This document shows positions 1-64,000 of a DNA stretch of 64,000 bases, piece after piece (within the stretch, counting starts at the first letter, position 1; each line of letters opens with the position of its first letter). Under the pieces are notes generated by a model. It saw only the letters and a list, made by a program, of their open reading frames with translations. It ran no database searches and was not told the origin of the DNA. This stretch comes from Candidatus Baltobacteraceae bacterium (GTDB lineage: Bacteria > Vulcanimicrobiota > Vulcanimicrobiia > Vulcanimicrobiales > Vulcanimicrobiaceae). The position numbers and the translations under genes are program-made. The stretch spans positions 1 to 64,000 of the forward strand of contig DATBTN010000057.1 of the NCBI GenBank assembly GCA_036559195.1, read 5' to 3'.

Positions 1-26
1 TGTCGAAGCATGAGCTTGTCGAAGCG
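1..26. repeat. REP-like dispersed repeat, copy at window edge
   Basis: The first bases contain two head-to-tail copies of the motif TGTCGAAGC separated by ATGAGCT. The same word, in the other orientation, builds the tandem array at 28217-28310 and a single copy at 29653-29674. The copy may continue to the left of the window. Its position between genes fits a REP or terminator-like intergenic repeat. Confidence 0.55.
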
Positions 27-61
27 TGGATTTTTTGGGGTGTTTGTTTGTTGATGTTTGA

Positions 62-1666
62 GTGGTGGTGATGGGGCATTTGCCGCTGTTGTTGTTTGGG
101 TTGCTGGCGGCGATCATCGTGCTTTCGGTGATTGCGAAGCGATTCAATACGCCGTATCCGGTGGTGTTTGTGATCGGCGGCGTGTTGTTGGCGTTCTTTC
201 CGGATTTGCCGAGGATCGAATTGGCGCCGAATCTGGTGTTTTTGATCGTGCTTCCGCCGCTGCTCTTTAGCGCGGCGTGGTCGACGGATTGGTTCGAGTT
301 TAAGCGCAACGCGCGGCCGATCGGGTTTCTGGCGATCGGATTGGTCGTGGCATCGACGCTCGTCATCGGCGCAATCGCGCACGCCCTGATTGCGGATATG
401 ACGTGGCCGGCGGCGTTCGCGCTCGGTGCGATCGTCGCGCCGCCCGATGCCGTCGCCTCGGAAGCGGTCTTCGCGCGGTTGGCGGTTCCCCGCCGCATCG
501 TCGCGATCCTGAGCGGCGAGGGGCTCGTCAACGATGCGAGCGCGCTCGTCGTGCTGCGGTTTGCGGTTGCCGCCGCCGTGACGGGCGCATTTTCGATCGG
601 TCACGCGCTCGGCGCGTTCGTGCTCGTTTCGCTCGGCGGAATCGCGATCGGATTTCTGGTCGCGTTCGTCATCGAAGGCGTTCAGCGATTCTTAGTCGGA
701 CGCGAGGTCGCCGATTCGCTGCTGATCAACGTGGTCATCCTGCTCGCGCCGTACGCCGCCTACCTTCCGGCGGAGGCGCTTCACGTCTCGGGCGTGCTCG
801 CAACGGTGACCGCCGGCATCTACTTGAGCCGCCGCTCCGCGCGCATTGCCGATTCCGAGACTCGCGTCGTCGGTTCGTCGGTTTGGGGCATGCTGGTGCT
901 GCTGCTCAACGGCACGGTCTTTATCGCGATCGGCTTGCAGCTGCGCGGAGTAGTCGCGGCGTTGCCGGGAAACCCGATGCAGATCGCGCTCGACGCGCTC
1001 GCCATCTGTGCGTGCGTCATCCTCATTCGCATCGCGTGGGTCATTCCGGCGACGTATCTGCCGCGCGCGTTCAGCAAGCGATTGCGCGAGCGGGATCCGA
1101 TTCCGTCGTGGCGATCGGTTGCGGTCATCGCGTGGAGCGGAATGCGCGGCATCGTCTCGCTCGCCGCCGCGCTCGCGTTGCCGTTTACCGTTGCGGGCGG
1201 AGCGCCGTTCCCGGCTCGCTCGGAGATCATCTTCGTGACCGTCTGCGTCATTTTCGCAACGCTCGTGCTGCAAGGATTCTCGCTGGGGCCGCTCATCGAG
1301 TGGCTCGGCATCTCGGAAACGAGCGCGCGCGAACGCGACGAGACGCAGGTGCGCGTACGCGCGCTCGAGGCCGGTCTCGCGCGGCTGCACGCGCTCGAAC
1401 CGCGATTCACGTCCACGAAAGAGTGGGAGGCCGCGGGGCGATTACTCGCAGAGTACGAGCATCGCATCGATCATCTGCGCGGTCATTTGGACGGCGACGG
1501 CTCCGACGTGGCGCAAGCCAACGCCGTCGATCACCGGCTGCAACGCGAGGCGCTCGACGCCGAGCGGGCGGCGATCATGTCGCTGCGGGGAGCCGGCGAG
1601 ATTCCCGACGAGATCTTTCGTAACATCGAATACGATCTCGACCTCGCCGACATGCGGCTGAAGTGA
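62..1666 (+). CDS. CPA1-family Na+/H+ antiporter
   Basis: This encodes a 534-residue polytopic inner-membrane protein that would exchange Na+ for H+ in pH and sodium homeostasis. About twelve hydrophobic segments fill residues 1-430. The family acidic motifs are visible as VAPPDAVA (around residue 123) and NDASALV (around residue 157), equivalents of the DPVA and ND(G/A)TALV motifs of NhaP/NHE exchangers. A charged, helical cytoplasmic tail of about 100 residues follows and may be regulatory. The start is GTG at 62; an ATG three codons later (71) is equally possible. The gene stands alone and converges with the gene ending at 1677. The family is clear; the ion specificity (Na+ or K+) cannot be read from the sequence. 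Confidence 0.9.
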   Translation: MVVMGHLPLLLFGLLAAIIVLSVIAKRFNTPYPVVFVIGGVLLAFFPDLPRIELAPNLVFLIVLPPLLFSAAWSTDWFEFKRNARPIGFLAIGLVVASTLVIGAIAHALIADMTWPAAFALGAIVAPPDAVASEAVFARLAVPRRIVAILSGEGLVNDASALVVLRFAVAAAVTGAFSIGHALGAFVLVSLGGIAIGFLVAFVIEGVQRFLVGREVADSLLINVVILLAPYAAYLPAEALHVSGVLATVTAGIYLSRRSARIADSETRVVGSSVWGMLVLLLNGTVFIAIGLQLRGVVAALPGNPMQIALDALAICACVILIRIAWVIPATYLPRAFSKRLRERDPIPSWRSVAVIAWSGMRGIVSLAAALALPFTVAGGAPFPARSEIIFVTVCVIFATLVLQGFSLGPLIEWLGISETSARERDETQVRVRALEAGLARLHALEPRFTSTKEWEAAGRLLAEYEHRIDHLRGHLDGDGSDVAQANAVDHRLQREALDAERAAIMSLRGAGEIPDEIFRNIEYDLDLADMRLK

Positions 1667-1676
1667 CCGGCGGCCG

Positions 1677-2138
1677 TTAGCCGGGAATCTGGGGAGCGGG
1701 GCTCGGGCTCTCCGACGGCGCGGGCGTTTGCACCGGGACCTCCTCGGGCGTGGCGCTCGGAGCGGGGGTAGCGGGCGGCGGCGCGGTTGGTTTGGTGTTG
1801 CCGACCGGAACGATTCGAATGTAGCCCGCGGAATTGTCCTTCCCTTTGAATACGTGAACGTCGGCGCTGTTGCGCGAGTAGCCGGGAGCGCTCGCCGTCA
1901 CGTTTTGAATGCCGATCGGAATCGTGGCGAGCGTGAAGCCGCCTTGCGCGTCCGCATACGCCGTGTAGATCGCGCCGACCGAGATCAAGGCGTTGGGAAC
2001 CGGGCGGTTGTTCGTCGCGTCGAGCACGCGTCCGGAGACCGAGCCGTAGTCCTGAACGCCGATGGCGTTCGGATTGGTGCAGCCGCCGCCGTTGGCGTTG
2101 CCGAGAAGGAGGACGAATCCCAATGCTAGCCACTTCAT
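1677..2138 (-). CDS. Small exported protein with carboxypeptidase-regulatory-like domain
   Basis: This is a 153-residue exported protein. A hydrophobic N-terminal signal (residues 1-15) is followed by GGGC, so Cys20 could carry lipid, but the residues before it do not match a good lipobox. Residues 30-110 form a small beta-sandwich of the CarboxypepD_reg/SdrB-like type, with the pattern VSGRVLDATNNRPVPNALI and a later DAQGGFTLATIPIG strand. The last 35 residues are Pro/Ala/Ser-rich (PAPSATPEEVPVQTPAPSES), resembling a cell-wall or periplasmic spacer. It is divergent from nuoA, with 120 bp between the two starts. The function is unknown; surface display or cell-envelope binding is an inference. 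Confidence 0.65.
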   Translation of the reverse strand: MKWLALGFVLLLGNANGGGCTNPNAIGVQDYGSVSGRVLDATNNRPVPNALISVGAIYTAYADAQGGFTLATIPIGIQNVTASAPGYSRNSADVHVFKGKDNSAGYIRIVPVGNTKPTAPPPATPAPSATPEEVPVQTPAPSESPSPAPQIPG

Positions 2139-2258
2139 ACGTTGATAGATTAGAGCTAGCGAGGAAGCGCGCCTGTGACCGGTCCGCAGGAGAAGGAGCC
2201 GCCTTTCGCTTGGCTTGGCGAGGGTAACGCGACATGCTTGTGAAAACTTTCAGAAGCG

Positions 2259-2612
2259 ATGAATCCCTATGCTCCCGTAGCCATTTTTGTGGCCGTGGCC
2301 GTGGCCGCCGCACTGCTTTTTAGCGTGCTGCCCGGGTTATTGGCCCAGCGCAAACCAAATGCCGAGAAATCGAAGGCGTACGAATGCGGCGTCGAGCCGA
2401 CCGGCGCGCTCTCCGGCCGTTTTCCGGTCAAGTTCTACTTGATCGCCATGCTCTTCGTGATCTTCGACGTCGAAGCGGCCTCATTCTATCCGTGGGCGGT
2501 GCAGATGCATCAGCTGCGCACCTTCGGCCTCGTCGAGATGATCGTTTTCGTGATCGTACTCGCCGTCGGCTACGCCTACGTGTGGAAAAAAGGAGGCTTC
2601 CAATGGAGATGA
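2259..2612 (+). CDS. nuoA: NADH-quinone oxidoreductase subunit A
   Basis: NuoA is a 117-residue membrane subunit of complex I with three predicted transmembrane helices. The conserved loop KAYECGVEP (residues about 43-51) and the F-D-V-E motif in [15 protein letters not shown] are hallmarks of the NuoA/ND3 family; the cysteine lies on the loop near the quinone site. It is the first gene of a 14-gene operon in the canonical nuoA-N order. Its end overlaps nuoB by 10 bp. No convincing -35/-10 boxes were identified in the 120 bp upstream. Confidence 0.97.
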
Positions 2613-3082
2613 ACCCGGGGCATTTCATGCTGGCGAAGCTCGACGACGTCGTTCGCTGGGCGCAAAGTTCGAGCGTCTGGCCGCTCACCATGGGTCTGGC
2701 CTGCTGCGCGATCGAGATGATCACGGCGACCTCGGCGGAATACGACATCGCTCGTTTCGGCTCGGAGGTTTTTCGTCCGTCGCCGCGTCAGGCCGATCTC
2801 ATGATCGTCTCCGGACGGGTCGCGCAGAAGATGGCGCCGATCGTCAAGCGGCTCTACGATCAGATGGCCGATCCCAAATGGGTCATTTCGATGGGTGCGT
2901 GCGCGAGTTCGGGCGGGGTCTTCGATAACTATGCCATCGTCCAAGGCGTGGACACGATCGTTCCCGTGGACGTCTACGTGCCGGGCTGTCCCCCCACGCC
3001 CGACGGCCTGCTCTATGCGGTCAACCTGATCCAACAACAGATTCGCGAAGGCGGCCGCGGCGGCTTGCTGGCGCGCGCTTAA
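2603..3082 (+). CDS. nuoB: NADH-quinone oxidoreductase subunit B
   Basis: NuoB is the 159-residue peripheral subunit that holds the terminal Fe-S cluster N2, which passes electrons to quinone. The tandem cysteines are visible in [10 protein letters not shown], followed by GACASSGG and the final [11 protein letters not shown] ligand. The start is ATG at 2603, six bases after an AGGAGG ribosome site at 2591-2596 inside the end of nuoA. A second in-frame ATG at 2609 would give an ATGA overlap with the nuoA stop but sits farther from the Shine-Dalgarno. The length matches short bacterial NuoB proteins. Confidence 0.97.
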
Positions 3083-3107
3083 CAGACGAGCGAGAACACT
3101 ACACTAC

Positions 3108-3716
3108 ATGCCTAGTACGCAAACCCCGTCGATCACGGGACTCGCGATCGATCCGACGAGCCTACGCCCGCCGATCGACGACGCCCACATCGAACGCATC
3201 GAACCGGCCGCGCTGCACGCGCGCCTGACCGAACTCAAAGGCCAGGGCTACGCGCTGCTGCTCGATATCGGTGCGGCCGATTACCCGCAGCGCGTGCCGC
3301 GCTTCGACGTCGTCTACCATCTGCTGAAGGTGCCCAATCGGCGCGCGACCGTAGCCGAAGTCGGAACTCCGCAACGGATTCGCATTTTATGCGGCGTTCC
3401 CATCGAGAAGACCGCGCTGCCGACGGCGACCGATCTGTGGTTGAACGCGAACTACGCCGAACGCGAGGTCTACGATCTCTTCGGCATCACCTTCGAAGGG
3501 CACCCCGATATGCGGCGCATTCAGATGCCCAACGACTGGGAGGGTCATCCGCTGCGCAAGGACTATCCGCTGCGCGGGCCCGCGCGCGAACGGTCGCCAC
3601 GGCCGTCGTTTGCGCTCAAGAGTAACGTCCAGGCGGGGACGCCGCCGTCGGGCCGCACGCTCGAGGCGCTGCAGCAGCAGATCGCGCGCGTTCGCAATGA
3701 GGACGCGAAGCAATGA
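3108..3716 (+). CDS. nuoC: NADH-quinone oxidoreductase subunit C
   Basis: NuoC is a 202-residue 30-kDa-type subunit of the complex I peripheral arm. The family signature is present as ANYAEREVYDLFGITFEGHP and LRKDYPLRG, which match the ND9/NuoC consensus. The N-terminal 60 residues are variable and charged. The gene is separate from nuoD, unlike the fused nuoCD of enterobacteria, and its stop overlaps the nuoD start as ATGA. Confidence 0.95.
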   Translation: MPSTQTPSITGLAIDPTSLRPPIDDAHIERIEPAALHARLTELKGQGYALLLDIGAADYPQRVPRFDVVYHLLKVPNRRATVAEVGTPQRIRILCGVPIEKTALPTATDLWLNANYAEREVYDLFGITFEGHPDMRRIQMPNDWEGHPLRKDYPLRGPARERSPRPSFALKSNVQAGTPPSGRTLEALQQQIARVRNEDAKQ

Positions 3717-4933
3717 CCATGAGTGCGACGCCGCTCACGCCGGAGATCGTCTCGCAAGACGGCAACTCGATGGTGCTCTCGATGGGTCCGCAGCATCCTT
3801 CCACGCACGGCGTGCTGCAGATCATGCTCGAGATCGAAGGCGAAAACGTCACCAAAGCCGATCCCGAAATCGGCTATCTTCATACCGGCATCGAAAAGAC
3901 CGCCGAGAATTTGTTTTGGTCGCAGGCGCAGACCGTCGTCGAACGGATGGATTATCTCTCGCCGAGCAACAACGCGTTTTGTTACGTGATGGGCGTGGAG
4001 AAACTGCTAGGCGTGACCGGCGACGTTCCCGAACGCGCGCAGCAGATTCGCGTGCTCTTCTCCGAACTCACGCGTATCGCATCGCATCTGTTTTGGCTCG
4101 GCACGCACGCGATCGACTTGGGCGCGCTCTCCGGCATTTTCTATTGTCTGGATTTGCGCGAGAATATTCTCGACATGCAGGAGGTCTCGGGCGGCGCCCG
4201 CATGCATCCGAACTACCTTCGCGTCGGCGGCGTCAACGGCGACCTGCCGAGCGGATTTATGGATATGCTCGATGCGTTCATCAAGAAGTATCCGGTCCGC
4301 ATGCGCGAGTTGCGCGGGCTGTTGCAGAAGAATCCCATCCTGCAAGACCGCACGGTCGACGTAGGCATTATGTCGGCGGAAGAAGCCCTGCAGTGGGGCC
4401 TCACGGGCCCGAGCCTGCGCGGCAGCGGCGTGGCGTACGACGTGCGCAAAGCCTTTCCGTACAGCGGATACGAGAGCTACGAGTTCGACGTTCCGACCCG
4501 CGAAGAAGGCGACTCGTACGCGCGTTTTCTCGTTCGGTTGGACGAGATGGATCAAGCCTATCGCATCGTGCAGCAAGTTCGTAAGCGGCTGGAGAAGCCC
4601 GGCCCGGTGATGACCGACAATCCGAAGATTGCCGCACCACCCAAGGAGACGATCGCGCTCTCGATGGAGGCACTGATCCATCACTTCAAAATCGTGAGCG
4701 AGGGCTTTCGCGTTCCGCCCGGCGACGTCTATCAGGCGATCGAATCGCCGCGCGGCGAGTTGGCGTATTACATCGTCTCGGACGGCGGCAATCGCCCGTA
4801 TCGCGTGCGGACGCGTCCGCCATCGCTCTACAACCTGCAAGCGCTCGTCGGGATGGCTCCCGGAAACCTGATCGCGGATTTGGTCGTGATGATCGGTTCG
4901 CTCGATCCGGTCTTTGGCGAGGTCGACCGATGA
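3713..4933 (+). CDS. nuoD: NADH-quinone oxidoreductase subunit D
   Basis: NuoD is the 406-residue 49-kDa-type subunit that lines the quinone-binding chamber with NuoB. Conserved stretches include SMGPQHPSTHGVLQ (residues about 21-34), PEIGYLHTGIEKTAE (about 52-66), and the C-terminal PRGELAYYIVSDGG, RVRTRPPSL and GSLDPVFGEVDR. It is descended from the large subunit of [NiFe] hydrogenases but lacks the Ni-binding cysteines, as expected. The start is ATG at 3713, four bases before the nuoC stop, with a second ATG two codons later. Confidence 0.97.
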   Translation: MTMSATPLTPEIVSQDGNSMVLSMGPQHPSTHGVLQIMLEIEGENVTKADPEIGYLHTGIEKTAENLFWSQAQTVVERMDYLSPSNNAFCYVMGVEKLLGVTGDVPERAQQIRVLFSELTRIASHLFWLGTHAIDLGALSGIFYCLDLRENILDMQEVSGGARMHPNYLRVGGVNGDLPSGFMDMLDAFIKKYPVRMRELRGLLQKNPILQDRTVDVGIMSAEEALQWGLTGPSLRGSGVAYDVRKAFPYSGYESYEFDVPTREEGDSYARFLVRLDEMDQAYRIVQQVRKRLEKPGPVMTDNPKIAAPPKETIALSMEALIHHFKIVSEGFRVPPGDVYQAIESPRGELAYYIVSDGGNRPYRVRTRPPSLYNLQALVGMAPGNLIADLVVMIGSLDPVFGEVDR

Positions 4934-5661
4934 TCGACCGATACGAACGCCTGCGCCCGCAGTGCGAAGCGATCGTCGCGCAATACGAAGAGCCGCGCTC
5001 GGCGCTCTTGCCGATCGTGCACCTCTTTCAAGAACGCGAAGGCTACGTCAGTCCCGAGGCGATGCGCGCCGCGGCCGACTTCTTGAATCTTTCGCCGGCG
5101 GTGGTGGAATCGACCGTGTCGTTCTACACGCTGTTCTTCCGCAAGCCGGTTGGGAAGTACGTGCTGCAAGTCTGCCGGGGACTGGCCTGCACGATCGACG
5201 GTGCCGACGACGTTATGGCCTATTTTCGCGAGAAACTCGGAATCGGTCATCTGCAGACGACCGACGACGGGCTCTTCTCGTACGAGGAGGTCGAGTGTTT
5301 GGCCGCCTGCGACAAGCCGACGTGCATGCAGGTCAATCTCGAGTTCGTTTACAGTCTCACACCGCAGATGATCGACGAGATGCTCGAGGCGATGCGTGCG
5401 GGCAGCTATGCGGTCGCGCCCATGGTGCAGACGGCGAAGCCCGAACGGACGTGGAGCGTGGCACAAGACGGCCAAGTTTCGATGGGCGGCAAATCGGCGG
5501 GCGCCGAGGACGTCAGTCATCCGAATAACGCGGGCGGGCTCGACAAGAGCGGCGTCATCATGCTCGACCGCATCGTCTTGGAAGAAGAACGCTTCCGCGG
5601 ACGCACCCGGGAGCGGCTCGCCAATGCCGATCCCATCATTGCCAAGGTGATCGAAGAGTAA
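4930..5661 (+). CDS. nuoE: NADH-quinone oxidoreductase subunit E, with C-terminal extension
   Basis: NuoE is the 24-kDa-type subunit that carries the [2Fe-2S] cluster N1a next to the FMN site. Residues 1-160 are the thioredoxin-like domain, with ligands in CRGLAC (CX4C) and CLAACDKPTC (CX3C plus a later Cys). At 243 residues it is about 75-80 longer than typical NuoE; the extra C-terminal segment (about 165-243) is polar, contains KSGVIMLDRIVLEEERFRG and has no recognised domain. It overlaps nuoD by ATGA and nuoF by one base. Confidence 0.93.
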   Translation: MIDRYERLRPQCEAIVAQYEEPRSALLPIVHLFQEREGYVSPEAMRAAADFLNLSPAVVESTVSFYTLFFRKPVGKYVLQVCRGLACTIDGADDVMAYFREKLGIGHLQTTDDGLFSYEEVECLAACDKPTCMQVNLEFVYSLTPQMIDEMLEAMRAGSYAVAPMVQTAKPERTWSVAQDGQVSMGGKSAGAEDVSHPNNAGGLDKSGVIMLDRIVLEEERFRGRTRERLANADPIIAKVIEE

Positions 5662-6944
5662 TGCCGGTCGTTAAAGTACTCACCGCCGGGATCGGCGAGG
5701 CCAACCTGCGCGATATCGACGTGTATCGGTCGCGCGGCGGCTACAAACAACTGCGGCGCGCGCTGACCGAACTCAAACCGGCGGACGTGCTCGACCTCTG
5801 CGACAAATCCGGCCTGCGCGGCCGCGGCGGAGCGGGGTTTCCGACCGGCAAGAAGTGGTCGTTCTTACCAAAGAACGACAGCCCGCGCTATTTGGTTTGC
5901 AACTGCGACGAGGCCGAGCCCGGCACGTTCAAGGACCACATGCTGCTCGAGGAGACGCCGCATCTGGTGCTCGAGGGCATCCTGCTCGGCGCGTACGGCA
6001 TTAACTCACATCATGCGTTCATCTATATCCGCGGCGAGTTCAAGCGCGGGTATCAAATCTTTATGGACGCGCTCGAGGCGGCGCGCAAAGCCGGCTTCGT
6101 CGGCAAGAATCTCTTCGGCACGGGATACGATCTCGAAGTGACCGTGCATCGCGGCGCGGGCGCGTACATTTGCGGAGAAGAAACGGCGCTGCTCAATTCG
6201 CTGGAAGGCAAACGCGGCGAGCCGCGCCTGAAGCCGCCGTTTCCCGCGGTCGCGGGCCTCTACGGCATGCCGACCGTGGTCAATAACGTCGAGACGCTAG
6301 GCTACCTCGTCCCGATTCTCGAGCGCGGTGCGGAGTGGTTCGCTTCGGTCGGCACCGAGCGCAGCAAGGGCTACAAAGTTATCTCGGTCAGCGGTCACGT
6401 GCGCAATCCCGGCAACTACGAGATGGCGCTGGGCACCACCGTGCGCGAAATCATCGAGATCGCGGGCGGGCTGCGGCCGGGGCGCAAGCTGATGGCAGTG
6501 CAGCCCGGCGGCGGTTCCTCCGCGTGCATCTTTGAAGAACACCTCGACCTGCCGTACGATTACGAGTCGATCGCGAAGGCGGGCTCGATGCTGGGCTCCG
6601 GCGCGTTTCTCGTGATGGACGACACGACCGACTTCGTGAAGGCGGCGTTCAATCTCGTACGGTTCTTCGCGCACGAATCGTGCGGTCAGTGCACGCCGTG
6701 CCGCGAAGGCGGCCATTGGCTCGAGACGGTTCTCGAGCGCCTGCTCCATCATCGCGGGCTGCGCGACGATTACGACATGCTGCTCAAGGTCAGCAACGAG
6801 ATCACCGGCATCAACCTGTGCGCGCTCGGCGATTCGATCGAACCGTTCCTCGCGTCGGTTCTCAAGCGCTTCCCCGAACAATTTGAGGCGCGAGTGTTTC
6901 GAGCGGCCGCGGCGCCCTCAGTCAAAGAAACGGTAAGCGTATAA
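5661..6944 (+). CDS. nuoF: NADH-quinone oxidoreductase subunit F
   Basis: NuoF is the 427-residue NADH-oxidising subunit. The FMN/NADH glycine-rich motif GLRGRGGAGFPTGKKWSF is near residue 52, a second nucleotide-binding segment GAGAYICGEETALLNSLEG is near residue 170, and the [4Fe-4S] N3 ligands lie in ESCGQCTPCREG near residue 337, with a fourth cysteine in GINLCALGD. The length and order are typical. The start overlaps the nuoE stop by one base (taATG), which suggests translational coupling. Confidence 0.97.
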   Translation: MPVVKVLTAGIGEANLRDIDVYRSRGGYKQLRRALTELKPADVLDLCDKSGLRGRGGAGFPTGKKWSFLPKNDSPRYLVCNCDEAEPGTFKDHMLLEETPHLVLEGILLGAYGINSHHAFIYIRGEFKRGYQIFMDALEAARKAGFVGKNLFGTGYDLEVTVHRGAGAYICGEETALLNSLEGKRGEPRLKPPFPAVAGLYGMPTVVNNVETLGYLVPILERGAEWFASVGTERSKGYKVISVSGHVRNPGNYEMALGTTVREIIEIAGGLRPGRKLMAVQPGGGSSACIFEEHLDLPYDYESIAKAGSMLGSGAFLVMDDTTDFVKAAFNLVRFFAHESCGQCTPCREGGHWLETVLERLLHHRGLRDDYDMLLKVSNEITGINLCALGDSIEPFLASVLKRFPEQFEARVFRAAAAPSVKETVSV

Positions 6945-9232
6945 TGCCGGAGCAGGTTAAAGTAGAAAACGTCACCGTCACGATCGACGGCGTTGCGGTG
7001 GCCGTGCCGAAAGGCACGCTGCTGGTCGAAGCGGCGAAGCAGATTCGGCGGGAGATTCCGGTCTATTGCTATCACACGAAGATGGGACCGGCGGGTCTGT
7101 GCCGCATCTGTCTGGTTGAGATCGAGGGCATGCCGAAACTGCAGATCGCGTGTAACACGCCGGTTACCGACGGCATGATCGTGCACACCGAGAGCGGGAA
7201 GGCCGCCGACGGGCGCCGCGCGGTGCTCGAACTCTATTTGGTCAATCATCCGCTGGACTGTCCGATCTGCGACAAGGGCGGCGAATGCGATCTGCAAGAC
7301 TACGCGATGGCCTACGGCCAAGGCGCCTCGCGCGTTGCCGATGCCAAGGCGAGCAAACCGAAAGCCGTCGATCTCGGTCCGACGATCGTGCTCGATGAAG
7401 AGCGGTGCGTCGTCTGTCAGCGCTGCGTGCGCTTCGACGACATCATCACGGGCGACCAGCAGTTGGTGCTCAAAGATCGCGGCGTGCGCAACATCATCGC
7501 CACCGCGACCGGCGACCCGTACCACCACGACTTCACGGGCAACGTCACCGAGCTCTGCCCGGTCGGCGCGCTGACCTCCAAAACGTACCGCTTCAAATCG
7601 CGCCCGTGGGATCTCAAGCGCGCCCAGACGTCGTGCACGCAATGCAGCGTCGGCTGCCAGCAATTCGTAGACACGCGCGCCGACGTGGTTGCGCGAACGA
7701 TGTCGGTCGAAACCGACGACGCGATCTCCGACACCTGGCTCTGCGATCGCGGACGCTACAACGTCGGCTTTTACGCCGGCGGCGATCGCATAACGCAGCC
7801 CCTTTACAAGCAAGACGGCGAATTCGTACCGATCGGCTGGGACGACGCGCTCGAGCTTTGGGCCAAGGCGATCCTGGCCGCCGATCCGTCGGCGGTGGGC
7901 GTCATCGGCGGCGGCCGTTTGACGAACGAAGAAGCGTATCTGCTCCAGCACGTTTTCCGCGCGAAGGGTGTCGGTAATCTCGATTGGCGCGCCGGCCGCC
8001 AGCAACAGGCAACGCCCGGGCGCAACGGCGGGTCGCTGCTCGCCCTTGAGGGTGTCAACGCGATCGTCGTGATCGGCGAGTCGCCGGCGCAGCGGGCGCC
8101 GGTGATGGATCTGCGCATCCGCAAAGCCGTCAAACGCGGCGCGAAGCTGATTCGCGTGAATTCGCTCGAGATCGCGCCGCCGATCGGCGTCGCCTGCAGC
8201 GAGGCCGCGTCGATCGCCGACGCAATCGGCGCGCTCCCGAAAAATGCGCGAACGGTTGCGATCGTTTGGGACGGAGTCGACCGATCGCTCGGCAAAGCGC
8301 TCGTGGATGCGCTGCCGCCGGAAATCGCCGTGCTCGCATACGTCACGGGCGAGCAAGGCAACGCGCGCGGCGCGGAGGCGATGGGCATGCACCCGTCGTT
8401 CGGGCCGGGCTATGCCGGCGTCCAAAGCGGCAAGGATACGCACGCGATGATTGCCGACGCGCGCGCGGGAAAGCTGCGCGTGCTTTCGATCTTCGGTGCG
8501 AACCCCGCGCTGCATTACCCCGACGGTCCGGCGATCGGGCAAGCGCTCGCCAAGACGCCGTTCGTGGTCGTGAGCGAACTTTTCATGACGGCGACCGCGA
8601 AGGCGGCGACGCTCGTGCTCCCCGCTAAGGGCGCGTATGAGAAGAACGGCACGACGACCAACCTTGCGGGCGACGTGCTGCCGGTCAACGCGGCGCAGGA
8701 ATTGCGCGCGCCCGACGACGCACTCTCCGATCTCGAAATGATCGCCGGGCTCGCGGCGCGTCTCGGGGTCGCGCTGCCCTCACACGAAGAACTCGACGCC
8801 GCCGTGATAACGCACCTCGCGAGATCGCCGGAACACTTCACCTTCGGCGACGCCGCGTTTGCGACGGGTCGGGGCGCGCCGCACCCGGCAACGGGCGGCG
8901 ACCTGCGCCTCGTCGTGCATTCCAGCATCTTCGCCGGCGGCGGCACGATCGCGCACGACGACCGGCTCGCCGAACTGGAACCGCTGCCGGAGGTCGCGCT
9001 CGGCGCCGCTGACGCGCAAGCGTTCGGCGTGGAGACGGGCGATTACGTCGATCTCGCGAGCGGCGATCGAACGATGCACGACCTCCTCGTCGAAGTGCGT
9101 CCGAATCTCCCGCGCGGCGTGGCGGTACTTATCGGCGGCCTGCCCGACGACCCGGCCAACGCGCTCGGCGCCGACGCCGCAGCCACGATAACGAACGTAC
9201 GAAAAGGGGCTTTGACCGAGGTGCGAGCGTAG
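6944..9232 (+). CDS. nuoG: NADH-quinone oxidoreductase subunit G
   Basis: NuoG is a 762-residue, 75-kDa-type Fe-S subunit. The N-terminal [2Fe-2S] domain has CYHTKMGPAGLCRICL and CNTP. It is followed by the NuoG-type CPICDKGGECDLQDYA motif and two [4Fe-4S] sets (CVVCQRCVRFDD, ELCPVGAL). An extra cluster motif, SCTQCSVGCQ, opens the molybdopterin-oxidoreductase-like domain (about 220-650), which is expected to be inactive. It is shorter than the 900-residue enterobacterial protein and close to Thermus-type subunits. It overlaps nuoF by one base. Confidence 0.95.
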   Translation: MPEQVKVENVTVTIDGVAVAVPKGTLLVEAAKQIRREIPVYCYHTKMGPAGLCRICLVEIEGMPKLQIACNTPVTDGMIVHTESGKAADGRRAVLELYLVNHPLDCPICDKGGECDLQDYAMAYGQGASRVADAKASKPKAVDLGPTIVLDEERCVVCQRCVRFDDIITGDQQLVLKDRGVRNIIATATGDPYHHDFTGNVTELCPVGALTSKTYRFKSRPWDLKRAQTSCTQCSVGCQQFVDTRADVVARTMSVETDDAISDTWLCDRGRYNVGFYAGGDRITQPLYKQDGEFVPIGWDDALELWAKAILAADPSAVGVIGGGRLTNEEAYLLQHVFRAKGVGNLDWRAGRQQQATPGRNGGSLLALEGVNAIVVIGESPAQRAPVMDLRIRKAVKRGAKLIRVNSLEIAPPIGVACSEAASIADAIGALPKNARTVAIVWDGVDRSLGKALVDALPPEIAVLAYVTGEQGNARGAEAMGMHPSFGPGYAGVQSGKDTHAMIADARAGKLRVLSIFGANPALHYPDGPAIGQALAKTPFVVVSELFMTATAKAATLVLPAKGAYEKNGTTTNLAGDVLPVNAAQELRAPDDALSDLEMIAGLAARLGVALPSHEELDAAVITHLARSPEHFTFGDAAFATGRGAPHPATGGDLRLVVHSSIFAGGGTIAHDDRLAELEPLPEVALGAADAQAFGVETGDYVDLASGDRTMHDLLVEVRPNLPRGVAVLIGGLPDDPANALGADAAATITNVRKGALTEVRA

Positions 9233-9233
9233 C

Positions 9234-10214
9234 ATGAATATTTGGCTGCTCGTTCTAATTAAGTCGGCCGTCCTGCTCCTGGTCGTTATCACGATCTTCG
9301 CCTACGCGATGCTCTTCGAGCGCAAAGTGTTGGGTTGGATGCAGCTGCGGCCGGGACCCAATCGCGTCGGGCCGTGGGGCCTGCTGCAGCCGGCAGTCGA
9401 TGCGGTCAAGATGATCCTTAAAGAAGATCTCACGCCGAACACTGCGGATACGTTCATCTACCGGCTCGCTCCGTTCATCTCGTTGATCACGGCGTTTTCC
9501 GTCTATGCGATCATTCCGTTCTCCGAGCCGCGCCCCGGCGACGTTTGGGCGATCGGCGACGTGAACGCGGGGATTCTCTTCCTGCTCGCGATCACGTCGA
9601 TCGGCGTGTACGGCGTTTCGCTCGGCGGCTGGGCCTCGGGCTCGAAGTACCCGCTGCTGGGCAGCGTGCGCGCGACCGCGCAAATGATCAGCTACGAGCT
9701 GTCGATGTCGATGTCGCTCATCGGCGTGCTGATTCTCGCGGGAACGACGTCGCTCGCGGGCATCGTCAACGCGCAGACCCGCCTGTGGTTCGTGGTGCCG
9801 CAGATCATCGGCTTTCTCATTTACATCATCACGGCGGTCGCCGAGACGAATCGCGCGCCGTTCGATCTCGTCGAAGCCGATGCCGAACTGGTCGGCGGGT
9901 TCAACACGGAGTACTCGGGGTTGCGCTTTGGGTTGTTCTTCATTGCCGAGTACATCAATATGCTGACCGTTTCGTGCATCGCGACGCTGCTTTTCCTGGG
10001 CGGCTGGAATCCGTTTTTCGGTCTCTCCGCCGTGCCGGGAATCGTCTGGTTTCTCATCAAGGTAGCGTTCTTTATGTTCCTGTACATCTGGTTGCGGGCG
10101 ACGCTGCCGCGCTTCCGGTACGATCGCCTGATGGCCTTCGGCTGGAAAGTGCTGCTGCCGATAGCGACGCTCAATTTGATCGGGACGGCCGTCGTCGTCG
10201 CGATCTGGGGTTAG
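9234..10214 (+). CDS. nuoH: NADH-quinone oxidoreductase subunit H
   Basis: NuoH is a 326-residue membrane subunit that forms the proximal part of the quinone channel (ND1 family). Eight or so transmembrane segments are visible. Conserved loops include FERKVLGWMQLRPGPNRVGP (residues about 23-42), the E/R-rich cytoplasmic loop ETNRAPFDLVEADAELVGGF, and WLRATLPRFRYDRLM near the C terminus. It starts one base after the nuoG stop. Confidence 0.97.
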   Translation: MNIWLLVLIKSAVLLLVVITIFAYAMLFERKVLGWMQLRPGPNRVGPWGLLQPAVDAVKMILKEDLTPNTADTFIYRLAPFISLITAFSVYAIIPFSEPRPGDVWAIGDVNAGILFLLAITSIGVYGVSLGGWASGSKYPLLGSVRATAQMISYELSMSMSLIGVLILAGTTSLAGIVNAQTRLWFVVPQIIGFLIYIITAVAETNRAPFDLVEADAELVGGFNTEYSGLRFGLFFIAEYINMLTVSCIATLLFLGGWNPFFGLSAVPGIVWFLIKVAFFMFLYIWLRATLPRFRYDRLMAFGWKVLLPIATLNLIGTAVVVAIWG

Positions 10215-10215
10215 A

Positions 10216-10815
10216 ATGCGTAAAAACTTGTTTAACGTCGGCGCCATTCTCCAGGGAATGGGCATCACGTTTAAGTTCATGTTCGCGAAGCGGCCGACGA
10301 TCGAATATCCGTCGGTAAAGAAGCAGCACGCGCCGCGTTTTCACGGTTTGCACGAATTGCGCCGCTACGGCGACGGCAAGGAGCGCTGCATCGGCTGCGA
10401 ATTGTGCTCGAGCGCCTGCCCCGCCAACGCGATCACCGTGATCGGTGCGGAGAACTCACCGGAGGATCGCAAATCCCCGGGCGAACGCTACGCCGCGCGC
10501 TACGAGATCGACGAACTGCGCTGCATTTTTTGCGGCATGTGCGAAGAAGCGTGCCCGACCGATGCCATCGTGCTGACGCCGCGCTTCGAAATGTCCGACT
10601 ACCGGCGCGGCTCGTTCATCTACTCCAAGGACCGGCTGCTGGTGCCGCCGGAGGCCGGCGTCGGCCTCGCGCCGGACGAGCGCCCCAACGGCATTCCGTC
10701 GGATCTCGGCCGCGTCGCCGACATGAAGTCGACGATCAATATCGCGGAGGGCTACTCCGCAACGTGGCGCGGCGAGATCCTCAAAACGCAGCGTAAAGGA
10801 CTCACCGAGTTATGA
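10216..10815 (+). CDS. nuoI: NADH-quinone oxidoreductase subunit I
   Basis: NuoI is a 199-residue ferredoxin-type subunit that carries clusters N6a and N6b. Two classical 4Fe-4S motifs are visible: CIGCELCSSACP near residue 58 and CIFCGMCEEACP near residue 103. Residues 120-199 form a C-terminal tail that ends with AEGYSATWRGEILKTQRKGL; tails of this kind are common in NuoI outside enterobacteria. It lies one base after nuoH and overlaps nuoJ by four bases. Confidence 0.96.
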   Translation: MRKNLFNVGAILQGMGITFKFMFAKRPTIEYPSVKKQHAPRFHGLHELRRYGDGKERCIGCELCSSACPANAITVIGAENSPEDRKSPGERYAARYEIDELRCIFCGMCEEACPTDAIVLTPRFEMSDYRRGSFIYSKDRLLVPPEAGVGLAPDERPNGIPSDLGRVADMKSTINIAEGYSATWRGEILKTQRKGLTEL

Positions 10816-11429
10816 CGGTCGCTTTTTGGATCCTGGCCGTGCTGCTCATCGCGAGCGCGATGTGGGTGGTAACGGCGAAGAAACCGATCTACAGCGTGGT
10901 CGGACTGCTCGCGCATTTTGCGTTCTTAGCGATCACGTACTTCATGCTGACTGCCGAATTCATCGCGGTTATCCAGATCATCGTCTACAGCGGCGCGATC
11001 TTAATCCTCTTCCTGTTCGTCATCGCTTTGCTCTCGAGCGGCACGGCGGCATTCTCGGTCGGGCCGGACCGCATGCCGAAAGCGGCGATTCCGGCCGCGA
11101 TCGTGGCGCTCGTCGCGCTGGGCTTCGTGGTGTACGGCGTCTCGCATGCGGCGTTTGCTTCCACCGCCGGAGCGACGACGAGCATGAACGGTTCGGCGCT
11201 CGGCCCGGTGGGAACGGCCAACGTCTTCGGCTCGGTTGCCGATTTCGGCCGCGCGCTCTTTACGACGAATTTGCTTCCGTTTGAAGTCACCGCGCTGATC
11301 TTGATGGTCGCGGTCATCGGCGTCGTGCTGCTCGCCGGCGATGCGACGCCATACGTGCCCAGCCGGAAGCGGGCACGAATCGTCGATCGCGAGATGCGCG
11401 ACGCCGTTCTGCGCGCGGGAGAAGAATAA
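10812..11429 (+). CDS. nuoJ: NADH-quinone oxidoreductase subunit J
   Basis: NuoJ is a 205-residue ND6-like membrane subunit of complex I. It has five predicted helices and the family segment IQIIVYSGAILILFLFVIALL (helix 3, with the pi-bulge glycine in YSGA) around residues 53-72. The middle loop (about 105-140) is Ala/Thr-rich and variable. The ATGA overlap with nuoI and the one-base overlap with nuoK show coupled translation. Confidence 0.95.
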   Translation: MTVAFWILAVLLIASAMWVVTAKKPIYSVVGLLAHFAFLAITYFMLTAEFIAVIQIIVYSGAILILFLFVIALLSSGTAAFSVGPDRMPKAAIPAAIVALVALGFVVYGVSHAAFASTAGATTSMNGSALGPVGTANVFGSVADFGRALFTTNLLPFEVTALILMVAVIGVVLLAGDATPYVPSRKRARIVDREMRDAVLRAGEE

Positions 11430-11746
11430 TGGCCGAAACCTTACCGGTCGCGATCGCGAACTACATCGGCCTCTCCGCCGTGATCTTTTTCATCGGCGTC
11501 GCCGGCGTGCTCTTGCGACGCAATCCGCTGATCATGCTCATGAGCATCGAGCTTATGTGGAACGCTGCGAATCTGTTGTTTCTCACGTTTGCCAAAGCGT
11601 GGCTCAATAACGCCGGACATATTTTCGCCTTTTTGGTGATTACCGTCGCGGCGGCAGAAGCGGCCATCGGCCTAGCCATCGTGGTGACCGTCTTTAGGAC
11701 CGCGCGCAACGTCGACGTCGACGAAGTCGCTTTGATGAAGGGATAG
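11429..11746 (+). CDS. nuoK: NADH-quinone oxidoreductase subunit K
   Basis: NuoK is a 105-residue ND4L-like subunit with three helices. Conserved elements are GVLLRRNPLIMLMSIELMWNA, holding the glutamate of the proton path in helix 2, and the helix-3 segment ITVAAAEAAIGLAIVV with the second essential acidic residue. The length is typical (about 100 residues). Confidence 0.96.
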   Translation: MAETLPVAIANYIGLSAVIFFIGVAGVLLRRNPLIMLMSIELMWNAANLLFLTFAKAWLNNAGHIFAFLVITVAAAEAAIGLAIVVTVFRTARNVDVDEVALMKG

Positions 11747-11748
11747 CG

Positions 11749-13728
11749 TTGACACATCACATCATGGGCGTTACGGGCAGTTATCCGCTGCTGTTCCTGA
11801 TTTGGCTGCTGCCGCTCGCCGGAGCGATCGCGTGCTTTGCCTTCGGCCCACAGCTCAAACGCGCCGCCGGCTGGCTCGGCAGTCTGGCGATCTTGCTCTC
11901 GTTCGTTGCGACGCTGTTCTCGTGGAGTGCCGCCACGCAGAGTGCCGGCGGCACGGTCGGCGCACATCAGGCGCTCTTTTCGTGGCTGCCCGGCTTCGAC
12001 TTCGGCCTCCTCTTGGATCCGCTCTCGCTGATTTGGGTCCTCATTATCACCGGCGTCGGTTTCCTGATCCACCTGTACTCCATCGGGTACATGCACGCCG
12101 ATAACGCGATCGCGCGGTTCTTCGGCTATTTGAATTTCTTCGTGTTTGCGATGCTCACGCTCGTGCTCTCCGACAATTTCATCGGGTTGCTCGTCGGCTG
12201 GGGCCTGGTGGGACTGGCATCGTATTTCCTGATCGGGTTCTGGTTCTATAAGCCCTCGGCCGTCGCCGCGGCCCGCAAGGCCTTCGTGATTAACGTCGTC
12301 GGAGACGTCGGTATCATGTTCGCGATCTTCGTGCTCTTTGCGAAGGTCGGCTCGCTCGGCTTCGGCGACGTCTTTGCCAATGCCGGAAATCTGGGCGGTT
12401 GGCTGCTGATCGTCTGCGTCGCGCTCTTCATCGGTGCGGCGGCAAAATCGGCGCAGATTCCGCTGCACACGTGGCTCGCCGATGCGATGGAAGGCCCGAC
12501 GCCGGTCTCCGCGCTTATCCACGCCGCAACGATGGTCACCGCGGGCGTCTATTTGGTCGCGCGCTGCTGGCCGCTGTGGAACGCCTCCGCCGACGCCCAG
12601 CTGCTCGTCGGCACGATCGGCGGATTGACGGCGCTGCTCGGCGCGATTCTCGGGATCGCGCAATGGGACATCAAGCGCATCCTCGCCTATTCGACGATGT
12701 CGCAGATCGGCTACATGATCATGGGCGTCGGCGTGGGCGCGTACGAAGCCGGCGTCGCACACTTTTTCACGCACGCGTTCTTCAAGGCGTGTCTCTTTCT
12801 CGGCGCGGGTTTGATCATTCACGAGCTCGCCGACGAACAGGATATTCGCCGTATGGGCGGCCTGCGTAAGCGTATGCCGTTCGCGTTCTGGTGCATGCTC
12901 GCCGCCGTGCTCGCGATCTCGGGCATTCCCGGGTTTGCGGGTTCGTTCAGTAAGGACGCCGTGATCTACGGGACGCTGCAGCACGGGCATCCCTGGCTCT
13001 ACGTCACCGGCATCGTTACCGCCGGCATCACGGCGTACTACATGTTCCGGCTGTTCTTCGTGACGTTTTTGGGCGAGTATCGCGGCGACGTGGATCCATC
13101 GCTGCTGGGGATTCGTCATCCGGAGTTGGCCGGTCAGCCCGTCCCGCACGACGAGCACGGCTCGCACGCTTCGCACGCTCCGGCGTGGATCATGAATCTT
13201 CCGGTCGGCCTGCTGGCAGTCGGTTCGGTGGTTGCGGGATATCTGCTGATCGGCGGCGAGAATTCGGCGTGGTCGAAGTTCTTCGCCAATACGTTCCGGG
13301 CGGAGATCGTCGTGGTGCCGGCCATTAACGAGACGGTTACGACCGCGATCGTCGTGCTCGTCGTGCTCGCCGGCATCGCGATTGCGTACCTCCGCTATGC
13401 AACGAAGACGGCGCTCGCGCAGGCCGCCGGGCGACTAGCGAGTGAAAGCGTGCGGCTTCCCGCGCTGCTCGTGAACAAATACTACTTCGATGAAGCGATC
13501 GACTGGGTCTTCGTGCGTCCGGCTCAAGCACTCGGCACGATCTTCGGCCGGTTCGTCGATCCGCACGTGATCGACGGTGCCGTACGCGAGGCCGCGATCT
13601 CGAGCCGCTGGCTCGGGCACCTCGTTCGCAGTTTCCAGACGGGCCTGGTTCGGGCATACGCGCTCGTCATCGTTTTCGGCGCCGCGTGCTTTATCGCGTA
13701 CTACGCGCTGCTTGGAGGTGCGCGCTAA
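11749..13728 (+). CDS. nuoL: NADH-quinone oxidoreductase subunit L
   Basis: NuoL is a 659-residue antiporter-like membrane subunit with about 16 helices and the C-terminal lateral helix. Characteristic stretches are FIGLLVGWGLVGLASYFLIG, KSAQIPLHTWLADAMEGPTP (with the buried lysine of the proton path), SALIHAATMVTAGVYL and THAFFKACLFLGAG. The start at 11749 is TTG, two bases after the nuoK stop and about seven after a GAAGGG site; an in-frame ATG at 11764 is the alternative, farther from that site. It overlaps nuoM by one base. Confidence 0.95.
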   Translation: MTHHIMGVTGSYPLLFLIWLLPLAGAIACFAFGPQLKRAAGWLGSLAILLSFVATLFSWSAATQSAGGTVGAHQALFSWLPGFDFGLLLDPLSLIWVLIITGVGFLIHLYSIGYMHADNAIARFFGYLNFFVFAMLTLVLSDNFIGLLVGWGLVGLASYFLIGFWFYKPSAVAAARKAFVINVVGDVGIMFAIFVLFAKVGSLGFGDVFANAGNLGGWLLIVCVALFIGAAAKSAQIPLHTWLADAMEGPTPVSALIHAATMVTAGVYLVARCWPLWNASADAQLLVGTIGGLTALLGAILGIAQWDIKRILAYSTMSQIGYMIMGVGVGAYEAGVAHFFTHAFFKACLFLGAGLIIHELADEQDIRRMGGLRKRMPFAFWCMLAAVLAISGIPGFAGSFSKDAVIYGTLQHGHPWLYVTGIVTAGITAYYMFRLFFVTFLGEYRGDVDPSLLGIRHPELAGQPVPHDEHGSHASHAPAWIMNLPVGLLAVGSVVAGYLLIGGENSAWSKFFANTFRAEIVVVPAINETVTTAIVVLVVLAGIAIAYLRYATKTALAQAAGRLASESVRLPALLVNKYYFDEAIDWVFVRPAQALGTIFGRFVDPHVIDGAVREAAISSRWLGHLVRSFQTGLVRAYALVIVFGAACFIAYYALLGGAR

Positions 13729-15167
13729 TGGCACTCGTGCTCGTCCTGTTGCCGATCGTTGCGGGGTTTCTGCTCTTCGTGCTGCCGAAGGAGGACCGCG
13801 CGGTCTCCAAAACGATCGGCGCCGTCGTCGCGGCCGTTACGTTCCTGCTGACGATCTTCGCGCGGGACGGCGGCGACTTCAGCGTTCGTTGGCTCTCGCG
13901 CCCGTTTGCATCGAACTTCCACTTTAACGTCGGCGGCGTCTCCTACTGGATCGCGCTGCTGCTGGCGCTCTGTACGTTCTGTGCGATCCTCGCAGCCAAC
14001 GTGCCGCGGCTACGCTCGTTCGTCGCGCTCGTACTCATTCTCGAAGGCACGATGCTCGGCGTCTTTACGGCGCGCGACTTGGTGGCGTTCGCGCTGTTCT
14101 GGGATTTGATGCTGATCCCGGTGTTCTTTACGCTCGCCGGCTGGGGCGAGCACCGCGAGACCGCCTGGCGCTACATCATCTACAATTTTGCCGGCGGTTT
14201 GACGCTGCTGCTCGCGACGGCGGCGTTCGGCGTACTCTACGGAACGACCGACGTGATCGGAACGAGCCACCAGCTCGTCGGCTCTTGGATCCCGTGGATC
14301 TTCGCCGGTTTTGCGTTCGCATTCTTGGTCAAGACGCCGGTTTTTCCGCTGCACACCTGGATGCCGGCAACCTACGCCGATACGCCCTCTCCGATGGTTG
14401 CCGTCGTCTCGGCCGTTCAATCGAAGGCCGGGCTCTACGGTTTTATCGTCATCGCGCTGCCGTTCATGCGCGACGCAATGGTCAACTCGCAATGGTTCTT
14501 TATCGTGCTGGGATTGATCTCGCTGCTGTACGGTGCCTACGTCGCGCTCGTCCAAACCGACGGCAAGCGGATCGTGGCCTACTCCTCGCTCTCCCATTTG
14601 GGCTTGATCCTCATCGCGATCTTTAGTTTCAATCCGGTCGCGCTCGAGGGCGCGATCGTCTACATCGTCGCGCACGGACTCTTCAGCGCGGCGCTCTTTC
14701 TGGTTCTCGGCTACATCGAGGAGCGCGAAGATACGCGATCGCTCGTGCGGCTCGGCGGACTCGGCCGGGCGAACCCGCGCCTCGCCGGCGCCTTCACCAT
14801 CGCCGCGCTGGCCGCGCTCGGTCTGCCCGGTCTCGCGGGCTTTGCTGGAGAGATCGTCATCTTAACCGGGGTCTTTCGAGGCGGTTTGTGGTGGCCGGCG
14901 TTGATCGCGCTCGTGCCGATCGTCATCGCGGCAGCGTACATCTTGCGCTTGCTGCAGGGGATGATCAACGGTCCCGAAGTGGTCGATCTTCCCGAGCGCC
15001 GCGACCTTACGTGGATTGAAGGACTCGCTCTCGCGCCGCTGCTGGCGGCGCTAGTCGTTCTGGGAATTAACCCGCACGCCGTGCTCTCGAGCGCGCTTGC
15101 GCCGCCCACCGTCGCCGGCAGCCTTCACGGTCACCCGTCCCAACTCGCAGAAGCGGAGCGCCGTTAA
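13728..15167 (+). CDS. nuoM: NADH-quinone oxidoreductase subunit M
   Basis: NuoM is a 479-residue antiporter-like subunit of the complex I membrane arm. It shows KTPVFPLHTWMPATYADTPS, AVQSKAGLYGFI, and a glutamate-bearing early helix (LILEGTMLGVFTARDLVAF). The start is the ATG that overlaps the nuoL stop (taATG), preceded by GGAGG at 13714-13718. Reading could extend 14 codons upstream into nuoL, but the ribosome site favours this start. Confidence 0.95.
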   Translation: MALVLVLLPIVAGFLLFVLPKEDRAVSKTIGAVVAAVTFLLTIFARDGGDFSVRWLSRPFASNFHFNVGGVSYWIALLLALCTFCAILAANVPRLRSFVALVLILEGTMLGVFTARDLVAFALFWDLMLIPVFFTLAGWGEHRETAWRYIIYNFAGGLTLLLATAAFGVLYGTTDVIGTSHQLVGSWIPWIFAGFAFAFLVKTPVFPLHTWMPATYADTPSPMVAVVSAVQSKAGLYGFIVIALPFMRDAMVNSQWFFIVLGLISLLYGAYVALVQTDGKRIVAYSSLSHLGLILIAIFSFNPVALEGAIVYIVAHGLFSAALFLVLGYIEEREDTRSLVRLGGLGRANPRLAGAFTIAALAALGLPGLAGFAGEIVILTGVFRGGLWWPALIALVPIVIAAAYILRLLQGMINGPEVVDLPERRDLTWIEGLALAPLLAALVVLGINPHAVLSSALAPPTVAGSLHGHPSQLAEAERR

Positions 15168-15170
15168 CCC

Positions 15171-16604
15171 ATGAATATGAACGTATACGGGCATGCCGAT
15201 TGGAATGCGGTCGTTCCATTGTTTGTGGTGGGCGCCACCGCGCTCGTCGTGCTGTTTGTCGATCTGCTCACCAAGCGCGGCGCGAAACGCTACGTGTCGA
15301 TCGCGATCGGCATCCTCGGATCGATCGTCGCGGGCGCGCTCGCCGCGCGCGGATACCACCAGAGCTTCAATGCCTTTAACGGCGGGTTCGTTCTCGGCGG
15401 ATTTGCCGTCGTTTTCGAAGAGATCATCATCGTCGCGGCGATCTTTTCGCTCGCGCTGTACGGCGCGATCGGACGCGAGGATCGCATGTCGGGCGCCGTC
15501 GCGTTGATGCTGTGGAGCACTGCGGGCGCGATGCTCATGGCCGGTGCGGCAAACCTGATGACGATCTTCCTTGGGCTGGAGCTGCTTTCGCTCGCGCTTT
15601 ACTGCCTGTGCGGGCTCGCGACCCGGCCTTCGTCGCGCGAATCGGCGCTCAAATATCTGATCCTCTCGTCGACGGCCTCGGGATTCATGCTCTACGGGAT
15701 GGCGCTGCTCTTCGGGGCGACCGGGAGCGTCGCGCTCGCGAGCCTAGCCGCGCCCGCGATGGCGGGGAATCCCCTCTTTTGGCTGGGCTCCGGACTCTTT
15801 TTGATCGGCATCGCCTTCAAGTTGAGTTTGGTACCGTTTCACATCTGGGCGCCCGATGTGTACGAAGGTGCGCCGCTGCCGGTGACGGCGTTTATGAGTG
15901 TCGTCACCAAGGCCGGCACGCTCGCCGTCTTCGCGCGATTCGCCTATGCGGCGTTGCCGGCCGCCGCGGCTCACGCGCTGCTGCTGCCGATCTGGATCGT
16001 CGCCGGCATCTCGATGATCGCCGGCAACCTCGGTATGCTCGCTCAGACCGATATGAAGCGTTTGCTCGCATACTCGGGCATCGCGCAGATCGGCTACATC
16101 GTTGCGGCGCTCGCGGGCGGTACCTCGCTCGGCATGCGGTATGCGATCTACTATCTCGCGGCCTACACGTTCATGAATCTCGGCGCGTTTGCGGTGGTCG
16201 CGCTCTGCTCGACCGATGCCGAAGAAGGGTCGCGAATCGCGTCGTTCCACGGGCTGGCTCGGCGTCGTCCGGTGCTCGCCGTGGCGATGACCTTCTTCCT
16301 GCTCGCGCTCGCCGGCTTTCCTCCGACGGCCGGATTTCTCGGGAAGATCTTGATCCTCTCGACGAACGTCGCGGCCGGATATGCGTGGCTCGGAATGTTG
16401 CTGATCGTCGGAACCGCGATCTCGCTCTACGCCTACTTCAAAGTCATCCGGCTGATGTTCGATCGCAGCGACGCGCGCCACGCGGCGGATATTCGCCCGA
16501 CGGCACCGCTCGCATGGGTGAGTCTCGCGATCTGCCTGATCGGCGTGATCGTGTTGACGTTCTATCCGCTCACCCCGAGCAACGTCCTGCCGCTCGTGAA
16601 GTAG
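15171..16604 (+). CDS. nuoN: NADH-quinone oxidoreductase subunit N
   Basis: NuoN is a 477-residue antiporter-like subunit and the last structural gene of the operon. Typical segments are MTIFLGLELLSLALYCLCGL, SLVPFHIWAPDVYEGAPLP, KRLLAYSGIAQIGYI and LALAGFPPTAGFLGKI. With it, all 14 subunits of a proton-pumping NADH:quinone oxidoreductase are present in one run from 2259 to 16604 without any inserted gene. It ends seven bases before the MarR gene. Confidence 0.96.
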   Translation: MNMNVYGHADWNAVVPLFVVGATALVVLFVDLLTKRGAKRYVSIAIGILGSIVAGALAARGYHQSFNAFNGGFVLGGFAVVFEEIIIVAAIFSLALYGAIGREDRMSGAVALMLWSTAGAMLMAGAANLMTIFLGLELLSLALYCLCGLATRPSSRESALKYLILSSTASGFMLYGMALLFGATGSVALASLAAPAMAGNPLFWLGSGLFLIGIAFKLSLVPFHIWAPDVYEGAPLPVTAFMSVVTKAGTLAVFARFAYAALPAAAAHALLLPIWIVAGISMIAGNLGMLAQTDMKRLLAYSGIAQIGYIVAALAGGTSLGMRYAIYYLAAYTFMNLGAFAVVALCSTDAEEGSRIASFHGLARRRPVLAVAMTFFLLALAGFPPTAGFLGKILILSTNVAAGYAWLGMLLIVGTAISLYAYFKVIRLMFDRSDARHAADIRPTAPLAWVSLAICLIGVIVLTFYPLTPSNVLPLVK

Positions 16605-16611
16605 CGGGTCC

Positions 16612-17025
16612 GTGGCTGAGTTTCTCCCGGCCCTCGGAGCCGCCGTGCGCGCGGTTCGGGCCCGTTTGGATCGCGAACTCCAGGCGCACGGCCTGCACGT
16701 TGGCCAGCATATGATTCTGCGCGTTCTCTGGGAGGCCGACGGATTGACGCCTCGCGAGATCGCCGAGCGCGTTCGCGTGGAGATGCCAACCGTTACCCGC
16801 GCCGTGCAGCGCATGGAACGCGGCGGATTTCTGCGCCGCGCCGCCCATCCCGAGGACGCTCGTTCCGTCCGCATCTATCTCACGGATCGCGGACGCGAGA
16901 TGCGCGACGTGGTGGGAGCGTTGCTCGCTCGCGAGACCGAGTGCGCCTTGCGCGGGATCGAACCGGAGCAAGCGGAATCGATGACGCTGCTGCTCGAGCG
17001 GGTCGCGGCGAACCTTCGCTCGTAG
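16612..17025 (+). CDS. MarR-family transcriptional regulator
   Basis: This encodes a 137-residue winged-helix DNA-binding protein. The recognition region is GLTPREIAERVRVEMPTVTRAVQRMERGGFL, and the wing DARSVRIYLTDRGREM carries the MarR-type D-x-R-S sequence. Long N- and C-terminal helices would form the dimer interface. The start is GTG at 16612, seven bases after nuoN, so it is probably cotranscribed with the complex I operon. Its ligand and targets are unknown. A short inverted repeat 17064-17076 (ACTTT-CAT-AAAGT) just downstream is a possible operator for this or another regulator, but this is a guess. Confidence 0.88.
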   Translation: MAEFLPALGAAVRAVRARLDRELQAHGLHVGQHMILRVLWEADGLTPREIAERVRVEMPTVTRAVQRMERGGFLRRAAHPEDARSVRIYLTDRGREMRDVVGALLARETECALRGIEPEQAESMTLLLERVAANLRS

Positions 17026-17063
17026 GCCGAAAGACTCACATGTAAATCGTTTCGATCGTTGAG

Positions 17064-17198
17064 ACTTTCATAAAGTTTCAGCTTGGATCGACCGTTAACG
17101 CTAGACGCGATGGCAACAACCCTGTTAGGAAGAGAGGGACGATCGGTGCTTTGGGTGAGAACCCGGCAACGTTCGGACTGCTTTCGTCCTGGGGGAAT
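17064..17198 (+). promoter_or_regulatory. Leader of the DUF11 operon, possibly structured
   Basis: The 175 bp between the MarR gene and the first exported-protein gene contains an inverted repeat ACTTT-CAT-AAAGT (17064-17076). It also has two good consecutive hairpins: GGGT-GAGA-ACCC (17153-17164, GNRA-type loop) and GGAC-TGCTTTC-GTCC (17175-17189). These are joined by GGCAAC and followed by GGGGGAA as ribosome site just before the ATG at 17201. Parts such as AAGAGAGG and GAGAACCCGGCAAC recall words of the SAM-I riboswitch core, but the order and the rest do not fit, so no RNA class is assigned. Confidence 0.35.
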
Positions 17199-17200
17199 CG

Positions 17201-17695
17201 ATGAATCGTTTGCACGCGATAGCTTTATTAAGCGGAGCATTCATGCTGTGCTCCGGCGTTGCTTCGGCGCGTCCGGTGGTACGGCTGCATCTGGCGGGAA
17301 CGCTCGTGCGGCAAGCCGGCGGACGGGTAAGCGAAAAGCCAATCGACGGACTCGTGCTCAAAGCGGGCGATCTCGTACGCTATACGATTGCCGCCACCAA
17401 CTCCGGCACGTCGCCGGCCCTGGCGCTCGTACCGGTCGGACAGATTCCAAAAGCAACCTCGTACGTTCCGGGCAGCGCGCATGCCAACGGAGCGACGCCC
17501 GAGTTTACCCTCGACGGAAAGTCGTGGTCGCCGCGGCCGCTGTTAATCACGAAGACGCCGCGCGGCACGATCTCTCGACCGGCCGACCCCGCACTCTATC
17601 GCGCCGTGCGCTGGATTTCAAGACACCCCCTGGCGGCTAACAAGCGCGTGGTCTACAGCTACGACGTTCGCGTCAACGGACACAGCAGTAAATGA
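17201..17695 (+). CDS. Small exported DUF11-like protein
   Basis: This is a 164-residue exported protein. The signal peptide spans residues 1-23 (ends VASA, then RPVVRL). The rest is one beta-rich domain in which GLVLKAGDLVRYTIAATNSG and ALVPVGQIPKATSYVPGSAH match the TIGR01451/DUF11 pattern of surface proteins (a type of Ig-like fold). ATG at 17201 follows a GGGGGAA ribosome site. It overlaps the next gene as ATGA. It is the first of five exported genes on one strand (17201-28196), which suggests a common envelope structure. Its role is not known. Confidence 0.75.
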   Translation: MNRLHAIALLSGAFMLCSGVASARPVVRLHLAGTLVRQAGGRVSEKPIDGLVLKAGDLVRYTIAATNSGTSPALALVPVGQIPKATSYVPGSAHANGATPEFTLDGKSWSPRPLLITKTPRGTISRPADPALYRAVRWISRHPLAANKRVVYSYDVRVNGHSSK

Positions 17696-20013
17696 AGGCC
17701 CGTAAACTAGCGCTACTGCCCGTTCTGGTCGCGGCGATCGCCGTCGGCTTGCTGCATCCGGCTGCCAAGCCCGCATGGGCCGCGCCGCCGCCGCCGGTCT
17801 CGACGCCGAATCCAACGCCGACCTCGTCGACGGCGCCGGGCACCGCGATCAACAACACGGCCTCCGCATCGTATTCCGACGGCACCAACACCTACACGAC
17901 GACCTCCAACCAAGTCCAGACGTTCGTGCAGAACGCACCCTCGCTCGTCATCACCACCAACAATGGCGTGCCGTCGGGCTCGACCTCGCAAAACCAAAAC
18001 AATCCGGCCGGACCGATCGTTTTCGGCGACACGCTCAACGATCTGTATACGCTCACCAATACGGGCAACTCGAGCGGATACTTCCAACTCGGCGCCGCGA
18101 CTTCGACGGTCACCGGCAGTGGAACGTTCCAAAATATCATCGTTACCGGAACCGACGGCATCGCTCACACCTTTGCCACGGTTGCCGCCGCGAATACCTA
18201 TTTGTCGACGCCCGCAAACTCGAACGTCTACGGACTTGCGGCGGGAGCATACGTCAACGTCGCCGTGCAGTATAAAGTGACGACCGCGGGCACGGGCACG
18301 GTTGGAACGAGCGTCGCCGGCGCGACGATCGTCTATCCTGGTACCGGTCCGAACTTCGGAGCGTCAACCTCGAGCGCCGTTTCCAACACCTACACCGACA
18401 CGGTCGTCGCCGACGCTCGGCTCGATCTCCAGAAGACGGCCGCTGCCGTCGTTGGAAGCAACGTCACCTACACGATCGACGTCAACAACGGAGGCGCCGC
18501 GCCGGCGCAGCTGTTGCAGTCGATCCGGCAAACGGGAACGACGATCACGGGTTCGGCTTTTAGCGCCGCCAACAACGGCGTACTCATCACCGACAAGATT
18601 CCGCTCAACGGCGCTACGCCGCTAACGATCTTCAGCGTCGCAATCACGAAAAACATCTCCATTGCGGGCGACACGGCGACCGTCGTCTACACGACCGACG
18701 CCGCCGGCAAGAGCGGCTGGACGACCACGGCGCCCGGCGCCGGCACGGCGTACTTCGCCGGCATTTACATCAGCGGTACCGCCGCCATCCCCGCCGGATC
18801 GGCGGGTTCGAGCGCGGGCGCCGTCACCAACGCGCAGGCGCAGCTCGAATTCACGCTCACGCTTACGAACTTGCCGCCGGGAACGGCCGTCAAGAACGTT
18901 GCGGCGAGCGCCTACGCCGACAACGCCGGCTTCCTCGCCGGTCCGAATATCGCACCGGGCACGATTCCCAACGCGGGCGCGGCCGATCCGTCGGCCGCCT
19001 ACACGACCGCAACCGGCGGGGCGGCGGGCAACGCACTCTCCAACACGACGACGAGCAACATTCCGGGCGTCTTGAACGGACCCAAGGGTGCGTCGGGCGC
19101 GTCGGGCTGTTTCGACACTTCCGTCTGCGGCAGCAACTCCACGAATACCGACTTCACGCAGGTGAGCCTCGGTACGAACGGCACGTTCGGCGCGCACCTG
19201 CCGGCGGGTACCATCGCAACGGTCCCCGGCGATTTACAAAACACCTCGGGTGCTAACGACACGTACTCGTTTACCTTCCCGAGCTTACCGGCGAGCGTGA
19301 CGGTGACCGGCGTTTACACCGATTACGCGTGCACGAATATCGCCGGTACCGACGGCTTCGGGCACTACCAGATCGCGGTCTCGGCCGGCGCAACGGCACC
19401 GTACTGCGTCAAGTATACGAGCGCCGCGGGCGGCAGCGCGCCGACCGACTTCGCTCCCATCGAAGTCCAAGTGCTCGCAACCTCGCAGGCCTCGGGTTCG
19501 TACGTCAACTCGACCTATCACGTGTTGCTGCCGGGCGGGTTCATCTCGCTGCAAAAGACGGCAACGGTGCTGACATCCGGGTGTGTCGGTGCGGTTCCGG
19601 CTAACGGCGTTTGTCCGACCGGCGTCATCCAGTACAAAGTCCTCTACGCCAACACGCTGCCGGCGAGCAGCGTCAGCGGCGGCGGCAACGTCGCACTCGG
19701 CATGGCTGCCGGAACGTTGAAGATCACCGAAGACGGCGGTGCCGGCACCAATACGTGGGCAGCCAACTCGAACGGCCTCAAAGAAGCGATGACCGTCGGC
19801 GCTGCCGTGACCAATCAGTGCGGCAACACCGCCGGCACGTGCGGCGATACCACGGCGAGTTCCACCTTCGCGGCGGTCGGCGCCACCTCAACCCCCAACA
19901 ACAACGGGAACGCGATCGCCTCCAACGCCTTCGTGGATACCGTGGGCGGCGGCGGGTTCGTGTTGGTCGCCGGGGCAAACGGAACGCTCTATTTCGCAGT
20001 AGTTGTGAAATAA
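17692..20013 (+). CDS. Large exported DUF11-type repeat protein
   Basis: This is a 773-residue exported protein. The signal peptide runs to about residue 30 (AAKPAWA then APPPP), followed by a Pro/Thr linker and a Thr/Ser/Asn/Gly-rich beta region with no obvious membrane anchor. DUF11-like domains begin at about 45 (NTASASYSDGTNTYTTTSNQ), 245 (DARLDLQKTAAAVVGSNVTY) and 615 (FISLQKTATVLTSGC). The last 150 residues (GLKEAMTV, GTCGDTTA and the final FAVVVK) are shared with the C terminus of the gene at 25458. The few cysteines (CFDTSVCG, CVGAV...VCP) could form disulfides. It is a likely surface or S-layer-like filament component; this is inference. Confidence 0.75.
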   Translation: MKARKLALLPVLVAAIAVGLLHPAAKPAWAAPPPPVSTPNPTPTSSTAPGTAINNTASASYSDGTNTYTTTSNQVQTFVQNAPSLVITTNNGVPSGSTSQNQNNPAGPIVFGDTLNDLYTLTNTGNSSGYFQLGAATSTVTGSGTFQNIIVTGTDGIAHTFATVAAANTYLSTPANSNVYGLAAGAYVNVAVQYKVTTAGTGTVGTSVAGATIVYPGTGPNFGASTSSAVSNTYTDTVVADARLDLQKTAAAVVGSNVTYTIDVNNGGAAPAQLLQSIRQTGTTITGSAFSAANNGVLITDKIPLNGATPLTIFSVAITKNISIAGDTATVVYTTDAAGKSGWTTTAPGAGTAYFAGIYISGTAAIPAGSAGSSAGAVTNAQAQLEFTLTLTNLPPGTAVKNVAASAYADNAGFLAGPNIAPGTIPNAGAADPSAAYTTATGGAAGNALSNTTTSNIPGVLNGPKGASGASGCFDTSVCGSNSTNTDFTQVSLGTNGTFGAHLPAGTIATVPGDLQNTSGANDTYSFTFPSLPASVTVTGVYTDYACTNIAGTDGFGHYQIAVSAGATAPYCVKYTSAAGGSAPTDFAPIEVQVLATSQASGSYVNSTYHVLLPGGFISLQKTATVLTSGCVGAVPANGVCPTGVIQYKVLYANTLPASSVSGGGNVALGMAAGTLKITEDGGAGTNTWAANSNGLKEAMTVGAAVTNQCGNTAGTCGDTTASSTFAAVGATSTPNNNGNAIASNAFVDTVGGGGFVLVAGANGTLYFAVVVK

Positions 20014-20041
20014 GGCGCTCGAACAAGGCGCGTAAACGATC

Positions 20042-22171
20042 GTGAGATTCACGAATCTGCCGTTACGGGCCGTGCTTCTCGCGACGTCGATCGTGCTGCT
20101 CGCGGCCGCACCGGCCGGCACGAAGATTATCAACACCGCGACGCTGTCGTATCAGGATTCGGCGGGGCAACGATACTCCGTCGAATCCAATGCGGTTACG
20201 ACCACGTTCGCGCCGGTTGCGGCCCTCGTCGTCTCCCCGAAGGTCGCGCAGATCAATCCCGCAACCGATTCGTTTGCCGCCGGACAGAACGTGACGCGCA
20301 CCTTTGCGATCGCAAACGCGAGCAACATCGACGACGCGTACACGATTCAAAGTGTGAGCGCCGCACCGGCGAAGGTGCTCTCGATCGCCATCCTGAGCGC
20401 GCAGGGAACGCTCCCCGTCACGCTCGGAACGACGACGTCGCCGGTGCTGCACCCCGGCGACTCGATTCGCGTGCAAGTCGTGCTCGCGACGACGGGCGTT
20501 GCCATCGGGACGGCGTTCCCGATCTCCGTGGTCGCGCGAACCGTCGTTACGGGCACGACCAACGGGCTGCAATCCGATACCGGCGTGCAGTGGGCGGTTG
20601 CCGCATCGGCCGCGCAGTTCACCGGAACCGGGCCCAATTCGCAGGTGACGAAGACGGTCAACCACACCGCCAGCGTTCAATCGGCTCCCGGTTCCAGCGT
20701 AACGTTCGAGATTCAAGCGAAGAACTCGGGCGGAGCAACGGCCACCAACGTGGTGCTGACCGACGCGATTCCGAACGGGCTGCAGGCCGACGTTACATCG
20801 GTCAAGATCGACGGTAATGCGGCCGGTCCGGCGGCGGCGCTCGCCGGACAAACCCTGACCGTCAAGATTCCGTCGCTCGTCGCCGGAGCACAGCTCGACG
20901 TTTCGTTTAACGCGACTGTCGGCAACGCGTCGGTTGCCGGTGCCACGTTTACCAACGTGGCCAGCATAACGTCCGACGGCGCAACGCCGATCCTGACGAC
21001 GCCCGCGAGCGTGCTGATCGGAACCGCCGATATCGTCTTCGATCCGGCCACCAACAATCGCCCGGTTGGAGGCGCGACGGTGGCGCTGGTCGACGCCGGC
21101 GGCGCTCCCGTGAAGTTGATGCCCGTTGCGGGGCAGCCCGGTGCGAACGCGCAGAACCCAACCGCGACCGGCGCCGACGGCGCGTACACCTTCGCCCTCG
21201 AGCCCAGCCAAATTGCGGCGGGAGGCTCGCGTTTCTACCTGACGATTTCCGCCCCGGGATTCTTGAATCGAAAGATCCAACTCGATATCAAGCTCGGAAC
21301 CGACGGCGTGCTCTACGACGTGACCGCCGCCGCACTCGACAATCAACCGCTCGCGCGAGCCGGCGGATACACGCTGACCTCCGATGCGGTCAGTCTCGCC
21401 GACGTCTTTGGTCTCTTCGGGAACATTCCGCTCTTTACGGCGCGAACGGTGGCGGTGACCAAGACCGTCGACAAAACCGTTGCGAGCCCGGGCGATCGGC
21501 TCGTCTACACCGTCGGTGTGGGGAATCCGTCGCAGACGCCGCTCGCTCAAACGATTCTGGTCGATACCCTGCCCGCGGGCGAAGCGTATGCCCCCGGCAC
21601 GGCGCGCTTGGACGGCGACCCCTTCGAACCGGTCGTCGCCGGCCGCACGCTTACGTGGACTCTTGCAAACGTAGCTGCGGGCGCGAATTACACCGTGACC
21701 TATGCGACGGTCGTTTTTCCATCGGTCGCTCCCGACACGACGCTCGTCAACGGCGTAACGGCATCGGCTGCGATCGCGGGAACGAACGTGACGGCTACGG
21801 CAAGCGCAACCGCCGACGTGCGGATCATCACGAGCGCGTTCTCGCAGCGCGGAATAATCACCGGACGCGTCTTCATCGATGCGCGCCGTTCCGAGCGCTT
21901 CGCGAAGGGTGACGACGGCGTTGCGGGCGTGCGCATCTTTCTTGAAGACGGCAGCTCGGTCGTGACGGATCGTTTCGGGCGCTACTCGTTTGCCGGCGTT
22001 CGCCCGGGCATGCACGTGCTCCGCGTCGACGCGACGACGCTGCCCGATACCACGCGCCCGTTCGGGCGGCCACGTATGGGCAGCGTGTGGTCGATGCAGC
22101 GGTTGGTGCACGGCCTCTTCGACGACGGGCTGATGGAAGACGTGAACTTCGGCGTCGAGGGCGTGCGATGA
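20042..22171 (+). CDS. Exported DUF11 / SdrB-type multidomain protein
   Basis: This is a 709-residue exported protein with a GTG start at 20042. The signal peptide is residues 1-24 (VLLAAAPAG). Domains in order: an Asn-Thr-Ala repeat domain (about 25-190), a DUF11 domain (about 200-320; VTKTVNHTASVQSAPGSSVT), a carboxypeptidase-regulatory-like domain (about 325-430; VGGATVALVDAGG, GADGAYTF), and a second DUF11 domain (about 460-600; VTKTVDKTVASPGDRLVYTV). A SdrB-like domain then follows (about 605-675; GIITGRVFIDARRSERFAKG, GRYSFAGVRPGMHVLRVD). The C-terminal RLVHGLFDDGLMEDVNFGVE resembles ends of similar proteins that sit beside large outer-membrane proteins. The next gene starts in an ATGA overlap, so the two products probably work together. 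Confidence 0.75.
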   Translation: MRFTNLPLRAVLLATSIVLLAAAPAGTKIINTATLSYQDSAGQRYSVESNAVTTTFAPVAALVVSPKVAQINPATDSFAAGQNVTRTFAIANASNIDDAYTIQSVSAAPAKVLSIAILSAQGTLPVTLGTTTSPVLHPGDSIRVQVVLATTGVAIGTAFPISVVARTVVTGTTNGLQSDTGVQWAVAASAAQFTGTGPNSQVTKTVNHTASVQSAPGSSVTFEIQAKNSGGATATNVVLTDAIPNGLQADVTSVKIDGNAAGPAAALAGQTLTVKIPSLVAGAQLDVSFNATVGNASVAGATFTNVASITSDGATPILTTPASVLIGTADIVFDPATNNRPVGGATVALVDAGGAPVKLMPVAGQPGANAQNPTATGADGAYTFALEPSQIAAGGSRFYLTISAPGFLNRKIQLDIKLGTDGVLYDVTAAALDNQPLARAGGYTLTSDAVSLADVFGLFGNIPLFTARTVAVTKTVDKTVASPGDRLVYTVGVGNPSQTPLAQTILVDTLPAGEAYAPGTARLDGDPFEPVVAGRTLTWTLANVAAGANYTVTYATVVFPSVAPDTTLVNGVTASAAIAGTNVTATASATADVRIITSAFSQRGIITGRVFIDARRSERFAKGDDGVAGVRIFLEDGSSVVTDRFGRYSFAGVRPGMHVLRVDATTLPDTTRPFGRPRMGSVWSMQRLVHGLFDDGLMEDVNFGVEGVR

Positions 22172-25100
22172 GCGCGCGAATCGGAAGCGCAATGAAGCGC
22201 TGCGGCGCCTTGCTGATGACCGTCTCGATCTTCTGCTCGGTGCAAGTCCGCGCGCGTTCGGACGACGCGCCGGCAGCGGCGCCGACTGCCGGCAAGATCA
22301 CCTACGCGGATCTCACGCACGAGACGTACACGGCGACCCATAACCTGAACGCGGCATTTGCTTTTCCGGCCGACGGCGCGATCTCGCCGACGATCGCGAC
22401 TCGCGTGGTGGTGGATACGACGCTGGGCGCGGGTATCGAGCTACGCGTGAACGACGAGATCGTGCCGCTCACGCGCGTTGGGCGCCACACCGCTTCGACC
22501 AAGACGGCTTCGGCCGAATTCGAATACTTCGGTGTCGTCCTGAAGCCGGGCCCGAATCGTATCGTCGCGACCGCGGTCGGTGCGAACGGATTGCGCGGCG
22601 CGGCGACCGCGGAAACGGTCTCGGGTCCCGGTATGCCAGCGACGCTCAAAGGCAGCCTGCAAGGCAAGCTCGTTGCCGACGGCAAGACCGTAACCATGCT
22701 CGACGTTCGCGCGCTCGATCGCTGGAACGATCCGGCGCTCGCGGGCTCGCCGGTAACGGTGAAGCTCGTGCACGGCGATGCGAGTTTCGCGGGTCGCGAA
22801 AACGCGCAGCCGTCGGCGAGCGCGAGCGCCGCACCGAGCGACCTTGCATCGCCGCCGGGCGGCGCGCGGGGCGCCGTTTTTGAAGCGCAGCTCGGCGTGG
22901 GCGGTTTGGTGGGCGTTCCCATCCTTCCCGGCCTGACGCCCGGTGACGTGACGCTGCAGATCTCCTCGGGCGATCTTACGACGACGCAGACGTTTTACAT
23001 GGCGCCGTACGTGCGCGCTCCATTCGTGAATGGGCTCTTGAGCGTTGGAACCGGCGTGGTGCCGATCGGAGTCGACGGCGACGGACGCGATGATGCCGGC
23101 GGCGCGCGCCGGCTGCGGGGCGCCCTTTTTGCCAGCGGCCGCGTCGGCAAGACCTCGCTGATGACGCTTGCCTACGAATCGCAAAACGCGCTCTCGCCGC
23201 TTTCATCGTTCGGCCCCTTCGTCGACGATCCCAACGAGCGCCCGTATCAAACCTTCGGCGACTCGTCCGTGCGAGCTTCGGGCTATCGCTCCAACGACCG
23301 GCTTTACGCGCGATTGGATTCCGGCCGCGATAGCGCGATGTGGGGACAGTTCGACGCGACGACCGGCGACGAGAACGCCGTCGGCGCATTCCGTCAGTTG
23401 CTCTCCGGCGCGAAGATCGAACTTGCGAGCAAAGACGCGCGCGCGCATCTCACGGCCTTCGGGGCGCGCAACGACGTTGGATACGTGTCGACGACCCTGG
23501 CGGTAACCGGGCTTTCGAATCTCGCGCGGCCGCTGCAGCCGGATATCGTGGTCGGCTCGGATTATCTCAGCCTCGCGTCGCTCGATCGCCGAACGGGCGC
23601 CGTCGTCGCGCAGTCGCCGCTGATTCGCAACGTCGACTATACGATCGACTACGCGACCGGCGTGTTGCGCTTTATCAACGTTCCGTTGCCGTTCGACGAG
23701 AACTTCAACCCGCAAGTCCTGGAGATCCACTATCAATACCGCGGCGTGGGCGTCAACTCGCGTACGACCGGCGCCGACGCGCGGTTTCAATTCGGCAAGC
23801 TCGGAACGACGCGGCTCAACCTCGGATACGTCAACGATGCGACCGGAGCCGGAAACTTTTCGATGCTCTCGCAAACGCTCTCGGGGAAGCTCTCGGGCGG
23901 CGGATGGACGCTCTCGCACGCAACGAGCGACGGAGCGTCGCCGGCGTTCGCGGGGCAAGCCGTCTCGAACGGCACCCACGGGGGCGCGCTCGCCTTCGGT
24001 ATGAACGACCGCGTCGGACGCGACCAAATCGATCTGCAGTATCAGGATACGGGCAACGGCTTTTCAGATCCGTTCGGCGGCATCTCGAACCCGGGATTCA
24101 CGAATTATCGAGCGGCATGGTCGCGCCGCACCTCGTCCTCCGACACGCTCGTATTCGAAGCCGACGGTCAGAAGAATCGCGGACTCGGCAACGACGACTC
24201 GCAGAACAACGTCTCGCTGCTGATGCGCAAGACGGTCGCGAAGTCGCTTTCACTCGTGCTGGGCCTGGCGGCGCACGCGCAGCACAACGCGCCGCTGATA
24301 GCGGCTGGGCAAGGCTCCAACACCCTTCAAACGAATACGCCGCAGAGTTCGACCGACGCTCACCTGCAACTCGGATTCGATTGGAAGGCGACGAAAAAGA
24401 TCGATCTTCGCATGCAGCACGATCAGGCACTCGGCGGAAACGACGCGCTCTCCACGCAGCCGGCGCAGACCACGGCCGAATTGAGCTATGCGTTCGACGG
24501 CAAGGGAAAGATGTTCGTTCGCGAGCTGCTCAGCGCGGCGCCTACGACGGTCTTCGCGCAAGCCGCCGGCACGCTTGGCGCCGCGAATCTCGGCACGCGC
24601 ACGACCCAGATCGGCTTCGAGCGAGCGCTGGGCCCGGCAACCACGATCGACAGCGAGTATTTGATGACCAACAGCGGCAATGCGACCGACATTTACTCCG
24701 CGCTCGGCGTGCAGCAGAAATTCTCGCTCGGCAAACGGCTGGGCGGAAATCTGCTCTTTCAGCGAGCCAACGCAACGGGCGCCGGCGCGGCGGGCTTCGC
24801 CGTGTACGGCGGCTCGATCGCCTATACGGATACCAAAGATTTTCGCGCGGCGCTTTCGTATCAATCGCGCACCGGCGTGGGCGGCGGCACGACGCTAAGC
24901 GGCGGTTTCACCGGACATATGGGGCCGAATCTCTCCGTGCTCGGCACGATCGCGCAAGCGATCGGCAACGGCAACCGCGCCGGCGACGACCGCATCACGC
25001 TCGCGTACCGGCCGGCGGGGAACGACCGGCTCGTTTCGCTCGTGGGCTATTCGCAGATCAGCGGAACATCCGCGCTGCTCGCGGACCGCACCGACGTGCT

Positions 25101-25473
25101 CTCGTTTGAAGAACTCTTTCGACCGTGGAGCGGGTTCGAGCTCGCCGGACGCATCGCAACCAAGCTCGACGGCGGCGGCTACTACGCGGCGCACACCGCA
25201 CTCGCCGGTATCCGCGTGCGTCAGAACGTCGGTACGCGTTTCGATCTGGGCGGAGAACTCCGGTCGCTCTCTGCCGCGAACATTCCCGGCGCGCGCGCCA
25301 CGGACTTTGCCGTGGAAGCCGGCTACGCGCTCGGCACTAGCACGCGCCTCGCCGCCGGCTACAACTTCTCGGGCAGCGTCGACCCGACGCTCACCGGGCA
25401 CCCGCAGCGCAAAGGTTTCTACCTAACGTTCACCACGATGGTCGATCGGGTTTTCGGTTGGGGCGCGCACTGA
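22168..25473 (+). CDS. Large outer-membrane beta-barrel candidate with N-terminal Ig-like domains
   Basis: This is a 1101-residue exported protein. It begins at the ATG overlapping the previous stop; an ATG at 22192 (MKRCGALLMTVS) would place the signal peptide at the very N terminus and is a good alternative. Residues 45-300 are Ig/invasin-like strands (NDEIVPLTRVGRHTAS, LDVRALDRWNDPALAGSPVT). Residue 470 onward has the signature NVDYTIDYATGVLRFINVPL, known from many large outer-membrane proteins that assemble or display surface structures. From about 530 to 1101 the sequence is a long series of amphipathic strands with many Gly/Asn turns and ends KGFYLTFTTMVDRVFGWGAH, as expected for a barrel. 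Its close coupling with the DUF11/SdrB protein suggests it exports or anchors that protein. Confidence 0.7.
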   Translation: MSARIGSAMKRCGALLMTVSIFCSVQVRARSDDAPAAAPTAGKITYADLTHETYTATHNLNAAFAFPADGAISPTIATRVVVDTTLGAGIELRVNDEIVPLTRVGRHTASTKTASAEFEYFGVVLKPGPNRIVATAVGANGLRGAATAETVSGPGMPATLKGSLQGKLVADGKTVTMLDVRALDRWNDPALAGSPVTVKLVHGDASFAGRENAQPSASASAAPSDLASPPGGARGAVFEAQLGVGGLVGVPILPGLTPGDVTLQISSGDLTTTQTFYMAPYVRAPFVNGLLSVGTGVVPIGVDGDGRDDAGGARRLRGALFASGRVGKTSLMTLAYESQNALSPLSSFGPFVDDPNERPYQTFGDSSVRASGYRSNDRLYARLDSGRDSAMWGQFDATTGDENAVGAFRQLLSGAKIELASKDARAHLTAFGARNDVGYVSTTLAVTGLSNLARPLQPDIVVGSDYLSLASLDRRTGAVVAQSPLIRNVDYTIDYATGVLRFINVPLPFDENFNPQVLEIHYQYRGVGVNSRTTGADARFQFGKLGTTRLNLGYVNDATGAGNFSMLSQTLSGKLSGGGWTLSHATSDGASPAFAGQAVSNGTHGGALAFGMNDRVGRDQIDLQYQDTGNGFSDPFGGISNPGFTNYRAAWSRRTSSSDTLVFEADGQKNRGLGNDDSQNNVSLLMRKTVAKSLSLVLGLAAHAQHNAPLIAAGQGSNTLQTNTPQSSTDAHLQLGFDWKATKKIDLRMQHDQALGGNDALSTQPAQTTAELSYAFDGKGKMFVRELLSAAPTTVFAQAAGTLGAANLGTRTTQIGFERALGPATTIDSEYLMTNSGNATDIYSALGVQQKFSLGKRLGGNLLFQRANATGAGAAGFAVYGGSIAYTDTKDFRAALSYQSRTGVGGGTTLSGGFTGHMGPNLSVLGTIAQAIGNGNRAGDDRITLAYRPAGNDRLVSLVGYSQISGTSALLADRTDVLSFEELFRPWSGFELAGRIATKLDGGGYYAAHTALAGIRVRQNVGTRFDLGGELRSLSAANIPGARATDFAVEAGYALGTSTRLAAGYNFSGSVDPTLTGHPQRKGFYLTFTTMVDRVFGWGAH

Positions 25474-28196
25474 TACGGCGCGCGCTCGCGTTGGCCGTTT
25501 GCGTAGCGCAGCTCGTTGCGACCCTGATCGTGGTGTTGCCGGTCTCCGCGCTGCCGGCGCTCGCGGCTCCCGCACTTTGCGCGCTGCCCGGCAACGACGA
25601 CCCGGCCGCGCCGGGAGGTGTGATAAACGATTACTTCCCGGGGACTGCCAACGTCGCGGCGGGCGCGACGTCGATTCAAGTCGGCGCGCAAGACCCGAAC
25701 GGGTTCGGCGCGACGGTCGGCGCCGGCGACTTATTGATCGTCATGCAGATGCAAGACGCATCGATCAATTCCGGCAACTCGGCATCGTATGGGAACGGGA
25801 CCGGCAGCGGTGCGACGTCGGTCGGCCGCAGCGGGCAGTACGAATACGTCGTCGCGACCGGTGCGATTAGCGGCGGCACGCTCCCGGTTAAGGGCGCGGG
25901 TGCCGGCGGCGGGACGCTCTATTCCTACGGGAGTTCGGCCGCGCCGAATCTCAAGTCGTTTCAAGTTATCCGCGTTCCACAATATTCATCGCTCCCGTCG
26001 GGCGCGTCGTATCAGCCGATTACGTGGAACGGTGCGGATGGCGGCGTGCTCGCGCTCGACGTGGTCAATAGTATCGGCAACGATACGTTGAGTGCGAACA
26101 GCGACGGATTTCGCGGCGGCGGCGTCGACGTGCAGAGCGGTTCCGCAGTCGATACGAACGCCGACTACGCCGACGCGTACGCGCAAGCCGCGCAGGGAAC
26201 CAAAGGCGAGGGAATCGCGGGTACGCCGAACGCCGTCTACGACGGCAATCTTTGGGCGGCCGCATATCCGGCGAGCCCCGATAGTTATCCCGGCGGCAGT
26301 AAGGCGCGTGGTGCGCCCGGCAACGCCGGCGGCGGCGCCGACGATAACCATCCCTCCGGCAACGATGAAAACAGCGGCGGCGGCGGTGGAGCGAACGGTG
26401 GAAACGGCGGCATGGGCGGCATGAATTGGAGCCCGAACGGCAATCCGTATTCCGGCTCGAACCTCACGGGCGTCAATCCCAACGTCGGCGGCCTCGGCGG
26501 TACGGCGGTGCCCTCCGCGGCGAATCAGATCGCGCTCGGCGGCGGCGGCGGATCGGGCGCCAACAACAACGGCACCGGCGGAACCGACGCAAATTCGGTG
26601 GTTATCGGCGGCAGCGGCGGTCCCGGCGGCGGTGCGATTCTCTTACGCGCCGGCGGCTCGACCGGCGGCGTGACGCTCAACGCCAATGGCGACAACGGCA
26701 TCGGCACCTTAAATGACGGCGCCGGCGGCGCGGGTGCCGGCGGCAGCATCGTCGTTACGTCGCCCAACGCATTGGCCGGCATCACGGCGAGCGCGTCGGG
26801 CGGCACGGGGGGCAGCGCCTGGCCCGCGCAGCCGGCGGGCGCTACCAACAATCACGGTCCGGGCGGCGGCGGCGGCGGCGGTGCGGTGCTCTTTTCGAGC
26901 GGCGTCGCGGCGAGCGTTACCGGAGGCTCGAACGGCACGACGACCACCGCGGCGATCCCGTATGGGTCGACGCCCGGCGGCGCCGGCACGACCGGCAGCA
27001 TAGCCGCGAGTCAGATTCCGGGCGCGTCGTCCGGTGCGGAATGCGGCTTGCCGAGTTCCGTTGGAAACCTCAGCAACGGGCCGCACGATTCCAATCCCGC
27101 GTCGCTTCCCAAGAGCGGCTCGGACGATACCGGTTCCTACGACGGCAACGTCTCGGTCTCGAACAACAACGACTTCACCGCGCGCAGCATTCCACTCAAC
27201 GGCGCGAATCCGGCGCCGACGAATACGTCGACGGTTCCGGGAACGTGGGCGGGAAATACCGTGACGCTTCCGTCGGCCGCGAACGTGAACGTTCCAAACG
27301 AACTCTACTACAACAACACGCGCGGCAAGGGCATACAGGTCACTCTTAACGCGACCGTTCCGGCGGGATTCGCCGTGCGTATCTGCGCGGACAACGCGGG
27401 CACGCCCGATTGTGCGCCCGCGACGGTTACGTGTTCGAAAAACGGTCCGGCGGGATGGTTTAGCATCGGCTCGAGCGGGGCGACCTCGCAGTCGGTCTAT
27501 TGCTTTAAGAAATCGACCGCGGCGGCCATAACCTATTGGGCCGAATACACGACGCCGACACAGCTAACGGCGTTCGCTCGGTACGACGCCCTTATCGCCG
27601 CTACCGACTCGCAATCCCCGCCCGCGACGAACGATACGCACGACGAACTCTATGCCGGATTCATTCCGCTAACCAAGACGATGACGGTGGTGCGCACCGC
27701 GTGCCCGGCCGGCGCGATCGTGCCGAGCTTCGGAGCGTGTCCCGGCGGCGTGGTGAAATACTCGATCGACTACCGGAACGTCATGGCCGGCGCGGGGCAA
27801 GGCACCGAGGCCGCACTCACGAGCGCGTTTTTGATAACCAGTCCCGGCTCTCTCGCGATTGCCGACGACGGTTCCTTAAGCACGCTGCCAAACGGCACGA
27901 TCAACAACTGGGCGAGCTTCAGCAAAGGATTGAAAGAAGCGCTCTCGGCGGGCCTGGGCAACAACACGACGTGCGGCACGACCGCCAACACTTGCGGCGA
28001 CACGACCGGCGGCACGATCTTCAGCTATTTCACCGGCATCCCCGCAGCGGGCGCAGGCTCGACAACGTTTCCCGCAGGATCGCCGACGACCAAATTCACC
28101 GCCCAGATCGGCGGAGCCGGCTTCGCGCTCTACCCCGCAAGTTTCGCCGGCCAAACCTCCGCCGGCTCCATAACCTTCGCCGTAGTCGTCAAGTAA
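25458..28196 (+). CDS. Glycine-rich exported protein with shared C-terminal module
   Basis: This is a 912-residue exported protein. The signal-like N terminus (LALAVCVAQLVATLIVVLPV) is followed by ALPALAAPALCALPGN. Residues about 110-510 are extraordinarily rich in Gly with Asn, Ser and Ala (runs such as GGGGGANGGNGGMGGMNW), predicted flexible or polyglycine-II-like. Residues about 550-730 form a beta domain (TLNATVPAGFAVRICADNAG). The last 170 residues are related to the C terminus of the 17692 gene: KGLKEALSAG, NTCGDTTGG and the final FAVVVK occur in the same order. The start is uncertain: TTG at 25458 overlaps the previous gene by 16 bp, and a GTG/ATG start with a clear ribosome site was not found. 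Confidence 0.7.
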   Translation: MGRALIRRALALAVCVAQLVATLIVVLPVSALPALAAPALCALPGNDDPAAPGGVINDYFPGTANVAAGATSIQVGAQDPNGFGATVGAGDLLIVMQMQDASINSGNSASYGNGTGSGATSVGRSGQYEYVVATGAISGGTLPVKGAGAGGGTLYSYGSSAAPNLKSFQVIRVPQYSSLPSGASYQPITWNGADGGVLALDVVNSIGNDTLSANSDGFRGGGVDVQSGSAVDTNADYADAYAQAAQGTKGEGIAGTPNAVYDGNLWAAAYPASPDSYPGGSKARGAPGNAGGGADDNHPSGNDENSGGGGGANGGNGGMGGMNWSPNGNPYSGSNLTGVNPNVGGLGGTAVPSAANQIALGGGGGSGANNNGTGGTDANSVVIGGSGGPGGGAILLRAGGSTGGVTLNANGDNGIGTLNDGAGGAGAGGSIVVTSPNALAGITASASGGTGGSAWPAQPAGATNNHGPGGGGGGGAVLFSSGVAASVTGGSNGTTTTAAIPYGSTPGGAGTTGSIAASQIPGASSGAECGLPSSVGNLSNGPHDSNPASLPKSGSDDTGSYDGNVSVSNNNDFTARSIPLNGANPAPTNTSTVPGTWAGNTVTLPSAANVNVPNELYYNNTRGKGIQVTLNATVPAGFAVRICADNAGTPDCAPATVTCSKNGPAGWFSIGSSGATSQSVYCFKKSTAAAITYWAEYTTPTQLTAFARYDALIAATDSQSPPATNDTHDELYAGFIPLTKTMTVVRTACPAGAIVPSFGACPGGVVKYSIDYRNVMAGAGQGTEAALTSAFLITSPGSLAIADDGSLSTLPNGTINNWASFSKGLKEALSAGLGNNTTCGTTANTCGDTTGGTIFSYFTGIPAAGAGSTTFPAGSPTTKFTAQIGGAGFALYPASFAGQTSAGSITFAVVVK

Positions 28197-28216
28197 ACCG
28201 CACCTTCGTCACGGCA

Positions 28217-28310
28217 AGCTCATGCTGCGACAGGCTCATGCTGCGACAGGCTCATGCTGCGACAGGCTCATGCTTCGACAGGCTCATGCTTCGACAGGCT
28301 CAGCATGACA
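28217..28310. repeat. Tandem REP-like array
   Basis: Five direct copies of a 16-bp unit with consensus GGCTCATGCTGCGACA occupy 28217-28296. The last two have CTTCGACA in place of CTGCGACA. A sixth partial unit, GGCTCAGCATGACA, follows. The unit is built from the same word as the repeats at 1-26 and 29653-29674. It lies between two convergent genes and codes for nothing. Spacing and length exclude a CRISPR array. Confidence 0.8.
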
Positions 28311-28350
28311 ACAAAAAAACGCCCCCTTTGTCATCCTGAGCCTGTCGAAG
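28289..28350. terminator. Large inverted repeat between convergent genes, probable bidirectional terminator
   Basis: The arms 28289-28310 and 28329-28350 are 22 bp and complementary except for one position (CTTCGACAGGCTCAG then ATGACA in the left arm). They enclose an 18-bp loop with an A-run (AAAAAAA) on one side and a short T-run on the other. It sits between the end of the exported-protein operon (28196) and the end of the TPR gene (28381), where both transcripts must stop. A further related copy, CTTGTCGAAGGACGG, follows at 28357-28371. Confidence 0.55.
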
Positions 28351-28380
28351 GACGAGCTTGTCGAAGGACGGCGGATGTGG

Positions 28381-29562
28381 CTAGGGTGTTTTGCTGCCGT
28401 CTTCTAGGGCGTCGAACTTTGCTTGGGCGATGCGCTTTACGTCGGGATCGTCGGTCTCGGTGGCGGCTTTGAATTGGGCGATGGCGAGTTGCGTCTTGCC
28501 TTGATCGCTGAAGACTTGCCCGAGCAGATAATGCAGCCGGCCGTCCTTCGGCGAAACGGCGAGCCCTTTGGCGAGAACCGACTCCGCTAGGGTGTAGAGC
28601 TTGTGCTGCTCGTACTCGTAGCCCAGATCGGTGTAGGCATCGATCGAGTACGGATATACCGCCAACGCATCGACGTAGAACGACACGGCTTTCTTCCAAT
28701 CGCCGCGCGCGTCGGCGAGGTAGCCGAAATTGACCAGCGCCTCGGGTTGTTCGGGCTGCGCGTTGTGGGCGATCGCGAGCATCTCTTCCGCGTTCTTGAG
28801 GTCGCCCATCTCCAGATAGGTCGCGCCCAAATTTACCGTGCAGGTGTAGCCGTACGAATCCATCTTACGGCAGCGCTTGAAATAATCGACGGCGATCGGA
28901 TACTGCCGTTCGTCGAGAAACGCCAATCCCAAGCCGTTGATCGCCATCTCGGAGTCGGGTGCGTTGTCGAGCGCCTTCTTAAAGTAAATGACGGCGAGAT
29001 CGGGGCGATGGACGCTCGCGTAGACTTTGCCGAGTTCGACGTTCGCTTCGGGATCGGTCGGATACTCGAGGGCGATGCGAATTTTATCGTTCATATACGC
29101 GCCGAGATCGCCGCGAATCTCGTGCAGACGAACGAGATCGGGGACCGCATCGGTGCCGGGTAGGCTATGGTTGAATTCGTCAATGGCATCGTCGATGCGA
29201 TTCTCGGTTGCGTAAACGGAGCCGAGGCGGTTGTGCGTCTCGCGATCGCGGGGCAGTTTTGCCAGAATGGCATCGTAGGTCGATTCCGCGCGCTTGAGGT
29301 CGCCGCGGCGATAGTAGAGATCGCCGAGCAAACGCGCCGGCGCCACCTCGTCGGGATGCGCGGCGACGTAGCGCACCAGGATCGAGATCGCCGCGTCGAG
29401 ATTGCCGGCTGCAACTTTGCCGCGCGCCTCCTCCATCGCACCCTGCGGGTCCGACGGCATCGTCGTCGAGAGCGGCGGGTTGAGCACCAACCCGGCGCGC
29501 GCGCAAAGCGGCGTCATCGAAAGAGCCGCGCTCAGAAGGATCAACCCCAGAAGACGTGTCAT
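28381..29562 (-). CDS. Exported TPR-repeat protein
   Basis: This 393-residue protein has a signal peptide (MTRLLGLILLSAALSMTPLCARA) and then about eight to nine tetratricopeptide repeats. Examples of the repeat pattern are ARLLGDLYYRRGDLKRAEST, EAMLAIAHNAQPEQPEALVN-like units and LHYLLGQVFSDQGKTQLAIA. TPR proteins of this type hold partner proteins in the periplasm or at the membrane. ATG at 29562 was chosen because a GGAGC site lies seven bases upstream and the signal peptide begins there; 21 further residues could be read upstream. It stands alone and converges with the exported-protein operon. Confidence 0.82.
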   Translation of the reverse strand: MTRLLGLILLSAALSMTPLCARAGLVLNPPLSTTMPSDPQGAMEEARGKVAAGNLDAAISILVRYVAAHPDEVAPARLLGDLYYRRGDLKRAESTYDAILAKLPRDRETHNRLGSVYATENRIDDAIDEFNHSLPGTDAVPDLVRLHEIRGDLGAYMNDKIRIALEYPTDPEANVELGKVYASVHRPDLAVIYFKKALDNAPDSEMAINGLGLAFLDERQYPIAVDYFKRCRKMDSYGYTCTVNLGATYLEMGDLKNAEEMLAIAHNAQPEQPEALVNFGYLADARGDWKKAVSFYVDALAVYPYSIDAYTDLGYEYEQHKLYTLAESVLAKGLAVSPKDGRLHYLLGQVFSDQGKTQLAIAQFKAATETDDPDVKRIAQAKFDALEDGSKTP

Positions 29563-29652
29563 CGTCGGAGCTCCACGTTGCCGCGAAAACGGTATATATG
29601 CGTTCGACGCGCAGCAAGCGATCACTGTGACCGCGCGTTTAGCAATTACGTC

Positions 29653-29674
29653 TTTCGACGGGCTCAGGATGACA
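29653..29674. repeat. Single REP-like repeat copy
   Basis: The sequence TTTCGACGGGCTCAGGATGA plus CA is a close match (two differences) to one arm of the inverted repeat at 28289-28350. It lies just downstream of the small ORF ending at 29675 and upstream of the TPR gene. It is probably a dispersed intergenic element. Confidence 0.5.
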
Positions 29675-29824
29675 TTACATTGGGTCTGGGTAGGGGGACG
29701 GTGGCGGGTCGATGACGGGGCCTTCGGGATAGGGGGGTTCGCCGGGGGCGGGTTGGCCGGGCATGCCGGGGCCCGGGCCGGGATCGGGCATGGGCATTTC
29801 GTTGCGGACGCGTAGCGTGTTCAT
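29675..29824 (-). CDS. Possible 49-residue proline-rich small protein
   Basis: This short ORF directly follows ridA on the same strand. It reads MNTLRVRNEMPMPDPGPGPG, continues with about 35% Pro and a Gly/Met/Glu-rich middle, and ends YPDPM. It has no signal peptide or known motif and no strong ribosome site, so it may not be translated. It is included because it is the only ORF in the 170 bp between ridA and the repeat at 29653. Confidence 0.25.
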   Translation of the reverse strand: MNTLRVRNEMPMPDPGPGPGMPGQPAPGEPPYPEGPVIDPPPSPYPDPM

Positions 29825-29840
29825 GGAAGGGTCGTACCCA

Positions 29841-30242
29841 TTATCCGGCGGCTCGCTCGGTCGCGGAGGAGTGGGCGATGCAGTCGATCTCAACGCGAGC
29901 GCCGCGCGGCAACGCGGCGACGGCGATGGTCGAACGCGCCGGTTTGGCTTCGGAGAAGAAGGTCGCATAGACGTCGTTTACGGCGGCGAAGTCGTTCATA
30001 TCGATGAGAAAAATCGTGGTCTTCACCACGTTGCCGAAGTGCATGCCCGCGGCAGCTAACACGGCTCCGAGGTTTTCCAGCGCGCGCTTGGTTTGGGCGG
30101 CGGCGTCGCCGTCGAGCAATTCTCCGGTGTTCGGATCGAGCGCAACTTGGCCGCTGCAGAAGAGTTCGTTGCCGGCGAGGACGGCTTGGCTGTAGGGACC
30201 GATCGGCGCGGGCGCCGCCTCGGAGCGAATCGGCTCGGCCAT
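29841..30242 (-). CDS. ridA: RidA family reactive-intermediate deaminase
   Basis: This is a 133-residue cytosolic YjgF/YER057c/UK114-family protein that hydrolyses 2-aminoacrylate and related imine intermediates made by PLP enzymes. The family core is clear: PAPIGPYSQAVLAGNELFCS, GQVALDPNTGEL and the catalytic-arginine segment KPARSTIAVAALPRGARVEI. The start ATG overlaps the stop of the aldo/keto reductase gene by one base, so they form an operon. The PLP-dependent decarboxylase gene divergent at 31356 may be a source of substrates, though this is only contextual. Confidence 0.92.
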   Translation of the reverse strand: MAEPIRSEAAPAPIGPYSQAVLAGNELFCSGQVALDPNTGELLDGDAAAQTKRALENLGAVLAAAGMHFGNVVKTTIFLIDMNDFAAVNDVYATFFSEAKPARSTIAVAALPRGARVEIDCIAHSSATERAAG

Positions 30243-31273
30243 CAGACGCCGGCTCCTTCGCGCGACATCGTTCCTTTGAGACTGTGCGGACCCTCGACGA
30301 TACCGAAATTGGCGGCGTAGAGCGCGGCGATCCGCTCCAGTTCCGCTCGGGTGAGTTCCGGTGTGGACGGTGCCGCCGCGAACTCGTGCAGTTGTTCGCG
30401 ATTGTAGATGTTCGGCAGTACCGTCATCACGCGCGGTTCGGCCAGGAGCCACTGGATCGCGGCTTGGCCGAGCGTGCGTTCCGGAGTCTCGAGAAAACGC
30501 AGCTGTTCGACTTTCTCGACGCCGTTTATCAGCCACGATTGGGGGCGATGGCGCCGGTGATCGCCTTCGGGGAAAACCGTGTCCTTCGTATACTGGCCTT
30601 CGAGCATGCCGCTCGAGTGCGGAACGCGGATCATGAAACCGGTATCGGTTCCGGCATCGTCGGCGGCTTTGATCTGCTCGTTGCCGGGGAATTGTTCGAG
30701 AATATTCCAGATGATTTGCATCGACGGAACGCGGCGTTTCTGGACGGCGTCCACGCCCTCGTAGAGCCAGCCGATCGCCGGACCGAGAGCGATGCCGTAC
30801 ATGCGGATCTTGCCCTCGTGTTTGAACGCTTCTAACAATTCGAAGAGCGCGTCGTCGTCGATGTGCGTCATGCGCGCGTTGTGAAACTGGTAGATATCGA
30901 TGCAATCGGTCTGCAGGCGGCGCAGCGATTCTTCGAGCGCGAAACGCAGAAACTTCGGCGACGTATCGTGCGGCAGTTCGCGCTCGCCGCGTTTGGCGTT
31001 CCCGGTCGTATAGAAGTCGTACCCGAACTTGGTCGCGTAGACCACCTTGTCGCGGCGATCTTTGAACGCGGAAGCGAGCTGCTCTTCGCTGCGGCCGTTT
31101 CCGTAGACGTCGGCGGCATCGAAGAACGTGATGCCCAGATCGAGCGCCTCCTGCAGCATCGCCACCGCCTGCGCGTCGGTCATCTTGCCCCACCAATCGG
31201 TGGCGGTGGTCCAAAGGCCAAAGCCGACTTCGCTGACGGCAAGCTCGCTGTTGGGATAGGTACGGTACTTCAT
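30242..31273 (-). CDS. Aldo/keto reductase
   Basis: This is a 343-residue NAD(P)H-dependent oxidoreductase of the AKR superfamily (TIM barrel). The catalytic tetrad can be read as Asp and Tyr in FFDAADVYGNGRSEEQLASA, Lys in YATKFGYD and His in YQFHNAR. The length and the N-terminal MKYRTYPNSELAVSEVGFGL resemble sugar or aldehyde reductases of the YghZ/Kvbeta type. A GGAG ribosome site lies four bases before ATG at 31273. It is cotranscribed with ridA. The substrate is unknown. Confidence 0.9.
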   Translation of the reverse strand: MKYRTYPNSELAVSEVGFGLWTTATDWWGKMTDAQAVAMLQEALDLGITFFDAADVYGNGRSEEQLASAFKDRRDKVVYATKFGYDFYTTGNAKRGERELPHDTSPKFLRFALEESLRRLQTDCIDIYQFHNARMTHIDDDALFELLEAFKHEGKIRMYGIALGPAIGWLYEGVDAVQKRRVPSMQIIWNILEQFPGNEQIKAADDAGTDTGFMIRVPHSSGMLEGQYTKDTVFPEGDHRRHRPQSWLINGVEKVEQLRFLETPERTLGQAAIQWLLAEPRVMTVLPNIYNREQLHEFAAAPSTPELTRAELERIAALYAANFGIVEGPHSLKGTMSREGAGV

Positions 31274-31355
31274 GATACTCCTGTCTTCATCGGGGCGCTC
31301 GCGGATTCATGGGTGCTCAGGACAGCCCGCGCCGGTGGCGAAGGACGTAGTCGAC

Positions 31356-32780
31356 ATGCACTCCTCCGACTTTACTACCGCCGCGGCTTGGATCGATCGA
31401 TATTTGTCGAGTCCGGAGGCCTACCCCGTGCTCTCGGCGGTCCTGCCGGGGCAGATTTCCGGCGCCCTTCCCGAGGCGGCGCCCGAAGAACCCGAGCCCT
31501 TCGCGGCGATCATGGCGGATTTCGAGCGTATCATTCTGCCGGGGATCACGCACTGGAATCACCCGCGCTTTTTTGCCTACTTCGCCACCAGCGCCGCGCC
31601 GGTGGCTGTCGTGGCCGAGGCGCTCGCGGCGGCGCTGGATGTCAAAGCGATGTTGTGGCGTACGTCGCCCGCAGCGACCGAACTCGAGGAAGTCGTGATG
31701 CGCTGGCTCGCTCGGCTGCTGGGCCTCCCCGATGCGTTCGACGGAATCATTTACGACACCGCATCGATCGCCGGCTTTACGGCCCTCGCCGCGGCGCGCG
31801 AATCGCTGGATCTGGGCATCCGCGAACGGGGGATGACCGGACGCCATCTTCCGGTGCTGCGCGTGTATATCACCGAGCATACGCATTCGCATATCGAAAA
31901 AGGTGCGATCGCGCTTGGAATCGGGCGCGAAAACGTCGTGCGAATCGCGTGCGACGACGCCTTTCGCATGAGCCCCGCAGCGCTCGACGCGCAGATCGCG
32001 GCCGACGTGGCGGCCGGCTACAAGCCGATGTGCGTGGTCGCCACGGTCGGCACCACGTCGACGACCTCGCGAGATCCGGTTGAAGAGATCGCGCCGATCG
32101 CGCGGCGATACGGCACGTGGCTGCACGTTGATGCGGCGTACGCCGGGGTCGCCGCCATCATTCCGGAGTTTCGCGATATCCTCGACGGTGTCGAACGAGC
32201 CGACTCGGTGGTCGTTAATCCGCACAAATGGCTCTTCGTGCCGATGGATCTCTCGGTGCTCTACGTGCGCGATCCGGAGCTGCTGCGACAAACCTTTAGC
32301 CTGATTCCGGAATATCTGCGCACGCCGGAGAGCGGCGTGCGCAACTACATGGACTACGGACTTCAGTTGGGGCGGCGCTTTCGCGCGCTCAAACTCTGGT
32401 TCGTGCTGCGGTACTACGGCGCGCGCGGATTGCGCGATCGCTTGCGGGCGCACGTCGGCTTAGCGGCGGAGTTTGCCGGGTGGGTCGAACGCGAGCCGAA
32501 CTGGGAGTTGCTCGCACCGCATCCGTTTTCGGTCGTCTGTTTTCGCTTCGCCCCGAAGGGCCTCGGCGAGGAGGAGCTCGATGTGCTAAACGCGCGATTG
32601 ATGGACGCGGTCAACGCGACCGGCGAGATGTTCATCTCGCATACAAAAATTCGCGATCGTTTCGCGCTGCGGCTGGCGATCGGGAACCTTCGCACGACGC
32701 GCGACGACGTCGAGGCCGCCTGGACGCTCTTGCGTCGGCACGCGCTCTCCGCGCAGAACCCGGCTGCATCGGTTGGCTGA
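31356..32780 (+). CDS. PLP-dependent group II amino-acid decarboxylase
   Basis: This is a 474-residue cytosolic decarboxylase of the aromatic-L-amino-acid/tyrosine/histidine decarboxylase family. The PLP lysine is in VVNPHKWLFVPMDLS near residue 293. The cofactor Asp is in HVDAAYAGVAA near 256, the base-stacking His in TEHTHSHIEKGA near 176, and the domain-closing GRRFRALKLWFVLRYYG near 335-351. ATG at 31356 has AAGGAC about ten bases upstream; reading is open for 28 more codons. The substrate cannot be told apart among aromatic amino acids. It overlaps the following small gene by eight bases. Confidence 0.88.
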   Translation: MHSSDFTTAAAWIDRYLSSPEAYPVLSAVLPGQISGALPEAAPEEPEPFAAIMADFERIILPGITHWNHPRFFAYFATSAAPVAVVAEALAAALDVKAMLWRTSPAATELEEVVMRWLARLLGLPDAFDGIIYDTASIAGFTALAAARESLDLGIRERGMTGRHLPVLRVYITEHTHSHIEKGAIALGIGRENVVRIACDDAFRMSPAALDAQIAADVAAGYKPMCVVATVGTTSTTSRDPVEEIAPIARRYGTWLHVDAAYAGVAAIIPEFRDILDGVERADSVVVNPHKWLFVPMDLSVLYVRDPELLRQTFSLIPEYLRTPESGVRNYMDYGLQLGRRFRALKLWFVLRYYGARGLRDRLRAHVGLAAEFAGWVEREPNWELLAPHPFSVVCFRFAPKGLGEEELDVLNARLMDAVNATGEMFISHTKIRDRFALRLAIGNLRTTRDDVEAAWTLLRRHALSAQNPAASVG

Positions 32781-33147
32781 CGACGAACGCGGGGCCCTGC
32801 GCGCGCTCGCGACGGCGATCGACCGAATGCGTGCGGCATCGGACGCAGGCGCGATCGAACGTATCCTCGATTCGGAGCAACGGCGCGTCGGCGACGATGC
32901 CGCGGCGCTCGGCCTAGTGCGCCGCTGCGCCGATCTCGCGCTCGCGCAGCTCGCCCTAACCGGCGAGGTCGCATCGCTGCGCGAACGTTCGGCTCGGCTC
33001 GCGCACGACATCAAGGGGCCGCTGACCACGATCGTCGGATTCTCCGAGTTGCTCGAGGAACGAGCGCTCGCCGGTGAAGATGCGGATAAAGCGTTGCGGG
33101 CCATACGCGCCTCCGCGCTGCGGCTGGCCGATCTTACCTCGTCGTAA
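32773..33147 (+). CDS. Orphan HisKA-type dimerisation/phosphoacceptor domain protein
   Basis: This is a 124-residue cytosolic protein that begins with TTG at 32773, eight bases inside the decarboxylase gene. Residues about 75-124 match the histidine-kinase HisKA helix pair: ERSARLAHDIKGPLTTIVGF, with the H-D-x-K-G-P-L motif at the phosphoacceptor histidine, then SELLEE and an Arg-rich second helix. There is no ATPase domain: the gene stops at 33147, four bases before the convergent glutamine synthetase gene. Residues 1-70 are a helical N-terminal region. It may be a phosphotransfer or dimerisation partner of another kinase, or a truncated kinase. Confidence 0.65.
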   Translation: MADDERGALRALATAIDRMRAASDAGAIERILDSEQRRVGDDAAALGLVRRCADLALAQLALTGEVASLRERSARLAHDIKGPLTTIVGFSELLEERALAGEDADKALRAIRASALRLADLTSS

Positions 33148-33151
33148 GCCG

Positions 33152-34480
33152 CTAGTAGAGCCGCAGGTACGCGCGATGCTCCCACGGGTGAACGGCGCGC
33201 CGGTAGCGTTCGTATTCGGCGAGCTTCGCATCGCGAAACGCGTGATAGATGTGATCGCCGAGCGAAGCCCGGACGACGTGGTCCGCATCCAGCTCGGTGA
33301 TGGCCTGACGTAACGATTTCGGCAAGGTGCCGATACCGCGCGCGACGCGCTCGCGCTCGGTGAGATCGTAGGTCGAGCCGGCGAGGGAATCGCCGGGCAA
33401 ACGCTGCTGCCGGATGCCGTCGACGCCCGCCCCGAGCAGAACCGCCAACGCGAGATACGGATTGCTCGCCGGATCGGGACTGCGCATCTCGACGCGTGGA
33501 GGATGCTGCTCGGGCGGCACGCGCACCAGCGCGTTGGCGCTTCGGTGCGACCACACGGTGTAGATCGGCGCGTCCCAAGCGGCGACCAGCCGTTTGTACG
33601 AATTGACCGTCGAGTTGCAGACGGCCGTGGTTGCGGGCGCGTGCGCGAGCAAACCGCCGACGAAGTAGAGCGTGGATGCATCGAGGCTCTCCGTGCCGCC
33701 CTCGCTCGCTCCGATTCGAAAGTCGACGTGCAGGCCGCTGCCGGCTCGATCCTCGAGCGGCTTGGGCATGAAGGTCGCGTCGAGGGCGAAGCGCGCGGCC
33801 ACGTGTTTTGCGATCGTGCGCAGCGTCAACAGATTGTCGGCGGCCTCCAGCACGCCGACGTGCGCGAAATCGATCTCGTGCTGCCCCGCGCCGTGCTCGT
33901 GGTGCGCGCTCGCAACCGCAACGCCCATCCCGGAGAGCGCGTCGACGATCGCGCCGCGCGCGTCTTCACCGCGGTCGTTGGCGGAGAAATCGAAGTACGA
34001 TCCGACGTCGGCCGTTTGCGTCGAGCCGAATTCGCTCCGATTCGCGTCGAAGAGGAAAAACTCGACTTCGAGTGCGACGGAGAGATCGTTTAGCGTCGAC
34101 GTTGCTTCGGCGATCGCGCGTTTGAGCGTGCTGCGCGGACAGCCTTCGAATGGCGTCCCGTCGGGCATCGCGATATCGCAGATCAGGCGCCCTTCGGCGC
34201 GCTCGGGGCTCGACCACGGATAGAGCGCGAACGTGGCGGCGTCGGGTTTGAGCAGCATGTCGAGTTCCTCGCCGCGCACGAAGCCGTCGATCGAGCCGCC
34301 GTCGAAGGTCACCTTGCCGTCGAGCGCCGCCTCGAGTTCGCTCGCGGGAATCGCGACGTTCTTGCTGACGCCCAAAATATCGGCGAAGACCAATCGCACG
34401 AAACGAACGTCGCGTTCTTTGACGAGTTTGAGGACGTCGCGTTTGTTGGCGGGACGTTTATCGCTAGGAAGTGAGTGCAT
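33152..34480 (-). CDS. glnA: Glutamine synthetase (type I, alpha-like) or close relative
   Basis: This 442-residue enzyme would ligate ammonia to glutamate with ATP. Family motifs are FDGGSIDGFVRGEELDM (residues about 59-75), AHHEHGAGQHEIDFAH, the ATP-site KPLEDRAGSGLHVDF, HRSANALVRVP and the C-terminal RVEMRSPDPASNPYLAL. The GFVR arginine is at the position used for feedback inhibition in Bacillus-type enzymes. There is no C-terminal adenylylation tyrosine segment, as in GSI-alpha. A gamma-glutamyl-polyamine or other GS-like ligase is the alternative. It starts 17 bases inside the end of the PucR-type gene, which implies coupled expression. Confidence 0.85.
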   Translation of the reverse strand: MHSLPSDKRPANKRDVLKLVKERDVRFVRLVFADILGVSKNVAIPASELEAALDGKVTFDGGSIDGFVRGEELDMLLKPDAATFALYPWSSPERAEGRLICDIAMPDGTPFEGCPRSTLKRAIAEATSTLNDLSVALEVEFFLFDANRSEFGSTQTADVGSYFDFSANDRGEDARGAIVDALSGMGVAVASAHHEHGAGQHEIDFAHVGVLEAADNLLTLRTIAKHVAARFALDATFMPKPLEDRAGSGLHVDFRIGASEGGTESLDASTLYFVGGLLAHAPATTAVCNSTVNSYKRLVAAWDAPIYTVWSHRSANALVRVPPEQHPPRVEMRSPDPASNPYLALAVLLGAGVDGIRQQRLPGDSLAGSTYDLTERERVARGIGTLPKSLRQAITELDADHVVRASLGDHIYHAFRDAKLAEYERYRRAVHPWEHRAYLRLY

Positions 34481-35630
34481 CGATCGCTATCGCCATTCGA
34501 AAAGTGAGCTGGTCGTGCGAGCTATCCAGCTTGCAGCCGCAGAGTTCGTTTATCTGTCGTAGCCGGTAGAAGACGGTGTGGCGATGAACGCTCAGCGCCT
34601 CGGCGGCCGTCTTGACGTTTTGACCGAGTTCGAAATACAGCTCGAGCGTTCGTTGCAGGTTCGTTTGGTGTTTCTCATCGTAGGCGCGCAGCGGCGCCAG
34701 CGTGCGCCGCGCGAAGGCTCGCAGTTCCGTCGCATCGCTTCCGCGCAGCAATAACGGGTACGCTCCGAGATCGTCGTAGGGCGCGACCCGCCCGCCGCCG
34801 TACACGCGCCGCCCGATCGCCAGCGCCACGTTCGCCTCGTCGAGCGAGCGCGCGATCTCGACGAACGAGGCGTGGGTGCCGACGCCGCCCGAGAGCCGAG
34901 CCAGCGGAACTCGCTTCGCGAGCGTTCGCGGCAGCAGGGTTGCGGCCGTACGCGCGTTGGCGTAGTCGATCTCGCGCGCCGCGGGTGCGAAGATGGCGAG
35001 CGTCGGTCCGCGATCGAGGATGCCGACCTCGGTCTCGGCGTTTCGAAATGCGTCGCCGACGATCGAACGCAGCGCTGCGGCGAGCGCCGCGCTCTGCGAG
35101 CCCTCGGCGCCCTCGGCTTCCAGCGCGATCGCCACATAACCCGACGAAAGAGCGATGCCGCGCGCCGCCGCGTCGTCGCGAGCGGCTTGCGCGTCGGGGT
35201 AGGCCCCGGCGAGCGCGCGTTCCCAAAAGGTCTGCCGCTTCCCAGGCGAACCGCCGAGATCGCGAGCGAGTTCCACGGCGATCGCACCCGCGGTCAGCCG
35301 CAGCCTCGGGGCGATGTTCTCGTACGTTTGGTCGCCGAAGACGGAAAGATGACCGAGCGGCGTATCGCCGGCATGGATAGAAACGACGTACCCGGCGCGG
35401 CCGTTCGAGAGCGGCGCGGGCGTGCGTTCGAGTCCCTCCGGGAGCATCGGCCGAACGCTGCCGGGCAATCCCGCGCCCGCCGCTGCGATGTGGCGCCACC
35501 GTGCGTCTTCAACCAGAACGCCGACTCCGGCATGCGATGCGAGGTACGCCGCGAGCGCCTTCGGGCCGCCGCCGGTCGCGGCGACCCGGCTCAGGCCTTC
35601 CGCAAACGCGACCAGCTCCTCGGCAGTCAT
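34464..35630 (-). CDS. PucR/CdaR-type helix-turn-helix transcriptional regulator
   Basis: This is a 388-residue cytosolic regulator. A C-terminal PucR-type HTH (HTH_30) is visible at about 335-385: QNVKTAAEALSVHRHTVFYR followed by LRQINELCGCKL. The middle part (about 170-330) has the GGDEF-like fold typical of CdaR-family proteins (ALEAEGAEGSQ, ARLSGGVGTHASFVEIARSL). The N-terminal 110 residues resemble a small sensory domain. The gene directly precedes and overlaps glnA by 17 bp, so it probably regulates that gene. The effector is unknown, although homologues sense purines, sugar acids or nitrogen compounds. Confidence 0.85.
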   Translation of the reverse strand: MTAEELVAFAEGLSRVAATGGGPKALAAYLASHAGVGVLVEDARWRHIAAAGAGLPGSVRPMLPEGLERTPAPLSNGRAGYVVSIHAGDTPLGHLSVFGDQTYENIAPRLRLTAGAIAVELARDLGGSPGKRQTFWERALAGAYPDAQAARDDAAARGIALSSGYVAIALEAEGAEGSQSAALAAALRSIVGDAFRNAETEVGILDRGPTLAIFAPAAREIDYANARTAATLLPRTLAKRVPLARLSGGVGTHASFVEIARSLDEANVALAIGRRVYGGGRVAPYDDLGAYPLLLRGSDATELRAFARRTLAPLRAYDEKHQTNLQRTLELYFELGQNVKTAAEALSVHRHTVFYRLRQINELCGCKLDSSHDQLTFRMAIAIDALTS

Positions 35631-35667
35631 TCTCGTTTCTTCGGACGAAGGGCATGACGGACATTCA

Positions 35668-37455
35668 ATGCAGACGCATCCGTTCCAACACCTGCTCGCC
35701 TCGCTCTACGACGGAAATCCCGACGCGATCGCCATGTACGATCGCAACGGTCTGCTCGTGGCTGGGAATCCCGCGCTCTGCGAGTTAACCGGATACGCGC
35801 TGGGCGAGATCGCCGGAACGGCCTATCGCGAGCAGATCGACCGTCGCGACGCGCCCATGATCGACGCGGCGTTCGCGGCCGGCATCGCGGGATACACGCG
35901 CGGCATCGAAACGACCGTTCGCCGCAAGGACGGCTTCATCGTACCGATCGAGTGTCATATCTTCCCGGCGCGCGACAACGGCGAGATCGTCGGCGTCTTC
36001 GTGCAGGCGCGCGATATTTTGGCCCTGCGCTCGGCGGAGCTCTCGCTGGGCGCGAACCAGGAACGATTTCGCTCGCTCTTCGAGTACCATCCCGACGGGA
36101 TTATGGAGATCCGCGCGGAGGGAACGATTTCCCGGGTGAACGTCGCGCTCGAGAGCGTAACGGGATTTCTCGGAGAGCATCTCATCGGCCGTCCGTGGGC
36201 CGACCTGCTCGCACCGGAATGTCGCGAGCGGGCCGACGAAGCGTTCGCGCTTGCCGGCGGCGGTGAAGCGAGCGAATTTGAGGCGATGCTCCTCGATCGT
36301 ACGGGCGATCGGATCGACGTGCAATGCAAACTCGTTCCCCTGCGCGTTGCGGAGAAGATCGAAGGCGCCTATGCGATTGCAAAAAACGTGCGGGCGCGCC
36401 GGCAGGCGGAGCGTGCGATCGCGACGCAGTCCCAGCGGATTCGCGAACTCTACCTGCTCGCAGCCTCGCGTGAGGAATCGCTCGAGGTTCAGATCGAAAA
36501 TGCGCTCGCACTCGGATGCCGCCTCTTCGAGTTCGACTTCGGCTATCTGACGACGTTCGACGGCGACTCGATCGCGATCGCCGGCGCCTTCGGTCGCGGC
36601 TCCGCAGTCGTTCGCGACGCACGCTATCCGCTCACCGAATCGTTTTCGCGCTACCTGACGGGCGCGCGCGAGACGCTGTTTATTCCCGATCTCGACGCGC
36701 CGCCGTGGAACGAGGACGACGCTCGCGAAAGCGCCCCGTGGCGCGCGTACTTTGGAGCCAAACTCGTCGTCAACGGGCGCGATTTCGGAGCCTTGGTCTT
36801 TACCAGCCGAATGCCTCGCACCGGCGGCATCGCGGATTTCGATCGCGACCTCATCCAGCTGATGGCCCTCTTCGTCGCTGCGGCCATCGAACGCGCGCGT
36901 CACGCCGAGCGGATCGAACAGCTCGCGTTCTACGACGCGCTCACGGGACTTCCGAACCGCGTGCTCTTCGACGATCGCATGAGCCAGACGCTGGCGGCGG
37001 CCAAACGCTACGATCGCAGTTTCGCGGTGATGTACCTCGACCTCGATGAATTCAAAGCCGTCAACGATACCTACGGCCATCCGGTGGGAGATCTGGTTCT
37101 CAAGGGCGTCGCCGACCGGCTCCTCTACTCGCTGCGGGAGAGCGACACGATCGCTCGTTTCGGCGGCGACGAGTTCGTCGTGCTGCAGCCGGTGATCAAC
37201 GGCGCCGCCGACTCGGCCGATCTCGCGCGCAAACTCATCACCGCGATGCAGACGCCGATAGCGGTCAACGGCGTCGACCATGCGATCCACACGAGCATCG
37301 GGATCGCGCGCTATCCGCACGACGGTACGACGGCCGCCGAACTTATGGCGGGCGCCGACGCGGCGCTCTATCGCGCCAAGCACGCCGGCCGCAACCGGTG
37401 GGTGTTTAAGACCCCAGAGCCGGAAACATCGACTGAACCGTCGACACGATCGTAA
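35668..37455 (+). CDS. PAS-PAS-GAF-GGDEF diguanylate cyclase
   Basis: This is a 595-residue cytosolic sensor enzyme that would make cyclic di-GMP. It has two PAS domains (about 8-130 and 132-250; NPALCELTGYALGEIAGTAY, FEYHPDGIMEIRAEG) and a GAF domain (about 270-420). The C-terminal GGDEF domain (about 425-585) has the full GGDEFVVL active site. Five residues before GGDEF lies RESD, the RxxD I-site for product inhibition. This start was chosen because the PAS domain begins there; the reading frame is open 246 bases upstream, inside the antisense regulator gene, without a better start. The end overlaps the convergent Nramp gene by 50 bp. Confidence 0.88.
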   Translation: MQTHPFQHLLASLYDGNPDAIAMYDRNGLLVAGNPALCELTGYALGEIAGTAYREQIDRRDAPMIDAAFAAGIAGYTRGIETTVRRKDGFIVPIECHIFPARDNGEIVGVFVQARDILALRSAELSLGANQERFRSLFEYHPDGIMEIRAEGTISRVNVALESVTGFLGEHLIGRPWADLLAPECRERADEAFALAGGGEASEFEAMLLDRTGDRIDVQCKLVPLRVAEKIEGAYAIAKNVRARRQAERAIATQSQRIRELYLLAASREESLEVQIENALALGCRLFEFDFGYLTTFDGDSIAIAGAFGRGSAVVRDARYPLTESFSRYLTGARETLFIPDLDAPPWNEDDARESAPWRAYFGAKLVVNGRDFGALVFTSRMPRTGGIADFDRDLIQLMALFVAAAIERARHAERIEQLAFYDALTGLPNRVLFDDRMSQTLAAAKRYDRSFAVMYLDLDEFKAVNDTYGHPVGDLVLKGVADRLLYSLRESDTIARFGGDEFVVLQPVINGAADSADLARKLITAMQTPIAVNGVDHAIHTSIGIARYPHDGTTAAELMAGADAALYRAKHAGRNRWVFKTPEPETSTEPSTRS

Positions 37456-38725
37456 GCACGCCGACGACGATGACCGTTGCCCAAGCGACCGTGTTGAAGA
37501 CGACGCCGTTGGTCCACTTGCCCATCAAGCGTTTATTATTGATGAGTAGCAGCATAAGGACCAGCACGACCGGAAGGAGCGCGCCGTTTAAGACCTGCGA
37601 GTAGTAGATGATCGCCAGCAGCGGCGAACCGGGGATGATGACGACGCCGCCGCCGATGACGATGAGCGCAGCATACAGCCCGTAGAAGAAGGGCGCGTCC
37701 TTGAAGCGATTGTCGATGCCGCGTTCGAAACCGAACGCTTCGCAGACGTAGTACGCGGTCGAGAGGGGCAGGATCGAGGCGGTGAAGATCGCGGCGTTGA
37801 GCAACCCGATGGCAAAGAGCAGCGACGCGAATTTTCCCGCCAGCGGTACGAGGGCGGCGCCGACGTCCCCGGCGTCGTTGATTTGGATCGGGTGCGCCGA
37901 GTGCGCGTTGTGGATGAAGATGGTCGCCGCACTCGCGATGATGATGAAGAAGGCGATGATGTCGGTAATCAACGCTCCGGAGATGACGTCGACCCGCGAG
38001 TACTTGTACTCGTCTTCGCCGACGCCCTTATCGACGACCGCGGCTTGAATGTAGAACTGCATCCACGGGGCGATCGTCGTGCCGATCACCGCGATCGCCA
38101 TGAGCACGTAGGCTCGGCTCGCCGTAAAGTGGGGGAAGATCGTCTGCTTGAGAACGTCGTGCCAGTTGGGGTGAACGAGAATGCCGCTGACGACGTACGA
38201 GAGATAGACCACGCAGAACGCAAAAAATACGCGTTCGACGACTTTGTAATTTCCGCGCGTAACCGCAAAAAAGATTCCCAGGGCCGCCACGATCACCAGA
38301 CCGTCGGTAAAGAGCAGTTTCGGCACGAACGGGATATAGGCTTGAATGATCGGCGCCGCCGACGCGATCCCGGCGAACTCCGAGGCGGTGTTCGCCAAGT
38401 CGCCGAGCACGAAAACGACCAGTACCCAAAAGGCGACCTTGACGCCGAAGTTCTCGCGAATGAGATCGGCCAATCCCTTGCCCGTGATCGCGCCCATGCG
38501 CGCGCACATCTCTTGGGTAACGATGAGCGCGATGGTGACGGGCACGAGAATCCAAAGCAGCGTGTATCCGAACTGCGCGCCGGCAAGCGAATAGACCGTT
38601 ATTCCGCCGACATCGTTGTCGGCGTTAGCGGTGATGATGCCGGGCCCGATGATCGAAAGAAACATCGCGATCGAGCGCCAGAGGTTGCGGCTCACGGTCT
38701 TTTTGATAACCGGGTTCGGACTCAC
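37406..38725 (-). CDS. Divergent Nramp-family divalent-metal (probably Mg2+) transporter
   Basis: This 439-residue protein has 11 or so transmembrane helices. The helix-1 motif that is DPGN in classical Mn/Fe Nramps reads TANADNDVGGI here, and the helix-6 motif (M-P-H in MntH) reads GTTIAPWMQFY, so the metal-coordinating Met and the His are absent. Nramp-related magnesium transporters also have altered metal-site residues. The gene is the second in an operon headed by an M-box magnesium riboswitch, one base after the MgtE-N/CBS gene. Mg2+ import is therefore the best supported function. A different metal cannot be excluded without transport data. Confidence 0.85.
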   Translation of the reverse strand: MSPNPVIKKTVSRNLWRSIAMFLSIIGPGIITANADNDVGGITVYSLAGAQFGYTLLWILVPVTIALIVTQEMCARMGAITGKGLADLIRENFGVKVAFWVLVVFVLGDLANTASEFAGIASAAPIIQAYIPFVPKLLFTDGLVIVAALGIFFAVTRGNYKVVERVFFAFCVVYLSYVVSGILVHPNWHDVLKQTIFPHFTASRAYVLMAIAVIGTTIAPWMQFYIQAAVVDKGVGEDEYKYSRVDVISGALITDIIAFFIIIASAATIFIHNAHSAHPIQINDAGDVGAALVPLAGKFASLLFAIGLLNAAIFTASILPLSTAYYVCEAFGFERGIDNRFKDAPFFYGLYAALIVIGGGVVIIPGSPLLAIIYYSQVLNGALLPVVLVLMLLLINNKRLMGKWTNGVVFNTVAWATVIVVGVLTIVSTVQSMFPALGS

Positions 38726-38726
38726 G

Positions 38727-40025
38727 TCAACGGGTCTCGGCTTTCGCGGGCTTCGAACGATTGAACGTTAGGCGCGGCAGATTCTTGACCAGTTTTTCGG
38801 GCACGACGGCGTCGATCGCGTCGTCGACGGTTACGATGCCGAGCATTTTGCCGTCGTCGTCGACGACGGGTACGGCCAGCAGATCGTAGCGCGCGATCGT
38901 CGCGACGACGTCGCGCGCCGGCGTGTCGGAGTTGACCGTAACGATATCGGTCTCCATGATGCGTTCGATAAACGCGGTCGGCAGCGAGAGCAGCAGCGCG
39001 CGCAGCGTCAGCACTCCGAGCAGCCGGTCTCCCTTATCGACGACGTAGAGATAGTAGATGAACTCCGAGGACGGGGAGATCTCGCGAATCTTCTGAATCG
39101 TCGCTTCGGTCGTGCGATGCGGATAGATCCACACGTAGTCGGGGGTCATGAGACCGCCGGCCGTGTCGTCTTCGTATTTGGCGAGTTCGCGCAGTTCGCC
39201 GGCGGTGTATTCGTTCATCTCGGCGAGCAGTTCGGCTTGGGTCTCTTCGTCGAGCTCGTTGAGCAGATCGGCCGCATCGTCGGAATCCATCTCTTCGATG
39301 ATATCCGCCGCGCGTTCGGTGCCGATGTCGTCGATGAGCGATTTTTGGGTGTCGGCGTCGAGATGCTCGAACGCGTCGGCGGCCGTTTCGTCGTCGAGCT
39401 GTTTGATGACGGCCGCCGCTTCGCGCTTGGAGAGATCGCCGATGATCTCCGCGAGCTCCGAGGGATGCAGGCGCGAGAGCTTGCTTTGCGTGACCGAGAG
39501 GCGCACGTCGCGCGGGGACATATCTTTGATCGGTGCGACCGAATCCCAGGCGATCATGGTGCGCGGCACGTTCTTGTAAATCCACGGAGTGAATCGCTTG
39601 CCGAACTGCTTGAGGCCGAGGCGACGCAGCAGGCCGCCGATGCCGACGTCGGCCGCGACCACGCGCAGATGGCCGCCGGTGCGAGCGACCTCGATATCGT
39701 TGATCCGCACGACTTTGCGCCCGTCGATATCGACGATTTGCTTGTCGAGCAGATCGGATACCAGATAGAGCGACTCGGTATCGTCCGGGGCCGAGTCCTT
39801 CGGCGTGATGGTTAAGGCCACGGTACCGTGCGAGTCGATATCGAAGACGGTGGCGATCGGCGCGAAGCGCAGTCCCTGCGAGGTCTTGATCACGAGACCG
39901 TCGATGTGCGGGAACGTTTCGTCGGGTGCGTTGACGCGAAAATCCGCGACTCGTCCAATTGAAAGCTCGTTGACGGTCGCCGCGCGGCCCACCAGCTCCG
40001 AGATAAAGCCCTCTTGGAACGTCAT
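38727..40025 (-). CDS. Soluble MgtE-type sensor (PRC-barrel, MgtE N-domain, CBS pair)
   Basis: This is a 432-residue protein with no transmembrane segment. An N-terminal region (about 1-170) has PRC-barrel-like strands (GRVADFRVNAPDE, DIDGRKVVRINDIEV). Residues about 175-305 form the MgtE N domain of superhelical repeats (SELAEIIGDLSKREAAAVIK, AADLLNELDEETQAELL), which in MgtE binds Mg2+. Residues about 305-425 form a pair of CBS domains (TPDYVWIYPHRTTE, MLGIVTVDDAIDAVV). The membrane domain of MgtE is absent. It probably gates or senses for the Nramp-type permease encoded one base downstream. AGGAGGTGATTAAAA precedes the ATG at 40025. Confidence 0.88.
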   Translation of the reverse strand: MTFQEGFISELVGRAATVNELSIGRVADFRVNAPDETFPHIDGLVIKTSQGLRFAPIATVFDIDSHGTVALTITPKDSAPDDTESLYLVSDLLDKQIVDIDGRKVVRINDIEVARTGGHLRVVAADVGIGGLLRRLGLKQFGKRFTPWIYKNVPRTMIAWDSVAPIKDMSPRDVRLSVTQSKLSRLHPSELAEIIGDLSKREAAAVIKQLDDETAADAFEHLDADTQKSLIDDIGTERAADIIEEMDSDDAADLLNELDEETQAELLAEMNEYTAGELRELAKYEDDTAGGLMTPDYVWIYPHRTTEATIQKIREISPSSEFIYYLYVVDKGDRLLGVLTLRALLLSLPTAFIERIMETDIVTVNSDTPARDVVATIARYDLLAVPVVDDDGKMLGIVTVDDAIDAVVPEKLVKNLPRLTFNRSKPAKAETR

Positions 40026-40044
40026 TTTTAATCACCTCCTCCAA

Positions 40045-40074
40045 ATAAAAACACCGGTCGCAGCAGCGACCGGC
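40045..40074 (-). terminator. Intrinsic terminator of the M-box expression platform
   Basis: On the minus strand the stem CCGGTCGC-TGCT-GCGACCGG (8 bp, 4-base loop, 40054-40073) is followed by TGTTTTTATTT. It ends about 20 bases before the start of the soluble MgtE-type gene, and its run of T overlaps the beginning of the ribosome-site region. Together with the M-box it would stop transcription when Mg2+ is plentiful. Confidence 0.8.
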
Positions 40075-40100
40075 GTACGGCGCGATGAATCGCGCCCGCG

Positions 40101-40269
40101 TACCTCAGTCGCCACAAGCTTCAGCACCACGCGCCGTAAAGCCGATCGCTCGGCTTAGCCGCCTTGGACGCCGCCTTGTCTCGGCGGAGTCTGGTCTACC
40201 CGGTTGGCGTCTCTCGACGTTTCTGGGCAGCGGCCTGTGTATCGCGTGGACGCCTCACCTAGCGAGGTA
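40101..40269 (-). ncRNA. M-box (ykoK) magnesium riboswitch
   Basis: On the minus strand, in order, are the conserved words of the M-box: CTAGGTGAGGC, ACACAGGCCGCTGCCCAGAA, ACGTCGAGAGACGCCAA, and GTGGTGCTGAAGCTTGTGG before the closing GACTGAGG. The outer helix P1 is TACCTC/GAGGTA (40264-40269 with 40101-40106). The terminator hairpin at 40054-40073 follows, with the alternating helix GGCGCGAT-TC-ATCGCGCC (40079-40096) as a possible antiterminator partner. M-box RNA binds Mg2+ and shuts off Mg2+ transporter genes. Here it controls the soluble MgtE-type sensor and the Nramp-type permease. The match is by eye, but the words are long and in the right order. Confidence 0.9.
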
Positions 40270-40302
40270 TCCTTACCTTAAGTATAGGGGGTCGGGTCAA
40301 CC

Positions 40303-41660
40303 CTGCGGGCGGCCGGTCCAATTTTGCACGCCTCAGATCATTCTAGGCCTGGAGTGGTTCAGCGCAGTATATGATGCGGAAGAGATTCCGTTACCAGCGA
40401 GGTCGTATTTGGCTGTTGAGGACTACGTCACGATCCGGCGATGCGCTGGATCGTCGGCGGAAAGGCAGCGAAGGGTCGCGCAGCCTCGTCGAGCCAGATG
40501 GGTCGCTTCGAAACGCGATGGCTCGCAGCGTCCGAGAACCTGCGTGCCCTCGCTGAGCTATCCGGCGCTTGGATCGACCGCGTTCGGACGTCACGCTCAA
40601 CGGCTGAGATCGTGCTCGATATGGATTCCAGCGTGAGCCCAACCCACGGCGAGCAAGAGCAAAGCGTGTGGAACGGCCATTTCGGCTGCACATGTTATCA
40701 TCCGCTCTTCGTCTTCAATCAGTACGGCGATTTGGAACGGTGTGCGTTGCGACGGAACGGTGGGACACATCGCCTTTCGCGGCGACGCCGCCTTCGCTCA
40801 GCCCAATATGTACGAATTCTTGGAAGCCGAGGGAATCGACTACGCAATCCGCCTGCCCGCAAACCAGGTACTACAGGAGCGCATCAGCGACTTGCTTCGG
40901 CGGCCGGTTGGACGACCGGCGCACTACGTGCAACGCTTCTATCGCAGCTTTCGCTACCAGGCGGTGAGCTGGGCTCATCCCCGCCGGGTCGTCGCCAAAG
41001 TGGAGTGGCACCACGGCGAGTTGTTCCCTCGCGTCGGCTTTATCGTCACCAACCTACGGTTTGCGTCGAAGAATGTCGTCAGGTTCTACAACCAGCGCGG
41101 AACATGCGAGCAGTGGATCAAAGAGGGTAAGGGCGCGATCAAATGGACGCGGCTCTCATGCCGCTCGTTTGCCGCCAACGCGGCCCGGCTTCAACTGCAC
41201 GCTCTGGCGTACAATCTGGGCAACTTTCTGCGCACGCTTGCAACACCGGAGGCGATCAAGGACTGGTCGCTCACGAGCCTGCGCGAGAAGCTCATCAAGA
41301 TCGGCGCGAAGGTTGTCAGCCACGGCCGCTACGCCGCCTTTCAAACGGCCGAGGTCGCCATCTCGCGCCGCCTGTTCGGGCAGATCCTTCGGCTGATCGC
41401 CGCGCTACGCGCGCCGCCGGTTCCGGCGATCGCAACATGAACGCCCCGGCGGGCCGGCCGGGGAAAATCCGCGGGAGATTTGTCTCCCTTTGCCCTCGCA
41501 GTGGGAATTCTAACCGCTCAGAGGCCTTACGCGGGCGTCGTCTGACGCCGAATCGGTGGCTCGGCTCGCTCACGGCACGGCAAACCGACCGGAATCGCCC
41601 GGTTACGACCGAAAGGAAGCGCTATATGGGGAATCCCGGCTTAATACTCACCATCTCCGA
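40303..41660. mobile_element. Decayed IS1380 insertion between the Mg module and the oxidase
   Basis: This is the probable extent of the old insertion, which contains the broken transposase at 40420-41440. The left part (40303-40419) and the right 220 bases up to about 41660 contain no intact gene. The right part has GC-rich palindromic fragments (GCCGGCCGGGG, CGTCGTCTGACG). The insertion lies just upstream of the M-box promoter region and about 50 bases before the multicopper oxidase. Exact ends were not determined. Confidence 0.45.
40420..41440 (+). pseudogene. IS1380-family transposase, truncated and frameshifted
   Basis: Two reading frames carry one IS1380 (IS4-like DDE) transposase. Up to about 40770 the first frame reads GLRHDPAMRWIVGG and SSQMGRFETRWLAASENLR. 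The first catalytic Asp follows in EIVLDMDSSVSPTHGEQEQS, and GHFGCTCYHPLFVFNQYGDL comes after it. From about 40745 a second frame continues with FRGDAAFAQPNMYEFLEAEG (second Asp), AIRLPANQVLQERIS and the Glu region CEQWIKEGKGAIKWTRLSCR. The junction has lost roughly 25-30 codons, and the N terminus is missing before a stop at 40417. The gene is inactive. No clear terminal inverted repeats could be matched; GGGGAATCCCGGCTTAATA near 41630 may be the old right end. Confidence 0.85.
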
Positions 41661-41710
41661 AAAAGCTCGCGGACGGGGGTGAAGCGGGCATTGGGGTGTA
41701 AGGCGCTGTC

Positions 41711-43612
41711 ATGTTGCGCAGCTTAAACATCGCAATCGCTTCCGTATTTGCCGTGCTTTTGGGCGCGGTTTTCTCGAATCACGTGCATGCCGCTCCGGCT
41801 GTGCGCCTATCGTCACCGTGCGAGCTCATCGACAGTGGCGCAACGGTGCGGCATCCGCCGGAAATACAGATGTGGCGCATGCCGAAAAACGATCGCGGCG
41901 TGCACGAACTCATACTCTCCGTGCATCGCGACGGCGACCGCTACTGCTACAACTACCAACTTGGCGGCGTAACGCATCGTAAAACGCCCGTCATTCACGT
42001 TCGCCCCGGCGAAGAGTTCGCGATTCGGCTCGTCAACGACATTCCATCGCAAGCCAAAGGCGAATACGTCAGCGCGAGCAGCTTGCCGCAGTGCATGCCG
42101 ATGCCGGTTCACGAAGGTCCGGTAGAGCACTACGCGGGCTATTTGAATCATATCGTTAGCGAACGGCCGGTCGAGATGAAACCGGTCGACACGAATCTGC
42201 ACATGCACGGCTTCGAAGGCCCAGAGTCCGAGGACAACGTCTTCCTCTCGACGCTCAGCTCGCCGATGCATACGTGCGAATACGTCTATCATTTACCGTC
42301 GACGCAGCCTGCAGGCACGTATTTCTACCATCCGCATCCGCACGGCGTCTCGTCGGACGAGGTCGACGGCGGACTCGCCGGCGTGTGGATCGTCGATCCG
42401 CCGAAACCGCAGCTTCCGGCAACCGACGATCACGTGCTATTCCTGAGCTACGCGATTCCCTACCAGTCCGACCAAAAGCCGCTGAACGAGAAACCTTTTT
42501 GGTTTGCCGCTGCTGCGTATAACGCGGCGCACCGTGCCGGCCGCCCCGTCGCATACGATCCCTTCAATCCGCCCGATTGGACGTTCGATATGCCGGTGCG
42601 CGCGGACGGCGTATCGTGGTGGTCGCGCCGGTGTGATGGAACGCGCACGGACCTCAAGCTCACGGTGAACGGCTCGGCAACACCGGCGCGCCTGGCGGTT
42701 TCCGCCGGGAATACGCAATTGCTGCGCATCATCAGCGGAATCGGGGACGGATCCAAGCAAATCAGTTTGCGTGACGAAGCTGGGCACATCGTCCCCATGC
42801 ACATCGTCGAGATCGACGGAATGCCGGTGGGCGGCGATTCCGCGCACCCGCTCGCGCGCTACATCTCGAGCAGTCATTACGAATTGCCCCCTGCCTCGCG
42901 CATCAGCATCCTCGTGAACGCCCCGGCGGGTCAAGAACTCGCGCTGCACACCGACAAGCACTGCGAGGGCTATGAAGGGATGCGGGAACTTTCGTACGAC
43001 CTGGTGCGCATCTACGGTGTTGCACGCCGGAACGAACCCAAAGCGGTCGTGCATTCGCAGGCGATCACCGCTTCATCCGGCCAAACCCCGGCGCAGCGGT
43101 TACTCGCATACGCGCGAGCGCATCCATCGCTGATTCACCGGCGCGCGCTGACGTACACGCAATATATGTTTCCCACGCGCAAGCGCGGCGAGGTCAACTT
43201 CGCGTTCTTCCTCACCGACACGACGAACCCGAATTTCGTCGAGCACAGCTACAAGCCGCACTACGTACCGGGTGATCCATATCCAACGAACCCCGACATC
43301 GTCGCGAAACAAGGCAGCATCGAAGAGTGGTATCTCATCAACACCACGCCGGATCGCCATTCGTTTCATATTCATCAAATGTCGTACGTGCTCGAAAACG
43401 GCCCTGCGGGCGTTCCCGTCTCACTCGATGTAACCGATGTCCCGTCGGGAACGATTGTTTCCATTCCTGGAATCGATCGCATACGCGTTCATCCATCGAT
43501 CACCAAGGTGCTGCTCGACTTCCGGCACGTGCCCAAGGGAACGTTTCTGATCCACTGCCACATGCTATTTCACGAGGACAACGGCATGATGGGAATTATC
43601 CGCGTCGAGTAG
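41711..43612 (+). CDS. Exported multicopper oxidase
   Basis: This is a 633-residue periplasmic or surface cupredoxin oxidase. The signal peptide ends at about residue 27 (FSNHVHA then APAV). The four copper-binding motifs are present in order: LHMHGFEG, FYHPHPHGV, HSFHIHQM and HCHMLFHEDNGMMG (with the T1 ligands and an axial Met). It would oxidise phenols or metal ions with O2 reduced to water; which substrate cannot be told. AAGG seven bases before the ATG supports the start. It is a single gene in the accessory stretch after the decayed IS1380 and may have come with it, or it may be part of copper tolerance. Confidence 0.92.
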   Translation: MLRSLNIAIASVFAVLLGAVFSNHVHAAPAVRLSSPCELIDSGATVRHPPEIQMWRMPKNDRGVHELILSVHRDGDRYCYNYQLGGVTHRKTPVIHVRPGEEFAIRLVNDIPSQAKGEYVSASSLPQCMPMPVHEGPVEHYAGYLNHIVSERPVEMKPVDTNLHMHGFEGPESEDNVFLSTLSSPMHTCEYVYHLPSTQPAGTYFYHPHPHGVSSDEVDGGLAGVWIVDPPKPQLPATDDHVLFLSYAIPYQSDQKPLNEKPFWFAAAAYNAAHRAGRPVAYDPFNPPDWTFDMPVRADGVSWWSRRCDGTRTDLKLTVNGSATPARLAVSAGNTQLLRIISGIGDGSKQISLRDEAGHIVPMHIVEIDGMPVGGDSAHPLARYISSSHYELPPASRISILVNAPAGQELALHTDKHCEGYEGMRELSYDLVRIYGVARRNEPKAVVHSQAITASSGQTPAQRLLAYARAHPSLIHRRALTYTQYMFPTRKRGEVNFAFFLTDTTNPNFVEHSYKPHYVPGDPYPTNPDIVAKQGSIEEWYLINTTPDRHSFHIHQMSYVLENGPAGVPVSLDVTDVPSGTIVSIPGIDRIRVHPSITKVLLDFRHVPKGTFLIHCHMLFHEDNGMMGIIRVE

Positions 43613-43648
43613 CTACCGGTGGGATCTGCTCTTCGGCGCGCGATCAGT

Positions 43649-43924
43649 TCAGGGTTCGGCGGCACCTTCGCGGAGCCGGGCAGCGATGGCGTCCGGCAGA
43701 GATCGGGTTGCCTCGGATAACGCGCGGATCGATTCGCGGAGCTCAGCAATAGCATAATCGCTCGATCCGGCGGCTTGCGCGCCGAGCACATCGAGAGAGC
43801 CGCCGACCCCGTGCGCGAGAGCCAGCAATGCGTCGGATTCATCGGGCGCATACGTCTTTATTTGCGAATGGCTTGGGTAAAATCCCGATCGAGGCTTTGG
43901 TGGATAGCGGCATACTTCTATCAA
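43649..43924 (-). CDS. Possible small helical protein
   Basis: This is a 91-residue ORF whose codons (high GC in third positions) look translated over the last 60 residues: ESDALLALAHGVGGSLDVLG, then SSDYAIAELRESIRALSEAT and SLPDAIAARLREGA. The pattern is two or three amphipathic helices. The N-terminal 28 residues are less convincing and the real start is unclear. No homology is recognised. It overlaps the weak ORF on the other strand at 43828; only one can be real there. Confidence 0.3.
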   Translation of the reverse strand: MIEVCRYPPKPRSGFYPSHSQIKTYAPDESDALLALAHGVGGSLDVLGAQAAGSSDYAIAELRESIRALSEATRSLPDAIAARLREGAAEP

Positions 43925-44250
43925 CGCCGCCGGGTTATTGCCAGAAGATTCGAATTCGCGCCAGTGATGTTCTCGGCAACAAATACATCACCGAATACCT
44001 GTCGCTTGGAGCATCGCTGGCTTATCCAGTCTTCCGTGAGCCGTGGCTAGGGAAAGACATTGTTCCCCGACCTGCTCGATGTTCGAATGAAGTGTCCTGG
44101 GAAGTCGAGCACTTCGAGAGGCGCATTGGCGCGCCGGACGAACCCGTTGAGAAGGGTTTCGACATCAGCGCGCCAGGCCTGACCGTCGTTCTGGAGCAAA
44201 GGCAGCAGCCCCGGCCGAAATGGGCACTCCCCGGGCAGTCAGGCCAATGA
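43828..44250 (+). CDS. Possible hypothetical ORF in AT-richer DNA
   Basis: This is a 140-residue ORF with AT-richer codon use than the surrounding genes. A central stretch, IEALVDSGILLSTPPGYCQK, has a D-S-G triad resembling the clan AA (retropepsin-like) aspartic protease active site. The following region is LGNKYITEYLSLGASLAYPV. The C-terminal 60 residues look like non-coding translation. The region may be a decayed foreign gene; the protease resemblance is weak and not relied on. Confidence 0.25.
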   Translation: MRRIHRAHTSLFANGLGKIPIEALVDSGILLSTPPGYCQKIRIRASDVLGNKYITEYLSLGASLAYPVFREPWLGKDIVPRPARCSNEVSWEVEHFERRIGAPDEPVEKGFDISAPGLTVVLEQRQQPRPKWALPGQSGQ

Positions 44251-44307
44251 GCGCAGCCGATTGCCGGGGAACGGTGTTACGAGAGCCGCGGAGAGGAGGT
44301 GAATGTA

Positions 44308-44973
44308 GTGGTGGACCCACGTGAAGTTCCGGCGTACGATCCAGCGGAAGCGGCGCATTACTTGCATCTTCCGTCCACAACCGTCCGTAATTGGGCACAC
44401 GGAAACGATAGCTTCAGGTCTGTTGTTTCCTTGCCAAGTCGCAAGGCGACGCTTCTTTCATTCCTGAACCTTGTCGAGATCCATGTGCTCTCCGCAATTC
44501 GGCGCCATCACAAGATCCCAATGCAAAAGGTTCGGCGCGCGATTGCGTACCTGCAACGGCATTACAACCATGCCCATCCACTAGCAATGCATGCGTTTGA
44601 AACAGATGGTGTGGACCTTTTCATTCAAGAGCTCGATAAGACGGTCAATATCGTGCGAGAAGGACAGGTTGCGATGCGAGACGTGATCGAGGCGCACCTC
44701 AGGCGTATCGAATGGGACAGACAAGGGATGCCGGCCGTACTTTATCCTTTTGTCAGCCCCGATATTTCTATCGCCCGAAAACCTGTGATGTTCGATCCGC
44801 GAATCGAGTTCGGCCGCTTAGTGCTTGTCAATACTGGAATACCTACAGTGGAGATCGCCCAGCGCTACAAGGCGGGAGAAAGCATCGACGTCCTCGCCGA
44901 CGATTATGGCCGTAAGCGACTGGAGATTGAGGATGCAATTCGCTGTGAGCTTCAGGTAGCGACTGCCGCATAA
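44308..44973 (+). CDS. DUF433 antitoxin-like protein with MerR-type N terminus
   Basis: This is a 221-residue protein. Residues about 10-45 look like a MerR/HTH helix set (YDPAEAAHYLHLPSTTVRNW), the middle is helical (KVRRAIAYLQRHYNHAHP), and the last 70 residues are a DUF433 domain (FDPRIEFGRLVLVNTGIPTV, EIAQRYKAGESIDVLADDYG). DUF433 proteins are typical antitoxins of PIN-like toxin modules. A GAGGAGG site at 44293-44299 favours the GTG at 44308 over the more distal start at 44299. The toxin gene behind it is broken (44960-45174), so this antitoxin is probably orphaned. Confidence 0.75.
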   Translation: MVDPREVPAYDPAEAAHYLHLPSTTVRNWAHGNDSFRSVVSLPSRKATLLSFLNLVEIHVLSAIRRHHKIPMQKVRRAIAYLQRHYNHAHPLAMHAFETDGVDLFIQELDKTVNIVREGQVAMRDVIEAHLRRIEWDRQGMPAVLYPFVSPDISIARKPVMFDPRIEFGRLVLVNTGIPTVEIAQRYKAGESIDVLADDYGRKRLEIEDAIRCELQVATAA

Positions 44974-45174
44974 CGATTTCGTATTCTTCGTCGATCGGTG
45001 CCTTGGGAACAAAATTGTTGCCGAGGCGCTCTTGGCCAGCAGGGCCTAGCAGGTACCGAAATGGCGTCGATATTTGCAAAAGCTGTTCCTGCAATGATAC
45101 GCCTTGTTCGGCGCGCCAAGCGGCCCGTGTTGGCCATCGTTCACCGCAATGGCTCTGTAGCGCGTCTTAATTGA
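44960..45174 (+). pseudogene. PIN-like (VapC/DUF5615-type) toxin with internal deletion
   Basis: Two fragments of one small toxin are in different frames. The first reads RLPHNDFVFFVDRCLGNKIV and AEALLASRA, then stops at 45047-45049; it matches the FFxDRxLG start of PIN-like toxins. The second (about 45037-45174) reads GLAGTEMASIFAKAVPAM, then IRLVRRAKRPVLAIVHRNGS and VARLN before its stop; it matches the toxin C terminus. The catalytic acidic middle part between the two is missing. It overlaps and follows the DUF433 gene exactly as the toxin of an antitoxin-toxin pair should. It is non-functional. Confidence 0.75.
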
Positions 45175-45237
45175 ACGTCGCGACGAACGAAAACTTCGCG
45201 GTCATCGGAGCCGTAGAATTGATTGGCACGGGCCCCC

Positions 45238-46572
45238 TTAAATGGTCTGCAACAGCAGGCGGGTGAGGCTTCCGGCGCTGACTTGCAGCTGCGCGAGAAC
45301 GCTGGTCGCGACTTGGCTCACGACCTGGTCGCGCGTGAACTGCGTCGTGGCCTGGCCGACGTTGATATCGCGAATCGCGCTTTCGGCCGCGGTTTGGTTG
45401 ACGATCTGAATCGAGGCGTTGTTCGCATCTTCACTCAGCGCAACGCTCTGGGCTCCGACTCGCGCGCGCGCGGAGCTGATCTGTTCGATCGCCGCCTGCG
45501 TTCGCGCCTCGGCGGCGTCGGCCGCATAGACGTTGCTGCCGGCCGTGCCGGCGGGATTGTTGAACGTGTCGACCAGGCCGGGCGGAAGAACCGAGATGCC
45601 CGCGACGTTTAGCGCCTGGGCCGAGACCGTCGGCAGCGCGATCGAAACGACGTTGCCTTCGGATCCGCCGGAGTTCACGGCGAGCGCGTGACCCGTGCCC
45701 GCGTTCGAGCCGAGCGTGGTGAGAAACGTGATCGCGGTACCGACGTCGGCCTGCGTGATGTTCGCAAGATCGAAGCCCAGAACGTTTTTGGTTCCCGACG
45801 GCGAGGTGAGGAACAGCCCCGGAAGCGGACCTCCATCGGTCGGGACCGCCGTTATCGCAACGTTTTGAGGCGCGGCGCCGAAGGCGGGATCGGTGCTATA
45901 GACGACGGTTTGCACGTAGACGCCGGGAACTCCAAGCGGTCCCGTGATCGGATCGACCGGATTCGTGGAATAGCTCAAGATACGAAATTCAACGAGCGAC
46001 GCCACGCCGCCGGCGGTCGAGACGCTGGCGTTGCTCACGAGCGCACCGGGATTCCCTAATCCGTCGGCGTTGACGACGGTCGAGCTGGGGGTCGCGCCGT
46101 CGGCACCGGGTTCTGAGGTAATCTTCACGGTCGAACTCTGACCGGGCGGGCTCGTGTCGAGCGACCCGTCGAAGAGGTGAACGCCGTTAAAATTCGTCTC
46201 GCCGGAGATCTTGTTGACCTCGCGCAATAGCGTGTCGATCTCGGTTTGAATGCTGTTGAGCGAGCCGATCGAGACGAGATCGGATCGCGATTGGACGATA
46301 AGTCCGTGGATGCGCTGGAGGATACTCTGCACGGACGCAAGCGTCGAATCGGCGACTTGCAGCAGATTATTCGCGCTCTGGACGTTTGCAACGCCCTGCT
46401 GCAGCCCGGAGACTTTCGTCTGGATGGTCTCGGCGATCGCGAGACCGCTGGGATCGTCCGCAGCAGACGAAATACGCAGGCCGCTGGCCAGCGCATTCAC
46501 ATCCTTGCGTTCGTTCGATTGTGCACGAGAGAGGTTCCCTAGAACGAATCCCGTGCTTCCCAGCACATCCAT
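45238..46572 (-). CDS. Flagellin
   Basis: This is a 444-residue flagellar filament protein. The conserved N-terminal D0/D1 region occupies about 1-140 (LASGLRISSAADDPSGLAIA, ETNFNGVHLFDG) and the C-terminal D1/D0 region about 345-444 (ARARVGAQSVALSEDANNAS, VSQVATSVLAQLQVS). The variable middle (about 140-345) would be exposed on the filament. A GGAGG site is 15 bases upstream of the ATG, farther than usual. No other flagellar genes are in the window. The divergent gene begins 140 bases away, so the two loci share an intergenic promoter region. Confidence 0.9.
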   Translation of the reverse strand: MDVLGSTGFVLGNLSRAQSNERKDVNALASGLRISSAADDPSGLAIAETIQTKVSGLQQGVANVQSANNLLQVADSTLASVQSILQRIHGLIVQSRSDLVSIGSLNSIQTEIDTLLREVNKISGETNFNGVHLFDGSLDTSPPGQSSTVKITSEPGADGATPSSTVVNADGLGNPGALVSNASVSTAGGVASLVEFRILSYSTNPVDPITGPLGVPGVYVQTVVYSTDPAFGAAPQNVAITAVPTDGGPLPGLFLTSPSGTKNVLGFDLANITQADVGTAITFLTTLGSNAGTGHALAVNSGGSEGNVVSIALPTVSAQALNVAGISVLPPGLVDTFNNPAGTAGSNVYAADAAEARTQAAIEQISSARARVGAQSVALSEDANNASIQIVNQTAAESAIRDINVGQATTQFTRDQVVSQVATSVLAQLQVSAGSLTRLLLQTI

Positions 46573-46711
46573 GAGTAAGAGACGTTTCCTCCGTGAAACT
46601 CTTCCCTGATAGGTATCCTATCGGCGCGGCCACCGGAAAACTTATCCGTTCTCGCTCCGATTCCGCCTCAAGCCCGGCGCTCCCAAGTCCGAAGAAAGTA
46701 AAGAATCACTC

Positions 46712-49700
46712 ATGGGAGACCGGAATTATACGCGCCGGCTGGGGCTTACGCTCCGGTTCGCCGGCATTGCCGTCATGGCGAGCTCGGTGCTCGCGGGGGT
46801 CGTCTGGAACGCTCGACCGCTGACGGCCCTGGCCGCGCCATTGGCCGCGGTGCGCACGCTCGTCGCGCAAGTTCTTCCGCAAGTCGTCCCGTCGCCGGTT
46901 CCCGGTTTCGACGCGACGCCCGAGCCATCGCCGGAGCCGAGCGCGCGGGCCACCCTCACGCCGGGCGTGGGAGCGGCTACGGTGACGCCCAATCCGGCTT
47001 CTACGCACACGCCGGCGCCGAGCGCCCGGCGCGGCGGACCGTTGAGGTTCACGCTGACCGGCGGACTCTCGCTCGGCGAACGCGTGCAGCAGAGCGTTCG
47101 CGGCGACGCTGCCAGCGGAACGCTGGCCACCTACAATTATAGGGCACCGACCGACAATGCCGGTCTGCTCGCCCGCATCGATCGCCGCACGGCGACCACC
47201 ACGCTCACCTTCAGCGTGCCGGCCGGCATCACCACCACGCTCTCGAACCTCGGCGAGTTACAAGCCGGCTACTACACGCCCAAGTACGCGCTCCAGTACG
47301 GCGCCCAGCCGCTCACGGTGCTCGGCGGAGTTCCGCTGGGAACGACCCTGCGGGGACTCGCTTTCGTCTTGCCTCTGCGCGGCGGGGACGTGACCTTTTT
47401 CAACGGACCGGCGTTCGGCGAAGACTTTGCCGTCACTCACGTGAGCGGCGTGCGGGCGCGGCGGGTCGTACGCGACACGCTCTTCGAGTTCGGAATGGAT
47501 CGAGCGCGTTCGACCCGCGGCGGCGAGATCGACGCGCTGCTCTTTGGCCTTGCGAACAACCGCGGTCTGCTCAACCAAAGTTTTGAGGGCGCGCTGGAAC
47601 GCCAGCCGGGGATCGAGGCCGGAGCGCTGACGATCAACGGCGTCACGATCGCGCCCAAGGCGTACTCGTATCAGTATCGCGCCGATTACGGCAACGACAA
47701 GCTCTATCTTACAACGACGTTGCGCCGCATCGCCGACGGCTTCGTCACGTTTGGTTCGGGGGCCGTCCAGGGCGACGACCTGGCCTCTTTCGGTCTGCGA
47801 ACCAACGGCGGGAATGGCGGCATCGGCGTGGATGAGTCCTTCGAGCGAAACGGCACGGGGGATCTGCTCAACGTGTCGCGCCGGGGGACGCTCTCGATCG
47901 CACGGTCGTTTCAACGCAGCAACGTAACCTCGCTACTGACCTTCAGCGATCAGCGCACGCAGTCGCTCGCTGGAGTCGCGTGGCTCGGCGGAGCGAGCCT
48001 GCAAGTCGGGCTCAACGTGCATGACGTGAACGCCATATTCGGCGCACAGGAGCAACGCTCGACCGCGAGTTTTTCGGGTACCAGCGCGCTCTCGACGTTC
48101 AGCGGCGAGCTGCAACGCAGTTTCGGCAGCTTGTTCTCGTCGCTTGGGTATCAAGTGACGCGGCAAATCGCCGAAGGCCAATCCTCCACGATCTCTACCG
48201 GGAACGTTTCGCTTACCCGCAACTTCGGTCCGACGGCACTGAGCTTCACGACGACGTTCGCGCGTACGCTCTCGTTTCAAAGCGACGCGGTGCAAACGAC
48301 GCCGCTGCTTACGATCTCGCGGCGCCTCTCGCCGGCGGCGACGCTGGGTTTGAGTTTCGGCGAAACGCTCACCCGCGACGCGCTCAACCCCTCGGCGAAC
48401 GGACGCTCCCGAATATTCGGCATTCAAATCAACGCGCCGTTCGCGATCGGAAACGGCAGCGTGCAGGGCCGCGTCGACCCGCGACTGCCCGCGACGATTA
48501 GCGGCAGCGTCCTCACCGACACGAGCAATCAAAACAACTACAGCTACAACTCGGCAATCAACAACGGCGTCGGCAACGTCGTCGTCGTACTCGATAACAA
48601 CGACGTGCAGCGAACCGACCTCGCCGGGCACTTTCAATTCAATTTCGTGACCCCCGGCGTTCACCAAGTGCGCCTCGAGTCGGCGTCGCTGCCGCGCGGC
48701 ATCACCGCCGATCAGCCGTTCGCATCGATCACGGTCTTGGGCGGCCAACAGGGCCAGGTCTACTTCCGGCTGGGCAACTACGGTGCGGTGCAGGGCCACG
48801 TCTTCGGGCGCGATTCGGGAGGCCGGCTCTACCCGTTGGCGGATGTTGCCTTGCGCGTGGATAGCGCCGGCATTGCCACGACGGGATCGCTGGGCGCGTA
48901 CGGCTTCGGACGCTTGAGTCCCGGCACGCACGTCGTCTCGATCGATCCGAGTTCGATTCCCGCGAGCGTCTCGTTCGCGGCAAGCGCGCTAAAGCAGAGC
49001 GTGACGATTCGCAACGGTGAGGTGAGCGCGCTCGATTTTACCGCCGATCCGCTGGGGTCGATCGGTGGCAAGCTCGTCTACGACGCGTCGCTCGGCCCGG
49101 CGCTGGCAGGCCCGGTGCTCAACGCCTACGTGGTGGCAGAGCCGGGCGACCACGCCGGCATCACCGACGAGCAAGGGGAGTTTTTGCTGGACGACTTGCC
49201 CGCTGGAAGCTACACCGTCGACGTCGATCCCGAGACGCTGCCGGAGGAGACCGGGAGCCTCACGCAGCCGATCGCGGTAACGCTCGGCGGCCAAGAACAC
49301 GTCAACGGACTCGTTTTTACGATCGGACATAAGGCGAAGCCCGTCGTCTTCACGCTGATGGGCAGCGAGGCACCGTCAACGATTACGCTGACGCAAACGA
49401 CGCTTCCGCCGGCGGGAGCGACGGCGGTCACCGTAAAGACGACCGCGCAAGCCACCGCGGTCACGGTCAACGCGTTCGGGAAAAATTTTCCGCTCGCGTA
49501 CGACAAACATCGCAGTGATTGGGTCGGGACGATCGTGGTTCCGGTCAATGCCAACGGCGGCACCACGCAAGCGGTCGCCGAAATCTCGGCAAAGAGTCCG
49601 GCGCAGGCCTCGGCCTCGCTTACCGTCGACCCGCGAATCTCGCTCGTCACGTTTTCGATGACACCTTCGAACCCGAGTCGCGGCCAATACGTGCGCGTGC

Positions 49701-49882
49701 GCGCGCGATTTTTGGCCGACGTCGCGCCCGGCACGCAGATTCGCTGGCAGGATGGCCAGGTCACGAAGCTCGGGAGACCGCTGACCGGTCGCGTCTACGA
49801 ATTCACTGTAAAGATATCTGAACAGCCTCTGCGCGGTCTCTTGCTAACGCGAGGGGGCGACCTGCCGATACTTTTGAGGTAA
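46712..49882 (+). CDS. Large outer-membrane beta-barrel candidate with SdrB-like domains
   Basis: This is a 1056-residue exported protein. After an unusually long N-terminal signal/anchor (about 1-45) comes a Pro/Thr spacer (PSPVPGFDATPEPSPEPSAR). Residues about 105-590 are a strand-rich, Gly/Asn-turn segment that looks like a large barrel. Three SdrB/carboxypeptidase-regulatory-like domains follow at about 595-675 (ISGSVLTDTSNQNN, LAGHFQFNFVTPGVHQV), 685-765 (GAVQGHVFGRDSGGRLYPLA) and 770-850 (GITDEQGEFLLDDLPAGSYT). A C-terminal Ig-like region ends the protein. The composition resembles an usher or fibre anchor. It is the first gene of a six-gene run to 56946. No sequence family is claimed. 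Confidence 0.7.
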   Translation: MGDRNYTRRLGLTLRFAGIAVMASSVLAGVVWNARPLTALAAPLAAVRTLVAQVLPQVVPSPVPGFDATPEPSPEPSARATLTPGVGAATVTPNPASTHTPAPSARRGGPLRFTLTGGLSLGERVQQSVRGDAASGTLATYNYRAPTDNAGLLARIDRRTATTTLTFSVPAGITTTLSNLGELQAGYYTPKYALQYGAQPLTVLGGVPLGTTLRGLAFVLPLRGGDVTFFNGPAFGEDFAVTHVSGVRARRVVRDTLFEFGMDRARSTRGGEIDALLFGLANNRGLLNQSFEGALERQPGIEAGALTINGVTIAPKAYSYQYRADYGNDKLYLTTTLRRIADGFVTFGSGAVQGDDLASFGLRTNGGNGGIGVDESFERNGTGDLLNVSRRGTLSIARSFQRSNVTSLLTFSDQRTQSLAGVAWLGGASLQVGLNVHDVNAIFGAQEQRSTASFSGTSALSTFSGELQRSFGSLFSSLGYQVTRQIAEGQSSTISTGNVSLTRNFGPTALSFTTTFARTLSFQSDAVQTTPLLTISRRLSPAATLGLSFGETLTRDALNPSANGRSRIFGIQINAPFAIGNGSVQGRVDPRLPATISGSVLTDTSNQNNYSYNSAINNGVGNVVVVLDNNDVQRTDLAGHFQFNFVTPGVHQVRLESASLPRGITADQPFASITVLGGQQGQVYFRLGNYGAVQGHVFGRDSGGRLYPLADVALRVDSAGIATTGSLGAYGFGRLSPGTHVVSIDPSSIPASVSFAASALKQSVTIRNGEVSALDFTADPLGSIGGKLVYDASLGPALAGPVLNAYVVAEPGDHAGITDEQGEFLLDDLPAGSYTVDVDPETLPEETGSLTQPIAVTLGGQEHVNGLVFTIGHKAKPVVFTLMGSEAPSTITLTQTTLPPAGATAVTVKTTAQATAVTVNAFGKNFPLAYDKHRSDWVGTIVVPVNANGGTTQAVAEISAKSPAQASASLTVDPRISLVTFSMTPSNPSRGQYVRVRARFLADVAPGTQIRWQDGQVTKLGRPLTGRVYEFTVKISEQPLRGLLLTRGGDLPILLR

Positions 49883-49940
49883 CGCTTTTCGCTGAGAGCC
49901 ACGGATGGCTTCATCATTGCGCATTGTGAAAGGACTTAAC

Positions 49941-50621
49941 GTGAAAAAGCTCATGACTCTTGCGGCGCTCGGGGCGCTGTTAGCTTCGGCCTTACCAGCC
50001 GGAGCCGCTGCCGTTACCAAGACCGGTACGGTCACGGTGAAGTGGAACACCTCGGTCACGGCGAGCCTCGCCCTGGCAACCAATTACGACGCGGCCGGCG
50101 CGCAGCAGCTTACCGCACCCGCGATTCTCGCGAACGCCAACCCGGGTGCCGGTTCGTGCACCGCGGCAGGCACCGGCTCAGAAGTTGCGGCAACCGTCAA
50201 CTTCGGCCCCGTTTCGCCGGACTTCACCAACCCGACCGGCTGTCTGTACAAGAACGCGGTGAACGCGCTCGTCCAAACGAACTCGCCGAACTGGACCCTC
50301 TCCGAGGCGCTGAGCGCCGCGGTGACCGGCGCCACGCTGTGTGCGTTTGCTAACGGCAACGGCGGTTCGTTCCCCGCAACCATCAGCGGTGCTGCCGGTC
50401 CGACGCAGACGGCCCGCGCGGCTTCTCCCGTCGGTGCGGCTTGCGCTGCCGGCGCCGCCACGCTCCCGAGTGCGGCTCCTCCGGGCCTGCAGGTCGCGAG
50501 TTCGACGACTGCCTATCCGGCCGGTGCGAACGTCGGCGAAGATCTCGAATTGATCCTCAGCCCGACCTCGCCGAGCGGCGCTCAATCCTACACGGTCACC
50601 TACACGCTTGTTGCAAACTAA
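49941..50621 (+). CDS. Exported fibre-subunit-like protein A
   Basis: This is a 226-residue exported protein. GTG at 49941 has AAAGGAC five bases upstream and begins the signal peptide VKKLMTLAALGALLASALPA; an in-frame ATG at 49905 (12 residues longer) is the alternative. The mature part has TKTGTVTVKWNTSVTASLAL, then a disulfide-compatible loop (GSCTAAGTG, CLYKNAV) and the core VNFGPV, NALVQTNSPNWTLSEAL. The C terminus is SPSGAQSYTVTYTLVAN. The same NFGP/QTNS core and YT-x-x end occur in the proteins at 51498, 52148 and 52858. This is a probable building block of a surface fibre, located between the anchor and the chaperone gene. Confidence 0.75.
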   Translation: MKKLMTLAALGALLASALPAGAAAVTKTGTVTVKWNTSVTASLALATNYDAAGAQQLTAPAILANANPGAGSCTAAGTGSEVAATVNFGPVSPDFTNPTGCLYKNAVNALVQTNSPNWTLSEALSAAVTGATLCAFANGNGGSFPATISGAAGPTQTARAASPVGAACAAGAATLPSAAPPGLQVASSTTAYPAGANVGEDLELILSPTSPSGAQSYTVTYTLVAN

Positions 50622-50687
50622 GCTCGCAAAGAGAGAGATAGGCTCGCTGCGGGGCGCATCGCCGTCCTGCAGCGAACCGCTCACCGC

Positions 50688-51476
50688 ATGAAACACTTCC
50701 GCGCACTCGTTTTCTTGACGCTGATCGGCGCTCTTGCGCTGATGCCGAACCCCGTCCATTCCGACGGTCTCGGCCTCGACGTCTCGCCGGCTAAACTGGA
50801 ACTCGCCATGACGCCGGGCTCGTCGTACAACGTCCCCGTCACCGTGCACAACTCCACTTCGAATTCCACGCACGTGCAGGCGACGATGATCGACTTCGCT
50901 TTGGCCCAAAACGGCGATTACGAATTCGAGAAAACGGGTACGCGCGGCGACTCATTGATGCGGTGGGCATCGATCAACCCTCGCGAGTTCGATCTGCCGG
51001 CGGGCACGACGCAACAGGTCCGCCTGTCGCTCGCAGTGCCGGCCGGAAACCTGAGCGGCGAATACGCGGGAATCGTATTTTTTCAAACGCGTCCGGTGCG
51101 CCGCGCGGGTGCGGTGGCATTTTCGGCACGCGTTGCAACGAAGATTTACATGACGATTCCCGGCACCGTGAAAATCGACGGCGCCATCGCGAAAATGGCG
51201 GCTTCACCCGCTCCGGCGGGCGAGCTGTACCGAGTGCTCTTTAAGAATTTGGGAAACGCTCACGTCTATCTGCGCGGTCAGCTCGAAGTGCAGAAGAACG
51301 GACAGACCGTCGATCGCGTGGCTTTCCCATCGCAAGAGCTGGTAGAACGAGGCGGAGATCGCCTCATCGAAGTCAACGGAAAACGGTTGCCGCCGGGCAA
51401 ATATCAAGCGATCGCGACGATCGACTACGGCGGCAAGACGATGACCGGTGGCGAGATCAACTTCGGCACGCAATAG
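50688..51476 (+). CDS. Periplasmic fimbrial-type chaperone (PapD/DUF916-like)
   Basis: This is a 262-residue exported protein with a signal peptide to about residue 24 (NPVHS then DGLGLDVSP). It is a two-domain Ig-like protein of the pilus-chaperone/DUF916 kind. Domain 1 has LDVSPAKLELAMTPGSSYNV and FDLPAGTTQQVRLSLAVPAG, followed by GEYAGIVFFQTRPV. Domain 2 has LYRVLFKNLGNAHVYLRGQL and KRLPPGKYQAIATIDYGGKT. No transmembrane anchor follows, unlike Gram-positive DUF916 proteins. It sits between two of the subunit-like genes, so its clients are most likely the neighbouring YT-x-x-ending proteins. Confidence 0.75.
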   Translation: MKHFRALVFLTLIGALALMPNPVHSDGLGLDVSPAKLELAMTPGSSYNVPVTVHNSTSNSTHVQATMIDFALAQNGDYEFEKTGTRGDSLMRWASINPREFDLPAGTTQQVRLSLAVPAGNLSGEYAGIVFFQTRPVRRAGAVAFSARVATKIYMTIPGTVKIDGAIAKMAASPAPAGELYRVLFKNLGNAHVYLRGQLEVQKNGQTVDRVAFPSQELVERGGDRLIEVNGKRLPPGKYQAIATIDYGGKTMTGGEINFGTQ

Positions 51477-51497
51477 TTCACAAAGGAAGGTGAGCGA

Positions 51498-52151
51498 GTG
51501 CGAACTAGGATTGCCGCCTGGGCGTTTGCGGCGGCTGCGATCGTTTCGACGATCGTGCCGGCGGGCGCCGCGACTGGCAACATCAACGTCAAGTGGTACG
51601 CGCAGGCGCTCGTTAAGATCGCCCTGACGCCGAACTATGCCGCGGGCTTCGGCTCGGTCAAGGCCGTGTTCGGCGCGCAGCCGTCGCCGGTTTACGGCCC
51701 GGACGCGAGTCTGAATGCCGGCGCCGTCGATTTCGGTCCGGTGATCGCCGGCACGAACTACTTGTATAAGTACGCATCCCACCTCAACGTCGTCACCAAC
51801 GACAACAGCGGGTTCAACGTGTACGCCGAGGGCACCGCGGACTTTTATAATTCGAGCGACGCTTCGACGCAAATCCTCAACCAAACGCTCTACTATCTTC
51901 CGTCGGTGGACGGCACTACGCAGAGCGACACCAACACCGGGTACTCACCCGCCTATCCGTTTTTTCGTACGGCCGGTGCGGTAACGCCCGGCACTCCGCC
52001 CAGCATTACCTACGCGTCCTACCCGGCGCCGGCCTACGCGTCGACGAACGCGACCGGGGATTACTACTTCGACTATCAGCTGAAGGTGCCGCCGGGAGCG
52101 ACCAGCGGTAACTACTTCGTTTGGATCGTGTACACCGTGGTGCCTCGATGA
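51498..52151 (+). CDS. Exported fibre-subunit-like protein B
   Basis: This is a 217-residue exported protein that begins with GTG at 51498 behind AAGGAAGGTGAG. The signal peptide runs to about residue 24 (VPAGA then ATG). The mature chain has GNINVKWYAQALVKIALTPN (matching the GTVTVKWN start of the 49941 protein), AVDFGPVIAGTNYLYKYASH, LNVVTNDNSGFNVYAEGT and the end YYFDYQLKVPPGATSGNYFV then WIVYTVVPR. The VDFGP, T-N and YT elements identify it as a paralogue of the 49941 product. It overlaps the next gene as ATGA. Confidence 0.75.
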   Translation: MRTRIAAWAFAAAAIVSTIVPAGAATGNINVKWYAQALVKIALTPNYAAGFGSVKAVFGAQPSPVYGPDASLNAGAVDFGPVIAGTNYLYKYASHLNVVTNDNSGFNVYAEGTADFYNSSDASTQILNQTLYYLPSVDGTTQSDTNTGYSPAYPFFRTAGAVTPGTPPSITYASYPAPAYASTNATGDYYFDYQLKVPPGATSGNYFVWIVYTVVPR

Positions 52152-52858
52152 AGATCGCACGCTCGTTACGTCTTGCGACGGCCGCCTTCGTACTCGCGGC
52201 GATTGGGTTGGCGCTCGGCACGCATGGCGAGGCGGGGTTCATCCAATCGCAGCGCTCGCAGCGCTCGGTATACATCCTGGTTAACGTGACGCCGGCCCCG
52301 ATCGTCTACGCACCATCATCCTCGTCGGGCGATCGCGGCATCTCCGTTCGGATGGCGCTGCGTCAACGGGGCGGCGGAAGCGAAGCGCAGCTCGCGCGCG
52401 ACGGCGACGGGGTACTCGTCGCTGCGGTGCCGCCGCCGGGCGCGCAGAACGGCGTTAAAGTCGAGGCCGAAGTGACGCCGGATCCAAACGCCACGCTTCT
52501 CTATGCGGACCAGCCCGCCGTGCTCTTTAATGCGGTGGCCGGCACGACCGTAACCCAGCCTTGCGCGTATCACGTTACGGTGCACACCACGATCACGCGT
52601 TGGACGCTGCGGGACGGCCTCTCGAACGATTTCGCATCCGGCACGTTTCCGGGCAGTTCGCTCTCGAACAATTCGTACGACACGCTCAATACGCCCCAAC
52701 CGGCCGCGACGCCGTTTGTGGTCTATCCGGCGCAGTTCGTTCCGATGGCGTCCGCCGGCGGGATCCACACGTATTGCGTCGATCTCACTCTTTCCATTCC
52801 CGCAAGCGTCCCCGGAGGAGCGTATAGCACGAATGCCGTGTATACGCTGTACTATTGA
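52148..52858 (+). CDS. Exported fibre-subunit-like protein C
   Basis: This is a 236-residue exported protein; ATG at 52148 overlaps the previous stop (ATGA). The signal-like part ends at about residue 27 (GLALGTHGEAG). The core LLYADQPAVLFNAVAGTTVT, then CAYHVTVHTTITRWTLRDGL corresponds to the V(D/N)FGP...T-N...W segment of the other subunits. The C-terminal LSIPASVPGGAYSTNAVYTL then YY corresponds to their YT-x-x end. A pair of cysteines (CAYHV, TYCVDL) could form a disulfide. It overlaps the next gene by one base. Confidence 0.72.
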   Translation: MKIARSLRLATAAFVLAAIGLALGTHGEAGFIQSQRSQRSVYILVNVTPAPIVYAPSSSSGDRGISVRMALRQRGGGSEAQLARDGDGVLVAAVPPPGAQNGVKVEAEVTPDPNATLLYADQPAVLFNAVAGTTVTQPCAYHVTVHTTITRWTLRDGLSNDFASGTFPGSSLSNNSYDTLNTPQPAATPFVVYPAQFVPMASAGGIHTYCVDLTLSIPASVPGGAYSTNAVYTLYY

Positions 52859-55800
52859 TGCGCGGTAAGCGGCGCGTGCTGGGGATCGTCGCCGCCGCCG
52901 TGCTGGCGTTTACGACGACGCTGACGGCGCTCGCCCAAGTGCATCCCATCGACGACCCGCAGGGACCGCGTCCGATTCACTTCCCGGTTCCCCACCCGGT
53001 CGTCCGGCCGACGTTTGCGCCTGCTCCGGGAAGCGCCCCCGCGACGTCGCAGCCGCTCGCGCTCCCAACGCCCGTCGGCGCGGTGGATGCCATGATGAAC
53101 TCGCAATTAGGCGTTCCCGAGTCGCTGGCACGTCTCGCAGTGCTGCCTCGGCGCAACGCGTCGAACACGGCCACCACCGTGCGCGCCCGGATGCCGATGT
53201 CGATCCGCCGCCCTGAATCGGCGCAGTTCGCAACGCTCCAGTATTCGGAAGTGAGCAACTGCGGCTCGTCGGTGGGAGAAATTTTTAACGTCGGCTGCAC
53301 GATTGCGGTGCGCGGCGTCGAGGCGTTCGTGCACGACGGCGACACGCTTCAGAACTACTATATCGACGCGAACAACAACCTAGCGCAGACGCTCGGCGGC
53401 CAGTACTCCGTTAATTTCTTCGGGAACGGTAACGTGTACGGACCGCAGTCGAACGTGACCCTTGCGAATCCGGGCACGTACGTTCTGGGCGAGTACGACG
53501 TGACGCAGGGCGTTTGGATTGCGGTCGTCTACCTGACCGTCGGATCGGCAAACGGCGTGATCACGTATGCGGACAACACGTTGCGCGTGCCGTCGACGAA
53601 TTTCATCATCCCCGCCGCCGGAACCACGAACGCGTATATCAACGTACTGGGTCTGCCCGCGACCGACAACTACGTCGTGTACATCGAGCAAACGTCGACC
53701 AATCCGCAGTGCGTCTACTACGCGCCGGCCAGGACGGGCGTTCCCGGAAATAACATGGGGTTGTGCGACCCGAATGCCTCGCCGGGGCAAACGGCGCCGG
53801 GCGGGACGCTTACGATTGCGTGGCCGATCACGAGCGGGTATCTCGCAGCCGCGTACTCGATCGTGGTTTGGGATAAAACGCAGCAGCGCCGTATCGCGCA
53901 GACCGAAGTTGCGCTGACGACGTCGGGCGGATCGGGGCTCGTGAACCTCACTCCGGTAACCGGCTCCAATCCGTCGCCCGGTCCCAATCCGCTCGCAACT
54001 CCCGGCGTCCGGTTCGCCTTCGACAATACCTCCGATCAGTCGGTCGGCGGCGTGAACATCAACATGTCGGGCCTCAATTCGAGCGATTTCTACTGCTTCT
54101 CGATCAGCGATCCGAACGGACGCGTTTACGCCGACCAACCCGCCAACCAGTACGACGTCACGTGCGGGAACCCGAACGGCGGTGCGCTTTCGCTTACGGA
54201 CACGTTCCTAAATAATTACCAGCCGCTCAATTACGCGCCGAATACCTATCTGGTAAACGCCTACGATACGAACTCCGGCTACGTGCAGGTCTCGGAGGCC
54301 TTCCAAGTTCTCGGCTACAACGCGCTCACGCAGTTCACGAACGCGGCGGGGACGGCCGTCACGGGGACCGCGCTCGTCTTACCGAACGGCGCGAGTACGC
54401 CCGCCGGTCTGCAATTCACCAACGATGGGGATACCTATTACGGCGTCGGAAACGGCGACCCGCTGGCCGGCGTCTACTTCGACACCGGCAGAAAAGGCAT
54501 AACGATTGCGCTTCCAGGGGGCGTCACGAGCGAAACGGTTGTCGATTCGGCCGGCCAAAGCTGGAACGTCACGCTTACGAATCTGGGGGCCGGCAATACC
54601 GCAGGCTCGAGACTCGCGCTTTACCCCATCACGGCAAGCCAAAGCCTGCCGGTAAACGCATCCATTCAACTCTCGAATCTTACCTTCCAAAACGTCGGCG
54701 GCGCGGGGCAGTGTACCGGCGGATGTACGGGCGTGACCGCAATTTTACCGGCCGACGGATTGGCGTGGTCGCAAAAGAATAACGCCGCATCGAGCAATCC
54801 GGTCTTTTTTACCAATAGCGGCGCGAACACGGACTCGGGAACCGCCAGCGTCACGCGTTTAGGCGTTACGAACTCGGGCGTGGGATACGTCGGCGGCGGG
54901 GCCGCCGGTGAAGAACAGCATGGGTATTACCCGCGCCAGATCGCCGGTTGGAGCGGCGCGCTCTATTCCACCAACGAGCCGTTCCCGCAGTCGCGATCGT
55001 TAAACGACGTCTATGCGGTCACGATTTCCGACACGTCCAGCGCCGGTGCCGGGAAGATGACCGGCATCGCGGTGGTCTTTCCGCCGGGGTATCAAACCGG
55101 TGGCTACAACGTGCAGGTAAGCGTCGATCCCAACAGCCCGACCAAGTGGCAGGTGGATGCCGCGAACTGCCCGGCCGGACTGCCGCCGAACGGATCGATC
55201 TGTCTCAAGCCGCTCAATCCCAACACCGGCATACCGCCGGTCAACGGCACGCAGACGATTTATCTCGACGTTGCGAACGATCCGCCGTCTTCGTTCGCCT
55301 ACACGGATTTCACGGTTCAAGCCTACAAGCCGACGCCGGTTTCGCTCACGCCCAGCGGGCTGCAAAACGTCTTCGTCGGCGTGGCGAGCCCGGTCGACTC
55401 AACCGCCGTGGCGTCGTACTCTCTAGACGGCGGATTGATCGCGCCCGTGTTCACGCCGCAATCCGAAGGCACGGGAACCAACAACGTCGTCAACGTTGCC
55501 GTGCAGAATACGACGATCGCGCAAGATCCGTATCCCGACTACGTCGACGCGGTCGTGATCGAGTTGCCCAACGGCGTCGTGAATCCGGCGACGTTCGCCG
55601 GAATCTCGCCGGGAACGTGGCAGTATTTAGGCAGCGGGCCCGGTTTCGGCGGCGCGACGACCGACTATTGGTTCGGCGTTTGCGCGTCGCAGTTCGTTAC
55701 CGCCGACGGTCCTTCGCAGAATCCCCCGCCGGTCAAGCCGGCCCTGCCCGCCTGCAGCCAGGTGGTCGAACAGAACGCACTCGCGCCGGGAACGAGCTTT

Positions 55801-56946
55801 GCATTCAACGCGCCGTTCAACGTCGGCAATACGCCCGGCACGATCGCCGCGACGATGTACGCGCACGGCGCAAACGGGAACGGCTGGTCAAAGGGACACG
55901 CCTTCACCTTGAACGTGACCTCGATTGCCGCGACCTCGGGCTTCGTGCAGGTCGGCAGCTATGGCGCGCCTTCGGCCGTGCCGAGCAACACCACGCCGCA
56001 AATCGGTGCCGACAGCAACAGCACGTTCGGCAACACGTTCGTCTACGAAATCGATAACACCAGCAGCGCCGGCAACAACATTACCTCTGCCGTCGTGACC
56101 ATTCCGTATTTGGATACGTCGGGCGCCGACGCACGTGATAACGGCGGCACGGGGCAAGGCTGGCAGATCACGTCGGCGCCCACGCTCTCCGGCAGCGGCT
56201 GGACGCACTGCGCCGCAACGTATGCGAACCCGACCGGCGGCTCCGCAAATGGAAATATCACGCTGGTGAACTCCGGAGGGGCCTGCACGATCTCGCCGGG
56301 CGGCAAGTTGGATGTTACCTTCGCCATGAAGGCGCCATACGAAGTCAATCAAACCGCCAAATTTCCCGCAGTTGTCAACGGCGCGATCAACGCCTCTGAG
56401 AATTGGTTTAGCGACACCGACTTGCAGGTCGTTCTCTCCGCGCAACTAGGCATCTCCGTATGGCCGAGCGCCGACCCTGGCCCTCTGGGCGGCGGCGGCA
56501 CGGCCTCACCGAGCTGCACCAGCGCGTGCACGTACATTCAGGCGACGAATTTGCTGGATTTCGGCAACATCGCGAACGGAACGTCCAACGCCGGAACCGA
56601 CGTCGTACAAGTGAGCGTTTTTACGAACGCCGCCAACCCGATCGGCTGGCAGCTGTACGTCTCGACGAACAACAATCCCGCCAACGCGCCGGGGCCACCT
56701 TCGAACGAGTTGCTTCACATGGTCGATCTCTCGCACAGCTCGGCCGGCAGCGGAATGAATTTCGACTCGACCGTCTTCACGGTCATTCCCACCGCCGGCA
56801 ACGGTACCCAACTCGTCGACACAGGTGCGGGCGTGGCACCGCGGCGCCAGCCTTACGACGTCGTCAACAACCTTAAAGTCCAAATCTCCGGCGGGACGAC
56901 CGCGCCGAATACCTCGATTCTCACCTACACGTTCATCTCGAACTAG
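52858..56946 (+). CDS. Very large exported protein with subunit-type C terminus
   Basis: This is a 1362-residue exported protein that starts at the ATG overlapping the previous stop by one base (a TTG one codon upstream is also open). The signal is residues 1-26 (LAFTTTLTALA). It is followed by a Pro-rich segment (about 35-60) and about a dozen Ser/Thr/Asn/Gly-rich Ig- or beta-helix-like segments with few cysteines. The last 170 residues repeat the features of the small subunits: LLDFGNIANGTSNAG, VVQVSVFTNAANPIGWQLYV and the end VQISGGTTAPNTSILTYTFI then SN. It could be the tip or long stalk protein of the structure whose chaperone and small subunits are encoded upstream. It overlaps the convergent gene end by 14 bp. 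Confidence 0.72.
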   Translation: MRGKRRVLGIVAAAVLAFTTTLTALAQVHPIDDPQGPRPIHFPVPHPVVRPTFAPAPGSAPATSQPLALPTPVGAVDAMMNSQLGVPESLARLAVLPRRNASNTATTVRARMPMSIRRPESAQFATLQYSEVSNCGSSVGEIFNVGCTIAVRGVEAFVHDGDTLQNYYIDANNNLAQTLGGQYSVNFFGNGNVYGPQSNVTLANPGTYVLGEYDVTQGVWIAVVYLTVGSANGVITYADNTLRVPSTNFIIPAAGTTNAYINVLGLPATDNYVVYIEQTSTNPQCVYYAPARTGVPGNNMGLCDPNASPGQTAPGGTLTIAWPITSGYLAAAYSIVVWDKTQQRRIAQTEVALTTSGGSGLVNLTPVTGSNPSPGPNPLATPGVRFAFDNTSDQSVGGVNINMSGLNSSDFYCFSISDPNGRVYADQPANQYDVTCGNPNGGALSLTDTFLNNYQPLNYAPNTYLVNAYDTNSGYVQVSEAFQVLGYNALTQFTNAAGTAVTGTALVLPNGASTPAGLQFTNDGDTYYGVGNGDPLAGVYFDTGRKGITIALPGGVTSETVVDSAGQSWNVTLTNLGAGNTAGSRLALYPITASQSLPVNASIQLSNLTFQNVGGAGQCTGGCTGVTAILPADGLAWSQKNNAASSNPVFFTNSGANTDSGTASVTRLGVTNSGVGYVGGGAAGEEQHGYYPRQIAGWSGALYSTNEPFPQSRSLNDVYAVTISDTSSAGAGKMTGIAVVFPPGYQTGGYNVQVSVDPNSPTKWQVDAANCPAGLPPNGSICLKPLNPNTGIPPVNGTQTIYLDVANDPPSSFAYTDFTVQAYKPTPVSLTPSGLQNVFVGVASPVDSTAVASYSLDGGLIAPVFTPQSEGTGTNNVVNVAVQNTTIAQDPYPDYVDAVVIELPNGVVNPATFAGISPGTWQYLGSGPGFGGATTDYWFGVCASQFVTADGPSQNPPPVKPALPACSQVVEQNALAPGTSFAFNAPFNVGNTPGTIAATMYAHGANGNGWSKGHAFTLNVTSIAATSGFVQVGSYGAPSAVPSNTTPQIGADSNSTFGNTFVYEIDNTSSAGNNITSAVVTIPYLDTSGADARDNGGTGQGWQITSAPTLSGSGWTHCAATYANPTGGSANGNITLVNSGGACTISPGGKLDVTFAMKAPYEVNQTAKFPAVVNGAINASENWFSDTDLQVVLSAQLGISVWPSADPGPLGGGGTASPSCTSACTYIQATNLLDFGNIANGTSNAGTDVVQVSVFTNAANPIGWQLYVSTNNNPANAPGPPSNELLHMVDLSHSSAGSGMNFDSTVFTVIPTAGNGTQLVDTGAGVAPRRQPYDVVNNLKVQISGGTTAPNTSILTYTFISN

Positions 56947-57379
56947 CGGCGCGCCGGGCCGTTCGCGATGCGGCGGCGACGATGAAGGCGGCGATTCCGG
57001 CGAGCAAGATCGCGCTGTAAACGCCGCTCGACCGGCGGTGCAGTGCGTCGTAAGCGGGCGTTTGTAATGCCGTGTGCTGCATGAGCGGCACGAGTGCGTG
57101 CGTTTCGTAGGCGCCGAGCAGCGTCATGATCGCGAGCAGCGCGATGACCGCGACGCAGGTGCGCGGATGCGAACGAAACTGCGGCAGCGAAGCCAGCGCC
57201 GCGATGGCGGCCAGGACGTATCCCGCGCTCGTTAACGCTTCCACGCAGGCGGCGATCGTCGCGGCGAATTGCGGTGTCGGCCCGATCGTGTGGAAGGCGA
57301 TCGGCGCGAAGACGAAAGCGAACCCGAGCATCGCGCCAATCCAAACTCCTAACGCGAGCAACCGTATCGACGAGAACAT
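56933..57379 (-). CDS. DUF4149-type small membrane protein
   Basis: This is a 148-residue membrane protein with four predicted helices. It has the family pattern LLALGVWIGAMLGFAFVFAP near the N terminus, followed by SAGYVLAAIAALASL and a final helix (GVYSAILLAGIAAFIVAAAS). DUF4149 proteins have no assigned reaction. Its end overlaps the convergent large exported gene by 14 bp. It is divergent from the DUF4383 gene across a 150-bp region that contains a perfect 14-bp palindrome. Confidence 0.75.
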   Translation of the reverse strand: MFSSIRLLALGVWIGAMLGFAFVFAPIAFHTIGPTPQFAATIAACVEALTSAGYVLAAIAALASLPQFRSHPRTCVAVIALLAIMTLLGAYETHALVPLMQHTALQTPAYDALHRRSSGVYSAILLAGIAAFIVAAASRTARRAASSR

Positions 57380-57452
57380 GAGCGTGAGCGTTGCACGAAA
57401 CGCACCCTCGGACCCGTCGGCCGCGTTTACCGGTGGGGTCGGCAGGGAACTC

Positions 57453-57466
57453 CTTTGTTAACAAAG
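57453..57466. promoter_or_regulatory. 14-bp perfect palindrome, candidate operator
   Basis: CTTTGTTAACAAAG is a perfect inverted repeat in the divergent intergenic region between 57379 and 57530. It is AT-rich in a GC-rich surrounding, which makes a chance occurrence less likely. It lies 64 bases before the DUF4383 start. No regulator gene is next to it. Confidence 0.4.
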
Positions 57467-57529
57467 CAATCAAACGAGGCAACCGGCCGCTGCCATGCCG
57501 GCCCTGCCGAACTAGCGAGAGGAGCGATA

Positions 57530-57952
57530 ATGCAAATACGCCTTGCGGCTCGGATCTTCGGGATCATTTATATCATCGTCGGTATCGTTGGCTTCATTCC
57601 GGGAATCTCACCGCCCGTTCCGGCGGATTATCCACATCTGGCGCTCGGCCAGTTTTACAATAACGAACTCGGCGTCTTCACGGTGAACTGGCTGCACAGC
57701 ATCGTGCACATCGTGATCGGCATCTGGGCGCTTGGTGCGGCCGGGTCGGTTATGGCCGGAAAGAGTTTCTTCCGTGCGAACGGATGGATCTTCGTCGTGC
57801 TCTTTATTCTCGGTATTATCCCGGCGACGAACACCGTCTTCGGGCTCGTGCCGCTCTTCGGCTGGGATGCCGGCCTGCATCTGATCACCGCGATCGTTGC
57901 GTTCTACTTTGGTTACAGCGCGGCGGCTACGGAAAACACCGTAACCGTCTAG
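57530..57952 (+). CDS. DUF4383-type small membrane protein
   Basis: This is a 140-residue membrane protein with four helices: RLAARIFGIIYIIVGIVGFI, WLHSIVHIVIGIWALGAAGS, WIFVVLFILGIIPATNTVFG and LHLITAIVAFYFGYSA. It matches the DUF4383 family of integral membrane proteins, which has no known function. The histidines in helices 2 and 4 are typical of the family. GAGAGGAG is six bases before ATG at 57530, which decides the start over an upstream open frame. It is a single gene. Confidence 0.8.
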   Translation: MQIRLAARIFGIIYIIVGIVGFIPGISPPVPADYPHLALGQFYNNELGVFTVNWLHSIVHIVIGIWALGAAGSVMAGKSFFRANGWIFVVLFILGIIPATNTVFGLVPLFGWDAGLHLITAIVAFYFGYSAAATENTVTV

Positions 57953-57960
57953 CTAATGCG

Positions 57961-59313
57961 TTACCTGACGGCGACCAGCGCGCGGCGAGTCCAGGACTCG
58001 TCGCGCAGCTTGATCGCCGTCAGTATCGCGCGCGCCGTCCACGCGAGAATCCACGAGATCGGCACGCCCCACAGCCCGATGCGCAGTACCACGATGCAGA
58101 GATAGGCGATCGGTAGGACGAGCGCGCTCGTCACGAGTCCGATCATCATCGAAAAGCGCGTGTCGCCCGACGCGCGAATCGGCGCCATCGAGACCATCGC
58201 CCACCCTTTGATGGGCAGCGTCGTCATGTGAAACGCCAGCGGGAGCGCGGCGACCGACGCAACGGCCGCATTGAGCGTGAAGATATACGCGAGCGGCCAC
58301 GCGAAAATCGCCGCACCAACCCCCGTCCACGTCGTAATCCAAAACGCGACTCGTCGAGCGCGCGAGAAGAACGCTTTTGCGCCGGCGACGTCGCGCGCAC
58401 CCAAACGTTGTCCGACGACCGTCTGCGTGGCGGCCTGCAACGGGCTCGGTACGACGAACGTGAGATCGGAGACGACCGTGAGCGCGCGAAACGCGGCAAT
58501 CGCGGCCGCGCCGAACGGCGCGAGCATTCCGATGATGAAAACGTCCGGGAGAACCACCGCGAGCAGGAAGACCGATTCGGGTAAGCCGAGTCGCGCGCAT
58601 TCCAGCGCGAGCCGCAGATCGATCGTAAGGCTCGAAAAGATGCGATAGATCGGGCGGCGCAGCACGTAGCCGATCGCCCACAGCGCGCCGATCGTCTCCG
58701 AGAGCAGCGACGAGATGCCGGCACCGACGATGCCGAGCGGATGGTGCGTCCCCAGACCGAGTGCGAGCACGAAGAGCAACGGAATGTGGACCACGTTGAT
58801 GGCGACGAGTACGAGGATCCCCAGTTTGCGATTGCCGGCCGAGCCGAGACCGGTGATCAGCGAACCCGAGACCGCGATCGGGATCAGCGAGAAGCAGCGC
58901 AACGTCAGGTACGTCGCGCCGGCACGAGCGCTGGCGAGATGACCGACGAGCAGATGCATGGCCGGCAACGCGAGCGCGAGGCTTAGAAACGCTGCGAGGA
59001 CCGCGCAAAAGAACGGCACGACGAACCCGGCGCGAACGGTTTTGGCAAAGCCGTCGATATCGTGCGCGCCCACGCGCTGCGCCGCGATGATGCCTTGGCC
59101 GCTCCAAAAACCGCCGATCGCGAAGATGACCGTGATGAAAATCGCGCTCGCGCCGGTTACTCCCGCCAGCGCGACCGTGCCCAGCGTTCCGATCGCGATC
59201 GTATCGACGATACCGAGCAGTTGATCGCCGAGTTGCGCCACGGCAAGCGGAACAGAAAGGCGCCGGAACGCGGCGCCTATATTGCGATGGTCGACGAGCA
59301 TGGAGGTCGCCAC
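57961..59313 (-). CDS. MATE-family efflux transporter
   Basis: This 450-residue protein has 12 predicted helices in two halves, as in the MATE/DinF fold. Characteristic pieces are AQLGDQLLGIVDTIAIGTLG and IFAIGGFWSGQGIIAAQRVG in the first half and the symmetric APFGAAAIAAFRALTVVSDL and QTVVGQRLGARDVAGAKAFF in the second. It would export organic cations or other small molecules by Na+ or H+ antiport. The start is GTG at 59313; an ATG four codons later is possible. It lies 34 bases downstream of the kynureninase-like gene on the same strand and may belong to that operon. Confidence 0.88.
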   Translation of the reverse strand: MATSMLVDHRNIGAAFRRLSVPLAVAQLGDQLLGIVDTIAIGTLGTVALAGVTGASAIFITVIFAIGGFWSGQGIIAAQRVGAHDIDGFAKTVRAGFVVPFFCAVLAAFLSLALALPAMHLLVGHLASARAGATYLTLRCFSLIPIAVSGSLITGLGSAGNRKLGILVLVAINVVHIPLLFVLALGLGTHHPLGIVGAGISSLLSETIGALWAIGYVLRRPIYRIFSSLTIDLRLALECARLGLPESVFLLAVVLPDVFIIGMLAPFGAAAIAAFRALTVVSDLTFVVPSPLQAATQTVVGQRLGARDVAGAKAFFSRARRVAFWITTWTGVGAAIFAWPLAYIFTLNAAVASVAALPLAFHMTTLPIKGWAMVSMAPIRASGDTRFSMMIGLVTSALVLPIAYLCIVVLRIGLWGVPISWILAWTARAILTAIKLRDESWTRRALVAVR

Positions 59314-59347
59314 TATCCGGGCGCTCCTCGCGCGAGCCGCATCGGCC

Positions 59348-60493
59348 CTACTTCCGCACGTTCTCGAGCGTGGAGAAGAAGGTGTCGATTTCGTCGTCGG
59401 TCGTGTAAAAATGCGGGCTGACGCGGATACCGCAACCGGGGCGATAGTCCACGAAGACGCGATGATCGACGAGCCGATCGTACGCGGCTTGCGAGTTTGG
59501 AAAGTCGATGCCGATCCAGCCGGCGCGTTTGCTCGGGTCGAGCGGGGTGTTGACTTGCAGGCCGCGCTCGAGCGCCATCTCCGCGATCCTCGTGGTCAAG
59601 CGCACGTTGTGCTCGCGAATCTTCCGCACGCCCACGCGTTTGATCAAATCGTGTCCGGGCTTGGCGACCACGTAGCCGGGAATGGTCGGCGTGCCGGTAC
59701 CCCACCGGTACATCGAACGATTCCACGTCATCGGTGCGGGTTCGAATGCGAAGGGCCGAGCGTGCGCCATCCAGCCGGTGACTGCCGGTTCGAACGTTTC
59801 GCGCAGCGACGGCTTCACGTAAATCCAGCCGCAGCCGGGGCCGCCGCAGAGCCATTTGTGACTGCCGCCGGTAACGATATCGAGATCCCACTCGACCACG
59901 TCGTACGGATAGACGCCGGTCGTTTGATATGCGTCGACGCAGAGCAGGGTCCCCGTCTTGCGGCAATGCGCTTGAATGGCGCGAACGTCGCAGAGCGCGC
60001 CCGAGACGTAGTACGCGTGCGAGAGAATCGCGATGACGGTCCGCTCGGTGATGGCTGCGATGATACGCTCGGTCGGAATCGTGCGGCCGTCGTCTGAGGG
60101 AACCACCCGCGGTTGCGCGCCATATCGCTGCCACTCGGTCCAAACGTAGGTCAGCGACGGAAACTGCAGGGCTTCGTACACGACCTCGTTACGTTCGGGC
60201 GTAAAGCGCAGGCAGGTGGCGAGCGCGGCTTGCAGCGCGGAAACGTTCGGTGCGAGGAAGACGCTGCCGGCCGGAGCGCCGACGATCTCGCCGAGCCCGT
60301 CGGCGATCTCGCCGATGCGCGGCAGCCAGCGTTCCCACGCCTCGGGACCGTCTTGCGCCCAATCCTCCCAGTAACTCACCAGCGCATCTTTAGCCGCGAG
60401 CGGAGCCGCGCCCATCGAGTGCGAGACCAGGTACGTCGACGTTTCGAGCGTTGCGAAGCGATCGCGCAAGACCGCTTGCGTCATCGTATCCAT
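59348..60493 (-). CDS. kynU: Kynureninase-like class V aminotransferase-fold enzyme
   Basis: This is a 381-residue PLP enzyme. The lysine is in TGGSHKWLCGGPGCGWIYVK near residue 228, like the YKYLNGGPG motif of kynureninases. The cofactor aspartate is in LLCVDAYQTTGVYPYDVVEW, and GTGTPTIPGYVVAKPG lies in the substrate half. It starts at the ATG that overlaps the stop of the tryptophan 2,3-dioxygenase gene by one base. The pairing with kynA makes L-kynurenine to anthranilate plus alanine the likely reaction, although other class V activities (cysteine desulfurase-like) cannot be excluded by sequence alone. Confidence 0.75.
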   Translation of the reverse strand: MDTMTQAVLRDRFATLETSTYLVSHSMGAAPLAAKDALVSYWEDWAQDGPEAWERWLPRIGEIADGLGEIVGAPAGSVFLAPNVSALQAALATCLRFTPERNEVVYEALQFPSLTYVWTEWQRYGAQPRVVPSDDGRTIPTERIIAAITERTVIAILSHAYYVSGALCDVRAIQAHCRKTGTLLCVDAYQTTGVYPYDVVEWDLDIVTGGSHKWLCGGPGCGWIYVKPSLRETFEPAVTGWMAHARPFAFEPAPMTWNRSMYRWGTGTPTIPGYVVAKPGHDLIKRVGVRKIREHNVRLTTRIAEMALERGLQVNTPLDPSKRAGWIGIDFPNSQAAYDRLVDHRVFVDYRPGCGIRVSPHFYTTDDEIDTFFSTLENVRK

Positions 60494-61266
60494 CAGTAGG
60501 TTCCTTTGCCGAGATAGGTGCGAACTTCCCAAAGTTCGGGGAAAAAACGCCGGTCGAGCGTGGTCGCCAGATAGGTCGCGCCCAGCGATCCACCGGTGCC
60601 TTTCTTCGCTCCGATCATGCGTTCGACCATGCGGATGTGGCGGCTGCGCCACAGCAGCGTGCGCTCGTCGAATTCGATGAACTCTTCGAGTAAGAGATAG
60701 AGATCGTAGTGGTCGCGCTCGTTCGTGTAAATTTGACGCATGCTCTCGATCAATTCGTCGTGGGATTCCGCGGCGAAGCCTCGCCGCACGAGCAATGCCT
60801 TGAGCCGATCGTAGAGCGAGGGCTGATTCAATCGCCGGTCGAGGCGCGCGCGCTGCGACTCGTCCATCTCGATGAACTTGAGGGTCTCGGTGTGGCGCAG
60901 GCCGGCCGTGAATTCGATCTCGCGAAATTGGATAGATTGGAAACCGCTCGCGGGGTTGAGATGGTCGCGGAATTGATTGAACTCCTGCGGGGTCATCGTT
61001 TCGAGCACGTCGACCTGCGTTTCGAGCAGCCGTTGAATGGTGGAGATGCGGCGGAAGTGCTTCCCAACGCGAAGCAGATCGTCGCGCTCGAGATCGCGCA
61101 TGACCGCGTCGATCTCGTGCAGGAGCTGCTTGAACCACAACTCGTAGACCTGATGGATGACGATAAAGAGGAGCTCGTCGTGATGCGCGGGCGCGGAGAG
61201 CGGCCGCTGAAGCGCTAGCAGATCGTCGACCTGAAGATACGAACTATAGGAGAGCTGTTCGGACAT
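60493..61266 (-). CDS. kynA: Tryptophan 2,3-dioxygenase
   Basis: This 257-residue cytosolic haem enzyme opens the indole ring of tryptophan to N-formylkynurenine with O2. The family features are present: SYSSYLQVDDLLALQRPLSA, FIVIHQVYELWFKQLLHEID (with the distal His), SGFQSIQFREIEF, and the proximal His in WRSRHIRMVERMIGAKKGTG followed by GSLGATYL. The length is at the lower end of the family. It is the middle gene of a three-gene operon between the DUF962 and the kynureninase-like genes. A kynurenine formamidase is not encoded nearby. Confidence 0.92.
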   Translation of the reverse strand: MSEQLSYSSYLQVDDLLALQRPLSAPAHHDELLFIVIHQVYELWFKQLLHEIDAVMRDLERDDLLRVGKHFRRISTIQRLLETQVDVLETMTPQEFNQFRDHLNPASGFQSIQFREIEFTAGLRHTETLKFIEMDESQRARLDRRLNQPSLYDRLKALLVRRGFAAESHDELIESMRQIYTNERDHYDLYLLLEEFIEFDERTLLWRSRHIRMVERMIGAKKGTGGSLGATYLATTLDRRFFPELWEVRTYLGKGTY

Positions 61267-61611
61267 TTACTCCGTCACGTTTGCGGCGAGTTGCTGATCG
61301 ATCGTTCCGCGCAGTACGTGCCAGGCCATGATGTAGTCGGCTTTCAAGGATGCCAGCGGCGCGCGAAACGTCTCGGGTTTGTTGTGCTCGATGAAGGCGT
61401 GCGAGAGCCACGCGGGCCCGTACCCGGCGGCGAGCCCCGCGAGCGCGAGCCAGGGCTTGCGCGTGGGAATCGCGCAGAGCACGAGTGCCGATGCGGCGAT
61501 CGTGCCCGCGACGTGCATCGCCCGCGTCCGCGGATCGCTGTGGGCGCGCAGATAGCGCGGCCAAAACTCGTCGAAATCAGTGGATGCCACCGGAGCGACC
61601 TTACGGGGCAT
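61267..61611 (-). CDS. DUF962/Mpo1-like membrane protein
   Basis: This is a 114-residue protein with two membrane segments and the DUF962 pattern DEFWPRYLRAHSDPRTRAMH then VAGT and YGPAWLSHAFIEHNKPETFR. In yeast, Mpo1 of this family oxidises 2-hydroxy fatty acids. The His residues that would bind iron (H-x-x-x-T near residues 29-33 and H-x-x-x-E-H near 72-77) are in place. ATG at 61611 was chosen over an upstream one at 61659, which would overlap the divergent lipoprotein start. The stop touches the kynA start without a gap, so it is the first gene of that operon. Confidence 0.75.
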   Translation of the reverse strand: MPRKVAPVASTDFDEFWPRYLRAHSDPRTRAMHVAGTIAASALVLCAIPTRKPWLALAGLAAGYGPAWLSHAFIEHNKPETFRAPLASLKADYIMAWHVLRGTIDQQLAANVTE

Positions 61612-61657
61612 GCCCCGCTTTTCCTCGAAGAGCGAGCCACCTGTGAAAGGATCGTAC

Positions 61658-62347
61658 ATGAAGCACCGCCTGGCCGCTCTCCTCGTTTCGGTCGTCGCGC
61701 TCGCGGCCTGCTCGCAGTCGAATCAGGCAGCGAGTACGTCTACGCCCGCGCCGGCGCCGTCGATTAGCAATCCGGTTGCGTTTCCGCTCTACACCGGAGC
61801 GCACGTCCTGGCCGCCAAAAATTACACGCAAAGCGCGAATCCGGCCGGCGCCGCCACCTCGGCGTCGGCGCTCTCCGAGGGCGGCGGGACGTATTCGGGG
61901 CACGAGGTCATCGCCTCGTCGACCGCCTCGTTTCCCGCGTTGAGCGCGTGGGTGCACTCGCTCGCCGCCAAACCGCCCGTCGGCTACACGGTGGCGGCGA
62001 GCGAGAATCTAAACGAGGCGCGCGCGCAGGCCAACCGCGTCGGCCTCGACTTCGCCTCGTTTCAGACGCAGCAAAACGGCAAGAAAGTCGGGCTGCTCGT
62101 CGTCGTGATGGATCCGACGCTCGTGACGACGAAACTCGGTCCGGTTCTCGATCTCATCGGCAAATATCGACTGCTTCCAAGCGCCATGCGCGCCACCATC
62201 GATTCGCGTGTGCAGGCGCGAATCGGCATGTCGGTCACGCAGGCGATGCAGCCGGATAGCCCCGTGGGCGCCGCGCTTTCGGCGCTCGATCAGTTCCAAC
62301 ATACCAACGCGCGAGGCATCCTACTCATCGATGCGACCAAACAGTAA
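61658..62347 (+). CDS. Predicted lipoprotein of unknown function
   Basis: This is a 229-residue exported lipoprotein. The lipobox is VALAACSQSN, with Cys18 after LAA, and is followed by a Thr/Pro/Ala spacer (TPAPAPSISN). The rest is a mixed fold with YTGAHVLAAKNYTQS, VVVMDPTLVTTKLGPVLDLI and ILLIDATKQ at the end. No family is recognised. GAAAGG lies before ATG at 61658. It overlaps the next gene by 17 bases. Confidence 0.7.
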   Translation: MKHRLAALLVSVVALAACSQSNQAASTSTPAPAPSISNPVAFPLYTGAHVLAAKNYTQSANPAGAATSASALSEGGGTYSGHEVIASSTASFPALSAWVHSLAAKPPVGYTVAASENLNEARAQANRVGLDFASFQTQQNGKKVGLLVVVMDPTLVTTKLGPVLDLIGKYRLLPSAMRATIDSRVQARIGMSVTQAMQPDSPVGAALSALDQFQHTNARGILLIDATKQ

Positions 62348-63044
62348 GGCCGCGCGGCTGCTCCTCTCGCTCGCACTCGCGGTTGCGCCCCCGCCGTTCT
62401 ACTTGGGCGTTCAAGGCCTCGGCGTCACCGGCGTACATAGCGACGTCGGCGGAAGTCAACGCGGCGCCGGCGCCGGCGCATTGTTGGAAATAGGCGCGAC
62501 CTTGCGGCGCTTGGGCGTGCATGTGGAGGGAATTCCGCCGGTGAGCCTGCCGCAACGCCCGTCGGCGTTCTACGGCCAAGCGACGCCGAAACTCTCGCTG
62601 CTTAACGGCGCCGTGCGCTTTGCAGTCGATCCGCAATCGCGCCTCTGGCTGGGCATCGGGGCGACCGTGATCAATCAGGCGACGCCGCTTCCCAACATCT
62701 TTCAAGTTGCCGGCTCGCGCCTGGCCGGCGTGCGTTACGAGGCGTTTTATCGCGCGCCGATGCGCGGGTCGCACTTTGCCGAGATCTTAATCGGCGGCGC
62801 GCCGCGCCTCTACGGCGCGGACCATTTTATCTTTAGCGACGGCTCGCCGTCGGTCACGAAGGACGAGCGAGCCAGCGAAGTCGATGCGTCGGTCGCGGTG
62901 GGAATACGTCACGCGCATTCCGAGGTGCTCTTCGGCCTGCGCACGATCAACTTTGCCGCGCAGTTTACGAAAATAGGCGAAGCCGCCGACCGCAATAACG
63001 GTGCGGGCGTGCTCGTGGAGTTGCGGCGCCTTATCGGACCGTAA
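62331..63044 (+). CDS. Exported protein of unknown function
   Basis: This is a 237-residue protein with a signal-like N terminus (ARLLLSLALAVAPPP), starting at ATG 62331 inside the lipoprotein gene (17-bp overlap). The body is rich in amphipathic strands with turns (HVEGIPPVSLPQRPSAFYGQ, LWLGIGATVINQATPLPNIF, RHAHSEVLFGLRTINFAAQF). This resembles a small outer-membrane barrel or another envelope protein; the family is not recognised. No strong ribosome site is seen. It converges with the alkyltransferase-like gene with a 14-bp overlap. Confidence 0.6.
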   Translation: MRPNSKAARLLLSLALAVAPPPFYLGVQGLGVTGVHSDVGGSQRGAGAGALLEIGATLRRLGVHVEGIPPVSLPQRPSAFYGQATPKLSLLNGAVRFAVDPQSRLWLGIGATVINQATPLPNIFQVAGSRLAGVRYEAFYRAPMRGSHFAEILIGGAPRLYGADHFIFSDGSPSVTKDERASEVDASVAVGIRHAHSEVLFGLRTINFAAQFTKIGEAADRNNGAGVLVELRRLIGP

Positions 63045-63501
63045 CGCCCTCGAACGCGAGCAGCCGGCGCCGCATGGATCCGGGGGCGCTGCCTTTGATG
63101 CGTCCGTCCGCGCCGACCACGCGATGCGCGGGAATGAAGAGATCGAGCGGCGCCTTCCCCATGGCGGCAGCGACGCCGCGGTGCGAGAGCGGATGACCGA
63201 TCGCACGCGCGACCTCGCCGTATGAGATGAGTTCGCCGGCCTCGAGTTGCGATACGAGCCGCCACACCGCGATTTGAAACGGCGTCCCGCTAAACGCTAG
63301 CGGAAGATCGAATCGATGAAGGCGCTTGCGAAAGTACGCTGCGACCTGTGCGCTCGCTTCGGTCAGCAGCGCATCGCGCGCAGCCGGCGCGCGCGCGTGT
63401 GGTTTGGTATGCACGAAATCGCTTTCGACGATCGCGCTTCCATTCGAGACCAGACGCAACGCGATTCCGAGCGGCGTCGCGACGTGGCGGACGTGCTCCA
63501 C
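63031..63501 (-). CDS. Alkyltransferase-like (ATL) protein, catalytic Cys replaced by Ala
   Basis: This is a 156-residue protein of the O6-alkylguanine-DNA alkyltransferase fold. The family recognition helix (LISYGEVARAIGHPLSHRGV) and the segment LDLFIPAHRVVGADGRIKGS are clear. The normal active-site sequence is PCHRV, but here it is PAHRV: the Ala codon is GCG at 63127-63129. The protein cannot accept the alkyl group and is therefore an ATL protein, which in other bacteria (Thermus has the same Ala) and in yeast (Trp) binds alkylated guanine and hands it to nucleotide-excision repair. It starts with GTG at 63501, three bases after the TonB-type gene. Confidence 0.85.
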   Translation of the reverse strand: MEHVRHVATPLGIALRLVSNGSAIVESDFVHTKPHARAPAARDALLTEASAQVAAYFRKRLHRFDLPLAFSGTPFQIAVWRLVSQLEAGELISYGEVARAIGHPLSHRGVAAAMGKAPLDLFIPAHRVVGADGRIKGSAPGSMRRRLLAFEGVTVR

Positions 63502-63504
63502 GCG

Positions 63505-64000
63505 CTATTTGCGAACCAGGCCGAAGCTCAGCAGGGCCGTTCCCGCGGCGGCTTTGCAATCGAGCATCGCCGGCACGTACGACGCTTTCGCGGCCACGGC
63601 GTACATCAGCGAATCGAAGGCGGCGTCGCCCGACGACGACACGATCGATGCCGTCTGCGGCTGTCCCGTCGCGTCGACGTTGACGGCAATCGTCGCCTTC
63701 AGCGGGAACGGTTTGGTGAACGTGTATCCCGCCGAATTCGGAGCCAGGATTTGCGTGACCGCAGCGGCGTGATTGCACGGATCCGTTTTGCCGTTCGAGA
63801 GGGCCGCGCCGCGAGGCGCAAAGACCGCGTGATACAGAAACGTTCCACCCACCGGCCGGCAGTCGACTTCCCCCGCTTGATACGACGACGCACTGGCCGC
63901 GTCCAACGCGGCTCGGTCAAACGCGGCGCTGCCGGTGGATTGATAGACCGATGTTTTCACGACCTTACCGCCGGCGTCGAGCGTTATTTTAATGAGGGCG
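63505..64000 (-). CDS. Protein with two TonB C-terminal-type domains (partial, cut by window edge)
   Basis: The 165 codons inside the window encode the C-terminal part of a protein that begins beyond 64000. Two copies of the TonB_C pattern occur: ALIKITLDAGGKVVKTSVYQ with TGSAAFDRAALDAASAS, and later ATIAVNVDATGQPQTASIVS with SSGDAAFDSLMYAVAAKASY. Each has the conserved cysteine pair region (VDCRPV, LDCKAA). Such proteins act in energy transfer to outer-membrane transporters or as periplasmic binding proteins. No membrane segment is visible in the part present. It precedes the ATL gene by three bases. Confidence 0.7.
   Translation of the reverse strand, partial: ALIKITLDAGGKVVKTSVYQSTGSAAFDRAALDAASASSYQAGEVDCRPVGGTFLYHAVFAPRGAALSNGKTDPCNHAAAVTQILAPNSAGYTFTKPFPLKATIAVNVDATGQPQTASIVSSSGDAAFDSLMYAVAAKASYVPAMLDCKAAAGTALLSFGLVRK

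Follow-up and report, generated by a model that had tools for sequence, protein, structure and literature searches.

A WxLIP-Type Chaperone Encoded with a Predicted Usher-Like Barrel in Vulcanimicrobiota: A Candidate Chaperone-Usher-Like Fibre System

The Locus and Its Genes

The window analysed here, a stretch of 64,000 nucleotides, belongs to a 2.48 Mb genome of the phylum known as Candidatus Eremiobacterota or WPS-2, now named Vulcanimicrobiota at NCBI. Positions 46712-56946 carry six co-directional reading frames, A to F, in an operon-like arrangement on the + strand. The gaps A/B, B/C, and C/D measure 22, 66, and 21 bases, respectively, while D/E and E/F overlap; the initial annotation, which described six genes lying on one strand almost without gaps, is confirmed in this respect. 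The features are as follows.

45238..46572 (-): flagellin gene, divergent from A, a conserved neighbour (Flagellin_N 8e-28, Flagellin_C 3e-9)
46618..46644 (-): sigma28-like flagellin promoter, TAAGTTTT-N11-GCCGATAG, 13/16 matches
46712..49882 (+): gene A, exported outer-membrane-type protein of 1056 aa, usher-like
47042..48433 (+): A residues 111-574, predicted 24-stranded beta-barrel without plug insertion
48479..49879 (+): A residues 590-1056, about five beta-sandwich domains, SdrD_B/CarboxypepD_reg-like (Pfam, model, and profile)
49905..50621 (+): gene B, small exported subunit; the real start is probably GTG 49941
50688..51476 (+): gene C, WxLIP-type periplasmic chaperone of 262 aa with two Ig domains
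51498..52151 (+): gene D, exported pilin-like subunit of 217 aa with an incomplete Ig fold
52148..52858 (+): gene E, exported subunit with an alternating N-terminal strand, a Pro-rich linker, and a pilin-like end
52858..56946 (+): gene F, exported protein of 1362 aa with a subunit-like C-terminal domain, candidate tip protein

The probable GTG start of B follows AAAGGA and lies near the start of most homologues. Translation of E most likely begins at ATG 52148, where an ATGA overlaps the stop of D. The start of F is most likely ATG 52858, within TGATG at the E/F overlap, and the resulting length agrees with that given in the initial annotation. No significant Pfam family match was obtained for B, D, E, or F.

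Conservation and the Flagellin Neighbour

Homologous A-F sets, with protein identities of roughly 25-70%, are present in about 40 genomes of Vulcanimicrobiota (Eremiobacterota). A search with A returned relatives in 46 of the 103 genomes of the order, 41 of which were counted as real, the rest being weak partial matches. In the neighbourhoods retrieved, the six genes share one strand and form one cluster. The nearer genera show flagellin (on the - strand) followed by A B C D E F. The more distant genera have the order A B C F D E, with a single case of A F B C D E, and one genome (G097) holds a second, rearranged copy. Conservation of gene order in relatives, a check proposed with the initial annotation, is thus met, with two main orders. 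When C was used to scan 84,980 species genomes, 31 loci came up, and every one with a group name comes from Eremiobacterota/WPS-2. Pairwise distances among the seven proteins correlate with r of 0.82-0.98, so the genes of the cluster have been transmitted together. Given this correlation and the recurrence in about 40 genomes, the association of the six genes is far beyond chance.

The flagellin gene adjoins A wherever the contig extends upstream, with the exception of the rearranged second copy. Flagellin is present in 41/41 genomes with A vs. 9/62 without it (Fisher 2.7e-20). Counted by genus, it is found in all 16 genera of the order that carry the locus and in 4 of the 23 that do not (1.5e-7). 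The sigma28-like promoter of the flagellin gene has the consensus spacing, none of 200 shuffles gave an equally good site, and a similar site occurs at most other loci.

These data bring up the possibility of a flagellum-linked appendage, that is, a fibre or coat expressed with the flagellum and decorating it or working with it. In its favour are the divergent flagellin beside A and the confinement of the locus to flagellin-bearing genomes. However, the sigma28-like site serves flagellin, and in this window none for A-F stands out above the shuffles on the side facing A. Moreover, shared ancestry accounts for part of the co-occurrence, and nine flagellin-bearing genomes lack the locus. We consider this reading very unlikely. 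Vulcanimicrobium alpinus, a cultured member of the phylum, has no flagella and no flagellin gene, and the pili reported for it are type IV (PMC9758169), so that this species does not suggest itself as a test organism.

Gene A: A Predicted Barrel with a Beta-Sandwich Tail

The product of A was initially described as an outer-membrane barrel protein with SdrB-like domains and no recognisable usher signature. All three parts of this description held, the barrel as a prediction. Pfam reveals SdrD_B (1.8e-7) and CarboxypepD_reg (8e-9) in A and no other module types. The AlphaFold2 model, built from 28 sequences, has a mean pLDDT of 76 and a pTM of 0.50. It contains 24 predicted strands in residues 111-574 (DSSP count, with the short strand 216-222 included), in keeping with the 24-strand barrel for which a check had been suggested. 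The pLDDT of the barrel by block is mostly 80-92 from about residue 190, and the first strands are lower. The barrel is followed by about five beta-sandwich domains that make up the tail. No plug domain was found in the model, where the longest inter-strand insert comprises about 40 residues (175-215) and holds no folded domain. An usher N-terminal chaperone-binding domain was not found in it either: residues 27-107 are Pro-rich and disordered, with a pLDDT <50.

PF00577 (Usher) is matched neither by A nor by any of the 28 aligned proteins. With the sequence profile of A no solved usher is retrieved; in the same test, the order's classical ushers hit FimD at 1e-43. Ushers are nonetheless the best structural matches in Foldseek: the top ten PDB hits are full-length FimD/PapC ushers with E from 3e-16 to 2e-12, and other outer-membrane barrels score about 1e-6 or worse. 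VIA-align superimposes A on PapC over 359-370 residues at 4.4-5.4 Å with Z of 15-16; in this comparison many other large barrels equal the ushers, and the barrel of the Mtr complex reaches Z 19.

The hhalign comparison of full-length A with 17 classical ushers from within the order gives 99% and E of 3e-17. Once dissected, this match turned out to come mostly from the tail, the barrel alone giving 20% and E of 1e-3. Residues 612-770 match the C-terminal domains of classical ushers at 97% in profile comparison. The SdrD_B/CarboxypepD_reg-type domains of the tail are common modules, and it is possible that they drive much of the usher match. Membership of A in the usher family is rejected, as A has no PF00577, no N-terminal domain, no plug, and no profile match to solved ushers. 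Since A is usher-like in structure matches and its profile finds no solved usher, we describe its predicted architecture as usher-like and place the protein outside the sequence family of ushers.

Gene C: A WxLIP-Type Chaperone

The product of C was initially taken to be a two-domain Ig-like periplasmic chaperone of the PapD/DUF916 kind. The two Ig domains and the DUF916 (WxLIP) part of this claim held, and the PapD part failed at the level of family. C matches PF06030 (WxLIP_PGBD, formerly DUF916) at 2.1e-7, above the cut-off, as do all of its 24 aligned relatives (25/25 proteins). PapD Pfam families are absent from C and from the families shown for the same 25 proteins, and the assignment of C to the PapD family is rejected by Pfam in favour of PF06030. 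A deeper profile of C that includes distant relatives matches positions 33-259 to residues 22-262 of the solved EfmWxLIP1 with E of 3e-10, covering both WxLIP domains, PGBD and HBD. The hhalign comparison of C with PapD-type proteins of the order gives 97-98% over both domains, which could reflect similarity at the fold level only. When C is aligned to PapD-type chaperones, its invariant Lys152 is not placed on any conserved basic residue.

No C-terminal membrane helix was found in C, which ends in ...YGGKTMTGGEINFGTQ without a hydrophobic helix, or in its relatives; C should therefore be soluble in the periplasm. WxLIP proteins are predicted to insert a strand into the WxL partner (PMC10599100). 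Such an insertion is donor-strand-like.

It could be argued that A-F is an ordinary chaperone-usher pilus that has merely diverged. This is supported by the usher-led Foldseek list of A and by two profile similarities, one between C and PapD chaperones and one between the A tail and usher C-terminal domains. On the other hand, PF00577 is missing from every relative, the model of A has neither N-terminal domain nor plug, and C matches WxLIP rather than PapD in both Pfam and the PDB. In addition, the same genome, as the initial annotation must be corrected to include, holds a real archaic chaperone-usher locus of the ordinary type (G000 contig 66, L068; Pfam Usher 5e-13). Across the order, classical ushers occur independently of the A-F locus (p = 0.6). 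The diverged-pilus explanation is strongly disfavoured.

The Subunits B, D, and E and the Large Protein F

The AlphaFold2 model of D (pLDDT 72) shows an incomplete Ig-like domain in which the chain stops at the last strand, and the conserved N-terminal segment lies free outside the sheet. An incomplete Ig fold with an N-terminal strand, expected of the subunits if they were pilin-like, is thus seen in the modelled D. The closest structures in VIA-align are the TLP-1a (Z 8.6) and TLP-1b (Z 8.3) filaments (PDB 9ikj, 9ikk), superimposed over 150 residues at 4.3 Å, i.e., nearly the whole chain, with 13% identity and no sequence-profile match. FimG, CsuA/B, FimA, and PapA give Z of about 6-6.6, within a long list of chaperone-usher pilins at ~5.4-6.6, and the N-domains of GH123 score at least as high as the pilins (Z ~7.2-7.5). 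Foldseek agrees with the VIA-align neighbours, but its best E is only about 1e-3. A VIA-align Z <8 can arise from a chance arrangement of elements. Since the pilin values fall below this level, the pilin reading rests on concordance and not on one match. We regard D, with moderate confidence, as a predicted pilin-like incomplete Ig fold with an N-terminal extension. The earlier remark was that the subunits do not look like known pilins; they match no pilin family, and the structural neighbours of D include pilins.

In profile comparisons, B is homologous to D (99%), and the last ~150 residues of F align to D at 81-87%. F has nine invariant Cys, and outside its C-terminal domain nothing convincing was found in Pfam or the PDB. 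E shows only a weak profile match to D, restricted to a C-terminal motif; its N-terminus in the alignment comprises an alternating strand and then a Pro-rich linker. The possibility that the subunits are WxL-domain proteins was rejected, there being no PF13731 match and just a short C-terminal motif by hhalign. PF13731 (WxL) partners were not found in this genome or its family.

Related Loci in the Phylum

Six other loci of the same phylum (L134, L135, L137, L141, L144, L145) combine distant WxLIP-like proteins, small exported proteins, and other barrel-type proteins that bear CarboxypepD_reg-type tails. At two more (L189, L192), the small proteins have matches to the WxL family of Pfam (L192 below the cut-off) and the chaperone matches WxLIP. 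The tails of the WxLIP-associated outer-membrane proteins are profile-similar to each other; their barrels show no profile similarity to each other. Together, these loci place A as one branch within a wider group of WxLIP plus tailed-barrel systems in diderm bacteria.

These loci also bear on another explanation, a non-polymerising surface complex, modelled by analogy on what has been proposed for Gram-positive WxL clusters. Here A would serve as both anchor and exporter at the outer membrane, and the WxLIP-like protein would hold a short coat or adhesin complex made of B, D, E, and F. In support of this, C is a WxLIP, and the typical WxL cluster, with one small and one large WxL protein and one WxLIP (PMC10599100), resembles D/B + F + C. 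Furthermore, there are relatives within the phylum in which subunits with a Pfam WxL match accompany a WxLIP and a barrel-type protein. Against it, C is devoid of the WxLIP membrane helix, the subunits here have no PF13731, and the nearest structures to D are filament subunits. Such a complex seems unlikely.

Proposed Mechanism

Our preferred reading is that A-F specifies a fibre system of chaperone-usher-like design, in which the chaperone is a WxLIP and the usher-like barrel is reduced; the balance of evidence leans towards it without settling the matter. The gene content, conserved linkage, protein families, and predicted folds are shown, while docking, strand exchange, secretion, and the fibre itself are inferred. 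Sec would carry the subunits, namely B, D, E, and F through its C-terminal domain, into the periplasm. Their Ig-like groove would be open there because the last strand is inferred to be missing. The WxLIP-type C would lend a strand that caps this groove, and the beta-sandwich tail of A, on the periplasmic side, would be the docking site of the chaperone-subunit complexes. The tail may thus stand in for both the N-terminal and the C-terminal docking domains of ushers, recruitment having shifted to the enlarged tail. The N-terminal strand of the following subunit would then take the place of the strand of C, and the subunits would exit via the barrel of A. F, with its large domain joined to a subunit-like one, may lead as a tip adhesin. 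The pore of A would be gated by an unknown element.

Several lines of evidence favour this system. The operon is kept in ~40 genomes with only two main orders and correlated divergence. A combines 24 predicted strands with a tail, an usher-led Foldseek list, and the 97% tail match. C is a WxLIP over both domains and is also profile-similar to the PapD chaperones of the order. D has the TLP-1 filaments and pilins as neighbours, and B and the end of F match D. Finally, the related loci of the phylum again pair WxLIP-like, tailed barrel-type, and small exported proteins.

Other data speak against it. A is without the N-terminal domain and the plug of ushers. Taken by itself, its barrel yields neither a firm usher match nor a clear structural lead for ushers over other barrels. 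The model of A is thin (28 sequences, pTM 0.50), the Foldseek result for D is weak, and the GH123 scores are not below those of pilins. E is only weakly linked to the other subunits, and Lys152 of C is not aligned to a conserved basic residue of PapD-type chaperones. Each refuting condition set out in the initial annotation, on the barrel of A, the fold of C, and the gene order, was put to the test, and none was fulfilled. In general, the suggestion of a distinct branch or new type of secreted fibre is supported overall, with fibre secretion remaining an inference.

Novelty and Implications

A limited search of the literature and family libraries found no described system of the A-F composition, and in the literature searched no paper dealt with fibres in Eremiobacterota or with DUF916 in connection with outer membranes. 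We classify A-F as a variant of the chaperone-usher kind, outside the usher and PapD families. A bolder reading is possible, though less likely than not: a separate fibre secretion system of WxLIP chaperones and plug-less tailed barrels, widespread in Vulcanimicrobiota, which links Gram-positive WxL complexes to chaperone-usher pili and whose barrel arose independently of ushers.

If the preferred reading is true, the chaperone-usher plan can work without the domains thought to serve recruitment (the N-terminal domain) and gating (the plug), and is served by a chaperone family so far known from Gram-positive WxL clusters. It would also connect WxL surface complexes with pili in a testable way and give this phylum, of which few members have been cultured, a conserved surface machine.

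Comparison with Known Systems

The usher FimD comprises a 24-strand barrel, a plug, an N-terminal domain, and two C-terminal domains, and the subunits polymerise by donor-strand exchange (PMC11459180). Like the chaperone-usher pili (FimC/FimD; archaic Csu), A-F encodes in a single operon a two-Ig periplasmic chaperone, a predicted 24-strand barrel followed by beta-sandwich domains at the C-terminus, pilin-like subunits that lack the last strand, and a large two-part candidate tip protein, F. Unlike them, C belongs to the WxLIP family, the subunits match no pilin family, and A is without PF00577, the N-terminal domain, and the plug, having about five tail domains vs. two. The archaic locus on contig 66 of the same genome similarly has a two-Ig chaperone, an usher, and small subunits; it differs in its Pfam Usher match and in subunits that, by eye, are SCPU-like.

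The Firmicutes WxL/WxLIP clusters (PMC10599100) likewise encode a two-domain WxLIP with small and large exported partners. In A-F, by contrast, a barrel is added, C lacks the C-terminal membrane helix, and the subunits lack PF13731. The TLP-1a/TLP-1b filaments (PDB 9ikj, 9ikk) come closest to the predicted subunit fold, as the best structural neighbours of D.

Related and Neighbouring Loci

Within the order, locus A-F, the proposed chaperone-usher-like fibre system, is restricted to flagellin-bearing genomes, flagellin being present in 41 of the 41 genomes with the locus vs. 9 of the 62 without it. The flagellin gene adjoining A, the usher-like member, has a sigma28-like promoter, TAAGTTTT-N11-GCCGATAG. 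Elsewhere in the window, three long open frames, putative genes only, gave no Pfam match at 0.001.

Window 45238-46644: flagellin gene (minus strand) and promoter region
Window 17692-28193: open frames of 773, 1128, and 912 aa
G000 contig 66, 8443-13059: ordinary archaic chaperone-usher locus (usher, PapD-type chaperone, SCPU-like subunits) in the genome bearing locus A-F
G097 contig 11, 6884-15999: second copy, rearranged
G135 contig 71, 6809-13908: L189
G111 contig 180, 3259-9793: L192

The second copy in G097 contains a pair of WxLIP genes and also encodes a protein of 1033 aa with a B-type subunit domain at its end. L135, L137, and L141 form a separate lineage, in which an outer-membrane-type protein of 712–722 aa with an N-terminal domain is accompanied by small exported proteins and by either one or two WxLIP-like proteins.

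In L189 and L192, Pfam WxL proteins (the L192 match is below cut-off) are encoded together with a WxLIP-like protein and an outer-membrane-type protein that carries a tail. Judged from sequence alone, their diderm phylum seems to have WxL clusters with a barrel protein added.
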